64,000 nucleotides of DNA from Peronospora farinosa. Its lineage: Eukaryota > Oomycota > Peronosporomycetes > Peronosporales > Peronosporaceae. Location: the NCBI GenBank assembly GCA_947646735.1, contig CANTFK010000666.1, positions 496,001 to 560,000 of the forward strand. The letters are read 5' to 3'. This document shows, in pieces, positions 1 through 64,000 of the stretch (the stretch's first letter is position 1; every line of letters begins with the position of its first letter). The notes beneath the pieces are model-generated. The model saw nothing but the letters and a program-made list of their open reading frames with translations. It ran no database searches and was not told where the DNA came from. Made by a program: the position numbers and the translations under genes.

Positions 1-3000
1 GCCACCATTCCAGCTCAAACGCCGATCCCGCGGAAAGATGTTTTGTTGAATTGCATGGGAAATTTAGCTATCTTTTTCGCGTTGTATCTGAAGAATGGCT
101 ACTATCAAGTTCTCATCAGCGATACTGATGTAGTCAAAACGGCAGTAAGCACTCCAAACGGTATGCTGTGGGAGTGGCTTGTGATGCCACAAGGGTTGAA
201 AAATGCTCCGGCAACATTCAACCGAGTGGTGGCTCACGTGATGCGTCATCACCGTGCCTACGCGCCCCATTACTTTGATGATGTATTCGTGCATAGTAGG
301 GCGGAGGACGGTCTGAGCACGATAGAGTCTCACAAGCGTCATTTAGACGCTGTGTTGCAGACTCTGGGTGACGACCAATTATACGTGAACTTGCAAAAGT
401 GCGTAATAGGGGTCCCCGAGATACCTGTACTGGGCTGCATCGTAGGTGCACATGGTGTACGAGCAGACCCAGAAAAGGTAAAGGCAGCAAAGGAATGGCG
501 AGTCCCACGTCATGTGAAGGATCTGCGCCAATTCCTTGGGCTCGCTAATTACTTGCATAAGTACAGCAAGAATTATGCGAAGCAGACTAAGCCATTGTCT
601 GATCTTTTGAAAAAGGATACAGCATGGACTTGGTCTGTAATGGGCTACATTACACACATAGTATTAACACAAATAAACAAATCATATGTAGACAGGTGCT
701 GGGCCCGAATAGCGGGCACAGCGTGGTAATTTATTATTGGTTTATTATTGGGGGCCTAAAGTCCCAATATGGACCAATGATAAATCAACCTGAAATTGTG
801 TGGTTCCCGAAAGGCGGGAACACTGTCGTATTTATTACGACTAAAATCTTCGTAATTAGTACGAATTAAACCAAAATAAAAATCAAAGTTAAATTTACTT
901 AATACCTAATACTTGGGCTTGAGTCTTCCTTAAGCGCGCGTGTAAGCTAGTGACGGTACGTTCTAGCCCCGTTACATGGTCAAAGGAGCAAGAAGATGTG
1001 TTCACTTCAGGGAAGCAATCTCTTGTAGAGGCACCGGTCTTGGCATTTCCAGACGCGGATAAGCCCATTAGCGTCATCTGCGATGTAAGCAATTTTGCAA
1101 TCGGCAGCGCGCTCATGCACAAGGATGACAACGGCGTTGACCGTGTCATATCGTATCAGTCTCGGCTTTTAAAAGCTGCCGAGCTAACTATCCTGTGCAT
1201 GACAAGGAGATACTTTCAATTAAGTATGCCCTTGTGAAGTTTCTAGTGCACCTCTTGGGCACCGAACCTTTTGTGGTTTATACGGATCACGCATCACTGC
1301 GGACCGCTATAAATTCACCGCACCTCTCGCCGATAATGGCGAGACGGCTAACTTTCTTCTCTGAATTTAACTTCAAAGTTGAATATAAGCCAGATAAGTC
1401 GAATGTCTTGGCTGACGCGTTATCGTGCAGACCAGACTTCGAGGCAAGACACCAGGAAAATGTGTCTCGTGCGAAAGCACAAGGAGAGTCTTCAACACTG
1501 GCATCCATGAAGGTCTACCATGTGACGAGCTCAATGTCCTCCGATATAAAGAGTTGCTACAGTCAGGACAAACATTGTCGCCTTCTGTTGGATCATTTCA
1601 GTGGACGAAATGTTACCCTTCCGTCGCACCTCAAAGCGAAACTAAATCGCTTTAGTTACAGTGATGGCCTGTTATGGCATCAACTGTCACCCTGTGATCC
1701 CTTGAGAATCTATTACCCTCATGACACAAATCTCAAGCTGATGATACTTCACGAGTGCCATGATGCGCCATCTAGTGGGCATCTGGGCCGTGAAAAGACA
1801 TTCTTACGAGTGTCAGAGAGATTATCATGGCCCCACCTATATCGGCGGGTGGCCAACTATATTCGCTCTTGCGAAGAGTGTCAGCGCATAAAAAGCCTGC
1901 ACACTTCGAAAAGTGCCCCACTAAAGCCACTGCCGATTCCAGCGCATTGTTGGAAATCGGTCAGTTTGGACTTCATGTTTGGCTTACCGCCTGACCATAA
2001 AGGCAGGACGAGGCTCGTAGTCTTTGTAGACAGACTGAGCAAGATGGTGCATTGGGCACCATGTAGCACCAAGATCTCAGGAAAAGAAGATGCCCCTTGT
2101 TTCTGGATCACGTGTATCGACTACACGGGATGCTTGAGTCCATAGTATCGGACCGGGATCCGCGTTTTACGTCGGGTTTTTGGCGACATGTGTTTGAGTT
2201 GCTGGGAAGCAAGCTCCACATGTCAACAGCCGCACTACCCAGGCCGATGGCCAAACAGAACGAGCCAATTGAATTGTGGCGTATGTATTGAGCACAATAG
2301 CGACTCCCAAAGAATGGAGCAAACAATTGCCATTCGTGGAGTTCGCTATTAATAATAGTGTTCACGCCAATACGGGTGAAACGCCATTTTAAATTAACGG
2401 ACTGCGTCATCCTCGAACGCCAGTCTCGTTTTTACGCAGCCCGAGTCTTAGTGGGGGAGGGCTCCTCACTTCGCTCGGAGCGAATGCCAAAGAGGGCCAA
2501 AATTGCCATAGTGACACTGTTAGTTTAGCAGTGGTCACGTCACCTATAGGTGTTACAGAGGAGGCACGGCAAGAAATGCCAGTGCTCCTTGATGATGACA
2601 TTATAGTGTTATCAACAGCGTCGACCCATGAACGGACCTCTTGAAGCGTCTAGGCGAGCTGGATGCTAAAAGCGTGAGAAGATCAGCGCTTTGTGGATGA
2701 GCGATTAGAAATCACATGTAAAGTCCGTGACGCGATGGCAAGCGCACAGGACAAGCAAAAACAATATGCAGACCAGCATGGTCGCAAAAACAATGAACAC
2801 TATAGTGTTGGGGACAAAGTGCTTTTAAGTACTGCTACCCTACCTAAACATGCAATTTCTGTACTACCTGGTGGTACTACTAAGCTATTGCTCCGATTCA
2901 TTGGGCCCTTTACGGTGGTTGAAGAAGTTGAAGACCTAAATTATACGCTCACTCTCCCACCGTATATGAAGGCACACCCCATATTTTACATGGATCGTCT

Positions 3001-3622
3001 AAAACGGTATGTTGATCCAGAAGAGATCACATATCCACATCGGTCTAACGAGACCGATGGTGACTTCGACTGTGTGTCGAGCGTCGCGACCGATCAGGCG
3101 ACGAGGAAGCCGAGAGGCTCCCCGTATACGAACGAGGCGATAGAGGACTCGGCGATCGAGGAGGACTCCGCGCTTGACGCGGGTCTCTCATCACCAGTCG
3201 CTCTAACAGATCCAACCGGAGCTTCAGGCGGTCATACCCCTGACGGTCCCTCGCCCTCACATCGCGCAGATCCGAAGTCGGTCGCGAGACTTGACTCTCG
3301 ACATCTTTCACCTGTCTCTTCAGCGCAGTGGTATCAGCCTGCGACTGAACAGCAGCAGGGTAGACAGCCGCGAGTAGGTGGGCGTAATCGTCACTCCTAT
3401 CGGGCGCCACCTGTGTTGGTGGACACGGAAGGGAATACGCACTTCCTTGTTGGAAGGCTGTTGGCCCACCGGTTTGTGAAGCGAAAGCTCCAAATCCTTG
3501 TCCAGTGGAAGGGTTACCCAACGAGCTTTGACTCATGGGAGCCTGTTGACGCTTTGCGCGTCGACGTGCCTGGGCTGGTGGCTGCTTATGTGAAGCAGCA
3601 CCAGCTGGCGTCTTTCTGCTAG
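1..3622 (+). pseudogene. pol: broken pol polyprotein of element A (RT, RNase H, integrase, chromodomain)
   Basis: The window opens inside reverse transcriptase. The catalytic YxDD box is YFDD, within YFDDVFVHSR near 270-300, followed by the LGCIVGAHGV region. RNase H is split by the solo LTR at 636-976 and resumes after 976 (IGSALMHKDD, later YTDHASLRTA). The integrase zinc-finger histidines lie in HECHDAPSSGH and the cysteine pair is CEEC. The catalytic core shows LDFMFGLP and VSDRDPRF, but a frameshift near 2090 and another near 2230 remove the normal DDE glutamate context. The last block (2693-3622) is open and ends in a chromodomain, FLVGRLLAHRFVKRK to GYPTSFDSWEP, after a Ser/Pro-rich linker. 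Chromodomains steer integration to modified chromatin in this class. This copy cannot make one continuous Pol. Confidence 0.9.
636..976. mobile_element. 341-bp solo LTR nested in element A
   Basis: The block begins TGTAATGGGC and ends GCCCCGTTACA, an imperfect terminal inverted repeat with the TG...CA ends of an LTR. It is flanked by the direct repeat TGGTC (631-635 and 977-981), a 5-bp target-site duplication. The RNase H frame on the left continues on the right once the LTR and one TGGTC are discounted, so the borders are exact. No internal retroelement sequence is present, which indicates a solo LTR left by LTR-LTR recombination. The interior is AT-rich and contains a small inverted repeat (GTTCCCG/CGGGAAC). 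The end motif is shared with the element C LTR at 46385. Orientation is undetermined. Confidence 0.85.
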
Positions 3623-4188
3623 GTCCGGATGGACTAGCAGAAGAAGCTTGGCGAGAATCAATTGGGGGTCGCTTACCACCCAAGCGTTCATGCGCACGCT
3701 TCATGGTGAAGCTGATTCGCTGCGACCGTTATTTTCGTTGCATCTACATGCAAGGTAACACGGCGCCAAAGTTCAGCTTCATATTCGTCGGCTGTTTCGT
3801 TTAGACGCAGCACGACTGGAATTGGGAAAGCACGACCAAGTGCTTTGCCCTGCTTTTTTCACAAAGGAAAGACGATATACAATTTATGAGCGTCGATAGT
3901 GGCACGCTGCAAAAGCGCTGCACTAGACCCATCCGAGTTCATACACTCAGATGGAGGTGGCATTGGTGGCAAGCCACCACTCACGTAGCCGCCCTCGCGA
4001 CGGCGGGCTAGTGAGGTCGAAGGTGTACTTGGTGAAGCTTTAAGCTCCCACTCACCTGAGTCTGACTTTCCGTTATGGATTGTCAAGACATCAGCCTGAG
4101 GAGTCACATCTGACTGAGTCGCGACTACTCCTTTCGAAGTAGCGTGCTCAGTCTTCGTCGCTGCGCTCTTAAGCGCAGGCGACGAGGC

Positions 4189-5421
4189 TGTGGTGGAGCG
4201 GGGTTCACAAAATTTCTGATGTGACCCTGGCTCTCCACTGGCGCCCGGACAACCGACTATCGGAGGGGGTACTCCGTTTCCGTGTATAGCAATTCCTTCC
4301 TCACCTTGTGTACCCGTCGGTAGGGCGGGTAGCACTCTTCTCGGTGGACTCGAGTTGATGCTGAACTTGACCGTGGTTGATATTGGTTGGGGTTCGATCA
4401 CGCGGGAATCTTCACGCGATCGAGGGTTACTTGGGGGGGCTCTATACGAGTCGCCCTGATCTCTCTTGAGATCGCCTTGTCCAAAAATGTAGATACTTGA
4501 TCCACTTGTTACACTTGACCTTCTGACCACTTGAGCCGTCTCGCGATCTTGTGCCTTGTCCTTTACGTGATACTGCGTCCAATCGCAGGCGAAGTTTATT
4601 TGTGAGAGGTCTTGTAATCCCTGGCCAAACAATCCAGGGATATCACTTGTTTGAGCGTAGCAGAAGCTCTTGATCGTCGGGGGCCAAAGTTATCCGCCCG
4701 GAAGAGAAGTCTGCGTGCGTGCTTAGAAGTAAAAAAAAACTCTGTTAAATGTTAACCAATCAAATACCCAAAACCTATGATCTTGCCTATCGGTAGCCCA
4801 GGATCTACTGCCGCGTGTCGCCTTCTTGGAAATAAATCAGACTTGCTATGTGGTCCACTTCAAATACTGTGTCGATCCACTTTTGTCGATCCAGTTTTGT
4901 CGATCCTGTTTTGTCGATCCTGTTTTATCGATCCAGTTTTGTCGATCCTAATTTGTCGATCCTGTTTTGTCGATCCTGTTTTGTCGATCCTGTTTTGTCG
5001 ATCCAGTTTTGTCGATCCTGTTTTGTCGATCCTGTTTTGTCGATCCAGTTTTGTCGATCCTGTTTTGTCGATCCAGTTTTGTCGATCCAGTTTTGTCGAT
5101 CCAGTTTTGTCGATCCAGTTTTGTCGATCTGGTTTTGTCGATCCAGTTTTGTCGATCCGGTTTTGTCGATCTGGTTTTGTCGATCCGGATTTATCGATCC
5201 GGTTTCTGGATCGAGGTTTCGATCCGATCCTCCTGGATCGCGACTGTGGTGTGTGGACCACACCCAATCCTTTTTCGATCCATATTCTTCTGTGTTCTTC
5301 ACACCGTTACTCCCCCTTCCAACCATCTCGCATGCCTTATTGACCAATCGGAGCGCAGGATTGTGGATCGACGACATTTTTTCGATCGATCCCTTTCAAA
5401 TTATTAGATCGCTTTACCACA
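4189..5421. mobile_element. 1233-bp LTR-type insertion in element A
   Basis: The insertion starts TGTGGTGGAGC and ends GCTTTACCACA. The first and last six bases are inverted repeats (TGTGGT/ACCACA), and the block is flanked by AGGC on both sides (4185-4188, 5422-5425). Element B is uninterrupted at the matching place (near 44605), which fixes the borders. No retroviral coding motifs are seen inside, so it is best read as a long solo LTR of another family. It contains a 14-bp minisatellite and splits the antisense ORF. A non-LTR origin cannot be excluded, because the target duplication is only four bases. Confidence 0.7.
4869..5202. repeat. 14-bp minisatellite, about 24 units
   Basis: The unit TTTTGTCGATCCAG repeats head to tail with variants at the last bases (CAG, CTG, CGG, TGG) and a few TTTTATCGAT units. 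Every unit carries the palindrome-like core TCGATC. Because 14 is not a multiple of three and the unit lacks stops, several frames stay open on both strands. These are not genes. Confidence 0.95.
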
Positions 5422-5728
5422 AGGCTTTACCTTCGCTTGCAGGAAGCATAGACGCTCCCTCAAGGACGGGAGCCTCGAATGATGGGGACATATGTTCCAT
5501 CAACGTACTTTGCTCATCTCCACTTTGGGGTGATGTCAATGGCGTGCTATCATTGTAATCTACAATGAGAGATGGATCTTCATCCACATTATAGTGAGAT
5601 GAAAGATTCGTCTCAGTGCCTGAAGCACTTTGCGACGGCTGTGATAAATTGCGGCGCGTGCGCTTAGTGTTGGACTGCATGGGCGCCTTTGCAGGCGACC
5701 CATCAGCCTTACCACGTTTCGGTGGCAT

Positions 5729-5763
5729 GAGAATTGAGCAGACTAAAGCGGCGCGTTTATATA
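5729..5763 (-). promoter_or_regulatory. putative promoter of the antisense ORF (element A)
   Basis: Read on the minus strand, TATATAAA (complement of 5756-5763) lies 27 bases before the ATG at 5728. A CTCAATTCT stretch resembling the oomycete initiator (YTCANTYY) lies between them. Element B keeps TTATAAA at the same place. The arrangement suggests that the antisense ORF is transcribed on its own rather than read out of the LTR. Confidence 0.45.
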
Positions 5764-5835
5764 CGGCTCGCAAGTCTCTCTGTCTCCTAGGCGATATTTT
5801 ACAAAATGTAACAATCGTTCTAAAACGGGGGATGG

Positions 5836-6435
5836 TGTAACAGGGCATCTAGTTACACGCAAACATTAAGTAATAAACTTTATGTTTGGTCTAAAAGTAT
5901 CCATGATTACTTTTGACCTGTCACTTGGGTGCGATACACAAACGTGATCGACCCTCGTGAATGTGATATCCATTTATGGATTAACATGGGAAGGGATGAC
6001 GCTAGTTCAAGCTAGGCATTGCGACGTCTCAGAAGGACGTCATTCGCAAACTTAATCTAGATTTAAGTTCATGCGACAGGATACGCTTCTAAAGAGTCGC
6101 GTATCCGATCTATATACATATATAGCCAATCAGTAGTTAAGTTTATATTTAATTATAATTCACTAAATATAGCTCAGTCTTGAATTTGCTTAAACATACG
6201 CACCACGCACGAGAAGCTGAAAAAGCTTTTGCGTGACGCCGGTGCCTTCTTGTCTTAAAAGCTCGTTGCACTCTCGCTAAAAAGAGAGACAACTGGTGGT
6301 ACGACTGCTTAAGCAGTCGACCAACCTCATAACCACCCTCGCACGCGAAGGTAAGACGGTCTAGCCGCTTCCTCGTTTGTGCTGAAGGTGTGTGCTAAGT
6401 AGCACGAGGCAACTTCGTAAAAGTGCCCCTCTACA
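5836..6435 (+). repeat. 3' LTR of element A, with polypurine tract just upstream
   Basis: The LTR starts TGTAACAGGGC and ends GCCCCTCTACA, 600 bp, and is clearly related to the 596-bp LTRs of element B. The polypurine tract AAAACGGGGGATGG (5822-5835) directly precedes it and is identical to that of element B. It has more differences from the B LTRs than those have from each other. The 5' LTR is outside the window, so the target duplication cannot be checked. Confidence 0.9.
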
Positions 6436-6796
6436 ACGGTAGCGACACTAACGGGTGCCACTTCCACAACTTCCCATACTCTCGGTAAACATAACGACCT
6501 GACGACATTACCTCGTAATTCCTTTCTCAGGGAATCATTGTGCCTGGTCTCATCATCCATATTTCACCATGTCATTTTACAAGATAGTCACTCTGCCAAT
6601 CTGCGCTCAAAAGGGAGTCAAATTGCTGCATGCGAAGGTTTTCTTCACATCCCCTAGTTCCTAGATTAGGCAGCGATTGAGTAAATGGAAGTCAACCGTA
6701 CCTAGTCGAAAACAATGCTTCTTAAACAAAAATGTTTTAGTTTCTGATACAATGCCACATAAAACTACCGTGTCAAATTGAAAAGGCCTGTTCCAA
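6436..6796. other. intergenic, element A to Rab gene
   Basis: 361 bp without a supported gene. The first bases after the LTR (ACGGTAGCGACAC) faintly resemble the primer-binding-site region that follows the element B LTR. The remainder must include the Rab promoter; no clear TATA or initiator was seen. Confidence 0.5.
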
Positions 6797-7555
6797 ATGG
6801 AGGACGTGGGGCTCGACCGCAAGCTGGTTATCATTGGGCCCACGGATGTGGGCAAGACATCCATCACTATGCGTTACTGCCACAATAGCTTCTCTACGCC
6901 CACATCCGCCACTATTGGAGCTTCGTTCCTACAGAAGCGCGTGATCGTCGGAGACGACGTTGGCACCCGGAGGAAACTGACGCTGCAGATCTGGGACACG
7001 GCCGGTCAGGAACGCTTTCGCTCTATGGCGCCCATGTATTATCGAAATGCAAAGGCAGCTATTTTGGTCTTTGATTTACAGAGTGAAGCTAGTTTTGAGA
7101 AAATCAAAGAGTGGCTGCAAGGTGTGACGTTTACTCGTTATATGTCTGTAGAAATGGACACAACTCCTTAACTTTTGTGTCTGTTTGTACTTTACTCTAC
7201 TACAGACCTGCAACATCATGTGGGTGACGATATCGTACTAGCAGTGGTGGGCAACAAGAGCGACGTTCCGTCCAAATTTGACTTTTCCAAGGCCCAGCAG
7301 CTCGCCGACGAGATCGGTGCTCTGGTGTTCCGCACGAGCGCCAAGACGGGTGAAGGAGTGCAGTCATTGTTTGAGAGCCTAGCGGTGCAGCTGCTGAAGA
7401 AGCATGACCAGGAGCAGCGGACACGAGGCCGCGATGGGTCGAGAGCAGGAAGTACGGTAGGATCGGGCTCGTACGGCTACGGAAGCCAAAGCTCCGTTAT
7501 TTTGAGTCAAGCAAACGCCTCAGGAAACAAGCCGTCCAAGGGCGGCTGCTGTTAG
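6797..7555 (+). CDS. Rab family small GTPase (Rab5/21/22-like), two exons
   Basis: Small GTPase of vesicle traffic, predicted 224 residues. Exons are 6797-7121 and 7206-7555, with an 84-bp GT-AG intron (7122-7205, ending CTACTACAG). Splicing joins the frame so that the switch II side runs into LQHHVGDD. Nucleotide-binding motifs are all present: P-loop GPTDVGKT (residues 14-21), WDTAGQE (66-72), NKSD (125-128) and TSAK (152-155). MAPMYYRNAKAAILVFD is typical of the Rab5/21/22 endosomal group. The C-terminus is GGCC, a double-cysteine prenylation signal, after a Gly/Ser-rich hypervariable tail. The start is the first ATG, in a good context (CCAAATGG). The exact Rab subfamily needs a phylogeny. 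Confidence 0.92.
7122..7205 (+). other. intron of the Rab gene
   Basis: GTGTGACG donor and CTACTACAG acceptor, 84 bp. Without splicing the frame stops at 7171 before the NKSD and SAK motifs. With splicing those motifs are recovered in frame. Confidence 0.88.
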
Positions 7556-8091
7556 TTTATCTATTGGTGTGAGCATAACGCCCGAGGATAAAACGACAGA
7601 GAGGACCAAAGTGCAGCACGACACAGGAAGGAGAGGATCAGGACAGTGTAAGCCAGAGGAGGACGAGGCATTGAGACAGGACGCTAGGCATGTGACGCCA
7701 CGGATGCTAGCTAGCTAAGAATGTTTTCATATATACACGAAGTAGCCGCGTTACATATGATTGCCTTGTACACTTTTTAGTAGCATAGCTCGTTGCAACG
7801 ATACGTGATGTATCTGTCAGCCTCTGCGCGACAACTGTTAAGCTTTTTCAAGATATACATACCAACATCAATTGGAATCCAACGACAGGCACAATCCTTT
7901 CGTTTCCAGTTTAAGGGTTCACTAAGTCGTTGGCTTCAGAGCTATTTCCGCCGCGCGCCACGAACATGAGGAAACACCGTTGTTACAGACATGTGAGATA
8001 AGAAAAGATGTCCGATAGGAGGACGCCCCTACGTCCCACTGATAGCTACGCCGCATTCACTCGTGGCCCAGCATGTCTTCGAAAAACTTAC
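7556..8091. other. convergent intergenic region (3' ends of Rab and OSCP genes)
   Basis: 536 bp between two genes that face each other. It should contain both 3' untranslated regions. Nothing else is recognised. Confidence 0.6.
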
Positions 8092-8793
8092 TTATTGCTG
8101 ACTTGAATTGGCAAGCAATGTGTTGATCTTGTCAATCTTCGTGGCAAGCGACAGGTCAATGAAGTAGTTGCCGATTTGCACCTTAAGACCACCTAGAATT
8201 TCAGGGTCCACAACCGTCTCCAGCAGCAGTTTCTCGTTCTTCTCCACACGGGCAGCAAGAGCCTTCTTGACCTGGTCTAGCTGTGGTTTGGTCAGCGGGT
8301 CAGCCGACGTGACCTTGGCCTGAACTTCACCGCGGTAGGCACCCATGAGCTTCTTGTAGGCGGAGATGACGCCCGCGACATCTGGCAGACGGCCGTTGTC
8401 TGCAAGTACCTCAAAAAGGCCAGCCACAGGCTTGGAAAACTTGGCCTGCTCCATGACCTTGGCAATGTCCTCTTTTTTAGAAGCACGGGCAATCGTGGGG
8501 TCGTGTAAGAACGAGGCAAAGTTCGGCTCCTTGGCAATGGTCTCTTCAATAGTCTTAAGCTCCTTCTCTACAGCTTCCAGCTGATTCTGTTTGGCAGCCA
8601 CACTATAAAGAGCATTGGCATAACGGGCATGCAAGCCAAAAAGCTGCAGCTTGGGCTGCGTCATTTGGCCAAAGCTGCCAATTTCCTCCACCTCCTTTGT
8701 AGAAGAGGCAGCAGCAGCCGCCATGCCCCGCTTCAGCGTGGGAGTCGATGAGGCAGCTTTGCCAACTGATTTCTTCAACGTCGAGGACAGCAT
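8092..8793 (-). CDS. mitochondrial ATP synthase OSCP subunit (delta/subunit O family)
   Basis: OSCP links the F1 head to the peripheral stalk of mitochondrial ATP synthase. The protein is 233 residues from ATG 8793. Residues 1-30 (MLSSTLKKSVGKAASSTPTL...) are basic, Ser-rich and free of acidic residues, as in a matrix-targeting presequence. The OSCP body starts around LFGLHARYANALYSVAAKQ and continues through KEPNFASFLHDP to the conserved C-terminal VDPEILGGLKVQIG. The frame extends upstream to 8820, but only from a TTG, so the ATG at 8793 is preferred. Single exon, convergent with the Rab gene. Length and motif order are normal for the family. Confidence 0.95.
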   Translation of the reverse strand: MLSSTLKKSVGKAASSTPTLKRGMAAAAASSTKEVEEIGSFGQMTQPKLQLFGLHARYANALYSVAAKQNQLEAVEKELKTIEETIAKEPNFASFLHDPTIARASKKEDIAKVMEQAKFSKPVAGLFEVLADNGRLPDVAGVISAYKKLMGAYRGEVQAKVTSADPLTKPQLDQVKKALAARVEKNEKLLLETVVDPEILGGLKVQIGNYFIDLSLATKIDKINTLLANSSQQ

Positions 8794-8838
8794 TCTATCA
8801 ATAGTAAAGGGCACATACAACGTGTTAGTTTGGTAGAA

Positions 8839-8854
8839 GTTTCAACTGAGAGCC
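8839..8854 (-). promoter_or_regulatory. possible oomycete initiator upstream of the OSCP gene
   Basis: On the minus strand GGCTCTCAGTTGAAAC resembles the oomycete initiator (GCTCATTYYNCAWTTT class) and sits 46 bases before the ATG at 8793. It is a single-site match read by eye. Confidence 0.3.
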
Positions 8855-8862
8855 TACGCTTC

Positions 8863-9489
8863 CATCGTTTCACCTTTTTGCGCTTTATTGGGGGCGAGTG
8901 ATCTCAATTCGAGGGGGATGAATGTGAGGTCACGCTTAAACGCTGATAAGTGGTTATTAAGTAGCGAATAAGTACAACACTAGACACTACTTAAGAAACA
9001 TGGTGCAAATTTAGAACCAATTTGAAAACTCAAAATATCCCAGATTAATCGACTGTCAGTAAAACCAGGCTAGTGAGTGTCTCCTGTGTCGATCTATACA
9101 GAAACCTCTGTCCGCATCGACTGCAATTGATGCATCTGAAGGCGGCTGTAAAAAAAGCTAGCAACGCAGTTACATACTACTCGCTGAAGAGCAATATACA
9201 TGTAGACCTAGAAATAGTCTTTCTTACATCAGAAGGTAAGACCTGCGTACATTGGGCCATCGGTCGACTGTCAATGTCCTTGGGTGTGTCACAGTGTGAG
9301 TATGAATATTGGCAATGCTTGTGTTCTATGTCTTGCCTTCGCGAGACTGCTTGGATTGTTATCTTTCATGCAAGTGCGTACTCGTCGTTCTAGAGTCATC
9401 ACAGTTTTTTTTTTCGACCGTGTTTCTTGTTATCATACTCCAGACTCATCAATAGAAATTCTCAAGCAACTATCTATGAAGGTCGGTAC
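8863..9489. other. intergenic, OSCP promoter side to TFIIA 3' end
   Basis: 627 bp holding the OSCP upstream region and the TFIIA small-subunit 3' region. A T-run lies near 9405. No further gene is supported. Confidence 0.5.
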
Positions 9490-9873
9490 TCATGTTCTCT
9501 GTCGTAACTTTAGCCGAATGGCCACTTCCTGTCCCTGCTGTGGCATATGTAGACCAGCAACGCAGTTATTCAGCTTTATATCACACGCATTCGCACATGC
9601 CCGTAAGCTCCAGTCTTCCATGAATCGATTGAATGCTGTGATCTGTCCCGTTAGCTCCAAAGTCTCGTGCGTAAATGTCTGAGCTTGTTCCTCTTGGCTA
9701 TTGTTTCTATCACGTAGCTCTGCTCGCATGGCTTCATCAAACAATACAAACACATAATCTCCATCAATATTCAGACCATCAGCATCTGTGTCTCCTTCTT
9801 CTTGTTCCTTCTCCAGCTCACGCAGCGCGTCAGCCAGCGCTCGTCCCAGTAGCGTCTGCCGGTATCCGTCCAT
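9490..9873 (-). CDS. transcription initiation factor IIA small (gamma) subunit
   Basis: General RNA polymerase II factor that binds and stabilises TBP on the promoter. The 127-residue protein has the family layout. An N-terminal helical part (YRQTLLGRALADALREL, compare the YR-x-TTLG-x2-L pattern of TFIIA-gamma) is followed by a FDEAM segment (VLFDEAMRAEL). The C-terminal beta part (LTGQITAFNRFMEDWSLR) corresponds to the conserved G-x-L-x-x-Y-x-x-x-D-x-x-W region. Size is close to that of other eukaryotic small subunits. It starts at the ATG at 9873 and has no intron. It is divergent from RRP45, with 91 bp between the two start codons. Divergence is considerable, so the call rests on motif order. 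Confidence 0.75.
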   Translation of the reverse strand: MDGYRQTLLGRALADALRELEKEQEEGDTDADGLNIDGDYVFVLFDEAMRAELRDRNNSQEEQAQTFTHETLELTGQITAFNRFMEDWSLRACANACDIKLNNCVAGLHMPQQGQEVAIRLKLRQRT

Positions 9874-9964
9874 CGCGATTTATTTTAACTGAAAATTGAC
9901 CAATCAATGACCATTACATTGTAAGCAGCGACCACCAGCAATAGAGAGAAACCACGGACTTACG
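9874..9964. promoter_or_regulatory. 91-bp divergent promoter region (TFIIA-gamma / RRP45)
   Basis: The whole space between the two start codons is 91 bp. It holds a CCAAT element (GACCAATCAATGACC, near 9898-9912). Both genes must start transcription here or within each other's 5' end. Confidence 0.6.
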
Positions 9965-11610
9965 ATGGCGTTGCGGGACGACCACGATTTCCTGAGCGAG
10001 AATGAACGTCAGTTCCTGGCCAATTGTCTGCGTCAATCGCCACATGTGCGAGCTGATGGTCGTGAACTTTTACAGCAACGCAAGATCCGTGTACAGTTTC
10101 GCCGGAGTGAGAGCGAGAGCCAAGCCGAAGTGCAATTGGGTCGTACACGGTACGGCAAGCAATTTCATTCGACGAAGGTGCACTCGTTATGCTTTATTTG
10201 TATTAATATTTGATTTGAATGTTGTTGTTATTGCTACTTCTTAGTGTGATCGGTAATGTACATGGAGAGATTGTGCCACCCTTTCCGGATCGCCCGACCG
10301 AAGGCTTTCTTCACTTTTCTGTGGAACTATCACCAATGGCATCGCCTAGTTTTGAAGCATCGTCATCTGCTAGTCGTGGTGCTGCCTCTTCGGTCGTAGC
10401 TGCGGAACTGGCTCGACTTGTCGAGCGTGGTGTTCGTGAAAGTCGTGCACTCGATACGGAAGCGCTTGCTGTGGTTGCTGGTGAGAAGGTTTGGGCCATC
10501 ACATGCCACGTGCACGTAGTCGATCACGGCGGTAACCTTGTAGATGCTGCTTCATTGGCTGCAATTGCGGCTCTCATGCACTATCGGCGACCAGAGGTTG
10601 CAGTGAAGGAGGGCACGGGTGGCATTGGAGGCGTCACCGTCTACAGCGTGGACGAATACGCTGCAGTCCCCTTGAGTCTTCATCACATCCCCATTTCTAT
10701 CTCGTTCTGCTTCCTGCAGCCAGCTGCTAAAATCTATGGGTCGAATCGGAACGATGCCGATGTCGATGCATATGAAGATGGCGACCCTGTGATCTTCATG
10801 GACCCGACGGATCGTGAAGAGCGTATCACGGACGCGCGTATGAGCTTTACTTTTAACTCCTTCCGTGAGCTTTGCACGGTGCACAAAATTGGTGGTGCCG
10901 CTATTTCTCCGACTTGTGTACTAAGGTGCGCGAATGTGGCAGCGGCACGTGTTGTTGAGTTGACGACGTTTCTCAAGGAGGAGGAAGAGAAAGCAGACAA
11001 AGAGGCGGTGCAGCGCCGCCGCGCATTGCTTCGAGGTCGCGCGTTCACCGACGTATCTTCGACGCTGGACGAAGCTAGCACTATGAAAATGGCCGAAAAG
11101 GTTGATTTGGGCGCTATGACTGACTTCTCGACGCTGCATGCTCCGATTGCACTACGTGACGGCTTGTCAAAGGAGGAAACTGCTCAGCAGGTGACGTCCA
11201 TGGCAGAATTGCTGGAGTCACTTGACACTGCTGCCAACCTCGCCGAGGAGGAGCCGAAGGCGGGACTTGCAATGACTGACGCAGCTCGCGATGAGTTTTG
11301 GCAATTGGCGAGCAGCGAGACGGTGCGCAATCTGATTAATGGTAACAAGAAGGAGCAGGCAAAGCTTGTTCAACCTGCAAAAAAACAAGTTTTGGCGGAT
11401 AGTGATAGCGACAGTGAAGAAGAGGGAGGTGTACTTCAGAGCGAGTTTGGTACGGCATCAAATCCGGAGGAACCTGTTCAGGCGAAGCCGAGCGCTAAAC
11501 CTATGAAAAAGATATCTAACAGGAAAGGAAGAAAAAAGAAGGTGGTGCAGAGCTCAGACGAGGATGAAGATGAGGACATGGATCTGAGCGCTGCCGTCAA
11601 GCACAAGTAA
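9965..11610 (+). CDS. RRP45: exosome complex component RRP45 (EXOSC9 / PM-Scl75 family), two exons
   Basis: RNase PH-fold subunit of the nine-subunit RNA exosome ring. Exon 1 is 9965-10149 and exon 2 is 10245-11610; the 95-bp intron starts GTACGG and ends CTTCTTAG. The predicted protein is 516 residues. The N-terminus LSENERQFL...RADGRELLQQRKIRVQF and the block LGRTR joined to VIGNVHGEI match RRP45. Further marks are PTEGFLHFSVELSPMASP, DTEALAVVAGEKVW, DAASLAAIAALMHYRRP, VPLSLHHIPIS and DPTDREER. As usual for eukaryotic ring subunits, no phosphorolytic site is expected. The C-terminal third is acidic (DSDSDSEEE, SSDEDEDEDMD) with a basic patch (RKGRKKK), and the protein is longer than the human one (about 440 residues). 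The splice rescues an otherwise lost conserved strand. Confidence 0.92.
10150..10244 (+). other. intron of RRP45
   Basis: GTACGG donor, T-rich 3' part and TTAG acceptor, 95 bp. It splits an arginine codon and joins LGRTR to VIGNVHGE. Confidence 0.88.
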
Positions 11611-13956
11611 TCTGGTAGGTATCTAATAGGACAACATTGTTTCTTGTATTGACCGATTTGAATCGACGCCGTTGCAAGAGACCTAATGCTAGTCTGACAA
11701 GAAGAGAATGTACAGATACGGCTTTTAGTGGGGAACAACTTTTCACTGTGACCAAATGCTGTTGGCCAAAGGTGGCATCCGATGTTATAGATGGGGCCTC
11801 GAGCATATACAATGGCTTCTGCTAGCTTATTGCCAGGCGGGAGCCAGCACGACTTTCACTTTATCTGGGAGTAAGTTCACGCCGCGCGTACAGCACAAGC
11901 ATATCTCGCGTATTTCAACGTACCTACAATTCCTGCGTGTGTCGTCTCATGAGATTTCAACGACCGCAGACGTTCATAGAGTAGGCTTCTTAAGCGATTG
12001 GCCGTTATAGAAATTGCGCGAACAGACTTTCGCGCAAGTCTCACAAAATCTCTCGTATCAAGCGAAGCGAAACCATCGATTGAATCTAGTTTTCAGGATG
12101 AACAAGTCGCGCAAGAGGGGTATCATGTCTTTTTCTCGCTCGAAGACATTTTTATTGGTGACGACGAGATACTTGTACGTCCAGATACATACATTGTGTA
12201 CGCCAAACGCTTTTACATGCGCTTCGGTTCTGCAAAGTATCCTGCAGAACCGAAGCGCATAAACCGAGCGAGCGAGCAAATGAGGCCTGCTTCATTTCGG
12301 TCGCATTTTTGAGAAGGTTTTATAGAGCGAGGAGTATTGCGACTCAATTCGGCGGTGGCGTGAGAAAACCGTGCACCGGGCAAAGCATTCGTCAAAACGT
12401 GGTAACCTGCTGTAGCAATTACAAACCTCTTTTTGTTCCGCGGGCTCTAATCAGCTCCGACGGCGAAGCACTTCTCCGCTCGATTTGCCTTGATTTGAAA
12501 GCGTCTGCTAGCGCAATTTAAAGCTCGGACTAAGATGATATGACGAACATACGTACACGACAAGCAGCCATAATAACACAATTGATACCCCTTCGAAGAC
12601 AATCGAGGGCCCGACAGATCAGCATCAATATTGCTTTTGCTGATGTCCCATCGCAACTAGGACCGCCAGCAAGGGTGAAAACTTGGCGCAGGCCAAGCTA
12701 CATCTTCGGCCCGGGACGTAAGCGAGATGGATACATTATTGATGCTGAAAAGGGAGATTGACGAACAAGATCGACCGACGACCCGAGAAAGCTGTTGTGC
12801 AGCTCCAGACTGAAAAAATGGTATTTCACTTTATGTATGAAAGTACAAGAGAAGAAAGTGGAGGTACGCTGCTTGAGTAAGATTAAGGCGCAGATGCTAC
12901 AGACACAGGTGTGAAGAAATTGGCAGAAAAAAATCTGAGACGGTAAATGGCCTGGCTGAGGTAGTATCCATACCCGGCACGATTGGCCACTTTCACCGTT
13001 CAGAATTTGTTGTGTCCTGCTGCAATTGCGCTTACGCTAAACCGATCGGGATTTCCAGGATGCCCAAATTGGTCTTCTACAAATTAATCGTCGACCACCA
13101 CCGCCACGATTGCAGCGCATAGGAAGCAATCATGCGTCAGAGTCACGCGCCCGGCTATAGGAGCACAAAGAAATGCTTATGTAATATGAAATCACCTGCG
13201 TATCATTGTCGATTGATGCGCAACCTTTCCTGAGCCTAAACATTAGCAGCCGGGACGTGTACGTTTTTCGACTGGTCGATCGCCAAACACTACAGCGGAT
13301 GGTCAAGCTGTTCTTAACACGGCCTCATTTCTGGCGTTTGGGTTCCGATGGCTTGAACCTTAACCTTCATTAAAACGCCTTGTCGAGACACTTCAACCGC
13401 AACAGTGGAATTTCATCGTACCATTTAGCATCGTGTAGCAGATTCGCTGTACGGAGCTGCAAGCCTTCGCGTTTTATACTGTGCCCTAAAGAAAAGCTGA
13501 GAGACCGAGTCAATATAGGACACGGATTTAGACCCTTGTCAGAACTTTTGAAAGAAGAAATAGCTGATACTCAACACAATGTAGTCTTCTATTTATCTGC
13601 CTTGCAGCAGAAGCCCAAAATGTTCCGGACTCATCCCGGCCGCCGGTGGCCAGCAGCCTTGATTTGCTTGGATCGCAAATTGAGGATACGAAATAGGTAA
13701 GATAAGCCTACGGTATGGAAGCGACACTTCTAACTGCAACATGGGGTTGCGTTCGCTCGCTCCAATATGATTTAACGGAAAGCACAACCCAGCCGGCATG
13801 CATATCTCTGTCGCCGCGCCGATGGCGCACATTAGCATCACGAGGAGTTAAACACGCGGAATGTAGCAAACGATACCTCAGCTCATTTCCGAATTGAACA
13901 ACTCCTAATTACCTCGTGTGCAATACTAATAATCACCACAACGCCCCACCGCCACC
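11611..13956. other. 2.3-kb region without a supported gene
   Basis: Only short frames on both strands, none with a recognisable domain. It contains a perfect 18-bp inverted repeat at 12217-12260. Around 13050-13400 there are short protein-like stretches that may be decayed transposon sequence, but I could not identify them. Confidence 0.5.
12217..12260. repeat. perfect 18-bp inverted repeat with 8-nt loop
   Basis: Left arm ATGCGCTTCGGTTCTGCA (12217-12234), loop AAGTATCC, and an exactly complementary right arm (12243-12260). The next bases outward do not pair. It is a strong hairpin if transcribed. No flanking duplication was found. Confidence 0.9.
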
Positions 13957-14481
13957 ATGACCATGACTGTTTTGCCCAGCTTCCAAACCTTCCTGGAGAA
14001 CTCGGCCACGCCGCAGCGACCTTCGTTTCTGCTGCAGCGCCCGCATAGCCCCAAGTGCTCAATTTACGGCAGGCACCTAACCAATACAACCAGCGGTATG
14101 CACTACAACTACAATAGCTCTTGCAACAGCAATTCGCCGGTATCCAGCCTCAACTCCGAAAGAAACAGCGTGAAAGTGGTGTCAAGTCGCCGCACGAATT
14201 TCAAGCGGCCGCTAACTGACGTGGGTCTTAACGTTTTGCCGCAGTTGCCTTTGACCACCAGCTCCTCGACCGGCAAGCGTGGCAAGAAGAAATACCTCAA
14301 GGAGCGAGAACGCTGCGAGATCGTGCGCCGCGTGAATGCCGGGGAGAAGCAGTCCCATCTGGCCAAGGAGTTTGGCGTAACGCGCGCTGCCGTTTGCTAC
14401 CTGCTCAAGCACCAGACAGCGACCATGCGCCGCTTATCACAGCGCCCCTATATGTTGCCCGGTGGCACTTACGGTGGTTGA
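13957..14481 (+). CDS. putative DNA-binding protein with CENP-B/Psq-type helix-turn-helix
   Basis: A 174-residue protein starting at an ATG in a strong context (GCCACCATGAC). Residues 1-105 are Ser/Asn/Pro-rich and probably disordered. At about 110-155 a basic helix-turn-helix follows: KKKYLKERERCEIVRRVNAG, then KQSHLAKEFGVTRAAVCYLL. Its spacing fits the CENP-B N-terminal / pipsqueak class: start helix, E-K...LA-x-x-F-G-V turn, then recognition helix. Such domains occur in centromere proteins, transcription regulators and domesticated pogo-type transposases. No transposase catalytic domain is attached. Direct DNA contact is likely; the target is unknown. Confidence 0.7.
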   Translation: MTMTVLPSFQTFLENSATPQRPSFLLQRPHSPKCSIYGRHLTNTTSGMHYNYNSSCNSNSPVSSLNSERNSVKVVSSRRTNFKRPLTDVGLNVLPQLPLTTSSSTGKRGKKKYLKERERCEIVRRVNAGEKQSHLAKEFGVTRAAVCYLLKHQTATMRRLSQRPYMLPGGTYGG

Positions 14482-15099
14482 TAGCGTAACAGCAGACAGT
14501 ACGATTATTTTATTGGCACATCTTACCAAACAAAACGTTATCGTGTTGTTTTTCTATCCATGCCTCCAAGGTGACGAAACTTCTGATCTTTGAGAGGTAT
14601 TGCAACGGCCATGTCTTGAAGTTGGGCTGCGTGCAGCTTGGTACAGAATTACTGTCAATATAATTGCCTACCATTAAACTCGTCTGCTGGCGTCATAGTC
14701 TTCAGTGGCAAAGTTTTATAATAGAACGTCATAATTTCTATCATTCACTAGGATTTCAAGCGTCCTATTCGTTCGATACCATGTCTGCAATTGGGTTTGA
14801 TACAGTTGCTGCCACTGTGGTACCCACAATACATTAAAAAGCTGCTGCCGTCTCAGATGCAGTATATGGCGCTTCTGCTGATATACTTCTACTTAAGTTT
14901 TTCCTGCGGCAAAGCCGCCTTCGTTATATGCCGTCCGAGGGACTAAGCGCTGCTCCTTCGGTCTCTCATATATTGGTAAAACAAGTCTGTTCCACTGTGG
15001 TTTTGCCAAGTTGCGAAGGGCCAAGAAACCTAAAAACATCGAAAAGCTGAAGATAGTGGGGGCTAGATGTGGAATGTTGCAACGCCACCTTCGTAAGAT
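14482..15099. other. intergenic, no gene recognised
   Basis: 618 bp of AT-rich sequence with only short frames. It should include the 3' end of the helix-turn-helix gene. The right part may already belong to the degraded copia element that follows. Confidence 0.45.
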
Positions 15100-15660
15100 A
15101 CCGTGAGCAGTGTTGCACGCACGCCTGGGCCACATTTTGTTAAAGTTTTACGTGAAATTAGTGACCATGGTAGAAAAATGCGATCATTTATCCCTGATGC
15201 GCAGGCTGCTGCATGGAGAAGTCGAGCGCCGACGACTTACCCCGGAGAATTGTATAAGAGTGCCGACCATAATGGACCTGGTACCACACGAACGTTGTGG
15301 GTCCGATACAGACCAAAACACCCGGTGGATGTACCGCCGCGGTGACATTGATCGAAGCCACCGCGGCGGTATATCCACCGGGTTTGCTCTTGCCACGACT
15401 CAATGCGAACAAAGTCAAAGGTGTGTACAAAAGTTCAAGATCATCGAATTAGCACTGATAGATTCGACAAATGACGATCAAACGCCTGCTTCTGACAACG
15501 GTGGCGAATGTACATGTCGACAGGGTTCCGCAACGCAGCGGCATCAAGCACGTGAAGGCAGTGCCGTATGCGCCTTATCAAAACGGATATGCTGAGCGAA
15601 TGAGGTTGGGATAGGAGGCTTTTGGTGATGGCTTACCGCATGCTCTACCACAAAAGCATC
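15100..15660 (+). pseudogene. degraded Ty1/copia integrase region
   Basis: Remains of a copia-type polyprotein in shifting frames. HARLGH at about 15113-15130 matches the gag-pre-integrase motif (normally W-H-x-R-L-G-H). SDNGGE near 15494 matches the second catalytic aspartate region of copia integrase (DNGGEF). GIKHVKAVPYAPYQNGYAER, in another frame near 15541-15600, matches the region with the catalytic glutamate. LVMAYRMLYHKS follows. The order is that of a copia integrase, but at least one frameshift and a large inverted repeat (15320-15383) interrupt it. No LTRs were found nearby. Confidence 0.6.
15320..15383. repeat. 25-bp near-perfect inverted repeat, GC-rich
   Basis: Left arm 15320-15344 begins ACCCGGTGGATGTACC. 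Right arm 15359-15383 ends GGTATATCCACCGGGT. The arms are complementary at 24 of 25 positions, with a 14-nt spacer between them. It lies inside the copia remnant. Confidence 0.9.
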
Positions 15661-17588
15661 GGGAAGAAGTAATGAGCTGAAGCTGTGAACTTGGTTGTGC
15701 GCTGAAATACTGAATTGGTCAACAGCGCGTGCGCCTATCACAGCAAGATGTGTGTGCGAGTGGGGTCTGATGGAGATGCAAGGGTAGCAACTAGACGAGT
15801 TGATCCTAATAAGCATAACGTCAGAAAGCTGTGGACTTAGCTATGGGCCGCAATATCTGTTAAGTCCATCCTGCGATCCAGCCAAGCTGAATGAGCAGTA
15901 CACACTTTCTATTTGCTTGTTGTCGAATGATGCGCGTGGGAACATTTTTGTTAGATGCTTTATAGCAGAGCCACAACTACATGGAGTAGTAACAATATAA
16001 TTAACTAGTTGGTCCTACACATCTGACGTGGAGTAGGTAACGGATTTCCATAGCTGAGTAACTGTAACTGTAACAGTTCACAAGTTGCTGGGTATGACTG
16101 CCATCATACTTACCATAATGCGTCGTTGCAAACCTCGTCAAAGGCGGATACTTCCTCATTGTTTCTCCTGTGATCTCACGCAGCGTCATCGCAGCGCCTC
16201 CCCAATGCCAAAATTGCGCGCTTAGTGTTCATTGTTGCTATAGTGTTGTCTTCCGTCCAACAGACTGATTGCGGTCGGACCGTGAAGTGGAGCGTCTGCC
16301 ACACATCTCCGATGATGTCTTCACACATTCATCTTACACTCATCTTGGCCAACTGGTTTTGTTACTGTCGCTATCATGACGTATGATATATCCGTGCGCG
16401 CAAGGCTGCTGGTAGAATCTCATATGCCATTGGACTGGAGAACGATAAAAGCTTGGACGACTCCAAAGCTTTCTTGCAAATAGTGCAAGCAGACGCGCGT
16501 CAGGGCTATCCAATGTAGTTCAGGAAAAGCTTACCCGTGACCACTCAGACGAGGTGGCCGCATAGGATGCCGTGTATGAGCGCCTACGCAGCATTTTCAT
16601 CACCATCTCGTAGATACAACGCAGCTGAGTAACGTTCCAGCAAGCGGACGTGACCATCGCCGGTTGCATTCAGAAATTGAAAGAAACCAGCACGAAGTAA
16701 AATCGAGCCGTCACAAAGCAAGAGTGCCGACGAGCCGACATGAAAACTTAAGAAAATCCGTCTGACGCTATGTCAACGCGCCATAGCCAGACAACCCCGA
16801 AAGCCGTCACCGAAGGTGCGCTGATGCGCAGTTCCTCGCCGAACGTGTTGCTTTTATCTTTACATAACGTATTTGTGCATATTTGCCAGTTAACCGGTTG
16901 TCTACAATGTTACAAGCCTGAAAGACATTGTTGCCTCTGTCCATGGCGCAATATTCTGCGAAAATCAACTTTACGGTAGGTCAACTTTGCACACATTTTG
17001 ACACCTTGGGCCCGCGTCGATAACGATGCCAAGTTTCCTCGACAGAGTGTACCCATTGTAAGATAAAATCAGACGCAGCTTAGTGTGTCGCCTGGTATAC
17101 TCTGCATATATGACTTGGAAGAACTTGCTGCCACTGCCAAAAACAGGATGAATTTACAGTAAGCACAAACATATTTATTGTAAAGTAAAGTGCTTGTTAT
17201 TGGGCTTAAAAAAATTAAGCAGATTAACGAAAAGAAGACCGGATCGGAGATCTGGACAGAGCTGTGAGTAATCTTATTGAAGAAAAGCAGAGTCCAGCGT
17301 ATAGAGCTTTTTACGATTCGCCGCTCGATGACGGAACTTTGCAGATAAGGCAGAAGATGCAAAGCTACCCGTTTTTTTAATCAAGGTAAAGTATTATTCT
17401 GAAATAGTAGTATTTTCTATATATAGCAATAAAGCTTGAGTGAGTAATATATTCAGCTTTCATTTTTTAATTCGAATTTAGAAATGCTTTGGATGCATCA
17501 TCCTTAAAACGATCATTCTTGACAAATGATTTCGCAAATCATAAAAAGCGAGCTACTGGCAGACCTATTGTAAAGCTCCTTTTCGTAA
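15661..17588. other. 1.9-kb region without a supported gene
   Basis: No open frame longer than about 100 codons, and stops are frequent. The left part may be further decayed copia sequence. The right end is AT-rich (17380-17500) and probably holds the promoter of the GST gene. Confidence 0.5.
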
Positions 17589-18618
17589 ATGGCTACTCCT
17601 TTCAAGTACGATTTTAATATCGAGCCCCACGCCGACGCCGAATTTCCGGCTGAAAAGGGTCGTTACCATCTCTACGTGTCTTATTCATGTCCATATGCCT
17701 GCCGTGCACTCGCAGCCCGTAATCTCCTCGGACTTGAAGACGTCATTAGTCTGTCGGTGGTACACCCCGTTTTTCAAAAGACCAAGCCAAATGACGCCAA
17801 TGACGACCACAAGGGTTGGGCCTTTGTTGACCCTTCGACGTCATCGACTATGACGGCCTTCAATGGCAAGACGTACCCCACCGACGGCTGTATCCCGGAC
17901 ACTGTGAATCACGTCAAGTTCGTGCGAGACTTGTACGAGATGGTCGATCCCGCCCCTCGCACTTTTACAGTACCAGTTCTTTGGGACAAGAAGAAGAGCA
18001 CGATCGTATCGGAAGAATCTCGTAGTATTCTGCGTATTTTGAACTCGGCTTTTCGTGATTTGGTGCCGTCCAGTGTAAACTTGTACCCCAAGGAGTTGCG
18101 TGCCGAGATCGATGCTGCCAATTCAGGAATTATTACAGAAGTGACCATGGGATTCTATCAAAAAGTGTTCAACCCCACATCAGATGGTGCTGCGGAGGCT
18201 GAAGCACAAGAAAAGGTATTGGCGGCTCTTCATAGATTAGAGGGACTGCTAGGGAAGCAGCGGTATCTACTAAGCAAGGGAATCACGGAAGCTGATGTGT
18301 ATCTCTTCCACACGCTCATCCGTCTGGATGTCTATCAGTCGAAGGATGACAAGAAGATCTTGGAAGATTTCCCAAATGTCATTGTGGTGAGTTTAAAGTT
18401 TTGTGGATGTGGTTGGAAATTCTTGTGCTTTGAGCTGACAAGAGAGGTTGCTGTGGTGTTTTCTGCAGTATCTGCGCGACCTATATCAATCTGGGCTCGT
18501 AAGCACGGTATGCTGGAGCCATATGAAGATTGGGCTAGAGAGCAAGCTTCCTGGCGCCGTTGCAGATGGCCCGTTTGTTGACTATGAAGTTGCTCACGAG
18601 CGCGCACAGCTATCGTAA
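17589..18618 (+). CDS. glutathionyl-hydroquinone reductase / omega-type glutathione S-transferase, two exons
   Basis: Predicted 315-residue enzyme of the ECM4/YqjG class, which uses glutathione to reduce glutathionyl-hydroquinones or related conjugates. Exon 1 is 17589-18386, the intron 18387-18468 (GTGAGT donor, TTCTGCAG acceptor, 82 bp) and exon 2 18469-18618. The thioredoxin-fold N-terminal part has the catalytic cysteine in SYSCPYACR (Cys34; the family usually shows CPWAHR). DDHKGWAF, TVPVLWDKK and the SEESRSILRILN segment (glutathione-binding E-S) follow. ITEADVYLFHTLIRLD is the family's helical-domain signature (T-x-A-D). Exon 2 gives YLRDLYQSGLVS, as expected, and ends near AHERAQLS. 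Intron removal is required; unspliced, the frame diverges from the family. Cytosolic location is inferred. Confidence 0.9.
18387..18468 (+). other. intron of the GST gene
   Basis: GTGAGT donor and TTCTGCAG acceptor, 82 bp, phase 0. Splicing restores the conserved LRDLYQ segment. Confidence 0.88.
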
Positions 18619-19338
18619 GTGTTATTCCTCGGCTTGTTGTTGTTACTATAGGACGCTGAAAGGACGACTAAATGGCCACGTAAGCTGTGTCTTCACAGCA
18701 GTTTTTCTTTCTCAGACTTCAAGGAGTATGTGCATTTTTATAATAGGTATAACGCCACTCGATACTCCCGGCAGGGCGTGTGATGTGAATACTCGCAGCC
18801 TTATGAATCTGCCTCGTACAAGATTCATCTGAGCCAATGAGAACTGCAGTTTGCACGAGAAATTGATGCTGCTAGCGACGAGATTGTAAGTTGGGGTTTC
18901 GTCATGCTCGTTCTAGCTCCAACAACTGAGAAGACTTGGCTGTTTGTTTGTATACATGCTCGACGAGTCAGGCGTCACGGTCATACTTTCGGACAAAGGC
19001 ATAGCCTTACAATGTACTAAAGTGATCTCGTTTCTAGCTCCTGTGTCTAAATATAAAGCTTTGCTCATGCTGAAGGTCGGTCAGAGAGATAAATTCATAC
19101 AAAAATAATGGGCATACCAACTATTAAACCAAGTGGCAAAGTTGTCACCGATTGATGTGTAAGTTGGTAGCTCGTGTTGGAAGTGGTCCCGGCAGCGTAT
19201 TTACATCACGTAGTAGTACTGAAGGCTTCACCTGTTTTCATCACACAATAGGCAAGTTTTAACGGTAAGATGCAGCTCCAACAGCAGTTGAGATATCAGT
19301 CTGACGTGAAGTGGATTATGACCGCCTGAAACTCGGCA
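18619..19338. other. region without a supported gene
   Basis: 720 bp with short frames only. A short stretch near 18960-19020 (VTVILSDKGIALQ in one frame) loosely resembles copia RNase H, but this is weak. Confidence 0.4.
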
Positions 19339-19632
19339 ATGTCGCGACGCCGTCAGCCTCGTGCGCACAAAGCATCTGGTACAATGCAGTGGGTAACAGC
19401 TGCTGCGTTACCACTAAGTCTGGGTGTCATTGCTTCTGTCGGCATGCGACGTGAGCGGCTGATCTGCTCTGCAGAATACTCTACAGCGTCTGATGTGATA
19501 CACGAGCTTCTCGCAGTGTTTTTGAACGAGTCGGTCTGGAAACACCGAGCTCAAGAGACGTGGCTTCGGCAAGCAGCCGATTATAAGGCTGTGGATCCAT
19601 TCACACGACTGTTGTCGACGACGGCGGCTTAG
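19339..19632 (+). pseudogene. possible copia RNase H remnant
   Basis: A 97-codon frame contains RRERLICSAEYSTASDVIHELL, which loosely matches the end of copia RNase H (usually K-x-x-V-x-L-S-S-A-E-A-E-Y-x-A, then a helix with E-L). The preceding glycine/tryptophan pattern is poor and no larger polyprotein surrounds it. It may equally be chance. Confidence 0.25.
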
Positions 19633-21548
19633 CACCATCTCGAAGGCCGGTGCGCTGCCGACAGGATGTAGCGCACCATATACTTGCTCTGTGGCGAGAA
19701 GTTAAAGGCAAGTTTGCTTCAGATGGACCATGAATACCTGTAAGTACGCGTAGAGTTCCATTGCATTGGATGTCATGGAGGAAACCCATTCATCAGGAAA
19801 GCAAGTGTGGGGCTTCAAGCTGCCTGCCACGCATTGAATGGAAGGACAAAACTGGCCAGAACGAGAAAAGATGGAATGTCAGCTTACTTGGATAGTGGAA
19901 GAAAGAGCAACAGTGTAAGATGGAATGTCAGCTCATTTAAACAGTGCAAAAGCCAAGAGTGTAGCTGTTGGGCTTGGAATGACAAAAGAACGTTTTAAAT
20001 ATACGATCAGATTCCAACGGCACCACCAGATCTTCATTCGATGTCAGACAACCTCTGGCTTGAAATACTTTTGATGTGTTTGAAAATCCTTGACGAAAAG
20101 GCGCGCTGTACGTGAAAGACTATAAACGTGATCTTCAAATGTAAAGTTAGTAATTGCATTTAATGCAAGTGCGCTTGCGTTCCACAGACGAGGTAAACAT
20201 CAATGACCATCGGTAAACACGAACTGCGACCATGTCTAGAACATATAATAAGGTTGCATAGCATGACGCGCAAAGTTGCAGTCTTGCCGCTTAATTTGAA
20301 ACTTTGGCACATTCCCACTACAAAGTGAGTAATGGACACGATGTAGCGAATCAAATGGCCTAGGTGGCTTTTGACAATGAATCTGCTTTCTCGAATCTGT
20401 CGGAGATGTTTTTTCAGATCTGCCACGTCTTTATATAAGACGATAGCCTTTTGGCGAAAGGCTTGATCTTCGTTACACAAAATGCCCATGACACTCATTA
20501 TAGCCGACAGCCTCGTTGGCATTGCCTGACAGCGTGGCGTGGATGGAGCGGAGCGTCTCTCCATCTATTGAATCCTTTTGACTGTTTAACATATGTCTGT
20601 AAGGAAATCCCCTGATCTTCTGATGCAGCGGAGAGAAGGCGTGCCTAAATTGGAAAGTGATGCACAGCGACGTGTATTTCGCCTTGCTCTATAACATGTG
20701 AACGTGGCAAACCCTTGAACGGCTTTTTTGTGCTTGCAACTGGACATGTTATCTACCAGTTTGCAGCGGAAGCGTGGCTCATTCATCGTCGTTATTGCTG
20801 CCAATATACAAGATCTACGCTCGATGAGTGCTCCTCCTCAGCTGAAGGTGTCTTCTGTCTCTCAAGAAGTACCAAATATCTGTTGCTCACGCGACTGCCA
20901 AGCATTAGGTCGTCGAAACCTTATGTTTGTAATCCAAACGAAACAAAAAACGTCCGATTCGAATTATTTGTGCTTCCAACGTCTCAGATCGCTACGCAGG
21001 GGACTGCTGCGTAACCTGCAGCTAAGGCACAATTGCTCCGCAGAGCTGAAACAATGCAAGAGGTTCCATTTCCGTGTTGGTTCAAGAGAGAGTAGGTGAT
21101 AACAGCTGCTTCGAGCAGTATCACGAGATTCATGCCACCGTTGTGATCCCCGGCTGCTACGTGGTAATGCGAGAATTACTCGCTTTTCTTGGCGTTCTAT
21201 GGACGTACACCGCTTCCGCTTCGTTGCCGTAAAATGTGTTTGAGAAAAGAGGCGTCGTGTTCTCTCGCGTGTCGAACCAAGGAAACATTCGGGCAGAGTA
21301 GCTCCAATATACCGTCTCCATAAAACAAATGCAAGAGCCTTGTTTATAAGCAATGCACATTTTACAATCCGCGACGTAGGCTCGTGCTCCAACCTTCGCA
21401 AACAGTTGCAGCAATTCCTAATAAGCTGATCGCGGTGCAAAAAGCAGCTTGACGAACCAAATCGTTAACGGCACGCATGGCGACATGTTGTACAGTGCAG
21501 TACATACTATGTAGCTGGCCTGGAACAACGGCCAAGAGAGACCTAAGC
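19633..21548. other. 1.9-kb region without a supported gene
   Basis: Several frames of 100-160 codons occur on both strands (for example 20160-20564 minus and 20964-21440 minus). None has a recognisable domain and they overlap each other. I regard the region as non-coding or decayed. Confidence 0.45.
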
Positions 21549-21608
21549 GGCCCCCCCCCCCCGGGGGGGGCCCCCCCGGGGGGGGGGGGGGAAGGGGGGG
21601 GGGTTTCC

Positions 21609-21639
<31 letters not shown>
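21549..21639. repeat. poly-C / poly-G tract, probably an assembly artefact
   Basis: About 90 bases consist almost only of C or G runs, with two A and three T bases. It alternates C and G blocks and ends in a run of nearly 30 G. Such a pattern is more typical of consensus error or a filled gap than of genomic DNA. Proline-rich and glycine-rich frames across it are meaningless. Confidence 0.85.
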
Positions 21640-22173
21640 TACTATATTGTATAAGCTTACGGTGCGTGACGACGCATTCAGATCAGGTGAATGCACAAGC
21701 CATAATCGTCGCTTTTAAAAGCGGATTACTACACATAGGCTACTGGAATGTTTTCTTACTGCATCAGCATCTACCTCAATAGTCAGACGACAAGCACCCG
21801 GCTCATGTAAAGGAGGGAATGTCGCGCGTGCTGTCATGGATTTTGCATTGTTGGCAGAACGAACCTACAGGATGCCAGTCTTTCCCGTGGGCAACCTTCG
21901 CATTCAGGTGGGGTGAACAAGCTACGCATCTGAAGCATTTGATGGATTTGCCGCTGCCCAGTAGTTCAGGCCACGCTTGAACGTCAACGCGGCTACTACG
22001 AAAATTCGACTGGGCAACGTTATCCGATTTCGTGGAACGAGACTGTGCAGAGCAATTACAATTGTCATATTGTCAAATTGGTTCGCGCCAGCAGTTAAAT
22101 CGCATGCCAGAGCCGAGACCGCTTTTTGCCTAGTTACATCGGCGATTCATTTCAGAACTCGCTTCATCACGTA
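21640..22173. other. intergenic, upstream of the PX-like cluster
   Basis: 534 bp with no supported gene. It should contain the promoter of the first PX-like gene. Confidence 0.5.
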
Positions 22174-22902
22174 ATGGCGTCCCCTACAACTGTAGCTGCC
22201 CCACCACGATCGGTATACAACTCGTTTGCGTCGCGCAAGCGGTCGTCTCCGGCCGTGAAGCCTCTGCCGGAAGAGGTGGCGTGGCTCAAAGACATTAAGC
22301 TCGAAATGACTACTACCAACTCAATTCGCACCTCCGTGTACTACATTATTCGCGTCATCTACGAGCCCGTGGGCATGGCCGCCACGAACTGGGACGTGAA
22401 GCGCACGTTTGATGAGTACAAGTGGTTTCAGAAGCGTCTGCTGGGCCATCTCCAGCCCAAACACAGTTGCAAGGCCGAGTGCCGATGGCTCAGCAGCGCT
22501 ATCAAGAAGCATTTTCCTAAGCCGACGCTCGGCTCGCGCTATCCTCCGATTGTCGAACAGCGTCGCAAGGCGTTGCTGCAACTGTTGACTACTGTGCAGG
22601 CGTCAGTTGTCAACCACGGCAATCGTAATTGCAAGGTAATGTTGGAAGCCGTGAGTCACGAGCTCTCCTCATTTCTCGTGGGCGACGTCGACCAGAGTTT
22701 CGTTGGCGTGACGCCTCCTGTAACGCCGACGACAAGTTCCGAGATGGAAACGTCCGCCGAGTTACGACCGTCGCTCACGTCTTCCGTTACGTCTGAAGAG
22801 GTCGAGGAAGACACCGTCAACTACGACGCGGACACGTTTACCGGCTGGAGTCTGCCTATCGAGCACCTTAACTTTGAGCTCATCCTAAACTCACCTGTAT
22901 AA
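22174..22902 (+). CDS. PX-like domain protein 1 (no RING)
   Basis: A 242-residue protein and the first member of the cluster. The start is the ATG at 22174 (MASPTTVAAPP), because the longer frame lacks a good context. EEVAWLKDIKLEM opens the domain. YYIIRVIY and the PX-like signature VKRTFDEYKWFQKRLLGHL follow, then KHSCKAECRWLSSAIKKHFP, EQRRKALLQLL and NRNCKVMLEAVSHELSSFLVG. The R-x-[FY]-x-E-[FY] and R-R-x-x-L pattern is that of phox-homology domains, which bind phosphoinositides. The tail is acidic and Ser/Thr-rich and has no zinc-binding cysteines. The PX assignment is by motif only. Confidence 0.75.
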   Translation: MASPTTVAAPPRSVYNSFASRKRSSPAVKPLPEEVAWLKDIKLEMTTTNSIRTSVYYIIRVIYEPVGMAATNWDVKRTFDEYKWFQKRLLGHLQPKHSCKAECRWLSSAIKKHFPKPTLGSRYPPIVEQRRKALLQLLTTVQASVVNHGNRNCKVMLEAVSHELSSFLVGDVDQSFVGVTPPVTPTTSSEMETSAELRPSLTSSVTSEEVEEDTVNYDADTFTGWSLPIEHLNFELILNSPV

Positions 22903-23859
22903 GCCAAGTATATAGAACACCGCTAATAATATGTAACTTATACAACAGCGTGACGATATTTGTTGTCCTGGATTTTATCTGAGGTATCTTCAGATGGACG
23001 GATGTAGGGCAACGCTGGATGTTTTATATAACAATATGATGCATGCATGTATATAGCACATGGTGGTGCGTACTGGATGGATTTTGGTGTAGATGCCTGC
23101 TCAAACTCTAGCATTGAAGTTTCGACGGCATTGTATCGTCTGATAAGTGAATGCGGCCGCGCAAAGAACACACTTGAAGCGTTGGAAGTCATATGATGGT
23201 TTGCTTAGATCCGTAGGGGAGAGGATGGCGACACTATGCTAGCAAGGCCACAACATGGGACCAAAGATTTGGAGCTGCTGTGTTTTGACTCCAAAATGGA
23301 GAGGAGGTGTCGTCGTTGCGAGCCAGCCGTTAGTTTCTACGGCAAGTCGGGGTACCGCCTCTTGCCGACTCGTCGACGAACGTGCATGTGTACTCTGGGC
23401 AGCAACGAGACGTCGTCCGTCCGTACAACGGTTAAAAAGAGCCATATTAATGCAATTCACAAGGGTGATGGATGACTGGACTCGGTAACGACGATTGCTC
23501 AAAAACGTGCCTGTTCTTCTCCTACGATACGTGGATGTAGAAGACTTGATATAGACGATAAAAGCAAGCGGTGGGTTACTTTTGAAGCTTCTTCTGGATG
23601 CATCTATACAAAGGGCAAGTTTTGTTAGCTACGCGTCGGTCGTTACTCATATTGTCCAATCGCCAGTTAAACCTCAATTCAACGGTCAGTAGAGCTGGGT
23701 CATTCTGCAACTTTGCCTAGCCGATATACAGTAGAACGTTCATTAAAGGTACAAAACTGCAGAAAAGTGCGGAAGGATCTTCGTTTCACTTAAAAAAAAT
23801 CAAAACAAAAGTTAATACAAAGAACAATTTCATTTAGGACACAGGGAACCAATCAAGCC
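22903..23859. other. intergenic between PX-like genes 1 and 2
   Basis: 957 bp with no supported gene. Short overlapping frames on both strands at 23236-23502 show no domain. An A-rich stretch lies near 23792-23830, just upstream of gene 2. Confidence 0.5.
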
Positions 23860-24606
23860 ATGGTAGGCACGATGATAGAGAACTCGAGCTGCAATGCAAG
23901 TACAAGCAGTAACAGCAGCAACAACAGTGGCTCGGCACCGAGGTCAGCCGCTAGTCTCAAACGCGCAGGCCCGATGGCCGTGCCTGAGGCCGTAGCGTGG
24001 CTGGATCATCTCACGCTGGAGCTCACAACAAGCAGCAGCTGCGGCAAAACGCAGTACCAACTAAATATGCAGTACAGGCCCAGCCGGCAGAAACTCGCGT
24101 CCTGCGCGACGTGGACCGTGAGTCGAAGCTTTGACGAGTACAGAAGTTTTCAGAAACGACTTTTGAAGCGGTTGCAGCATGGTCACTCTTGCAACGCTGA
24201 GTGCAAGTGGCTTTATAAGGTCGCTAAGCACTACTTTCCTCACAAATCTCTGTTCTCCAACAACTGCCCCAAGGTCGTGGCGACCAGGCAACAGACGCTC
24301 ATTCGTTGCCTTACCACTGTGCAGGCCTCACTTGTGAACAGAGGCAACCACAGCTGCCGCGTACTCGTACACGACGTGGCGGCCGAGTTCAACCGCTTTG
24401 TGGTCAAGGGAATGAAAGACTTGGAGGCTAACGCCACGCTTGCCGACTCGTCTGAGCTCAGCGCCGTCACACGTGACTCGTTGGACTCGCTGGTTTCAGA
24501 CGACGACAGCGAGTCGGAGGACGAAGAGGAAGAGGAAGAGCGCGAGTGCGACGCTTGCCATAGCCGACATGTGGTATGTCGCACTCACAATAACATCAAA
24601 CCATAG
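23860..24606 (+). CDS. PX-like domain protein 2 (truncated zinc-binding tail)
   Basis: A 248-residue paralogue. A Ser/Asn-rich start is followed by PEAVAWLDHLTLEL, WTVSRSFDEYRSFQKRLLKRL, GHSCNAECKWLYKVAKHYFP, ATRQQTLIRCL and NHSCRVLVHDVAAEFNRFVV. This is the same block order as gene 1, with closer similarity in the HSCNAEC segment. An acidic run (SDDDSESEDEEEEEE) leads to ECDACHSRHVVCRTH at the very end. That C-x2-C pair sits where the intact neighbours start their RING, but the second half (CGH-x-FHDEC, CPTC) is absent. So either the RING was lost or this is an old truncation. ATG 23860 is the natural start. Confidence 0.75.
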   Translation: MVGTMIENSSCNASTSSNSSNNSGSAPRSAASLKRAGPMAVPEAVAWLDHLTLELTTSSSCGKTQYQLNMQYRPSRQKLASCATWTVSRSFDEYRSFQKRLLKRLQHGHSCNAECKWLYKVAKHYFPHKSLFSNNCPKVVATRQQTLIRCLTTVQASLVNRGNHSCRVLVHDVAAEFNRFVVKGMKDLEANATLADSSELSAVTRDSLDSLVSDDDSESEDEEEEEERECDACHSRHVVCRTHNNIKP

Positions 24607-24902
24607 TCTTGGAAAGTGTACACTATATAGCAGATGTCAATTATGAGTAGTGAGAGAACTTTTACTAACAAACACACAACAAAACTTTAGGTTTTTGAAA
24701 TTTATTGATTTGAATCACGTCAAACCACTGCGACATGAAGCGATTACTCCGTCCAAATGAAGATGCCAACGCCGAATGTCGCACGAGGGCAAAACATGTA
24801 TCCATTATCCACTGCCATTTCCAGCGGATATATTCCTATTTAGGGTGAATAACTCTTTCATTGACAATGTGAGTGAGATGTTACTTTCAATCTTTTAGCG
24901 CC

Positions 24903-25742
24903 ATGGTCACATCTCGTCGAGTGCGCAAGCATTCCAATTCCATTTGTCCGGCGATGACAATGTATGTGGGGCTTCTGGAGCCATTACAATTGACACTGCA
25001 ATCCTCAACTCGAGACAAGAAGCACTCGCTCTTCATTCTACACGTCCAGCGACGCAGCATTTCCAGTGTCCTAAACGCTTCCTGGAGCCTTTTTCTCCCA
25101 TTTGAAGCGTTCGAGATGCTGCACCAGCAACTGCTATTGACTTTGCAACACGGTCACTTCTGCAATGCTGCCTGTCCGTGGCTCTACTCGTTTCTCTCGA
25201 CCAGATTTCCCAGAAAACACATTTTCCAGCGAAGTTCCAGTTCCAGGACAGTCCAAGCGAGACGAGAGAAGCTGCTGCTGTTGCTTACGTCCACGCTCGA
25301 CTTTTTGCTGAATAAGAAAAACTACGCCTGCAACATCGCTATCAATGACGTAGCCAAGCTGTTTGCCGAGTTTCTCTACGGCAAAGACGCCGTGGCGCAG
25401 TACATCGTCAAGTACAAGTCAAAGGCAACGTCTTCGAAGAACCATAGCCAACACAGGAGTGTGGGAGTCTTGCATGGCGACGAGGAGCTCGCTGGCAGTA
25501 TCTTGAATAATAAACCCGGACAACAAAGTGGTTTCATCATCTGCGGCGTCTGCAATGGACCTGTGGCTTGTCGGGTCAAAGGCGATAGTCATGTCAGCCT
25601 TTTGAACGCCAGTAGACGCCGTCGGTCTTCAGCCTATGCTATAACGCTACAATGCGGCCACCAGTTCCACGACGAGTGCATTGTGCCCGTACTAAACGAG
25701 ACGCTGAGATGTCCGACTTGCTATCACCTGGAGATTCAATGA
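24903..25742 (+). CDS. PX-like domain protein 3 with C-terminal RING-H2
   Basis: A 279-residue protein starting at ATG 24903; the frame extends upstream only from a GTG. The N-terminal PX-like block has LFILHVQ, FLPFEAFEMLHQQLLLTLQ, GHFCNAACPWLYSFLSTRFP, ARREKLLLLL and NYACNIAINDVAKLFAEFL. The R-S-F-D-E-[YF] core has diverged to L-P-F-E-A-F. A complete RING-H2 follows: CGVC (214-217), CGHQFHDEC (251-259) and CPTC (270-273). Spacing is C-x2-C-x33-C-x-H-x2-H-x2-C-x10-C-x2-C. RING-H2 domains usually recruit E2 enzymes, so a membrane- or lipid-directed ubiquitin ligase is a reasonable inference. This is the only cluster member with an uninterrupted RING. Confidence 0.8.
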   Translation: MVTSRRVRKHSNSICPAMTMYVGLLEPLQLTLQSSTRDKKHSLFILHVQRRSISSVLNASWSLFLPFEAFEMLHQQLLLTLQHGHFCNAACPWLYSFLSTRFPRKHIFQRSSSSRTVQARREKLLLLLTSTLDFLLNKKNYACNIAINDVAKLFAEFLYGKDAVAQYIVKYKSKATSSKNHSQHRSVGVLHGDEELAGSILNNKPGQQSGFIICGVCNGPVACRVKGDSHVSLLNASRRRRSSAYAITLQCGHQFHDECIVPVLNETLRCPTCYHLEIQ

Positions 25743-26324
25743 CGGCCGGAAATAAGCTCTGTTGTAGACACGCATTTCGTCCACTTGCCATAAGTAAGCC
25801 ATGATACTTTGATACTTCACAGACGATTTACCTGCGTTATCTCTGCATCCAGCACACTAGTCGATCTCAACAGTCTGATGATTACACCGCATAGAACACG
25901 CATCATTAACTAGCAAAATCGTCTGCTTTACTCCTTCACATACGCCTTTTTCGCCCCGTATCTCAGCAAACATGCACACAACAGTTAATTACACCACGCA
26001 GCACTTCATAAATTAATCTGCTTTGACGTTGTTCCGACAAACGCTTTCGTTTACCATTTCTATGATGTCTGCTGGTATAAGTACACTTTAAGCATCGCGC
26101 CGATGGCGTCGTGCTACCGTCTCTTGACCTAGCATTGGCAGCGTCCCCAACTTCGTTCTGCACGCCGATTATCGCATCCTTGACCAGTTAGAGCTGGTCG
26201 TGACAGCTAAAACAAAATAAGCTCGACCACGGCAAGGATGTTCGCACATACGACTTGCTGGTGACTCTCACGAGTGACAGTAGTCAGCAATGAGCTGTGA
26301 CTTGCTACCTTTAGGACTGAAGAA
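25743..26324. other. intergenic between PX-like gene 3 and the relic
   Basis: 582 bp, no gene seen; short frames only. Confidence 0.5.
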
Positions 26325-26869
26325 TTGCAGCTTAGGTTACTCGACGTGATGCAGCTCGGCCACATACAACGCAACCCGTACCTGTCTGTATACGAGCATC
26401 AAGGGATGATTCTTAACGAAGCGTTGCCTAGCTTGTACGTTATGAGCAAGCACAACCACACCATCGAAGAGTGCTCGCCACAATCTTGGAAGCGCTTTGT
26501 AAGCGCGAACCTACTCCTCTTGCAGCCTGCCCGGCACCGTGGCTCAAGAGTTTATCGCGTTTCTGAGCGAGGATTACTATCGACCACGAGTTTTCAATGG
26601 GATTTTTTTGCCAACTTCCTATAAGATGCGCAGCAGCTCCACGTGGCTCAGCACGATTAGCAGCAGCCCGGTCTTATCCCTACTAGTCTCTGCAAGTGCT
26701 GATTGTCCAGAAGCGACATCAGTTCCGTGTCTCTTTTCGGCTTAATCGGCAGCAGCAAATAGCATGCAAGGACACGTGCGGACTGTGCACTAGCGACATA
26801 GTGACGAAGAGACCATTGACTACCATGAGCTGCAGCCACAAATTCCACGACAAATGCATTGTCACTTAA
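26325..26869 (+). pseudogene. relic of a PX-like / RING gene
   Basis: Scattered pieces of the cluster family survive in several frames and in the correct order. LRLLDVMQLGHI (26331 on) matches the LLLTLQHGHFC block. VAQEFIAFLSED (near 26538) matches the VASE-x3-FV block. CGLC to CSHKFHDKC (26776-26860) matches the RING-H2 start. Stops and frameshifts separate them and the last C-x2-C is missing. It occupies the expected slot between members 3 and 4, so it was once a sixth gene. Confidence 0.7.
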
Positions 26870-27243
26870 TGCTACATGCAGCCAAAGCTTGAGCTGAGGC
26901 CTTGTAACTGTTTCGTGTTACGTTGTTCTCTTCCACTGACACCTTTATAAATCAAAACCTTTCAGTCCGTCGCTGCATTTAAACATTTTGATGGCATCGA
27001 AAGTGTTCACTAACAAATCAAACGACCTCATCGACAAGCTTTCTCTTCCTTCAATAGGTGGGTGAATATTGCTGCATTTGGTTGTAAGATTCGTTTCTTC
27101 ACAACGACCTAATTTTGGGAAACTTGACATGACCGTTTGTGATATGACCGAACTAGCTTCAATCCAAGACTTGACAAAGCTGCGAAGATGCTACTCTTCG
27201 TTTTGATTCTAACGGGGCCACATCGTCAAGACACGACTCGAAA
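26870..27243. other. intergenic between the relic and PX-like gene 4
   Basis: 374 bp, nothing recognised. Confidence 0.5.
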
Positions 27244-28102
27244 ATGAGCACGAAACGTTCTCGGAAGAAACGGTCGCTGCCTGTCGGTCCTTTGCCGCCT
27301 CAAGTGGCATGGCTCGATGGCATTTCGATGAATGTGACGCCTCTCATCTCCTGGCCGCTACCTTTTTATCGGCGTGTTGAGTACTTGCTCACAGTGACGT
27401 GTGAAAGCCACGATTCAGCTGAGTCCTCAACTTGGCACTTGGTTCGCAGTTTTGACGAATTCCGGTTCTTACGCAAAAGGTTGGTGGCGGCCTTGAAGCG
27501 CGGCCACTTCTGCCAGGCCGAGTGTCCGTGGCTCTACACGTTCCTCAAAAGTTACTACCCCACTTCTCACTTAGTCGGAAGTTCCTCAACGCAAGTGATG
27601 GATAGACGACGGAAGACGTTGACACGGAGCTTGGCGACAATCCGGAGCTTTCTGATAAGCAAAGCCAACCACGTCTGTCCTCTAGTGATGCGAGGTGTGG
27701 CATCAGAGCTGCTGGAGTTCGTCGTTGGTGAACAAAAGCAATTTGAACAAAACGATCTGGGCAAAGCTCCCGTTTGGCTTCGTCAATTGCTGCAGAGGTG
27801 GCACGACGGAGATCTTGACGTTAACGGTTTGTCAAGCTCCGACAACACACCAAGCAACGACGCTGTCATACAGAAGGACATCTGCAGGCTGTGCGATATA
27901 TACGTTGGTGGGTCATTTTCAAAAGCAGTGGAAGACCGACGTGGGTGAAAATCGATGGTCTCAATTCGCAACTGCCGAATCATTTTCGACGCTGAGTTGC
28001 GGCCACCGCTTTCACGACGAATGTTTGATCCAAAAACTGAATGAAGCGATGAAATGTCCGACCTGTGGCCATGGCGAGGCAATCCCCAACATGACTTGTT
28101 AA
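27244..28102 (+). pseudogene. PX-like domain protein 4 with RING-H2, frameshifted
   Basis: The first frame (27244-27948) gives an intact PX-like block: PPQVAWLDGISM, WHLVRSFDEFRFLRKRL, GHFCQAECPWLYTFLKSYYP, DRRRKTLTRSL and NHVCPLVMRGVASELLEFVVG. It then enters the RING at ICRLCDIYVGG and stops. The second half of the RING (CGHRFHDEC, later CPTCGHGE) lies in the +1 frame and runs to 28102. Spacing across the shift would match gene 3, so a one-base shift between about 27905 and 27990 is the simplest cause. It could be a real mutation or a sequencing error. An 84-bp intron (27912-27995) would also restore frame, but it would shrink the C2-C3 loop below anything seen in the cluster. Confidence 0.7.
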
Positions 28103-29022
28103 GGTATAGGTAGTTTCGTACACCATACGAGAATGGAGCGTATTTGAGCCTGCAAAAGTAAGTTATGATAGAGAGAAGTACGCGGATTTCATGTCCGGAT
28201 TCGATCCGAACTCCAACGCTTTTGCACATCTCGAGGGTACGAAATATATTTTATTGATAGTAGCCTGGCCTATCTCCATCATATCTTTAAAGCAAAGTGT
28301 AGAGAGCGTTGGCCAGCACCTTCCTCCAACTGTTTAGGCTACAATTCATAAAAATTTGTGGCTACAAACTACAGCAACATACGGCATTCCGATGTTGGGC
28401 TAAGGCGAGTAACGTGAGCCAAGTGGTCGCTATATCAATAGCCGAGAAGAACCCAAAGCACATGGTGCTCACGTTGAATTACGATACTCAACACAGTAGT
28501 GTACTGGCCCCTTGAGCATCAGGCATTTGAAATGGATTCAAATCTCTCACTTCGCCACATTGTGCCCAAAGGGTTGGATCTGAGTGACAAAGATGCGAGT
28601 TTTCGACCATGTCGCAGTCAATCTGTGGTCAATTGACAGGCACATGCTTCCATCCATCGAATGCCAAGCCTTCACATCACGTTTCTAATTCCAAGCTGCG
28701 TCAATAAATCGCGTTAGTAATGCGGCTTGTGACCTTATTCGATTTTTCACTTTCATAGTGATATCAAGTATAATAGTTTAGAAGGGACTCCAACTACTGT
28801 TAGGAGAAACGTTCCGACCTTTATTCAAAAAAGCCAAAACCCATCCAACCGATATTTTTAACCGTCGATCAACAAGAAACTTCGGTCTAAACCAAATTGC
28901 TCAGTACGTGCACTTTGGAGCACTTTCCATTTTGCGATTTGCTCCATTCGTATATAATTCGCGTTGCTGACGGAAGTTTGGCTTCAGTGCTGAAAGTCTC
29001 CGAAGTGCTCCAGTAGTAGCAA
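28103..29022. other. intergenic between PX-like genes 4 and 5
   Basis: 920 bp with no supported gene. It is AT-rich and short frames have no recognisable domain. Confidence 0.5.
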
Positions 29023-30354
29023 ATGAGCCACAAGGATTTGCAGCGTCACCCCAAATGCTCGGCACTTTATGCCAGTCGCCTTCGCCGCGACTCGGAAGCC
29101 TTGAGACCGAGCGAAGCGCTGGCTGCAAGTGTGGCCTACTTGGCCGATGTAACGTTCAAAGTGACCACCAAAACGTTGACTCGAGACGCGTCTATTTTCG
29201 CAATCACTGTGCACGACACCAAATCCAGCTCGACATGGCGCCATCTCCGATCTTATACCGAGTGTCGAGCGTTCCAACGCCGGGTACTCAAGATGTTGAG
29301 TCGAGGCCATCTTTGCTTTGCAGAGTGTCCATGGCTCTACGCCTACGTGCAACGGGTTCTTCCAGCCGAACAAAGGTATCGCCACTTGTTTCGAGTTGCG
29401 GGTCAACGTCCCAAGCCTCGCATCGTAGAGAACCAATGCCAAGCTCTTGTCAGACTTTTCGCGACTTTGCAACGGGTTTTGTTGAATCCACTGAACCAGA
29501 AATGCACCGTGTTGATGCAACAAGTTGCGTCGGAAGTGATCAAGTTCATCACGAATCAAAGTGACGTGAACGTTCAGAAGCCTCTCAATTCACCAACCTA
29601 CGACCGACCACTGGCAAAAACGTTTTCTGAAGCCTACATGGTCGCGCCTACCGAGGACACGAAAGCGGACGAAACGTCCGAACAGACTAGCCTCACGACC
29701 ACTGCACCCAGTCTTGAGGATCTGAACAAAGAAGATTTCGCGGAAGATGACGCTTTAAATGCCGCTGTGAACTCTGTGGTGGCTGGACAACGCGTATGTT
29801 GTGCCATGTGCGCCTTGCACAAAATGCGCTCGGATGAGCAAGTTTTCACATGTTGGCGAGCAGAGAATATGAGCAGTCATTTCGTAAGACTGCGAGCTGG
29901 AGCGGGAGCCGATTGGACTTCGATTGTTGCTAAACGTTCATTGTCGACGCAATCCCAGACCCAGGGGAAGGACGCGTGGGAGTCTCCTGCATTTTCGCAA
30001 CGACTGACGTCGCCTTTGGAAAATAATCGAGATTCGGAGAACCAGAAACACGATGGGACTCCAAAAGACCCTTTTCCAGGGTCCGCATGCACTCCACGCA
30101 CCCCCGTGGAATCGATAGCGACATTTTCCAGGTCCTCGTCTGTGTGTGAGCTTGACGTTAAAAAGCTAGAAGATTGGAGCCAATCGAGTGCAGTGTCCTC
30201 ACCTACGATAGACTGTGACGCCACTTCTGCAGCTAAAATGCTCCGGTTCTCGGGGGTCGAGAATATTCGCCGGATGCCACGTCGCTCGCTTCAAGTGCTC
30301 AACTCGATTCGAAACAAGTTTACGACGACCAAGCACGACACTGGTATTATTTAA
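29023..30354 (+). CDS. PX-like domain protein 5 with long C-terminal extension
   Basis: A 443-residue protein, the longest and most divergent member. The PX-like block occupies roughly residues 35-185: SVAYLADVTFKV, WRHLRSYTECRAFQRRVLKML, GHLCFAECPWLYAYVQRVLP, ENQCQALVRLF and NQKCTVLMQQVASEVIKFI. An acidic linker leads to RVCCAMCALHKM near residue 260, a C-x2-C remnant at the RING position. No CGH-x-FHDEC or CPTC follows. Instead there is a Ser/Thr-rich, probably disordered tail of about 160 residues. The start ATG 29023 precedes the block closely. Long frames on the other strand across the same bases are shadows. Confidence 0.78.
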   Translation: MSHKDLQRHPKCSALYASRLRRDSEALRPSEALAASVAYLADVTFKVTTKTLTRDASIFAITVHDTKSSSTWRHLRSYTECRAFQRRVLKMLSRGHLCFAECPWLYAYVQRVLPAEQRYRHLFRVAGQRPKPRIVENQCQALVRLFATLQRVLLNPLNQKCTVLMQQVASEVIKFITNQSDVNVQKPLNSPTYDRPLAKTFSEAYMVAPTEDTKADETSEQTSLTTTAPSLEDLNKEDFAEDDALNAAVNSVVAGQRVCCAMCALHKMRSDEQVFTCWRAENMSSHFVRLRAGAGADWTSIVAKRSLSTQSQTQGKDAWESPAFSQRLTSPLENNRDSENQKHDGTPKDPFPGSACTPRTPVESIATFSRSSSVCELDVKKLEDWSQSSAVSSPTIDCDATSAAKMLRFSGVENIRRMPRRSLQVLNSIRNKFTTTKHDTGII

Positions 30355-32147
30355 ACAAACCGATAATCATGTTAACTCAAGCGAGCTTTTCACTGTTTCA
30401 CGCGAATATATTTGGACTTAATTAAGTGTTTATGATCGCTATCACTAATGCTAGAACTATATTGAACACAGACATCTAGACAACAGCAACGTCTACCGAG
30501 ACCATTCTTCGTTTGGATTACAGTGTTCTCAAATGTAAGCACTCATTCCAGTATATCTGGAGTAATTCTGGCCGCTACATTAATTCTCGGTAACAATTTT
30601 GCGAGACCATTCATTGTCACGTGGTGCATGGGTCGATGCAATAGGCTTAACGATTATCCCCAATGTCAGCTGTTTGACGTCCGTGGTTTATAGAGGTTGG
30701 AGCTGACGCAAGGGAATCATCGTAGAATCGCCATTTTCTCAAAGAGCGACGATACTGAGTGACAAATCACAAGACAAACGCAGCGCATAGCTAGTTCATG
30801 CTCATCACATTCGCCAGCTGTTGACGTTGTTTTTGGCGATAAAAACAGGAGGAAGTTTGAATGTGGCCGTTGCTACGATAAGGTATTTGTAGCACTACAT
30901 TGAAGCCGAACGCCGTCGCGTAGCAGGGAGCGACACAATGATTATAGTTTGTATCCTTATTTCTACCGAAACCATTGTCAGAAAAGCGGAACTACCTTGG
31001 TTGGAAGAGCAGCTAAATTTGGTGAGACCGATGTCGCGAAGCTCATACGCACGAAGGGTGCCGCACTTCAACTGGTATGCACGTGGGCCCGAAGCGTTTT
31101 GCGTGTCGGTATGGTCATTGGCGTCGGTAGACATTCCGCTTCCACATACAGTAACATCACGCAGAAAGAGTCAAGCTTTTATAAAACAGAAAATATAAAG
31201 TCAAAGTCATCGGCGTTATTCGAGAAGGCGACGAAGGGGGGGGCGAGCCAAAGCAGTAGAGCCCCATAATTAGAAAAGAACACACTTGGATATCATTCAA
31301 CTGCATGTCCGCGCTTAATATGGATCCCCATAACATGGGACAATAACGTTTACTTTGGCGCACCCAGTATGCCACCAAATACCCTTTCATCTTAAGTTAT
31401 GTCTCAATTACATCGGCATCCGACACCTGCATTAGCCAACGCTTGCTTGGCCCATCGAGAGATACTGTCATTAGCGGCATAACGATTTTAAAGCTGCTAA
31501 TAAGCTACGCATGAGTGAAAGAGGTAGCCTGCAGTACAATACGCGCGTTACGTTAATGGCCACAATGTGCTTGAAGAATCTAAACGGTTCGAACAACAGC
31601 ACGAGGCCTCAGATGCGAGTCTGGCCTTGTAAATGAGCCTGGAAAGATCGTGACCATCTGACGGTCCTGCCATGTCGATAACAGCCAAGTTCAGGCTTAG
31701 TGGAATTGCGAGGGGAGAATCAAAGGACTTTGAGGCAGATACAGTCTCTTGCCCATCCAGCACATGGGAATGGGGTAAAGGACGTCATTCTAAGAGCTTT
31801 TTAAAGAGGTTTGAGGAAACGAAACGAAGCATGAAGACCAAGAAAAAGGGAATAAAGCAGTGTAAATAGATTTACTGGGAATTTATGGAGAGCAGATCAA
31901 GGCAAAGGAGGCTTGTTGCGCACATCAGGGCTTTTGATATCCCCCGCCAGCCTTAGCGTTTCATGCTGCGTGAAGTTTTCTAATGACGCAAAGTTGTGAT
32001 GAGTGTGGGTTACAAATGATAATGCTTTAACGGCATGCGTGAGACATTCATAGAAAAACTTGAAATATGTAGTGTAGGTATCTGAAAAGCATCATGCAAT
32101 TTGATTTTGCGTACATTGTTCCCTTCACTATTTACTATCCTTCATCA
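30355..32147. other. 1.8-kb intergenic region between PX-like gene 5 and the PIP kinase
   Basis: No complete gene is seen apart from a possible ankyrin-like relic at 30988-31071. A short G-run lies near 31236. The right end holds the PIP kinase 3' region. Confidence 0.5.
30988..31071 (+). pseudogene. single ankyrin-repeat-like relic
   Basis: One frame reads GTTLVGRAAKFGETDVAKLI followed by RTKGAALQ. This fits one ankyrin repeat (G-x-T-x-L-x-x-A-A-x-x-G-x-x-x-V-x-x-L-x-x-x-G-A). Neighbouring repeats are absent, so it is at most a fragment. Confidence 0.3.
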
Positions 32148-34124
32148 TCAGACATTGTCATTGGAACAAGTCTGCGTTTCCAAGACGGACGACGATGAAG
32201 ATGACGGTCGGAGCGAAATCATTGTGTCGTCCTGTACCACGTGCTTTTCCATGTATTCAATGAACCTGTCACCGTAAAATTCCGGCTCCACGGCCGAGAT
32301 GTGCTTGCGATTATGACGCAGGCCTTTGAAAAACGTCTCAGCGATCTTGCGCGTGTTGTACTGCTGCAAAATGTCGATAATGCCTAGAAAGTAGACGAAC
32401 CCATTCTTGCGGCCGTGTTGATCGCGGCCGCAAATGCCGCCGTCATCCCTGCAGAAGACTGACTCCGAGTAGTCGGCATACGCTGCAGCATCGAATAGAC
32501 GGGGAGATAGAGGGGGCACGGCGGCTGCATCTTTCGGTGTAGACGGCAACGACCCAGCTGAGCTTCCGTTGGCCTGTGAACAGTATTCGCCAAATGCAGC
32601 ATCGAAGCTGCGACCAAACCCACCTTCACTACTCGTGGAATCGTCCAAATCAAAGTCGTTGTCCGAGTCCAAGTTCAAATCTGCGCAGCCGTCGCTCCAC
32701 GTAGAATTGTTTAGCGATGATAGTGCAAGCCGCGTTCGAATATTTGTAATCGCACTGAGTATCAAAGGAGGTTGCAGTTGAGCCCCGCTTTCAGGCATCG
32801 ATGTCGAACGACACGGTCGCAACATCGGCACATGCACGAAGTCAGAGTATAAGCCCGTGTGTGAAGTGGGCAAATAATTGTAGCCACCTTCTTGTTGCAA
32901 TGTAACACTCATAGGGCTGTCACTCATTGCAGAACTGGTGCACAGATCATCGCGTGTGCAATTAGAGTCGTGCACGCCAACGAGTAGACTGTAGTCCATA
33001 ATCTTCATTCGTTTCAGAAAATCGACATCTTTGCGAAGCTGAATAAGGAACATGGTGCGTTGGGCAACGCTCATCTGGAGGTGGAAGCCCTTGTCTAGCA
33101 AATCGTTGTCTTTCAAGACACCTGCATTGCCTCGCTCGTGCTCCTTCGCTGACGCATGTCGTCCAATGCGTGACCCTTTCAGGTCATATCGCGCATGAAT
33201 CTCCAACGGCGTATCAAATACGCTGGCCATGATTACAAAGTGCATTTTCTTTCGCAGGTGGTGCATCTCCACTCGGTGCATGCCGTAGAAGCGTGTCATG
33301 AGCGTGTTTGGGTTCTCCATCACAAACTTGTAGTAGTGCGGTAGAATGCGGCGAAGGAACTTGGACTCGTCCTTAGTTTGTGTCTTAATCATGAAGCGCC
33401 CGTCGTGCGAGTAGAAGAAGAACTGGCCCGACTTGGAGTTCGACATGAACTCGATAAAATTGAAGTCCCCGCTAAGGGTGAGCATATAATCTGCCAAATC
33501 TACTCCAAAGTGGCGACGCACTTGGTGGAACACGCCAGGCGAGTAGTCTTTAAACTTGAAAGGGTGTCGGAGCTGAGCGTTGGCGGAGAAGACCTTCTTG
33601 TCGACCAGCATGAAGTCGTCCATTGTCAACCGCTGTCTGAACGACTTTTGGAGTCCAGCCGAATCTCGGATACCACACATCATGCCGTACGTAAGCGCAT
33701 ACTTTTCATGCTGAAGGTTGATAACGTTGCCAGCAGGAACCCTGAAACTGCGGCTGTGTTTAAGCTTCGACTTTCCGACGCGCATTCGCTTTTCCAGAAG
33801 CGACAGATTTGCCTCTGCGATAGCTTTCGACGCCAATGAAGTAATCTCAGCTTCAGTGTTAGCATTCTTGATCGTCACGTTGGAATCGAGCTCTGTTGAT
33901 GACAACGTGGAAACGCAAGTAGATTTCGAATTGTTTACAAAGCTGACGGTTTCTATTGCATTGGAGGTCGGCGATGCCAATCGGCTGTTCTGTGGCGACG
34001 GAGATCTGGGTCTACGGCGGTCAGGAGATAGTGATATAGTCTTGACCGCGAGCAGCTCCGGCAAAACGTCATTAATGCTAACGCTGAGGTCGCGTTTAGC
34101 TGGAATGATGACTTTCGTGGACAT
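32148..34124 (-). CDS. phosphatidylinositol phosphate kinase (PIP5K-type)
   Basis: Lipid kinase, 658 residues, expected to phosphorylate phosphatidylinositol phosphates, most likely PI4P to PI(4,5)P2, at membranes. Residues 1-130 are Ser-rich and probably disordered. The PIPK domain starts near NLQHEKYALTYGMMCGIRDS. Catalytic marks are the ATP-site lysine in RFMIKTQ (about Lys247), YDLKGSRIGR (about 313-322), IMDYSLLVG (about 375-383) and GIIDILQ (near 595). The domain closes with PEFYGDRFIEYM. About 200 low-complexity residues separate MDYSLL from IID. There are no N-terminal membrane segments, so it is not one of the GPCR-PIPK fusions known from oomycetes. ATG 34124 is the natural start. 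Type I versus type II specificity is not proven. Confidence 0.92.
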   Translation of the reverse strand: MSTKVIIPAKRDLSVSINDVLPELLAVKTISLSPDRRRPRSPSPQNSRLASPTSNAIETVSFVNNSKSTCVSTLSSTELDSNVTIKNANTEAEITSLASKAIAEANLSLLEKRMRVGKSKLKHSRSFRVPAGNVINLQHEKYALTYGMMCGIRDSAGLQKSFRQRLTMDDFMLVDKKVFSANAQLRHPFKFKDYSPGVFHQVRRHFGVDLADYMLTLSGDFNFIEFMSNSKSGQFFFYSHDGRFMIKTQTKDESKFLRRILPHYYKFVMENPNTLMTRFYGMHRVEMHHLRKKMHFVIMASVFDTPLEIHARYDLKGSRIGRHASAKEHERGNAGVLKDNDLLDKGFHLQMSVAQRTMFLIQLRKDVDFLKRMKIMDYSLLVGVHDSNCTRDDLCTSSAMSDSPMSVTLQQEGGYNYLPTSHTGLYSDFVHVPMLRPCRSTSMPESGAQLQPPLILSAITNIRTRLALSSLNNSTWSDGCADLNLDSDNDFDLDDSTSSEGGFGRSFDAAFGEYCSQANGSSAGSLPSTPKDAAAVPPLSPRLFDAAAYADYSESVFCRDDGGICGRDQHGRKNGFVYFLGIIDILQQYNTRKIAETFFKGLRHNRKHISAVEPEFYGDRFIEYMEKHVVQDDTMISLRPSSSSSSVLETQTCSNDNV

Positions 34125-34698
34125 ATTAGCAAATTGCTCTCGATAAAACCACCGCGTTAAGCAGATTCCTGAATGGTATCAATCTAATCTTGGGCAGAGA
34201 AATAGCAGACATATGATCGAATCCATCGGTCGAGAACGAGGCTAAAGACGGCTTACATCAACGGTAGTCACCGGACAACCCATACTTGTCTTGAACTTCC
34301 ATTTTCAGCTGCTATTTGCAGCAAGAAAACGTTAGCAATTCCATCAAGGCGATATTTTCAACGGCGACAAGAATAACTATTCTTGGTCAGGTATAAGAAC
34401 AATATCGATTACTGTCCACTTGCGCTTGTTGCGAGCGACATGATCCAATGCTGGTCAGTTCCTTGCACAAATGGGGATCAGCACGTGTCCAAGCATTACA
34501 GCGGAACACCCGATGTAAACGCACGCAACTCGTCCGTTGAATTAACATAAGTGACTATAAGCACATGAGCAGAGCACTTGGCCGGTTTTTTTGAAAAATG
34601 AAGTTTGTCATTTTTGTCAGTTTCTACATGTACTTCAGCAGTTTGGTGTCTGCGTTTACTTTTCGACTAGCGGAGAGCTCTGCTGCTCAGCTGCCTGC
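34125..34698. other. intergenic, PIP kinase promoter side to pyrophosphatase 3' end
   Basis: 574 bp separate two minus-strand genes. It must contain the PIP kinase promoter. No other gene seen. Confidence 0.5.
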
Positions 34699-36375
34699 TT
34701 AAACGGTGGCTTGGCCGCCGCGTTGTTCGATTAGCAGCTTCCAAAACTCGTGAGTCTCGGCCACGGTAGCCTCAGCAAAGTCGCGGCCCATGCACTTGTC
34801 GTCGTAACCGTACTTGTTCACCTGAGGCAGCTTGTAGTCCTGGAGCCAGTCGTGGATGGCTGTGATACAGCCAGGCATGTGGGCCTCGACATCCGCCACG
34901 TCATTGATGAGCGGGGCGTAGTGGTCCTCTACGTTGATGCAAATAACCTTCCAATCCGTCTCGTTGTCATCGATGAGAGCGAGCACGCCAAGAATCTTGA
35001 CCTGCACGATGGAGCCCGTGCGCCATTGCTTTGTGCCAATCTCCACCACATCGATCGGGTCGTTGTCTCCAACACAGCCCGTACCCTCTGTCACATACGA
35101 CGGGTCCTCCCACGTCTGCGGCAATGCGCCATAGTTGAACATCATTTCTCCCCAGCCGTATTCGCGCAGCTTGCCGTTCTTAGTGTCCTGTTTGATGGGG
35201 TTGAACGGTTCGCCTGTGGCAATCTCCATTTTCTTGCGAGTCCACTTCGGGATCTCACAGACAAAGTTAACTGTGCCGTCTGGGTTGTAGAGCGGGATAT
35301 CGTGCCATGGAGATATCTGCTGGCGTTCACCATTGGGACCCGTGTGGTAGAAGTTGACGCGGAACTCGAAGCTGGGGAAGGCGCCGACGGCCTCTGTTTC
35401 AATGTTCCCGACCTCCGGGTTAGCAATCCGTGCCTTGAGAAATTTGAACTTGGCCTGGTAACGACGCATGGCCTCCGTCTGGTTGTCCGCAGCGTGGTCG
35501 TCATTCCACCATTTCATGAATGAGTTAAAGTCAATTTGACCCGTGGACGATTTGTTGTGCATGTACGAGATCGCCTCCCGCGCATCCTCGTTCGAGATGG
35601 GCTCACCTAGTTTGGCATGAAGGTCCAGTAGGTCGTCTTCACTGATGAACCCGTTGCCCTGCACGTCAAAGAGATTAAAGATAGCGCGCATGCGTTCCAT
35701 TTCCCGTGGCTCGATATTAAGCTCCGTGCCGTCGTCTAGAACACTACCACGACGCTTGAGAACGGACTTAACCTCTTGTCCGTAACGTTTCTCGGCCTGT
35801 TCGTACGATGCAAGCTCGGCCTTTAGCGTCGCGACTTCACTGCGTAGATCCTCGAGCTCTACCGTCATGGAGAGCACGTCTGGGTCCTCCTCGCGCCACG
35901 AGTCGCTGCGTTTGGAGCGGAAACTCGCGCCCTTGGGGGACGCCGAAGATGGTGACGAGGCTACGGGGCGCACGTATTCGACGCGCTCTCCGTCTTTCTT
36001 GTCAGGTGCGTTGTCGATGCATTTCTGCATGACTTGGAACCATTTGAGTCGGTCCTCGGACGTCTCCGTGTACACACGGAAGCAGTTGTTAGCAGGCGTG
36101 TAGAACTGAAAACCATTGGGCTTGCCATCCCATTCGTGCACGGAGCTAAAGGGAATTTTGCCACGTATGACGCGCTTTTCAAAATCTTCGAGGGACAAAA
36201 AGTACACGATTTGCAGTTCACCCGTGTAGATGACGCAGTAGCGTTTCTTCCACAAGAGGGAACTACGATCTGGTTTTTTGTATAAAACACCAGCAATTAG
36301 CACTTCACGGTTGTCGACGGCGTGGGCTTTGGAATTTTTAAGAAAGTTGGCAAAGGACGCGATGGTGGCTGCCAT
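34699..36375 (-). CDS. PH domain / EF-hand / soluble inorganic pyrophosphatase fusion
   Basis: A 558-residue single-exon protein that hydrolyses pyrophosphate to phosphate through a C-terminal family I pyrophosphatase (about 330-555). The signature DNDPIDVVE is at 437-445, with upstream FEFRVNFYHTGPNGE and EIPKWTRKKME and downstream DDKCMGRDFAEA. Residues 24-122 form a PH domain (VLIAGVLYKKPDRSSLLWKK, closing on the tryptophan of RLKWFQVMQKC). A coiled coil is likely at about 168-205. An EF-hand pair follows at 228-292, with loop 1 DVQGNGFISEDD (237-248) near-canonical and loop 2 (NKSSTGQIDFNS) degenerate. The layout suggests calcium-responsive, membrane-targeted pyrophosphatase. Ordinary eukaryotic enzymes are about 280-300 residues and lack the first two modules. 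ATG 36375 is the natural start. Confidence 0.93.
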   Translation of the reverse strand: MAATIASFANFLKNSKAHAVDNREVLIAGVLYKKPDRSSLLWKKRYCVIYTGELQIVYFLSLEDFEKRVIRGKIPFSSVHEWDGKPNGFQFYTPANNCFRVYTETSEDRLKWFQVMQKCIDNAPDKKDGERVEYVRPVASSPSSASPKGASFRSKRSDSWREEDPDVLSMTVELEDLRSEVATLKAELASYEQAEKRYGQEVKSVLKRRGSVLDDGTELNIEPREMERMRAIFNLFDVQGNGFISEDDLLDLHAKLGEPISNEDAREAISYMHNKSSTGQIDFNSFMKWWNDDHAADNQTEAMRRYQAKFKFLKARIANPEVGNIETEAVGAFPSFEFRVNFYHTGPNGERQQISPWHDIPLYNPDGTVNFVCEIPKWTRKKMEIATGEPFNPIKQDTKNGKLREYGWGEMMFNYGALPQTWEDPSYVTEGTGCVGDNDPIDVVEIGTKQWRTGSIVQVKILGVLALIDDNETDWKVICINVEDHYAPLINDVADVEAHMPGCITAIHDWLQDYKLPQVNKYGYDDKCMGRDFAEATVAETHEFWKLLIEQRGGQATV

Positions 36376-38065
36376 AGTTGTAGTTAATTAAGAAGCGACT
36401 TAATACTACGTGGCAAATCAGGAAATGGATCGAAGGGGAGCGATTCGAGGAAAACCCAAAATTGAATGGCGAATAGCTATTAGAACCGAAGTTTTGGGTC
36501 GATGAAAAGGATCAAGATGGTCTGGCTATAACGCCAGTACATAGGATTTTATAGCCCATTTATAATGGGATCTAATTACCAATTGACCCGTCCTTACCTG
36601 CGACTGGTTGCCAAATGGCAAGTATGCGATAGAAACGAGAATGCCACTTGCAAAGATCTACAAAGCAGTGATTGCCAATTGTTGCACAAAAACAAAATCT
36701 CACACAGATTGCACTATTGCATTGCACATTACTGTGTTGTACATGTTAGGCTGATGTTTTGTTTGCCAATTGTGCCCACAGTAAACGGCTGCACTATTGC
36801 CGTGATGCAATCGCGTCATGACGAATCCCATCTTTTTGAAGCAGGCCAAGTGCGTCAGCAGCACAGAAATCGTACATGGTTTCTTTACTGTGCGTTCGTA
36901 GTAGCGGTCGCCTATGTTCCGCAGATGTCACATTGTGCTAAAAGAAGTCCCCGACAAGCTGGACGTTCTGTCCCGAAATGGTTCGATGACCAAACCGTAC
37001 TCGAATTCGTGCTAGATAAATTGCACTTGTGATACGAATAAGACAACTATGCTAAGCCAAAGTCTTATTAGACGGTAAGAGTCGTCACGAGGCTTTCGTC
37101 ATTGGATAATGAGAACGAGAACGATGATATGCCCTGCATACTGTCAGCAGATACGCTGATGTAAACTATGTTTGCTTGAGATTTTAAAGAGAAGGCCACA
37201 TTGCCACCCGTATGTATCAATCATAGAGTGGCCTAAATGTTTTTAGGTCACGTTGAGTCACATATCGATCCCTGGCTATCCTAGATTGCGACCCTAAGCT
37301 CCAACTTCGGCTTCAGTCCACGCGCAACATTTAGATTTTTAAGGCTCGGTCGAGCATTCGATGACAGATAGAATGACAAGAGACTGGAGCTATCGTTCCA
37401 GGAGTGACCTTTTTACCACTCGTGGCATTACTCAGGATAAAGCTGCTACGTGAATACTTGATTGAACGGCTGATGTAGATGAAAACGATCTAGAGGTGAG
37501 TGTAATATACAAGGTCTGCGCAGGTTGGACATGAAATAGTGTATATGGGAGGCATCAATAATCAACCACCATTTCGGTAACCAACAACCACCCTAAATTT
37601 TTTGATTATGATTGGTCAGTGTGCCATCTTACTAAAGTTACAAAAAAGACTAAAATGCTATGAATTTTTGACTTTATCATCTAGTGCTTTTAAATCTACT
37701 GATTGAACTACTAATGCTAGTACTAGTGCTGGTGCTGGTACTAGTGCTGGTGCTTGACGACGACAGGTTCAAGCATTGTGGCCTAAACTTGACCTTCTGC
37801 GTCGCACTGGAACTTTCAAAGATGCGGCAACATGCTCAAACTGTGGTAAAAAAAGTCGCTGTGTTGACCCAGTTGGCCGGCAATACAACGGGGCACCACT
37901 GACAAAGTATAGTCTACTTGCACTGACATAGTGCAAATGTTACTTCGAAATCTCACGTACACTGACGGAAGCAGAGAAAGCTATACAACTAACCGAACAC
38001 GCTCAATTGTAGGAGAAAGGAAGATGTATATATTATATGTACTTAAAGTCATTAATAAACTCAAT
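36376..38065. other. 1.7-kb region without a supported gene
   Basis: It contains a 155-codon plus-strand frame (36565-37032) with no recognisable domain and unusually many His and Cys residues, which I do not call a gene. A small simple repeat of CTAGTGCTGGTG type lies at 37711-37757. The pyrophosphatase promoter should be in the left part. Confidence 0.45.
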
Positions 38066-38070
38066 GAAGT

Positions 38071-38666
38071 TGTAACAGGGCATCTAGTTACACGTAAACA
38101 TTAAGTAATATACTTAATGTTTGGTCTAAAAGTATACATGATTACTTTTGACCTGTCACTTGGGTGCGATACACAAATGTGATCCACCCTCGTGAATGTG
38201 ATATACATTGATGGATTCACATGAGAAGGGATGACGCTAGTTGAAGCTAGGCATCGCGACGTCTCAGAAGGACGTCATTCGCAAACTTAAATCTAAATTT
38301 AAGTTCATGCGACAGGATACGCTTCTAAAGAGTCGCGTATCCGATCTATACATATATAGCCAATCAGTAGTTAAGTATATATTTAGTTATAATTAATTAA
38401 ATATAGCTCAGTATTGGATTTGCTTAAACATACGCACCACGCACGAGAAGCTGAAAAGCTTCTGCGTGACGTCGGTGCCTTCTTGTTAAGAAGTTCGTTG
38501 CACTCTCGCTTAAGCGAGAGGCAACTGGTGGTACGACTGCTTAAGCAGTCGACCAACCTCCCAACCACCCTCGCACGCGAAGGTAAGACGGTCTAACCTC
38601 TTCCTTGCTTGTGCATAAGGTGTGTGCTCGTAGTACGAGGCAACATCGTAGAAGTGCCCGTCTACA
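38071..38666 (+). repeat. 5' LTR of element B
   Basis: Starts TGTAACAGGGC and ends GCCCGTCTACA, 596 bp. It contains a chain of inverted repeats: 38096-38122 (12-bp arms), 38285-38304, 38315-38342, 38446-38463 (GAAA loop), 38479-38493, and perfect palindromes at 38503-38520 and 38534-38551. Confidence 0.97.
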
Positions 38667-38668
38667 CT

Positions 38669-38677
38669 TGGTAGCAC
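38669..38677 (+). other. primer-binding site of element B
   Basis: TGGTAGCAC begins two bases after the 5' LTR. Its first eight bases, TGGTAGCA, are complementary to the usual 3' end of eukaryotic initiator tRNA-Met (TGCTACCA), the primer of many Ty3/gypsy elements. Element C has the same motif at 47382. Confidence 0.65.
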
Positions 38678-38760
38678 TAGTAGTCCTTCCCACGACCCGT
38701 CTCTCTGAGCGTTCGTGTGGACACGGATGTCCCTTAATAAGAATTGGGAGACTTCTTCAC

Positions 38761-39808
38761 CTCTCCCAACACCATAGGGAGTTGGCTGAGCATTTGGCGC
38801 ATGAAATTATTATACTAGCCCTGGCCAACCTCTTGCATTGTCCTTGTGAGCAATATGTTACTAAGTTGAAGCAATTTGAGGCGTTTGTGCTCGGACAGCG
38901 TAGAAACGCGACTGAGGCAAACAGCCAAACCACCGCTGAGTCCATTAATAAGACTCAGGATGAGTTTTTGCGTGAGCAAGCTCGGAATGAAGCGCTCAAC
39001 AGAACTGTTGAGACGCTCTCTGCCCGGCCTGCTCAACCGAGGCCCATTCGGATGGACCCTCCGAAGTTCGATGGAACTAGCCCTCACACGATTGTTCACT
39101 GGTTATTAGCAGTGGAGCAATGTGGAGTGGCGCAGCTCATCGAAGACGACACTAGAATGGTGTCGTATGCCATGTCCAACTTGCGTGGCAAAGCGTCAGA
39201 GTAGGCATACTCTGCGCTTATGGCAAACGCTGAAGCGTTTCCATCATGGTTGATTTTTAAAAACAGAGATTTGCGCCATGTATCAGTCGCCTAACAACGA
39301 AGTGTTGCTTATGACGCGCTTCTTTGGAGCACGACAGGCGAAACGCTCTCTGCAAGAATTTGTGCAGGAGATGCGTTCGCTGTCGGCGTCCATTAATGGG
39401 GAACCGATACCAGAGCGTATCAAGGTGGCCACGTTCATGAATGGACTTAGGCACGGCCCATCGCGTCAGGCCCTTTTTAGAACGGTGCCAGCGACGATGG
39501 AAGAGGCAATTGACATTGCCTTAGTTGAGGAGCAATCCTACAACAGCGCCTCGGCGACAGCCTATTACAGGCCGTCGACCGAGAAGTCTGATGCCACTCC
39601 TATGGAGTTAGGCAATGCAGATGTGATCTGCTACAAGTGCGGCAAGCGAGGCCATACGATGGCTCGCTGCTATGCCAAAGTAGCTGCTGGTGCTAAGGCA
39701 GCCAGCAAAAGGTCTCCCTACCCGAAGGGAGGTGCAAAAAACCAGCGTGCACGACGCACGGGTTCAGCACCTGCCCAAGATGGGTCGGGAAATGCGGGAG
39801 CGCAGTAG
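38761..39808 (+). pseudogene. gag: broken gag of element B
   Basis: Structural protein of the retroelement particle. The first frame (to the TAG at 39202-39204) shows the gag domain motif PPKFDGTSPHTIVHWLLAVE and ends at SNLRGKASE, where a tryptophan codon has probably become a stop. A frameshift near 39260 moves the rest to another frame (39278-39808), which carries the capsid end and one zinc knuckle, CYKCGKRGHTMARC (C-x2-C-x4-H-x4-C). A basic tail follows. No good ATG is seen at the 5' end. Confidence 0.85.
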
Positions 39809-39858
39809 GAGCGGGATGCCCTACTGTCGCGGACTCTGAAGCTACCCCTAAGTTCAGA

Positions 39859-42800
39859 GTGATCGAACAAATGAGTAGCATAGTCCCTGAGGTTCCGAAA
39901 GGTCGGGCCTCAACCCTTTTGGTCTATAGCGTTCGAGTACGAGGCTATGACCAAGTGATGACTCTTCTCGTGGATTCGGGTGCATCACAAAACTTTGTGA
40001 AACTCGCGGCTCTGAAAAAGAGTCCGGCGAGTTATGAGTCTCTTTGCCAGGATGGCAAGCGAGAAGACGCGATCGCTCGTTCAGCGAACGGCGCGCATGT
40101 AAAATCGGAGGGAGTTCAAGTTGAACTCGCCTTCAGTTTCAGTGACTTCTCTTGTAAAGAGAAGTTCACAGTGCTAGGCATGGAGAGTCCGTATGACCTC
40201 ATCCTAGGCATGCCTTGGTTGGCTAAACACCAGCCATGGATAGACTGGCGTACACGCACAGTCGCTAGCTCTACGCAAGACACCGGAAAGGATGTGCTCT
40301 TGAGAGAGGCTTATGTGGCTGATGCTGTGTCCAACACATTCGAGGGTGCTATGACGGTATGTCCATCGGCACCAGGAACTACCCAGCTTGAAAAGAGTGG
40401 TGTAGTTGGAATTGCCCTGGTAGAAAGCCAGGTGACACAAATTCCTACCCAGCTCGAGGAGACTGGTGTAGTGAATGGGACGATGACAAGTTGTCATGCG
40501 TCCAATGTTCTTGCACAGAGCCGAGAGCCTGTGGCAGTTGATGGTGGGCTGACAGGAAGTCAAGCGCCACAAGAACTGGCACAGAGCCAAGAGCCTGGTG
40601 CGGTTGGAAGGAGTGCGTTAGCTGAGATAGCAACAACACCTTCTTCCAGGTCAAAGGTCGTGGTGACTCGAAGAACGAGCACCATACGTATTAAGACGAT
40701 CAAGGGCACGTCGAAACGAGTGACCCTTGGATCTGTATCAGTCCAAGAGGACGGACCTACGAACGAGTTGTTCGAGGGCGTCGAAGACAAGATGCCGGAG
40801 GCATCCTCAGTTGAGGTGCTCCAACTTGTCTTGGCATCTGCCGAGGAGATAGTAAATCTCTCGGAGATGACGTGGGATTTTTTCCTGTCCGAATTAAAGG
40901 AAGGAAAGATCCACGAGATAGTTGCAACAGTTCCAGAAGAGAACGCGGTGGACTGTTTCTCTTCATCCACAATGGATGAGAGCGTCTTGGAGACCGACAA
41001 AAAGAAACGGTTCGCTGCTCAAGGCTGGGAATACTTGAAGGACAGCCCGTTCTATGATGTTCTGTGGAAACTATCAGGCTCTCATGAGAGATACTGATGT
41101 AGCCAAAACGGCAGTAAGCACCCCAAGCGGTATGCTGTGGGAGTGGCTTGTGATGCCACAAGGGTTGAAAAATGCTCCGGCAACATTCAACCGAGTGGTG
41201 GCTCACGTGATGCGTCAGCACCGTGCCTACGCGCCCCATTACTTTGACGATGTATTCGTGCATAGTAGGGCGGAGGACGGTCTGAGCGCGATAGAGTCGC
41301 ACAAGCGTCATCTAGACGCTGTGCTTGAGACTCTGGGTGACGCCCAATTATACGTGAACTTGCAAAAGTGCGTAATAGGGGTCCCCGGGATACCGGTACT
41401 GGGCTGCATCGTAGGTGCACATGGTGTACGAGCAGACCCAGAAAAGGTAAAGGCTGTAAAGGAATGGCCAGTCCCATGACACGTGAAGGATCTGCGCCAA
41501 TTCCTTGTGCTCGCTAATTACTTGCATAAGTACAGCAAGAAGGATGACAACGGCGTTGACCGTGTCATTTCTTATCAGTCTCGGCTTTTAAAAGCTGCAG
41601 AGCTGAATTACCTAGTGCATGACAAGGAGCTACTTTCAATTAAGTATGCCCTTGTGAAGTTTCGGGTGCACCTCTTGGGCACCGAACTTTTTGTGTTTTA
41701 TACGGATCATGCATCATTGCGGACCGCTATAAACTCACCGCGCCTCTCGCCTAGGATGCCGAGATGCCTGACATTCTTCTCTGAGTTTAATTTCAAAGTT
41801 GAATATAAGCCGGGTAAGTCGAATGTCTTGGCTGACGCGTTATCGTGCAGACCAGACTTCGAGGCAAGACACCAGGATAGTGTGTCTCGTGCGAAAGCTC
41901 AAGTTGAGTCGTTAACATTGGCAGCCATGAAGGCCTACCATGTGACGAGCATAATGGCCTCCGATATCAAGGAGTGTTACAGTCAGGACGAACATTGTCG
42001 CCTGCTGTTGGATCATTTTGGTGAACGAAAGGTTATCCTTCCGTCGCACCTAAAAGCGAAGCTTTATCGCTTTAGTTACAGTGATGGCCTATTATGGCAT
42101 CAACTGTCACCCTGTGATCCCTTGAGAATCTATGTCCCTCATGACACAGATCTCAAGCTGATGATACTTCACGAGTGCCATGATTCGCCATCTAGTGGGC
42201 ATCTGGGCCGTGAAAAGACATTCTTACGAGTGTCAGAGGAATTTTGGTGGCCCCACCTATATCGGTGGGTGGCCAAATATATTCGCTCTTTCGAAGAGTG
42301 TCAGATCATAAAGCCTGCACCTTCGAACAGTGCGCCACTAAAGCAGCTGCTGCTTCCAACTAAATGCTGGAAGTCGGTCAGTTTGGACTTCATGTTTGGC
42401 TTACCGCCTGACCATAAAGGCAGGACGGAGCTCGTCGTCTTTGTAGACAGACTGAGCAAGATGGTGCATTTGGCACCATGTAGCACCAAGATCACAGGAA
42501 AAGAGGCTGCCCTCTTGTTTCTGGATCACGTGTATCGACTACACGGGATGCTTGAGTCCATAGTATCGGACCGGGATCCGCGTTTTACGTCGGGTTTTTG
42601 GCGACATGTGTTTGAGCTGCTGGATAGCAAGATCCACATGTCAACCGCTGATCATCCCCAGACCGATGGCCAAACAGAACGGGCCAATCGAGTCGTGGCG
42701 GATGTGTTGCGTACAGTAGCGACTCCTAAAGAGTGGAGCAAGCAATTGCCATTCGTGTAGTTCGCTATTAATAACAGTGTTCACGCCAGTACGGGTGAAA

Positions 42801-43940
42801 CACCGTTTTACATTAACGGACTACGTCATCCTCGAACGCCAGTCTCGTTTGTACGCAGCCCGAGTCTTAGTGGGGGAGGGCCCCTCACTCGCTCGGTGCG
42901 AATGCCAAAGAGGGCCAAGGTTGCCCTAGTGACACTGCTAATTTAGCAGTGGTCACGACACCTATAGGTGTCACAAAGGAGGCACGACAAGAAATGCCAG
43001 TGCTCCTTGATGATGACACTATAGTGTTGTCAACAGCGTCGACCCATGAACGACCTCTTGGAGGCGTCATAGGCGAGCTGGATGCTAAAAGCGTGAGCGA
43101 AGCTCAGCTCTTTGTGGATGAGCGATTAGCCATCACACGTAAAGTCCGTGACGCGATGGCAAGCGCACAGGACAAGCAAAAATAATATGCAGACCAGCAT
43201 GGTCGCAAAAACAATGAACACTTTAGTGTTGGGACAAAGTGCTATTAAGTACTACTACCCTACCTCAACATGCAATTTCTGTACTACCTGTCGGTACTAC
43301 TAATCTATTACCCCGATTCATTGGGCCCTTTGCAGTGGTTTAAGAAGTTGGAGATCTAAATTAGAGGCTCATTCTCCCACCGTATATGAAAACGAACCCC
43401 GTATTTTACGTGGGTCGTCTGAAACGGTATGTTGATCCAGAAGAGATCACATATCCACATCGGTCTAACGAGACCGATGGTGACGTCGACTGTGAGTCGA
43501 GCGTCGCGGCCGATCAGGCGACGAGGAAGCCGATAGGATCCCCATATACGAACGAGGCGATAGAGGACTCGGAGATCGAGGAGGACTCCGCGCTTGACGC
43601 GGATCTCTCATCACCAGTCGCTCTAGGATGTCCAAACGGGTCTTCAGGCGGTCATACCCCTGACGGTCCCTCGTCCTCACATCGCGCAGATCCGAGTTCA
43701 GTCGCGAGACTTGATTCACGAGATCTGTCACCTGCCTCTTCAGCGCAGCGGACTCAGCCTGCGACTGAACAGCAGCAAGGTAGGCAGCCGCGAGTAGGTG
43801 GACGTAATCGCCGCTCCTATAGGGCGCCACCTGTGTTGATGGACACGGAAGGGAATACGCGCTTCCTTGTTGGAAGGCTGTTGACCCACCGGTTTGCGAA
43901 GCAAAGCTCCAAATCCTTGTCCAGTGGAAGGATTAAATAA
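39859..43940 (+). pseudogene. pol: broken pol of element B (protease, RT, RNase H, integrase, chromodomain)
   Basis: Protease comes first (39859 on), with the aspartic-protease motif LLVDSGASQNFV and the partner strand DLILGMPWL. A long acidic linker runs to about 41090. There a deletion joins the linker to the middle of reverse transcriptase. The rest of RT keeps YFDD but ends at a TGA near 41477. A second deletion removes the end of RT and the start of RNase H. Integrase (to 42760) keeps HECHDSPSSGH, but the first cysteine of the zinc pair is phenylalanine (SFEEC versus SCEEC in element A). Its core aspartates and the QTDGQTERANR glutamate are present. The chromodomain part (43386-43940) is frameshifted after FLVGRLLTHRFAK. 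Confidence 0.92.
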
Positions 43941-44911
43941 CGAGCTTTGACTCGTGGGAGCCTGTGGACGCTTTGCGCGTCGACGTGCCTGGGCTGGTGG
44001 CTGCTTATGTCAAGCAGCACCAGCTGTCTTCTTTCTGCTAGGTCCGGAAGGACTAGCAGAAGAAGCGTGGCGAGAATTAATTGGGGGTCGCTTACCACCC
44101 AAGATTTCATGCGCACGCTTCATGGCGAAGCTGATTCGCTGCGACCGTTGTTTCGTTGCATCTACATGCAACGTTACACGGCGCCGAAGTTCAGCTTCAT
44201 AGTCGTCGGCTGTTTCGTTAGAACGCAGCAAGAATGGAATTGGGAAAGCACGACCAAGTGCTTTGCCCTGCTTTTTCCACAAGGGAAAGACGCTATAAAA
44301 TCTATGATCGTCTATAGTGGCACGCTGCAAAAGCGCTGCGCTAGACCCATCCGAGTTCATCCACTTAGATGGAGGTGGCATTGGTGGCAAGCCACCACTC
44401 ACGTAGCCGCCCTCGCGACGGCGGGCTAGTGAGGCCGACGGTGTACTTGGTGGAGCTTTAAGCTCCCACCCACCTGAGTCTGACTTTCCGTTATGGATTG
44501 TCAAGACATCAGCTTGAAAAGTCGCATCTGACTGAGTCGCGACTACTCCTTTCGAAGTAGCGCGCTCAGTCTTAGTCGCTGCGCTCGTAGGCGCAGACGA
44601 CGGGGTTTTACCTTCGCTTGTAGGAAGCATAGATGCTTCCTCAAGGATGGGTGCCTCAAATAATGGGGACATATGTCCCATCAATATGCACTATGCTCAT
44701 CGCCACTTTGGGGTGATGGTAGTGGTGTAGTCTCATTGTAATCTACAATGAGAGATGGATCTTCATCCACATTATCGTGAGATGGAAGATTCACCTCAGT
44801 GCCTGAAGCGCTTTGCGACGGCTGCGATAAATCGCGGCGCGTGCGCTTAGTGCTGGACTGCATTGGTGCCTTTGCAGGCGACCCATCAGCCTTACCACGT
44901 TTCGGTGGCAT
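43465..44911 (-). pseudogene. antisense accessory ORF of element B, frameshifted
   Basis: The counterpart of the antisense ORF of element A, here without the LTR insertion, spanning about 1.45 kb. It starts at the ATG at 44911 (MPPKRGKADGSPAKAP). It shifts frame near 44681, continues openly to 44010 (EGGYVSGGLPPMPPPS, then LRRRVTLHVDATKQRSQRIS) and breaks again. It ends at 43465 with the same Arg/Ser-rich tail (RSPPRSPSPLSPRS), opposite the pol linker. The two copies agree over nearly the whole length, including the antisense-overlapping part. No known domain is recognised. A nuclear or RNA/DNA-binding role is suggested only by composition. Confidence 0.65.
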
Positions 44912-44945
44912 GAGAGTTGAGCAGACTAAAGCGGCGCGTTTATAA
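44912..44945 (-). promoter_or_regulatory. putative promoter of the antisense ORF (element B)
   Basis: TTATAAA on the minus strand (complement of 44939-44945) lies 27 bases before the ATG at 44911. It is the counterpart of the TATATAAA of element A, with one base fewer. Confidence 0.45.
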
Positions 44946-45003
44946 CGGCTCGCAAGTCTCTCTGTCTCCTAGGCGATGTTTTACAAAATGTAAAAATCGT
45001 TCT

Positions 45004-45017
45004 AAAACGGGGGATGG
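45004..45017 (+). other. polypurine tract of element B
   Basis: AAAACGGGGGATGG ends exactly at the 3' LTR start, the position expected for the plus-strand primer. The sequence is identical to element A at 5822-5835. Confidence 0.85.
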
Positions 45018-45613
45018 TGTAACAGGGCATCTAGTTACACGCAAACATTAAGTAATATACTTAATGTTTGGTCTAAAAGTATACATGATTACTTTTGACC
45101 TGTCACTTGGGTGCGATACACAAATGTGATCCACCCTCGTGAATGTGATATACATTGATGGATTCACATGAGAAGGGATGACGCTAGTTGAAGCTAGGCA
45201 TCGCGACGTCTCAGAAGGACGTCATTCGCAAACTTAAATCTAGATTTAAGTTCATGCGACAGGATACGCTTCTAAAGAGTCGCGTATCCGATCTATACAT
45301 ATATAGCCAATCAGTAGTTAAGTATATATTTAGTTATAATTAATTAAATATATCTCAGTATTGGATTTGCTTAAACATACGCACCACGCACGAGAAGCTG
45401 AAAAGCTTCTGCGTGACGTCGGTGCCTTCTTGTTAAGAAGTTCGTTGCACTCTCGCTTAAGCGAGAGGCAACTGGTGGTACGACTGCTTAAGCAGTCGAC
45501 CAACCTCCCAACCACCCTCGCACGCGAAGGTAAGACGGTCTAACCGCTTCCTCGCTTGTGCATAAGGTGTGTGCTCGTAGTACGAGGCAACTTCGTAGAA
45601 GTGCCCGTCTACA
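45018..45613 (+). repeat. 3' LTR of element B
   Basis: 596 bp with the same ends and hairpin chain as the 5' LTR. Six single-base differences were counted by eye. Confidence 0.97.
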
Positions 45614-45618
45614 GAAGT

Positions 45619-46384
45619 ATATTGTATAAAATATTACAAATGTGATATTCATATGGTCACAACGAGCCTTAGCTCATCGAGTCTTCAGTCGCTAACTCTT
45701 GACCTTCAACTCATCGTTCGTCGAGTCTTCCTTCTCCGGCCGTCGAGTTGTTAACTTTAAAAAGAGCAGTAGAAGATCGAGTGTTCGTTTTACTTAATTA
45801 GTATATAGTTGAAAAATTGGAATGATAGAGAGCCATTTAAAGGGCTTTCCGGATAGAAAAAAGAGATAACTAATTCAGAGCAATATTTATGTTAAGGACA
45901 CGTGTACATTTCTACAGTGGGGCTGGATAATGCCTGCCGTCAAACTCCGAGAGGTATAGCTTGTAGGTGTTTCGACCACTGGTAACGCCAAGAGTACAAG
46001 TCGGCCATGGTGGGCCATTGCTCGCGCTTTAGCGAAAAGATTCTCGTTGATCGACGAGCCGGTGGGCCTCAGCCGATGGCACCGTAATCCTTCTAGTCGG
46101 GCGTACACTTCGTCCCATGTGACCTTTAAAGCGCGTGAGCGTTGTCGTTCATCCTTTGGTGTGAAGTCACAGGATTAAAGATAAATTTTAGCTGCTGAGC
46201 TCAGGCAGGCTTCTGGAGGATTGGTTGTGGGTATCCAGCTAGGGCGAAAGCTGAAACTGAACCCGAAGGGGCTAATTACGAAGAAAGATGTTCCTAACGT
46301 ATTAGCTCAATTGCACCGGCTACTCGGCTAATTGTTGTATCTCTATTATTAGTCATTAGACGTTTCTGACAATTAATATATTAC
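45619..46384. other. region between elements B and C
   Basis: 766 bp with no supported gene. It repeats GAGTC/TCGAGT motifs near 45675-45755 and carries short frames only. Confidence 0.5.
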
Positions 46385-47379
46385 TGTAACGGGTGAGCCC
46401 GTTGCATAATATTGACACTTATATGAAGTGCCGATACAATATTATTATAACTAATAATATTTGACAATATTATCTTATGCTATAATGTATGTATGTAAAC
46501 GCGTTGCGCGAGACGTCTTGCTACCAAAGTGGCTCAACTTTCGCATTCGTCGGGTTATCTCTCTTCTCTGCATTTATCTCTACTCTCGCCAGGGTCCATT
46601 AAGCGGCGCGCACTATATGCGCCGCGCTGAAGGCCGTCCAGGCTGCACGATCCAATGCACACAGGCAAAGAAGGTGCAGGTCTGGGGCCAGTTGACGGCG
46701 GTGTCCAGCGGTAGATTTCTTGCTTGGATCCCTTGGATGTATATCTTGTCAACAGGTCCTACCCAGGGAGGGTATGTTGCTGCTTGCACCAGGAACAAAG
46801 GATTACGCGAGCGTACCTAAGAGGAGATACCGGGACTTCGGGCGTGGCGGCGTACATCGTGGCGACATGACTGGCGGCTGGGGGTGAGAGCGGCAAGAGA
46901 GAGGTGTGTAGAGGGAGAGAGGCCCATTCTAAACTAACGGATACCGCGAAGCATCCGTCCAAAGCCTGACTAGCATTAAGCTAGCTCAAGCCTTCCGGGA
47001 GGGCGTTACCCCAACCCCGACCGGGATTTTTCCTAAAATATTGTCCCTAAATCTCCTTGACGTTGGAGATGCCCTCCAATTGGTTGATATGGGCCATAAT
47101 ATCAATTAACGCGCTGACCAATGACCGATGGACGCGCGCAATGAGCGAAGGGAAAGTTGCCAACATACATAGTTGTAGTTTAATATAGTTAACATAGGTT
47201 ATATCAGATTAGTTTTATTAGATACACTATATTAGATACCGTTTTCTTTTCCTTCTCAACTAAGCGTTTGTTTAGTTGATAAGCTTCCTCTGCTCACTTG
47301 TACGTGAGGTAATTGAGGCACCTGCTTTCACTTCCATCACTATACTGTTATCAGTATAGTCGGAGGGTGCCCCATTACA
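46385..47379 (+). repeat. 5' LTR of element C
   Basis: Starts TGTAACGGG and ends CCCATTACA, near-perfect terminal inverted repeats, 995 bp. The end motif matches the solo LTR at 636-976. It is immediately followed by CC and the primer-site motif TGGTAGCAC (47382-47390). AT-rich segments lie at 46400-46490 and 47160-47240. Confidence 0.8.
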
Positions 47380-47381
47380 CC

Positions 47382-47390
47382 TGGTAGCAC
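47382..47390 (+). other. primer-binding site of element C
   Basis: TGGTAGCAC, two bases after the LTR end, the same motif and spacing as in element B. Initiator tRNA-Met is the likely primer. Confidence 0.6.
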
Positions 47391-47426
47391 TTCGTGGTCC
47401 GTTCAGCGACCACCGCACCATCCGCT

Positions 47427-48284
47427 ATGGAATCAGCGGGTGATGATTTCCGCCATTTGAGTGACCTTAAATGGAATGCGGTACAGCATATGGATGAAAC
47501 CATCGGCAACCCTGCCGTTGGTGCCATGTTGCTCTCTCTTAGCGGAGAATAACAACATGCAACCATCGCCAAGTTCATACAACATGAACTTGGCGAAGTT
47601 GTAAAAAAGCTCACCTTGCTACAGGAGCAAGGTTCTCAACAGGTAGACCTGTTGAGAGAACAAGGCGCTCAACAAGCTGACTTGTTGATGCAGCAGGGTG
47701 CTAAACAGTCTAAACTGCTGAGACAACAGCAAGTCCTTGAAGATTGATGTCTCCAAGTATAAGGCAGTCGAATGCGACTCCTTCTGACGATGGTTTGTCG
47801 AATGCGACTCCTTGTGGAGATGGTTCGTCGCATCAATGACGATGCGATGACGGTCAAGTTCGCCATGTCGAACTTGGCAGGACGTGCCAAAACTTGGGCC
47901 TTAGGGCTCAAACTGCATGACCCATACGTTGTTCCAACGTATGATGTCTTCAAGGCGCGGCTCAAATACACGTTCGAACCGCCCCGCGCCGAATTTAGGG
48001 CTCGGGATGAGCTCCAAGATTTGCAACAGGGTAAGTGTGATATACACGCTTACGCCCAACACGTACGAAACCTCGTTAGTTGTATCGTGCTGAACCCAAT
48101 AACTGAACACACGCAGGTTACTGTGTTCATCAAAAGCCTGACAGATGATACTACCTGTTCCGCTTGAAACTAGAATCGCTAGATCAAGCGATCTCTCCAG
48201 AGGAAGAGGAAAACTTAAGCCTACAACAGGCTCACGTCCACTCAGAGTCCTATCGTCTACCGCGACGACAGAAGGTCGGAGGTC
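47427..48284 (+). pseudogene. gag: broken and truncated gag of element C
   Basis: Begins at an ATG (MESAGDDFRHLSDLKW) and soon meets an in-frame stop (after LLSLSGE). Next comes an 11-residue repeat rich in Leu and Gln (LLQEQGSQQVD, LLREQGAQQAD, LLMQQGAKQSK). Another stop follows (47746). The capsid part then reads KFAMSNLAGRAKTWALGLK, YDVFKARLKYTFEPP and RDELQDLQQGKCDIHAYAQH, the typical gag domain of Ty3/gypsy elements. The frame breaks again near 48160 and ends at the array junction in PRRQKVGG, before any zinc knuckle. Confidence 0.85.
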
Positions 48285-48452
48285 CGGTGATGTGAGTTGA
48301 AGGCAGGTGTCGGTGCGTACTGCCCGATTGTGTGTGGCCTGTGTGGGGGTCCGTGTAGGACGGTGTATGCGTATTAGACTTTGTACGTCATTGGTGTCTA
48401 GAATACTGTAAATTCGTTTTTTGTGATGTGTGGTGATGATAGTGGCGAGCCT

Positions 48453-48534
48453 GTCAGTTTGCCCGAGTGGTCTAAGGGGTTACGTTCAGGTCGTAATGTT
48501 TTCGAACGCGTGGGTTCAAATCCCACAGCTGACA
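48453..48534 (+). tRNA. tRNA-Leu (CAG), array copy 1
   Basis: An 82-nt gene that folds as a class II tRNA. The acceptor stem is GTCAGTT with AGCTGAC (one G-T pair) and the discriminator base is A. The D stem is CCC/GGG around GAGTGGTCTAA. The anticodon arm is TTACG-TTCAGGT-CGTAA, anticodon CAG, decoding CUG leucine. The long variable arm is a GTT-TTCG-AAC hairpin. The T arm is GTGGG-TTCAAAT-CCCAC. The B box GGTTCAAATCC is good. The A box TGCCCGAGTGG has C where G is usual, with a compensating change in the D stem. No intron is present and CCA is not encoded. The variable arm contains TTTT, a possible weak Pol III stop. Next copy is 544 bp on; spacer tract CCTCCAA; 5' flank CGAGCC. Confidence 0.93.
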
Positions 48535-48996
48535 AATCCTTTGCTGCCACCACAACAAAATCCTGCCACGCCTGCTCACACGCTGTCGTTTCTGCTGCTG
48601 TTTGCTGGTCTCATCCTCCAAGACACCATCACGGCTGATGGTCCGTCGTCGGTCATTCCACCAAGCAGCTCAACATTTGCTTGACACCTTGCCGACGACT
48701 TTGGTTATGTGTTGCCTCATCATTGAGCTCATAGACGATTGGCAGATAGCCGTAATATTCGGGAGGCAGCAGCAGGCTGAAGCGCGTGGTGAATGTGATG
48801 GATGACGCAAGAAAGATGTCAAATTGTACGGTGATGTGAGTCGAAGGCAGGTGTCGGTGCGTACTGCCCGATTGTGTGTGGCCTGTGTGGGGGTCCGTGT
48901 AGGACGGTGTATGCGTATTAGACTTTGTACGTCATTGGTGTCTAGAATACTGTAAATTCGTTTTTTGTGATGTGTGGTGATGATAGTGTCGAGGCT

Positions 48997-49078
48997 GTCA
49001 GTTTGCCCGAGTGGTCTAAGGGGTTACGTTCAGGTCGTAATGTTTTCGAACGCGTGGGTTCAAATCCCACAGCTGACA
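48997..49078 (+). tRNA. tRNA-Leu (CAG), array copy 2
   Basis: Next copy 544 bp on. Spacer tract CCTCCAA. The 5' flank is the rare TCGAGGC form, shared only with copy 21. Confidence 0.93.
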
Positions 49079-49540
49079 AATCCTTTGCTGCCACCACAAC
49101 AAAATCCTGCCACGCCTGCTCACACGCTGTCGTTTCTGCTGCTGTTTGCTGGTCTCATCCTCCAAGACACCATCACGGCTGATGGTCCGTCGTCGTTCAT
49201 TCCACCAAGCAGCTCAACATTTGCTTGACACCTTGCCGACGACTTTGGTTATGTGTTGCCTCATCATTGAGCTCATAGACGATTGGCAGATAGCCGTAAT
49301 ATTCGGGAGGCAGCAGCAGGCTGAAGCGCATGGTGAATGTGATGGATGACGCAAGAAAGATGTCAAATTGTACGGTGATGTGAGTCGAAGGCAGGTGTCG
49401 GTGCGTACTGCCCGATTGTGTGTGGCCTGTGTGGGGGTCCGTGTAGGACGGTGTATGCGTATTAGACTTTGTACGTCATTGGTGTCTAGAATACTGTAAA
49501 TTCGTTTTTTGTGATGTGTGGTGATGATAGTGGCGAGCCT

Positions 49541-49622
49541 GTCAGTTTGCCCGAGTGGTCTAAGGGGTTACGTTCAGGTCGTAATGTTTTCGAACGCGTG
49601 GGTTCAAATCCCACAGCTGACA
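49541..49622 (+). tRNA. tRNA-Leu (CAG), array copy 3
   Basis: Next copy 552 bp on. Spacer tract ACTGTCCAAAAGCCA. 5' flank CGAGCC. The unit has a private base change (ATAGATGATTGG). Confidence 0.93.
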
Positions 49623-50092
49623 AATCCTTTGCTGCCACCACAACAAAATCCTGCCACGCCTGCTCACACGCTGTCGTTTCTGCTGCTGTTTGCTGGTCTC
49701 ATACTGTCCAAAAGCCAGACACCATCACGGCTGATGGTCCGTCGTCGGTCATTCCACCAAGCAGCTCAACATTTGCTTGACACCTTGCCGACGACTTTGG
49801 TTATGTGTTGCCTCATCATTGAGCTCATAGATGATTGGCAGATAGCCGTAATATTCGGGAGGCAGCAGCAGGCTGAAGCGCGTGGTGGAGGTGATGGATG
49901 ACGCAAGAAAGATGTCAAGTTGTACGGTGATGTGAGTCGAAGGCAGGTGTCGGTGCGTACTGCCCGATTGTGTGTGGCCTGTGTGGGGGTCCGTGTAGGA
50001 CGGTGTATGCGTATTAGACTTTGTACGTCATTGGTGTCTAGAATACTGTAAATTCGTTTTTTGTGATGTGTGGTGATGATAGTGGCGGGCCT

Positions 50093-50174
50093 GTCAGTTT
50101 GCCCGAGTGGTCTAAGGGGTTACGTTCAGGTCGTAATGTTTTCGAACGCGTGGGTTCAAATCCCACAGCTGACA
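50093..50174 (+). tRNA. tRNA-Leu (CAG), array copy 4
   Basis: Next copy 555 bp on, the longest unit. Spacer tract ACTGTCCAAAAGGCCCA. The 5' flank is the unique CGGGCC. Private change GCCGACTAC. Confidence 0.93.
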
Positions 50175-50647
50175 AATCCTTTGCTGCCACCACAACAAAA
50201 TCCTGCCACGCCTGCTCACACGCTGTCGTTTCTGCTGCTGTTTGCTGGTCTCATACTGTCCAAAAGGCCCAGACACCATCACGGCTGATGGTCCGTCGTC
50301 GGTCATTCCACCAAGCAGCTCAACATTTGCTTGACACCTTGCCGACTACTTTGGTTATGTGTTGCCTCATCATTGAGCTCATAGACGATTGGCAGATAGC
50401 CGTAATATTCGGGAGGCAGCAGCAGGCTGAAGCGCATGGTGGAGGTGATGGATGACGCAAGAAAGATGTCAAATTGTACGGTGATGTGAGTCGAAGGCAG
50501 GTGTCGGTGCGTACTGCCCGATTGTGTGTGGCCTGTGTGGGGGTCCGTGTAGGACGGTGTATGCGTATTAGACTTTGTACGTCATTGGTGTCTAGAATAC
50601 TGTAAATTCGTTTTTTGTGATGTGTGGTGATGATAGTGGCGAGGCCT

Positions 50648-50729
50648 GTCAGTTTGCCCGAGTGGTCTAAGGGGTTACGTTCAGGTCGTAATGTTTTCGA
50701 ACGCGTGGGTTCAAATCCCACAGCTGACA
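50648..50729 (+). tRNA. tRNA-Leu (CAG), array copy 5
   Basis: Next copy 552 bp on. Spacer tract ACTGTCCAAAAGCCA, as in copy 3. 5' flank CGAGGCC (one base longer). Confidence 0.93.
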
Positions 50730-51199
50730 AATCCTTTGCTGCCACCACAACAAAATCCTGCCACGCCTGCTCACACGCTGTCGTTTCTGCTGCTGTTTGC
50801 TGGTCTCATACTGTCCAAAAGCCAGACACCATCACGGCTGATGGTCCGTCGTCGTTCATTCCACCAAGCAGCTCAACATTTGCTTGACACCTTGCCGACG
50901 ACTTTGGTTATGTGTTGCCTCATCATTGAGCTCATAGACGATTGGCAGATAGCCGTAATATTCGGGAGGCAGCAGCAGGCTGAAGCGCATGGTGAATGTG
51001 ATGGATGACGCAAGAAAGATGTCAAATTGTACGGTGATGTGAGTCGAAGGCAGGTGTCGGTGCGTACTGCCCGATTGTGTGTGGCCTGTGTGGGGGTCCG
51101 TGTAGGACGGTGTATGCGTATTAGACTTTGTACGTCATTGGTGTCTAGAATACTGTAAATTCGTTTTTTGTGATGTGTGGTGATGATAGTGGCGAGGCT

Positions 51200-51281
51200 G
51201 TCAGTTTGCCCGAGTGGTCTAAGGGGTTACGTTCAGGTCGTAATGTTTTCGAACGCGTGGGTTCAAATCCCACAGCTGACA
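51200..51281 (+). tRNA. tRNA-Leu (CAG), array copy 6
   Basis: Next copy 554 bp on. Spacer tract ACTGTCCAAAAGGACAA. The 5' flank GCGAGGC is unique. Confidence 0.93.
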
Positions 51282-51753
51282 AATCCTTTGCTGCCACCAC
51301 AACAAAATCCTGCCACGCCTGCTCACACGCTGTCGTTTCTGCTGCTGTTTGCTGGTCTCATACTGTCCAAAAGGACAAGACACCATCACGGCTGATGGTC
51401 CGTCGTCGTTCATTCCACCAAGCAGCTCAACATTTGCTTGACACCTTGCCGACGACTTTGGTTATGTGTTGCCTCATCATTGAGCTCATAGACGATTGGC
51501 AGATAGCCGTAATATTCGGGAGGCAGCAGCAGGCTGAAGCGCATGGTGAATGTGATGGATGACGCAAGAAAGATGTCAAATTGTACGGTGATGTGAGTCG
51601 AAGGCAGGTGTCGGTGCGTACTGCCCGATTGTGTGTGGCCTGTGTGGGGGTCCGTGTAGGACGGTGTATGCGTATTAGACTTTGTACGTCATTGGTGTCT
51701 AGAATACTGTAAATTCGTTTTTTGTGATGTGTGGTGATGATAGTGGCGAGCCT

Positions 51754-51835
51754 GTCAGTTTGCCCGAGTGGTCTAAGGGGTTACGTTCAGGTCGTAATGT
51801 TTTCGAACGCGTGGGTTCAAATCCCACAGCTGACA
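51754..51835 (+). tRNA. tRNA-Leu (CAG), array copy 7
   Basis: Next copy 549 bp on. Spacer tract ACTGTCCAAAA. 5' flank CGAGCC. Confidence 0.93.
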
Positions 51836-52302
51836 AATCCTTTGCTGCCACCACAACAAAATCCTGCCACGCCTGCTCACACGCTGTCGTTTCTGCTGCT
51901 GTTTGCTGGTCTCATACTGTCCAAAAGACACCATCACGGCTGATGGTCCGTCGTCGTTCATTCCACCAAGCAGCTCAACATTTGCTTGACACCTTGCCGA
52001 CGACTTTGGTTATGTGTTGCCTCATCATTGAGCTCATAGACGATTGGCAGATAGCCGTAATATTCGGGAGGCAGCAGCAGGCTGAAGCGCATGGTGAAGG
52101 TGATGGATGACGCAAGAAAGATGTCAAATTGTACGGTGATGTGAGTCGAAGGCAGGTGTCGGTGCGTACTGCCCGATTGTGTGTGGCCTGTGTGGGGGTC
52201 CGTGTAGGACGGTGTATGCGTATTAGACTTTGTACGTCATTGGTGTCTAGAATACTGTAAATTCGTTTTTTGTGATGTGTGGTGATGATAGTGGCGAGGC
52301 CT

Positions 52303-52384
52303 GTCAGTTTGCCCGAGTGGTCTAAGGGGTTACGTTCAGGTCGTAATGTTTTCGAACGCGTGGGTTCAAATCCCACAGCTGACA
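52303..52384 (+). tRNA. tRNA-Leu (CAG), array copy 8
   Basis: Next copy 551 bp on. Spacer tract ACTCTCCAAACCA. 5' flank CGAGGCC. Confidence 0.93.
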
Positions 52385-52853
52385 AATCCTTTGCTGCCAC
52401 CACAACAAAATCCTGCCACGCCTGCTCACACGCTGTCGTTTCTGCTGCTGTTTGCTGGTCTCATACTCTCCAAACCAGACACCATCACGGCTGATGGTCC
52501 GTCGTCGTTCATTCCACCAAGCAGCTCAACATTTGCTTGACACCTTGCCGACGACTTTGGTTATGTGTTGCCTCATCATTGAGCTCATAGACGATTGGCA
52601 GATAGCCGTAATATTCGGGAGGCAGCAGCAGGCTGAAGCGCATGGTGAATGTGATGGATGACGCAAGAAAGATGTCAAATTGTACGGTGATGTGAGTCGA
52701 AGGCAGGTGTCGGTGCGTACTGCCCGATTGTGTGTGGCCTGTGTGGGGGTCCGTGTAGGACGGTGTATGCGTATTAGACTTTGTACGTCATTGGTGTCTA
52801 GAATACTGTAAATTCGTTTTTTGTGATGTGTGGTGATGATAGTGGCGAGGCCT

Positions 52854-52935
52854 GTCAGTTTGCCCGAGTGGTCTAAGGGGTTACGTTCAGGTCGTAATGT
52901 TTTCGAACGCGTGGGTTCAAATCCCACAGCTGACA
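52854..52935 (+). tRNA. tRNA-Leu (CAG), array copy 9
   Basis: Next copy 547 bp on. Spacer tract ACGTCCAAAA. 5' flank CGAGGCC. Confidence 0.93.
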
Positions 52936-53400
52936 AATCCTTTGCTGCCACCACAACAAAATCCTGCCACGCCTGCTCACACGCTGTCGTTTCTGCTGCT
53001 GTTTGCTGGTCTCATACGTCCAAAAGACACCATCACGGCTGATGGTCCGTCGTCGTTCATTCCACCAAGCAGCTCAACATTTGCTTGACACCTTGCCGAC
53101 GACTTTGGTTATGTGTTGCCTCATCATTGAGCTCATAGACGATTGGCAGATAGCCGTAATATTCGGGAGGCAGCAGCAGGCTGAAGCGCATGGTGGAGGT
53201 GATGGATGACGCAAGAAAGATGTCAAATTGTACGGTGATGTGAGTCGAAGGCAGGTGTCGGTGCGTACTGCCCGATTGTGTGTGGCCTGTGTGGGGGTCC
53301 GTGTAGGACGGTGTATGCGTATTAGACTTTGTACGTCATTGGTGTCTAGAATACTGTAAATTCGTTTTTTGTGATGTGTGGTGATGATAGTGGCGAGCCT

Positions 53401-53482
53401 GTCAGTTTGCCCGAGTGGTCTAAGGGGTTACGTTCAGGTCGTAATGTTTTCGAACGCGTGGGTTCAAATCCCACAGCTGACA
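53401..53482 (+). tRNA. tRNA-Leu (CAG), array copy 10
   Basis: Next copy 549 bp on. Spacer tract ACTCTCCAAACA. 5' flank CGAGCC. Confidence 0.93.
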
Positions 53483-53949
53483 AATCCTTTGCTGCCACCA
53501 CAACAAAATCCTGCCACGCCTGCTCACACGCTGTCGTTTCTGCTGCTGTTTGCTGGTCTCATACTCTCCAAACAGACACCATCACGGCTGATGGTCCGTC
53601 GTCGTTCATTCCACCAAGCAGCTCAACATTTGCTTGACACCTTGCCGACGACTTTGGTTATGTGTTGCCTCATCATTGAGCTCATAGACGATTGGCAGAT
53701 AGCCGTAATATTCGGGAGGCAGCAGCAGGCTGAAGCGCATGGTGAATGTGATGGATGACGCAAGAAAGATGTCAAATTGTACGGTGATGTGAGTCGAAGG
53801 CAGGTGTCGGTGCGTACTGCCCGATTGTGTGTGGCCTGTGTGGGGGTCCGTGTAGGACGGTGTATGCGTATTAGACTTTGTACGTCATTGGTGTCTAGAA
53901 TACTGTAAATTCGTTTTTTGTGATGTGTGGTGATGATAGTGGCGAGCCT

Positions 53950-54031
53950 GTCAGTTTGCCCGAGTGGTCTAAGGGGTTACGTTCAGGTCGTAATGTTTTC
54001 GAACGCGTGGGTTCAAATCCCACAGCTGACA
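53950..54031 (+). tRNA. tRNA-Leu (CAG), array copy 11
   Basis: Next copy 549 bp on. Spacer tract ACTCTCGCAAAA, the only one with CTCGC. 5' flank CGAGCC. Confidence 0.93.
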
Positions 54032-54498
54032 AATCCTTTGCTGCCACCACAACAAAATCCTGCCACGCCTGCTCACACGCTGTCGTTTCTGCTGCTGTTT
54101 GCTGGTCTCATACTCTCGCAAAAGACACCATCACGGCTGATGGTCCGTCGTCGTTCATTCCACCAAGCAGCTCAACATTTGCTTGACACCTTGCCGACGA
54201 CTTTGGTTATGTGTTGCCTCATCATTGAGCTCATAGACGATTGGCAGATAGCCGTAATATTCGGGAGGCAGCAGCAGGCTGAAGCGCATGGTGAATGTGA
54301 TGGATGACGCAAGAAAGATGTCAAATTGTACGGTGATGTGAGTCGAAGGCAGGTGTCGGTGCGTACTGCCCGATTGTGTGTGGCCTGTGTGGGGGTCCGT
54401 GTAGGACGGTGTATGCGTATTAGACTTTGTACGTCATTGGTGTCTAGAATACTGTAAATTCGTTTTTTGTGATGTGTGGTGATGATAGTGGCGAGCCT

Positions 54499-54580
54499 GT
54501 CAGTTTGCCCGAGTGGTCTAAGGGGTTACGTTCAGGTCGTAATGTTTTCGAACGCGTGGGTTCAAATCCCACAGCTGACA
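54499..54580 (+). tRNA. tRNA-Leu (CAG), array copy 12
   Basis: Next copy 545 bp on. Spacer tract CCTCCAA; the uniform part of the array begins here. 5' flank CGAGCC. Confidence 0.93.
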
Positions 54581-55043
54581 AATCCTTTGCTGCCACCACA
54601 ACAAAATCCTGCCACGCCTGCTCACACGCTGTCGTTTCTGCTGCTGTTTGCTGGTCTCATCCTCCAAGACACCATCACGGCTGATGGTCCGTCGTCGTTC
54701 ATTCCACCAAGCAGCTCAACATTTGCTTGACACCTTGCCGACGACTTTGGTTATGTGTTGCCTCATCATTGAGCTCATAGACGATTGGCAGATAGCCGTA
54801 ATATTCGGGAGGCAGCAGCAGGCTGAAGCGCATGGTGAATGTGATGGATGACGCAAGAAAGATGTCAAATTGTACGGTGATGTGAGTCGAAGGCAGGTGT
54901 CGGTGCGTACTGCCCGATTGTGTGTGGCCTGTGTGGGGGTCCGTGTAGGACGGTGTATGCGTATTAGACTTTGTACGTCATTGGTGTCTAGAATACTGTA
55001 AATTCGTTTTTTGTGATGTGTGGTGATGATAGTGGCGAGGCCT

Positions 55044-55125
55044 GTCAGTTTGCCCGAGTGGTCTAAGGGGTTACGTTCAGGTCGTAATGTTTTCGAACGC
55101 GTGGGTTCAAATCCCACAGCTGACA
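55044..55125 (+). tRNA. tRNA-Leu (CAG), array copy 13
   Basis: Next copy 544 bp on. Spacer tract CCTCCAA. 5' flank CGAGGCC. Confidence 0.93.
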
Positions 55126-55587
55126 AATCCTTTGCTGCCACCACAACAAAATCCTGCCACGCCTGCTCACACGCTGTCGTTTCTGCTGCTGTTTGCTGGT
55201 CTCATCCTCCAAGACACCATCACGGCTGATGGTCCGTCGTCGTTCATTCCACCAAGCAGCTCAACATTTGCTTGACACCTTGCCGACGACTTTGGTTATG
55301 TGTTGCCTCATCATTGAGCTCATAGACGATTGGCAGATAGCCGTAATATTCGGGAGGCAGCAGCAGGCTGAAGCGCATGGTGAATGTGATGGATGACGCA
55401 AGAAAGATGTCAAATTGTACGGTGATGTGAGTCGAAGGCAGGTGTCGGTGCGTACTGCCCGATTGTGTGTGGCCTGTGTGGGGGTCCGTGTAGGACGGTG
55501 TATGCGTATTAGACTTTGTACGTCATTGGTGTCTAGAATACTGTAAATTCGTTTTTTGTGATGTGTGGTGATGATAGTGGCGAGCCT

Positions 55588-55669
55588 GTCAGTTTGCCCG
55601 AGTGGTCTAAGGGGTTACGTTCAGGTCGTAATGTTTTCGAACGCGTGGGTTCAAATCCCACAGCTGACA
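55588..55669 (+). tRNA. tRNA-Leu (CAG), array copy 14
   Basis: Next copy 544 bp on. Spacer tract ACTCCAA, first of five in a row. 5' flank CGAGCC. Confidence 0.93.
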
Positions 55670-56131
55670 AATCCTTTGCTGCCACCACAACAAAATCCTG
55701 CCACGCCTGCTCACACGCTGTCGTTTCTGCTGCTGTTTGCTGGTCTCATACTCCAAGACACCATCACGGCTGATGGTCCGTCGTCGTTCATTCCACCAAG
55801 CAGCTCAACATTTGCTTGACACCTTGCCGACGACTTTGGTTATGTGTTGCCTCATCATTGAGCTCATAGACGATTGGCAGATAGCCGTAATATTCGGGAG
55901 GCAGCAGCAGGCTGAAGCGCATGGTGAATGTGATGGATGACGCAAGAAAGATGTCAAATTGTACGGTGATGTGAGTCGAAGGCAGGTGTCGGTGCGTACT
56001 GCCCGATTGTGTGTGGCCTGTGTGGGGGTCCGTGTAGGACGGTGTATGCGTATTAGACTTTGTACGTCATTGGTGTCTAGAATACTGTAAATTCGTTTTT
56101 TGTGATGTGTGGTGATGATAGTGGCGAGCCT

Positions 56132-56213
56132 GTCAGTTTGCCCGAGTGGTCTAAGGGGTTACGTTCAGGTCGTAATGTTTTCGAACGCGTGGGTTCAAAT
56201 CCCACAGCTGACA
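56132..56213 (+). tRNA. tRNA-Leu (CAG), array copy 15
   Basis: Next copy 544 bp on. Spacer tract ACTCCAA. 5' flank CGAGCC. Confidence 0.93.
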
Positions 56214-56675
56214 AATCCTTTGCTGCCACCACAACAAAATCCTGCCACGCCTGCTCACACGCTGTCGTTTCTGCTGCTGTTTGCTGGTCTCATACTCCAA
56301 GACACCATCACGGCTGATGGTCCGTCGTCGTTCATTCCACCAAGCAGCTCAACATTTGCTTGACACCTTGCCGACGACTTTGGTTATGTGTTGCCTCATC
56401 ATTGAGCTCATAGACGATTGGCAGATAGCCGTAATATTCGGGAGGCAGCAGCAGGCTGAAGCGCATGGTGAATGTGATGGATGACGCAAGAAAGATGTCA
56501 AATTGTACGGTGATGTGAGTCGAAGGCAGGTGTCGGTGCGTACTGCCCGATTGTGTGTGGCCTGTGTGGGGGTCCGTGTAGGACGGTGTATGCGTATTAG
56601 ACTTTGTACGTCATTGGTGTCTAGAATACTGTAAATTCGTTTTTTGTGATGTGTGGTGATGATAGTGGCGAGCCT

Positions 56676-56757
56676 GTCAGTTTGCCCGAGTGGTCTAAGG
56701 GGTTACGTTCAGGTCGTAATGTTTTCGAACGCGTGGGTTCAAATCCCACAGCTGACA
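56676..56757 (+). tRNA. tRNA-Leu (CAG), array copy 16
   Basis: Next copy 545 bp on. Spacer tract ACTCCAA. 5' flank CGAGCC. Confidence 0.93.
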
Positions 56758-57220
56758 AATCCTTTGCTGCCACCACAACAAAATCCTGCCACGCCTGCTC
56801 ACACGCTGTCGTTTCTGCTGCTGTTTGCTGGTCTCATACTCCAAGACACCATCACGGCTGATGGTCCGTCGTCGTTCATTCCACCAAGCAGCTCAACATT
56901 TGCTTGACACCTTGCCGACGACTTTGGTTATGTGTTGCCTCATCATTGAGCTCATAGACGATTGGCAGATAGCCGTAATATTCGGGAGGCAGCAGCAGGC
57001 TGAAGCGCATGGTGAATGTGATGGATGACGCAAGAAAGATGTCAAATTGTACGGTGATGTGAGTCGAAGGCAGGTGTCGGTGCGTACTGCCCGATTGTGT
57101 GTGGCCTGTGTGGGGGTCCGTGTAGGACGGTGTATGCGTATTAGACTTTGTACGTCATTGGTGTCTAGAATACTGTAAATTCGTTTTTTGTGATGTGTGG
57201 TGATGATAGTGGCGAGGCCT

Positions 57221-57302
57221 GTCAGTTTGCCCGAGTGGTCTAAGGGGTTACGTTCAGGTCGTAATGTTTTCGAACGCGTGGGTTCAAATCCCACAGCTGA
57301 CA
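57221..57302 (+). tRNA. tRNA-Leu (CAG), array copy 17
   Basis: Next copy 544 bp on. Spacer tract ACTCCAA. 5' flank CGAGGCC. Confidence 0.93.
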
Positions 57303-57764
57303 AATCCTTTGCTGCCACCACAACAAAATCCTGCCACGCCTGCTCACACGCTGTCGTTTCTGCTGCTGTTTGCTGGTCTCATACTCCAAGACACCATCAC
57401 GGCTGATGGTCCGTCGTCGTTCATTCCACCAAGCAGCTCAACATTTGCTTGACACCTTGCCGACGACTTTGGTTATGTGTTGCCTCATCATTGAGCTCAT
57501 AGACGATTGGCAGATAGCCGTAATATTCGGGAGGCAGCAGCAGGCTGAAGCGCATGGTGAATGTGATGGATGACGCAAGAAAGATGTCAAATTGTACGGT
57601 GATGTGAGTCGAAGGCAGGTGTCGGTGCGTACTGCCCGATTGTGTGTGGCCTGTGTGGGGGTCCGTGTAGGACGGTGTATGCGTATTAGACTTTGTACGT
57701 CATTGGTGTCTAGAATACTGTAAATTCGTTTTTTGTGATGTGTGGTGATGATAGTGGCGAGCCT

Positions 57765-57846
57765 GTCAGTTTGCCCGAGTGGTCTAAGGGGTTACGTTCA
57801 GGTCGTAATGTTTTCGAACGCGTGGGTTCAAATCCCACAGCTGACA
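57765..57846 (+). tRNA. tRNA-Leu (CAG), array copy 18
   Basis: Next copy 545 bp on. Spacer tract ACTCCAA. 5' flank CGAGCC. Confidence 0.93.
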
Positions 57847-58309
57847 AATCCTTTGCTGCCACCACAACAAAATCCTGCCACGCCTGCTCACACGCTGTCG
57901 TTTCTGCTGCTGTTTGCTGGTCTCATACTCCAAGACACCATCACGGCTGATGGTCCGTCGTCGTTCATTCCACCAAGCAGCTCAACATTTGCTTGACACC
58001 TTGCCGACGACTTTGGTTATGTGTTGCCTCATCATTGAGCTCATAGACGATTGGCAGATAGCCGTAATATTCGGGAGGCAGCAGCAGGCTGAAGCGCATG
58101 GTGAATGTGATGGATGACGCAAGAAAGATGTCAAATTGTACGGTGATGTGAGTCGAAGGCAGGTGTCGGTGCGTACTGCCCGATTGTGTGTGGCCTGTGT
58201 GGGGGTCCGTGTAGGACGGTGTATGCGTATTAGACTTTGTACGTCATTGGTGTCTAGAATACTGTAAATTCGTTTTTTGTGATGTGTGGTGATGATAGTG
58301 GCGAGGCCT

Positions 58310-58391
58310 GTCAGTTTGCCCGAGTGGTCTAAGGGGTTACGTTCAGGTCGTAATGTTTTCGAACGCGTGGGTTCAAATCCCACAGCTGACA
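58310..58391 (+). tRNA. tRNA-Leu (CAG), array copy 19
   Basis: Next copy 545 bp on. Spacer tract CCTCCAA. 5' flank CGAGGCC. Confidence 0.93.
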
Positions 58392-58854
58392 AATCCTTTG
58401 CTGCCACCACAACAAAATCCTGCCACGCCTGCTCACACGCTGTCGTTTCTGCTGCTGTTTGCTGGTCTCATCCTCCAAGACACCATCACGGCTGATGGTC
58501 CGTCGTCGTTCATTCCACCAAGCAGCTCAACATTTGCTTGACACCTTGCCGACGACTTTGGTTATGTGTTGCCTCATCATTGAGCTCATAGACGATTGGC
58601 AGATAGCCGTAATATTCGGGAGGCAGCAGCAGGCTGAAGCGCATGGTGAATGTGATGGATGACGCAAGAAAGATGTCAAATTGTACGGTGATGTGAGTCG
58701 AAGGCAGGTGTCGGTGCGTACTGCCCGATTGTGTGTGGCCTGTGTGGGGGTCCGTGTAGGACGGTGTATGCGTATTAGACTTTGTACGTCATTGGTGTCT
58801 AGAATACTGTAAATTCGTTTTTTGTGATGTGTGGTGATGATAGTGGCGAGGCCT

Positions 58855-58936
58855 GTCAGTTTGCCCGAGTGGTCTAAGGGGTTACGTTCAGGTCGTAATG
58901 TTTTCGAACGCGTGGGTTCAAATCCCACAGCTGACA
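58855..58936 (+). tRNA. tRNA-Leu (CAG), array copy 20
   Basis: Next copy 544 bp on. Spacer tract CCTCCAA. 5' flank CGAGGCC. Confidence 0.93.
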
Positions 58937-59398
58937 AATCCTTTGCTGCCACCACAACAAAATCCTGCCACGCCTGCTCACACGCTGTCGTTTCTGCTGC
59001 TGTTTGCTGGTCTCATCCTCCAAGACACCATCACGGCTGATGGTCCGTCGTCGTTCATTCCACCAAGCAGCTCAACATTTGCTTGACACCTTGCCGACGA
59101 CTTTGGTTATGTGTTGCCTCATCATTGAGCTCATAGACGATTGGCAGATAGCCGTAATATTCGGGAGGCAGCAGCAGGCTGAAGCGCATGGTGAATGTGA
59201 TGGATGACGCAAGAAAGATGTCAAATTGTACGGTGATGTGAGTCGAAGGCAGGTGTCGGTGCGTACTGCCCGATTGTGTGTGGCCTGTGTGGGGGTCCGT
59301 GTAGGACGGTGTATGCGTATTAGACTTTGTACGTCATTGGTGTCTAGAATACTGTAAATTCGTTTTTTGTGATGTGTGGTGATGATAGTGTCGAGGCT

Positions 59399-59480
59399 GT
59401 CAGTTTGCCCGAGTGGTCTAAGGGGTTACGTTCAGGTCGTAATGTTTTCGAACGCGTGGGTTCAAATCCCACAGCTGACA
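59399..59480 (+). tRNA. tRNA-Leu (CAG), array copy 21
   Basis: Next copy 545 bp on. Spacer tract CCTCCAA. 5' flank TCGAGGC, as in copy 2 about 10.4 kb away. Confidence 0.93.
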
Positions 59481-59943
59481 AATCCTTTGCTGCCACCACA
59501 ACAAAATCCTGCCACGCCTGCTCACACGCTGTCGTTTCTGCTGCTGTTTGCTGGTCTCATCCTCCAAGACACCATCACGGCTGATGGTCCGTCGTCGTTC
59601 ATTCCACCAAGCAGCTCAACATTTGCTTGACACCTTGCCGACGACTTTGGTTATGTGTTGCCTCATCATTGAGCTCATAGACGATTGGCAGATAGCCGTA
59701 ATATTCGGGAGGCAGCAGCAGGCTGAAGCGCATGGTGAATGTGATGGATGACGCAAGAAAGATGTCAAATTGTACGGTGATGTGAGTCGAAGGCAGGTGT
59801 CGGTGCGTACTGCCCGATTGTGTGTGGCCTGTGTGGGGGTCCGTGTAGGACGGTGTATGCGTATTAGACTTTGTACGTCATTGGTGTCTAGAATACTGTA
59901 AATTCGTTTTTTGTGATGTGTGGTGATGATAGTGGCGAGGCCT

Positions 59944-60025
59944 GTCAGTTTGCCCGAGTGGTCTAAGGGGTTACGTTCAGGTCGTAATGTTTTCGAACGC
60001 GTGGGTTCAAATCCCACAGCTGACA
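59944..60025 (+). tRNA. tRNA-Leu (CAG), array copy 22
   Basis: Next copy 544 bp on. Spacer tract ACTCCAA. 5' flank CGAGGCC, the last of this type. Confidence 0.93.
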
Positions 60026-60487
60026 AATCCTTTGCTGCCACCACAACAAAATCCTGCCACGCCTGCTCACACGCTGTCGTTTCTGCTGCTGTTTGCTGGT
60101 CTCATACTCCAAGACACCATCACGGCTGATGGTCCGTCGTCGTTCATTCCACCAAGCAGCTCAACATTTGCTTGACACCTTGCCGACGACTTTGGTTATG
60201 TGTTGCCTCATCATTGAGCTCATAGACGATTGGCAGATAGCCGTAATATTCGGGAGGCAGCAGCAGGCTGAAGCGCATGGTGAATGTGATGGATGACGCA
60301 AGAAAGATGTCAAATTGTACGGTGATGTGAGTCGAAGGCAGGTGTCGGTGCGTACTGCCCGATTGTGTGTGGCCTGTGTGGGGGTCCGTGTAGGACGGTG
60401 TATGCGTATTAGACTTTGTACGTCATTGGTGTCTAGAATACTGTAAATTCGTTTTTTGTGATGTGTGGTGATGATAGTGGCGAGCCT

Positions 60488-60569
60488 GTCAGTTTGCCCG
60501 AGTGGTCTAAGGGGTTACGTTCAGGTCGTAATGTTTTCGAACGCGTGGGTTCAAATCCCACAGCTGACA
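60488..60569 (+). tRNA. tRNA-Leu (CAG), array copy 23
   Basis: Next copy 544 bp on. Spacer tract ACTCCAA. 5' flank CGAGCC. Confidence 0.93.
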
Positions 60570-61031
60570 AATCCTTTGCTGCCACCACAACAAAATCCTG
60601 CCACGCCTGCTCACACGCTGTCGTTTCTGCTGCTGTTTGCTGGTCTCATACTCCAAGACACCATCACGGCTGATGGTCCGTCGTCGTTCATTCCACCAAG
60701 CAGCTCAACATTTGCTTGACACCTTGCCGACGACTTTGGTTATGTGTTGCCTCATCATTGAGCTCATAGACGATTGGCAGATAGCCGTAATATTCGGGAG
60801 GCAGCAGCAGGCTGAAGCGCATGGTGAATGTGATGGATGACGCAAGAAAGATGTCAAATTGTACGGTGATGTGAGTCGAAGGCAGGTGTCGGTGCGTACT
60901 GCCCGATTGTGTGTGGCCTGTGTGGGGGTCCGTGTAGGACGGTGTATGCGTATTAGACTTTGTACGTCATTGGTGTCTAGAATACTGTAAATTCGTTTTT
61001 TGTGATGTGTGGTGATGATAGTGGCGAGCCT

Positions 61032-61113
61032 GTCAGTTTGCCCGAGTGGTCTAAGGGGTTACGTTCAGGTCGTAATGTTTTCGAACGCGTGGGTTCAAAT
61101 CCCACAGCTGACA
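61032..61113 (+). tRNA. tRNA-Leu (CAG), array copy 24
   Basis: Next copy 544 bp on. Spacer tract CCTCCAA, start of a run of five like units. 5' flank CGAGCC. Confidence 0.93.
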
Positions 61114-61575
61114 AATCCTTTGCTGCCACCACAACAAAATCCTGCCACGCCTGCTCACACGCTGTCGTTTCTGCTGCTGTTTGCTGGTCTCATCCTCCAA
61201 GACACCATCACGGCTGATGGTCCGTCGTCGTTCATTCCACCAAGCAGCTCAACATTTGCTTGACACCTTGCCGACGACTTTGGTTATGTGTTGCCTCATC
61301 ATTGAGCTCATAGACGATTGGCAGATAGCCGTAATATTCGGGAGGCAGCAGCAGGCTGAAGCGCATGGTGAATGTGATGGATGACGCAAGAAAGATGTCA
61401 AATTGTACGGTGATGTGAGTCGAAGGCAGGTGTCGGTGCGTACTGCCCGATTGTGTGTGGCCTGTGTGGGGGTCCGTGTAGGACGGTGTATGCGTATTAG
61501 ACTTTGTACGTCATTGGTGTCTAGAATACTGTAAATTCGTTTTTTGTGATGTGTGGTGATGATAGTGGCGAGCCT

Positions 61576-61657
61576 GTCAGTTTGCCCGAGTGGTCTAAGG
61601 GGTTACGTTCAGGTCGTAATGTTTTCGAACGCGTGGGTTCAAATCCCACAGCTGACA
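61576..61657 (+). tRNA. tRNA-Leu (CAG), array copy 25
   Basis: Next copy 544 bp on. Spacer tract CCTCCAA. 5' flank CGAGCC. Confidence 0.93.
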
Positions 61658-62119
61658 AATCCTTTGCTGCCACCACAACAAAATCCTGCCACGCCTGCTC
61701 ACACGCTGTCGTTTCTGCTGCTGTTTGCTGGTCTCATCCTCCAAGACACCATCACGGCTGATGGTCCGTCGTCGTTCATTCCACCAAGCAGCTCAACATT
61801 TGCTTGACACCTTGCCGACGACTTTGGTTATGTGTTGCCTCATCATTGAGCTCATAGACGATTGGCAGATAGCCGTAATATTCGGGAGGCAGCAGCAGGC
61901 TGAAGCGCATGGTGAATGTGATGGATGACGCAAGAAAGATGTCAAATTGTACGGTGATGTGAGTCGAAGGCAGGTGTCGGTGCGTACTGCCCGATTGTGT
62001 GTGGCCTGTGTGGGGGTCCGTGTAGGACGGTGTATGCGTATTAGACTTTGTACGTCATTGGTGTCTAGAATACTGTAAATTCGTTTTTTGTGATGTGTGG
62101 TGATGATAGTGGCGAGCCT

Positions 62120-62201
62120 GTCAGTTTGCCCGAGTGGTCTAAGGGGTTACGTTCAGGTCGTAATGTTTTCGAACGCGTGGGTTCAAATCCCACAGCTGAC
62201 A
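62120..62201 (+). tRNA. tRNA-Leu (CAG), array copy 26
   Basis: Next copy 544 bp on. Spacer tract CCTCCAA. 5' flank CGAGCC. Confidence 0.93.
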
Positions 62202-62663
62202 AATCCTTTGCTGCCACCACAACAAAATCCTGCCACGCCTGCTCACACGCTGTCGTTTCTGCTGCTGTTTGCTGGTCTCATCCTCCAAGACACCATCACG
62301 GCTGATGGTCCGTCGTCGTTCATTCCACCAAGCAGCTCAACATTTGCTTGACACCTTGCCGACGACTTTGGTTATGTGTTGCCTCATCATTGAGCTCATA
62401 GACGATTGGCAGATAGCCGTAATATTCGGGAGGCAGCAGCAGGCTGAAGCGCATGGTGAATGTGATGGATGACGCAAGAAAGATGTCAAATTGTACGGTG
62501 ATGTGAGTCGAAGGCAGGTGTCGGTGCGTACTGCCCGATTGTGTGTGGCCTGTGTGGGGGTCCGTGTAGGACGGTGTATGCGTATTAGACTTTGTACGTC
62601 ATTGGTGTCTAGAATACTGTAAATTCGTTTTTTGTGATGTGTGGTGATGATAGTGGCGAGCCT

Positions 62664-62745
62664 GTCAGTTTGCCCGAGTGGTCTAAGGGGTTACGTTCAG
62701 GTCGTAATGTTTTCGAACGCGTGGGTTCAAATCCCACAGCTGACA
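62664..62745 (+). tRNA. tRNA-Leu (CAG), array copy 27
   Basis: Next copy 544 bp on. Spacer tract CCTCCAA. 5' flank CGAGCC. Confidence 0.93.
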
Positions 62746-63207
62746 AATCCTTTGCTGCCACCACAACAAAATCCTGCCACGCCTGCTCACACGCTGTCGT
62801 TTCTGCTGCTGTTTGCTGGTCTCATCCTCCAAGACACCATCACGGCTGATGGTCCGTCGTCGTTCATTCCACCAAGCAGCTCAACATTTGCTTGACACCT
62901 TGCCGACGACTTTGGTTATGTGTTGCCTCATCATTGAGCTCATAGACGATTGGCAGATAGCCGTAATATTCGGGAGGCAGCAGCAGGCTGAAGCGCATGG
63001 TGAATGTGATGGATGACGCAAGAAAGATGTCAAATTGTACGGTGATGTGAGTCGAAGGCAGGTGTCGGTGCGTACTGCCCGATTGTGTGTGGCCTGTGTG
63101 GGGGTCCGTGTAGGACGGTGTATGCGTATTAGACTTTGTACGTCATTGGTGTCTAGAATACTGTAAATTCGTTTTTTGTGATGTGTGGTGATGATAGTGG
63201 CGAGCCT

Positions 63208-63289
63208 GTCAGTTTGCCCGAGTGGTCTAAGGGGTTACGTTCAGGTCGTAATGTTTTCGAACGCGTGGGTTCAAATCCCACAGCTGACA
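63208..63289 (+). tRNA. tRNA-Leu (CAG), array copy 28
   Basis: Next copy 544 bp on. Spacer tract CCTCCAA. 5' flank CGAGCC. Confidence 0.93.
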
Positions 63290-63751
63290 AATCCTTTGCT
63301 GCCACCACAACAAAATCCTGCCACGCCTGCTCACACGCTGTCGTTTCTGCTGCTGTTTGCTGGTCTCATCCTCCAAGACACCATCACGGCTGATGGTCCG
63401 TCGTCGTTCATTCCACCAAGCAGCTCAACATTTGCTTGACACCTTGCCGACGACTTTGGTTATGTGTTGCCTCATCATTGAGCTCATAGACGATTGGCAG
63501 ATAGCCGTAATATTCGGGAGGCAGCAGCAGGCTGAAGCGCATGGTGAATGTGATGGATGACGCAAGAAAGATGTCAAATTGTACGGTGATGTGAGTCGAA
63601 GGCAGGTGTCGGTGCGTACTGCCCGATTGTGTGTGGCCTGTGTGGGGGTCCGTGTAGGACGGTGTATGCGTATTAGACTTTGTACGTCATTGGTGTCTAG
63701 AATACTGTAAATTCGTTTTTTGTGATGTGTGGTGATGATAGTGGCGAGCCT

Positions 63752-63833
63752 GTCAGTTTGCCCGAGTGGTCTAAGGGGTTACGTTCAGGTCGTAATGTTT
63801 TCGAACGCGTGGGTTCAAATCCCACAGCTGACA
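63752..63833 (+). tRNA. tRNA-Leu (CAG), array copy 29
   Basis: Last copy in the window; its unit is cut by the window end at 64000. Spacer tract ACTCCAA. 5' flank CGAGCC. Confidence 0.93.
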
Positions 63834-64000
63834 AATCCTTTGCTGCCACCACAACAAAATCCTGCCACGCCTGCTCACACGCTGTCGTTTCTGCTGCTGT
63901 TTGCTGGTCTCATACTCCAAGACACCATCACGGCTGATGGTCCGTCGTCGTTCATTCCACCAAGCAGCTCAACATTTGCTTGACACCTTGCCGACGACTT

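Follow-up and report, generated by a model that had tools for sequence, protein, structure and literature searches.

Arrays of tRNA genes occur throughout the genome of Phytophthora infestans (PMC9584435), and in the downy mildew Peronospora effusa, about 99.6% of more than 6,000 tRNA genes are clustered (PMC11540230). Published readings of such clusters conflict, as they are treated as tRNA genes in P. infestans and as SINE-like repeats in P. effusa.

The P. infestans arrays resemble the array described here in their monomeric head-to-tail units of similar length (513 nt for Cys) and in their near-identical repeats, with variants clustered near an edge (PMC9584435). They include Leu(AAG), Gln-CTG/TTG, and Thr-Trp-Ser units; the Leu array named there is AAG, whereas the genome studied here has Leu arrays for CAG as well as AAG, along with counterparts of the Gln-CTG/TTG and Thr-Trp-Ser units (PMC9584435). 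The genomes also differ in size, with 219 Mb of chromosomes in P. infestans versus 46.85 Mb here (PMC9584435). Fragments of tRNAs, including Leu, have been reported from P. infestans (PMC4272539). Clusters in P. effusa are built from one unit (717 bp for Arg) and, as here, combine an identical tRNA with a less conserved spacer (94.9%–98.9%). Their subgroups are 94%–98% alike, each family has one location, and variation among clusters was attributed to non-allelic recombination; they were classed as SINE-like, with spacer ORFs, some of which have RXLR motifs (PMC11540230).

Outside the oomycetes, the arrays of Entamoeba, an unrelated lineage with nearly all its tRNA genes in tandem arrays, are likewise uniform within an isolate, but their units carry up to five tRNA genes, which in E. 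histolytica and E. dispar are separated by short tandem repeats (PMC2652664). No such short tandem repeats were reported within the array here, with 500 as the longest period searched. The human 1q23.3 repeat also carries tRNA genes in tandem and varies in copy number, but is a single locus with a 7.3-kb unit bound by CTCF and 9–43 units per allele (PMC4041453). The original prediction for our locus held that large tRNA arrays are known mainly from Entamoeba. The descriptions from P. infestans (PMC9584435) and P. effusa (PMC11540230), and several more arrays in this genome, contradict that view, and the array adds a further case to an arrangement that was on record from oomycete relatives.

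Anatomy of the array and its flanks

The window, by which we mean the whole 64,000-nucleotide stretch of DNA that was analysed, contains 29 tRNA-Leu(CAG) genes, all on the plus strand and located at 48452–63834 by ARAGORN. The same 29 genes were recovered with Rfam model RF00005 at 52.3 bits apiece (cut-off 29 bits), and all 29 copies are letter-identical over 82 nt, so that both the array and its identical class II genes are as originally described. Homology to the unit begins one base after the start first proposed (48285).

48286..64000, plus strand: window part of the array, tRNA-Leu(CAG) units of 544–555 bp in tandem; continues to C186:579408
48453..48534, plus strand: first tRNA-Leu(CAG) gene, 82 nt, exact positions (ARAGORN; RF00005, 52.3 bits)
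48997, 49541, 50093, 50648, 51200, 51754, 52303, 52854, 53401, 53950, 54499, 55044, 55588, 56132, plus strand: starts of copies 2–15, identical (RF00005, 52.3 bits each)
56676, 57221, 57765, 58310, 58855, 59399, 59944, 60488, 61032, 61576, 62120, 62664, 63208, 63752, plus strand: starts of copies 16–29, identical (RF00005, 52.3 bits each)
63752..63833, plus strand: last tRNA-Leu(CAG) gene inside the window, number 29 among the 65 of the contig (ARAGORN; RF00005)
48535..48996, plus strand: first spacer, 462 bp, which lacks a run of four or more T immediately 3' of the gene, where CCTTTG follows
48961..48966, plus strand: T6 run, the first run of T4 or more downstream of the first gene, some 426 nt past its end and 30 nt ahead of the second gene
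47763..48164, plus strand: open stretch within a decayed Ty3/Gypsy gag in the left flank (PF03732 Retrotrans_gag, E=2.3e-11; PF19259 Ty3_capsid, E=8.8e-10)

The 28 complete window units span exactly the 544–555 bp head-to-tail range that had been predicted and comprise 15 distinct sequences, any two of which differ by at most 10 substitutions and at most 11 gap columns. Chance does not account for 28 repeats of a 544-bp unit with so few differences. The predicted copy number of at least 29 was an understatement: contig C186 (689 kb), to which the window belongs, carries 65 copies, 61 of them letter-perfect, in an array of 35.1 kb, although the copy number in its near-identical middle rests on the assembly, and a second contig, C170, carries 32 more. 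The array ends at C186:579408, 19.4 kb beyond the window, with a truncated 66th gene whose match spans 50 bases only. Both flanks lie within the contig, and no contig end cuts the array. Unit lengths on C186 are mostly 544–555 bp, with some of 476–558 bp at the right edge. Ty3/Gypsy remains flank the array on both sides; the gag piece on the left stops 121 bp short of it, and stop codons surround the open piece.

The host is, as judged from one protein only, a Peronosporaceae oomycete, in keeping with the oomycete origin first assumed. The pyrophosphatase encoded in the window has 93% identity to Peronospora destructor (88% of the query) and 91% to Hyaloperonospora (99% of the query), compared with 77% to Pythium.

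The tRNA gene and its confinement to arrays

By ARAGORN and Rfam prediction, the gene is an intact class II tRNA-Leu(CAG). The cloverleaf is intact and above the Rfam cut-off in all 29 window copies, and the tRNA aligns to the covariance model over its whole length; in a single-sequence energy fold, the minimum-energy structure was not the cloverleaf. That all copies are pseudogenes, which was named at the outset as grounds for refutation, thus finds no support at the sequence level from either program. The D-stem pair 10-25 is C-G here versus G-C in this genome's Leu-AAG and Leu-TAG; both sides have changed, and pairing is therefore kept. The tRNA had the lowest score (52.3 bits) among those of this genome that were scored. 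Two putative internal promoter parts were located in the first gene.

48460..48470, plus strand: A-box-like part, with C at position 10 where Leu-AAG and Leu-TAG have G
48513..48523, plus strand: GGTTCAAATCC, which we take to be the B-box by its consensus

No run of T4 was present within 30 nt downstream in any of 96 tRNA-Leu(CAG) copies (row L024, which duplicates part of the window, was excluded from the comparison of Leu genes and downstream T4). Other tRNA families of the same genome also lack a T4 stop. Seven window ORFs, counted from stop to stop and including two with no Pfam match above cut-off, contain 259 Leu codons, of which 51 are CTG, and a reader of CUG is therefore needed.

Contig C170 is an unplaced 17.7-kb contig made only of this unit, and its spacers diverge from those of C186 by about 7%. 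Among its 31 full-length tRNA genes, 21 are letter-perfect. In 11 of its 32 copies, pair 11-24 is broken by a D-stem change, so selection on every single copy is weak.

Among the matches scored, the unit was confined to C186 and C170. Searching the genome with the 82-nt gene gave 98 first-look candidates and with an 81-nt piece of spacer gave 97; the 40 candidates scored for each query lay without exception in these two contigs. The candidate numbers equal the array copies (65 and 32), plus one truncated gene. A pattern combining the CAG loop and B-box matched 96 times across the assembly, 95 times inside the arrays, and we do not read the single outside match as a tRNA. Two looser patterns each gave 95 array matches and five others among 100 listed of 102, and a control for the second gave 10 matches. 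These patterns miss two C186 copies in which the B-box is altered, and any CAG gene whose B-box departs from the consensus would escape them. We found no other consensus tRNA-Leu(CAG) gene, so the arrays may be the sole source as far as this possibly incomplete assembly goes. A 33-base piece of the tRNA gave no match in viral contigs, and a gapped pattern gave none in prokaryote genomes.

Variation between gene and spacer and from edge to centre

Comparing the consensus sequences of the two unit families, the gene differs at 0 of 82 sites and the spacer at 33 of 462 (Fisher p=0.0038; p=0.0062 once three sites beside an indel are removed). By this contrast, selection acts on the tRNA gene, as had been suggested. 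The companion statement that spacers vary holds between families and at the array edges, but only to a small extent inside the array, where units 12–49 of the 64 complete C186 units have six variable spacer columns. Variants lie mostly towards the two edges, in units 3–11 and 50–64, versus a uniform middle with identical runs of one unit sequence 19 times and another 13 times. Of the 65 C186 copies, the final 11 include all four imperfect genes, a range chosen after seeing them.

Across both arrays, the 95 complete units comprise 56 distinct sequences. Neighbouring units were more alike than in shuffled orders on C186 (0 of 2,000 shuffles as low) and on C170 (28 of 2,000, with unit B01, which is cut by the contig end, excluded), although C170 had no identical neighbours versus 0.33 expected. 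We considered the spacer as a protein gene and rejected it. Spacer ORFs were reported from P. effusa; here the longest antisense frame of the unit (160 aa, window 50320–50802 in one unit) has no Pfam match, and a 10-base indel displaces it in one family relative to the other. It also extends over the complement of the tRNA gene.

Readings of the array and the wider tRNA set

We consider it very probable that this is a working, multicopy tRNA-Leu(CAG) gene in a head-to-tail, satellite-like array that is kept uniform by exchange. RNA polymerase III would transcribe each unit from its internal promoter, and the transcript would be processed to a CUG-reading tRNA that serves translation. Unequal exchange and gene conversion would keep the copies alike, which may be why the middle is uniform and the edges hold old variants and broken copies, while selection would hold the tRNA sequence and let the spacer drift. 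With its edge-to-centre gradients, the array is a clear example from nature of how a tRNA gene evolves in concert.

It is improbable, by our assessment, that the unit is instead a short retroelement whose head derives from a tRNA, and in which the tRNA is the promoter of the element rather than a gene for translation. This interpretation was published for P. effusa clusters of the same kind, and the tRNA-like head with a unique body of about 460 bp is within the size range given there (PMC11540230); the weak A-box, the missing T4 stop, and the Ty3/Gypsy remains on both sides are also compatible with it. However, dispersed copies were not found among the 40 of 98 gene and 40 of 97 spacer candidates that were scored, and the tRNA is intact and better conserved than the spacer. 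There is no A-rich tail (runs of A in the first unit reach 4 at most), and no tandem simple repeat was reported within the array at periods up to 500. Even for P. effusa, the authors put each family at one place and consider it probably immobile (PMC11540230). By our own arithmetic, about 24 P. effusa tRNA genes lie outside clusters, whereas a complete set of anticodons needs 40 or more tRNA genes. An isoacceptor whose consensus genes in this assembly are all in arrays, and whose gene stays fixed beside a drifting spacer, makes the choice between gene and SINE testable; it is also a caution to those who would mask these arrays as if they were transposable elements.

Equally improbable is that a function in chromatin, at a boundary, or in replication (a tDNA insulator or fork barrier) maintains the array, with tRNA supply secondary; none of our observations points to the insulator, fork-barrier, or structural roles first raised. 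The 65 copies at one site among retrotransposon remains would suit such a role, which the P. infestans authors pose as a question for chromatin (PMC9584435). However, several further tRNA families are arrayed in the same style on other contigs, which suggests that tRNA genes are generally kept in this manner rather than that one site is special. Multiplication of one or a few real units by the assembler is less probable still. Although the identical runs in the middle and the unplaced, repeat-only C170 could be so explained, the 56 distinct sequences, the ordered gradients at both edges, and the placement of both flanks within one 689-kb contig speak against it, and read depth in P. infestans matched the assembled tRNA copy numbers (PMC9584435).

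In the Gln array of this genome, 86 of 115 copies have an acceptor-stem mismatch, G2 with G71, and array copies therefore need not all be sound; the mismatched copies look like a spread recombinant of two unit types. We tentatively propose, as a rather doubtful extension, that downy mildews may have handed their working tRNA set to satellite-type arrays, where recombination, not selection on each gene, picks the tRNA versions that come to populate the genome. The tRNA-Leu(CAG) array, as sole source of a needed tRNA whose A-box is altered (C10-G25) and whose gene lacks a T4 stop, and the Gln mismatch, spread as a recombinant, would then be examples. Genome-wide, a tRNA search gave 2,736 first-look candidates, 63 of which were scored, and a B-box pattern matched 927 times versus 88 for the reversed control, or roughly 840 consensus B-boxes.

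Array anatomy and variation

The tRNA-Leu(CAG) locus on C186, a contig of 688,907 bases in an assembly of 46.85 Mb and 274 contigs, is a genuine tRNA gene array with clear bounds, and a further case of a known oomycete habit. In the window (C186:496001-560000), ARAGORN and Rfam agreed on 29 genes on the + strand, all 29 letter-identical, and the 28 complete units of 544-555 bp comprised 15 distinct sequences. Unit homology begins at window position 48286 and the array extends past the window end, reaching 35,123 bp and 65 gene copies, 61 of them letter-perfect; the final gene matches over its first 50 bases. A second family of the unit makes up C170, a separate contig of 17,723 bases of array sequence only, with 32 copies (one cut by the contig end) spaced 554-555 bp apart, save for the first.

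The 95 complete units of the two contigs fall into 56 distinct sequences, the commonest of which (19 and 13 copies) are all on C186. Across C186 units 12-49, no columns vary in the gene and six vary in the spacer. Left-edge units 3-11 have states in common with C170; among these states is a 10-base insertion, absent from the middle of the array, of which the units carry 2-10 bases. The right edge has seven units of 476-499 bp with other C170-like states. Neighbouring units were more alike than in shuffled orders on C186 (mean distance 4.0 versus 5.5; as low in 0 of 2000 shuffles) and on C170 (3.5 versus 4.1; as low in 28 of 2000), with no identical neighbours among the 30 C170 units compared. 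The imperfect C186 genes (4 of 65) all lie within the last 11 copies. Edge variants, neighbour likeness and end-located imperfect genes are predicted by unequal exchange that is slower towards array edges, which may be the homogenising force here.

The original prediction had set this locus against Entamoeba as the main home of tRNA arrays (PMC2652664), a contrast that is out of date, since arrays have been published for P. infestans (PMC9584435) and P. effusa (PMC11540230). In P. infestans, 7,519 tRNA genes lie on chromosomes and another 3,537 on unplaced contigs; one-gene arrays account for about 64% and units of two or three genes for 36%. Its monomeric arrays at one place consist of near-identical units, and their variants sit close to an edge. 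Each P. effusa isolate has 33-39 clusters, which contain about 99.6% of more than 6,000 annotated tRNA genes. Among the openly licensed papers listed by literature searches, no title or abstract start concerned a Leu(CAG) array in an oomycete.

Working gene or SINE-like element

The P. effusa authors proposed that their clusters are SINE-like, yet their report places each family at one site, probably unable to move (PMC11540230). The tRNA-Leu(CAG) array speaks against this label, and is a case in which the question of gene versus SINE-like element can be settled. At the sensitivity of our assembly-wide search, neither gene nor spacer is dispersed, because the first-look candidates (98 for the gene, 97 for a spacer piece) equal the array numbers, with 65 plus 32 copies giving the 97 and a truncated gene the 98th, and all those scored (40 for each) lay within C186 or C170. 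The CAG anticodon loop with a consensus B-box pattern, which misses two C186 copies with a changed B-box, had 96 matches in the whole assembly: 63 on C186, 32 on C170 and one on contig C4, judged not to be a tRNA. A looser CAG pattern gave 102 matches versus 10 in a control; among the 100 matches listed, 95 were in the arrays and five were not tRNA-like by eye. At this sensitivity, the assembly yielded no further consensus tRNA-Leu(CAG) gene outside C186 and C170. CTG accounts for 51 of 259 leucine codons in seven window ORFs, and therefore a CUG reader is needed; tRNA-Leu(TAG) could in principle read CUG by wobble.

The C186 and C170 consensus sequences differ at none of the 82 gene sites and at 33 of the 462 spacer sites (one-sided Fisher test, p=0.0038; p=0.0062 when three spacer sites beside an indel are left out). 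Strict per-copy selection is disfavoured because 11 of 32 C170 copies, and no C186 copies, share a G-to-A change that disrupts one D-stem pair, and 4/65 C186 genes are imperfect. In these comparisons, selection shows at the level of the family and not in every copy. Four of the changed C170 copies (stretches L009-L010) stand in a row at one end. A P. infestans study reports tRNA fragments, Leu among them (PMC4272539), which shows that a relative expresses tRNAs, not that the gene studied here is expressed.

Gene features and other tRNA arrays

A limited look at other tRNA loci revealed that the array layout is not unique to Leu(CAG) in this genome.

Other tRNA loci in the assembly, by contig
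C247: Gln CTG/TTG units, spacing mostly 179 bp
C229: Lys-TTT, 13 genes, spacing mostly 1,170 bp
C58: 54 Leu-type A-box matches, spacing about 728 bp; seven examined are Leu-AAG
C49: Glu-CTC, Glu-TTC and His-Ala arrays
C248: four Thr-Ser-Trp sets
C10 and C268: Leu-TAG, one gene each

Against RF00005 (cut-off 29), tRNA-Leu(CAG) scored 52.3 bits, compared with 55.5 for Leu-AAG and 58.3 for Leu-TAG, and was lowest among the tRNAs scored in the window and across the limited set of other loci. At positions 10 and 25, it has C10 and G25 where Leu-AAG and Leu-TAG have G10 and C25, a two-sided change that keeps the D-stem but alters the usual A-box. None of 96 copies has a T-run longer than three within 30 nt downstream; the first T4 or longer most often lies 425 or 435 nt downstream. 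Such a run is likewise missing nearby in Lys-TTT (13/13), Leu-AAG (7/7 examined), Glu-CTC (4/4 examined), Ile (2/2), Trp (4/4; T4 begins 28 nt on) and Thr (2/4), and T4 or longer is present downstream of Gln, Ser, Arg, Glu-TTC, His and Leu-TAG. Absence of a close T4 is thus shared by several other tRNA families, not peculiar to the Leu(CAG) array.

Among 115 strict-pattern copies of the Gln array (L011-L014, G000:C247:166844-193351), 86 have a G2-G71 acceptor mismatch, 15 have C2-G71 (all TTG) and 14 have G2-C71 (13 CTG, 1 TTG), a distribution that looks like recombination between two unit types followed by spread of the hybrid. One copy (L011:7734-7806) has anticodon CTT, was named tRNA-Lys by ARAGORN and, if used, would misread Lys codons. 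In the His-Ala array, which has a 774-bp period, ARAGORN placed tRNA-Ala(AGC) and tRNA-His(GTG) back to back with zero gap (L029:236-383); the Ala gene is without a T-run of its own, and a two-tRNA precursor is therefore likely. A scan of L018 placed a gene for U6 spliceosomal RNA (102.5 bits, L018:4708-4812) between tRNA-Ser(GCT) and tRNA-Trp(CCA) of a C248 Thr-Ser-Trp set.

Flanks, neighbouring genes and host

The array is flanked by retroelement pieces, with ordinary genes farther left.

Features around the C186 array
Left flank, up to 121 bp from the array: degenerate Ty3/Gypsy gag fragment (PF03732, E=2.3e-11; PF19259, E=8.8e-10)
Window 41480-42757: Gypsy-type RNase H and integrase frame, with Pfam support
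Right flank, about 1.0 kb past the array, opposite strand: integrase frame
Right flank, beyond the integrase frame: reverse-transcriptase frames
Farther left: ordinary genes, among them PIP5K, PH/EF-hand inorganic pyrophosphatase, RNase PH domain protein and glutathione S-transferase

Identity of the pyrophosphatase is 93% with Peronospora destructor (88% of the query covered) and 91% with Hyaloperonospora arabidopsidis (99% covered), versus 77% with Pythium oligandrum. Because of these identities, this one protein indicates a Peronosporaceae host, probably a downy mildew.

A C-run plus G-run tract of about 85 bp (window 21553-21639) is possibly an assembly trouble spot. A second, similar Gypsy-type RNase H/integrase frame, judged by eye from its translation, lies at window 1141-2145, and a 14-bp unit repeated 24 times forms a minisatellite at window 4870-5205.
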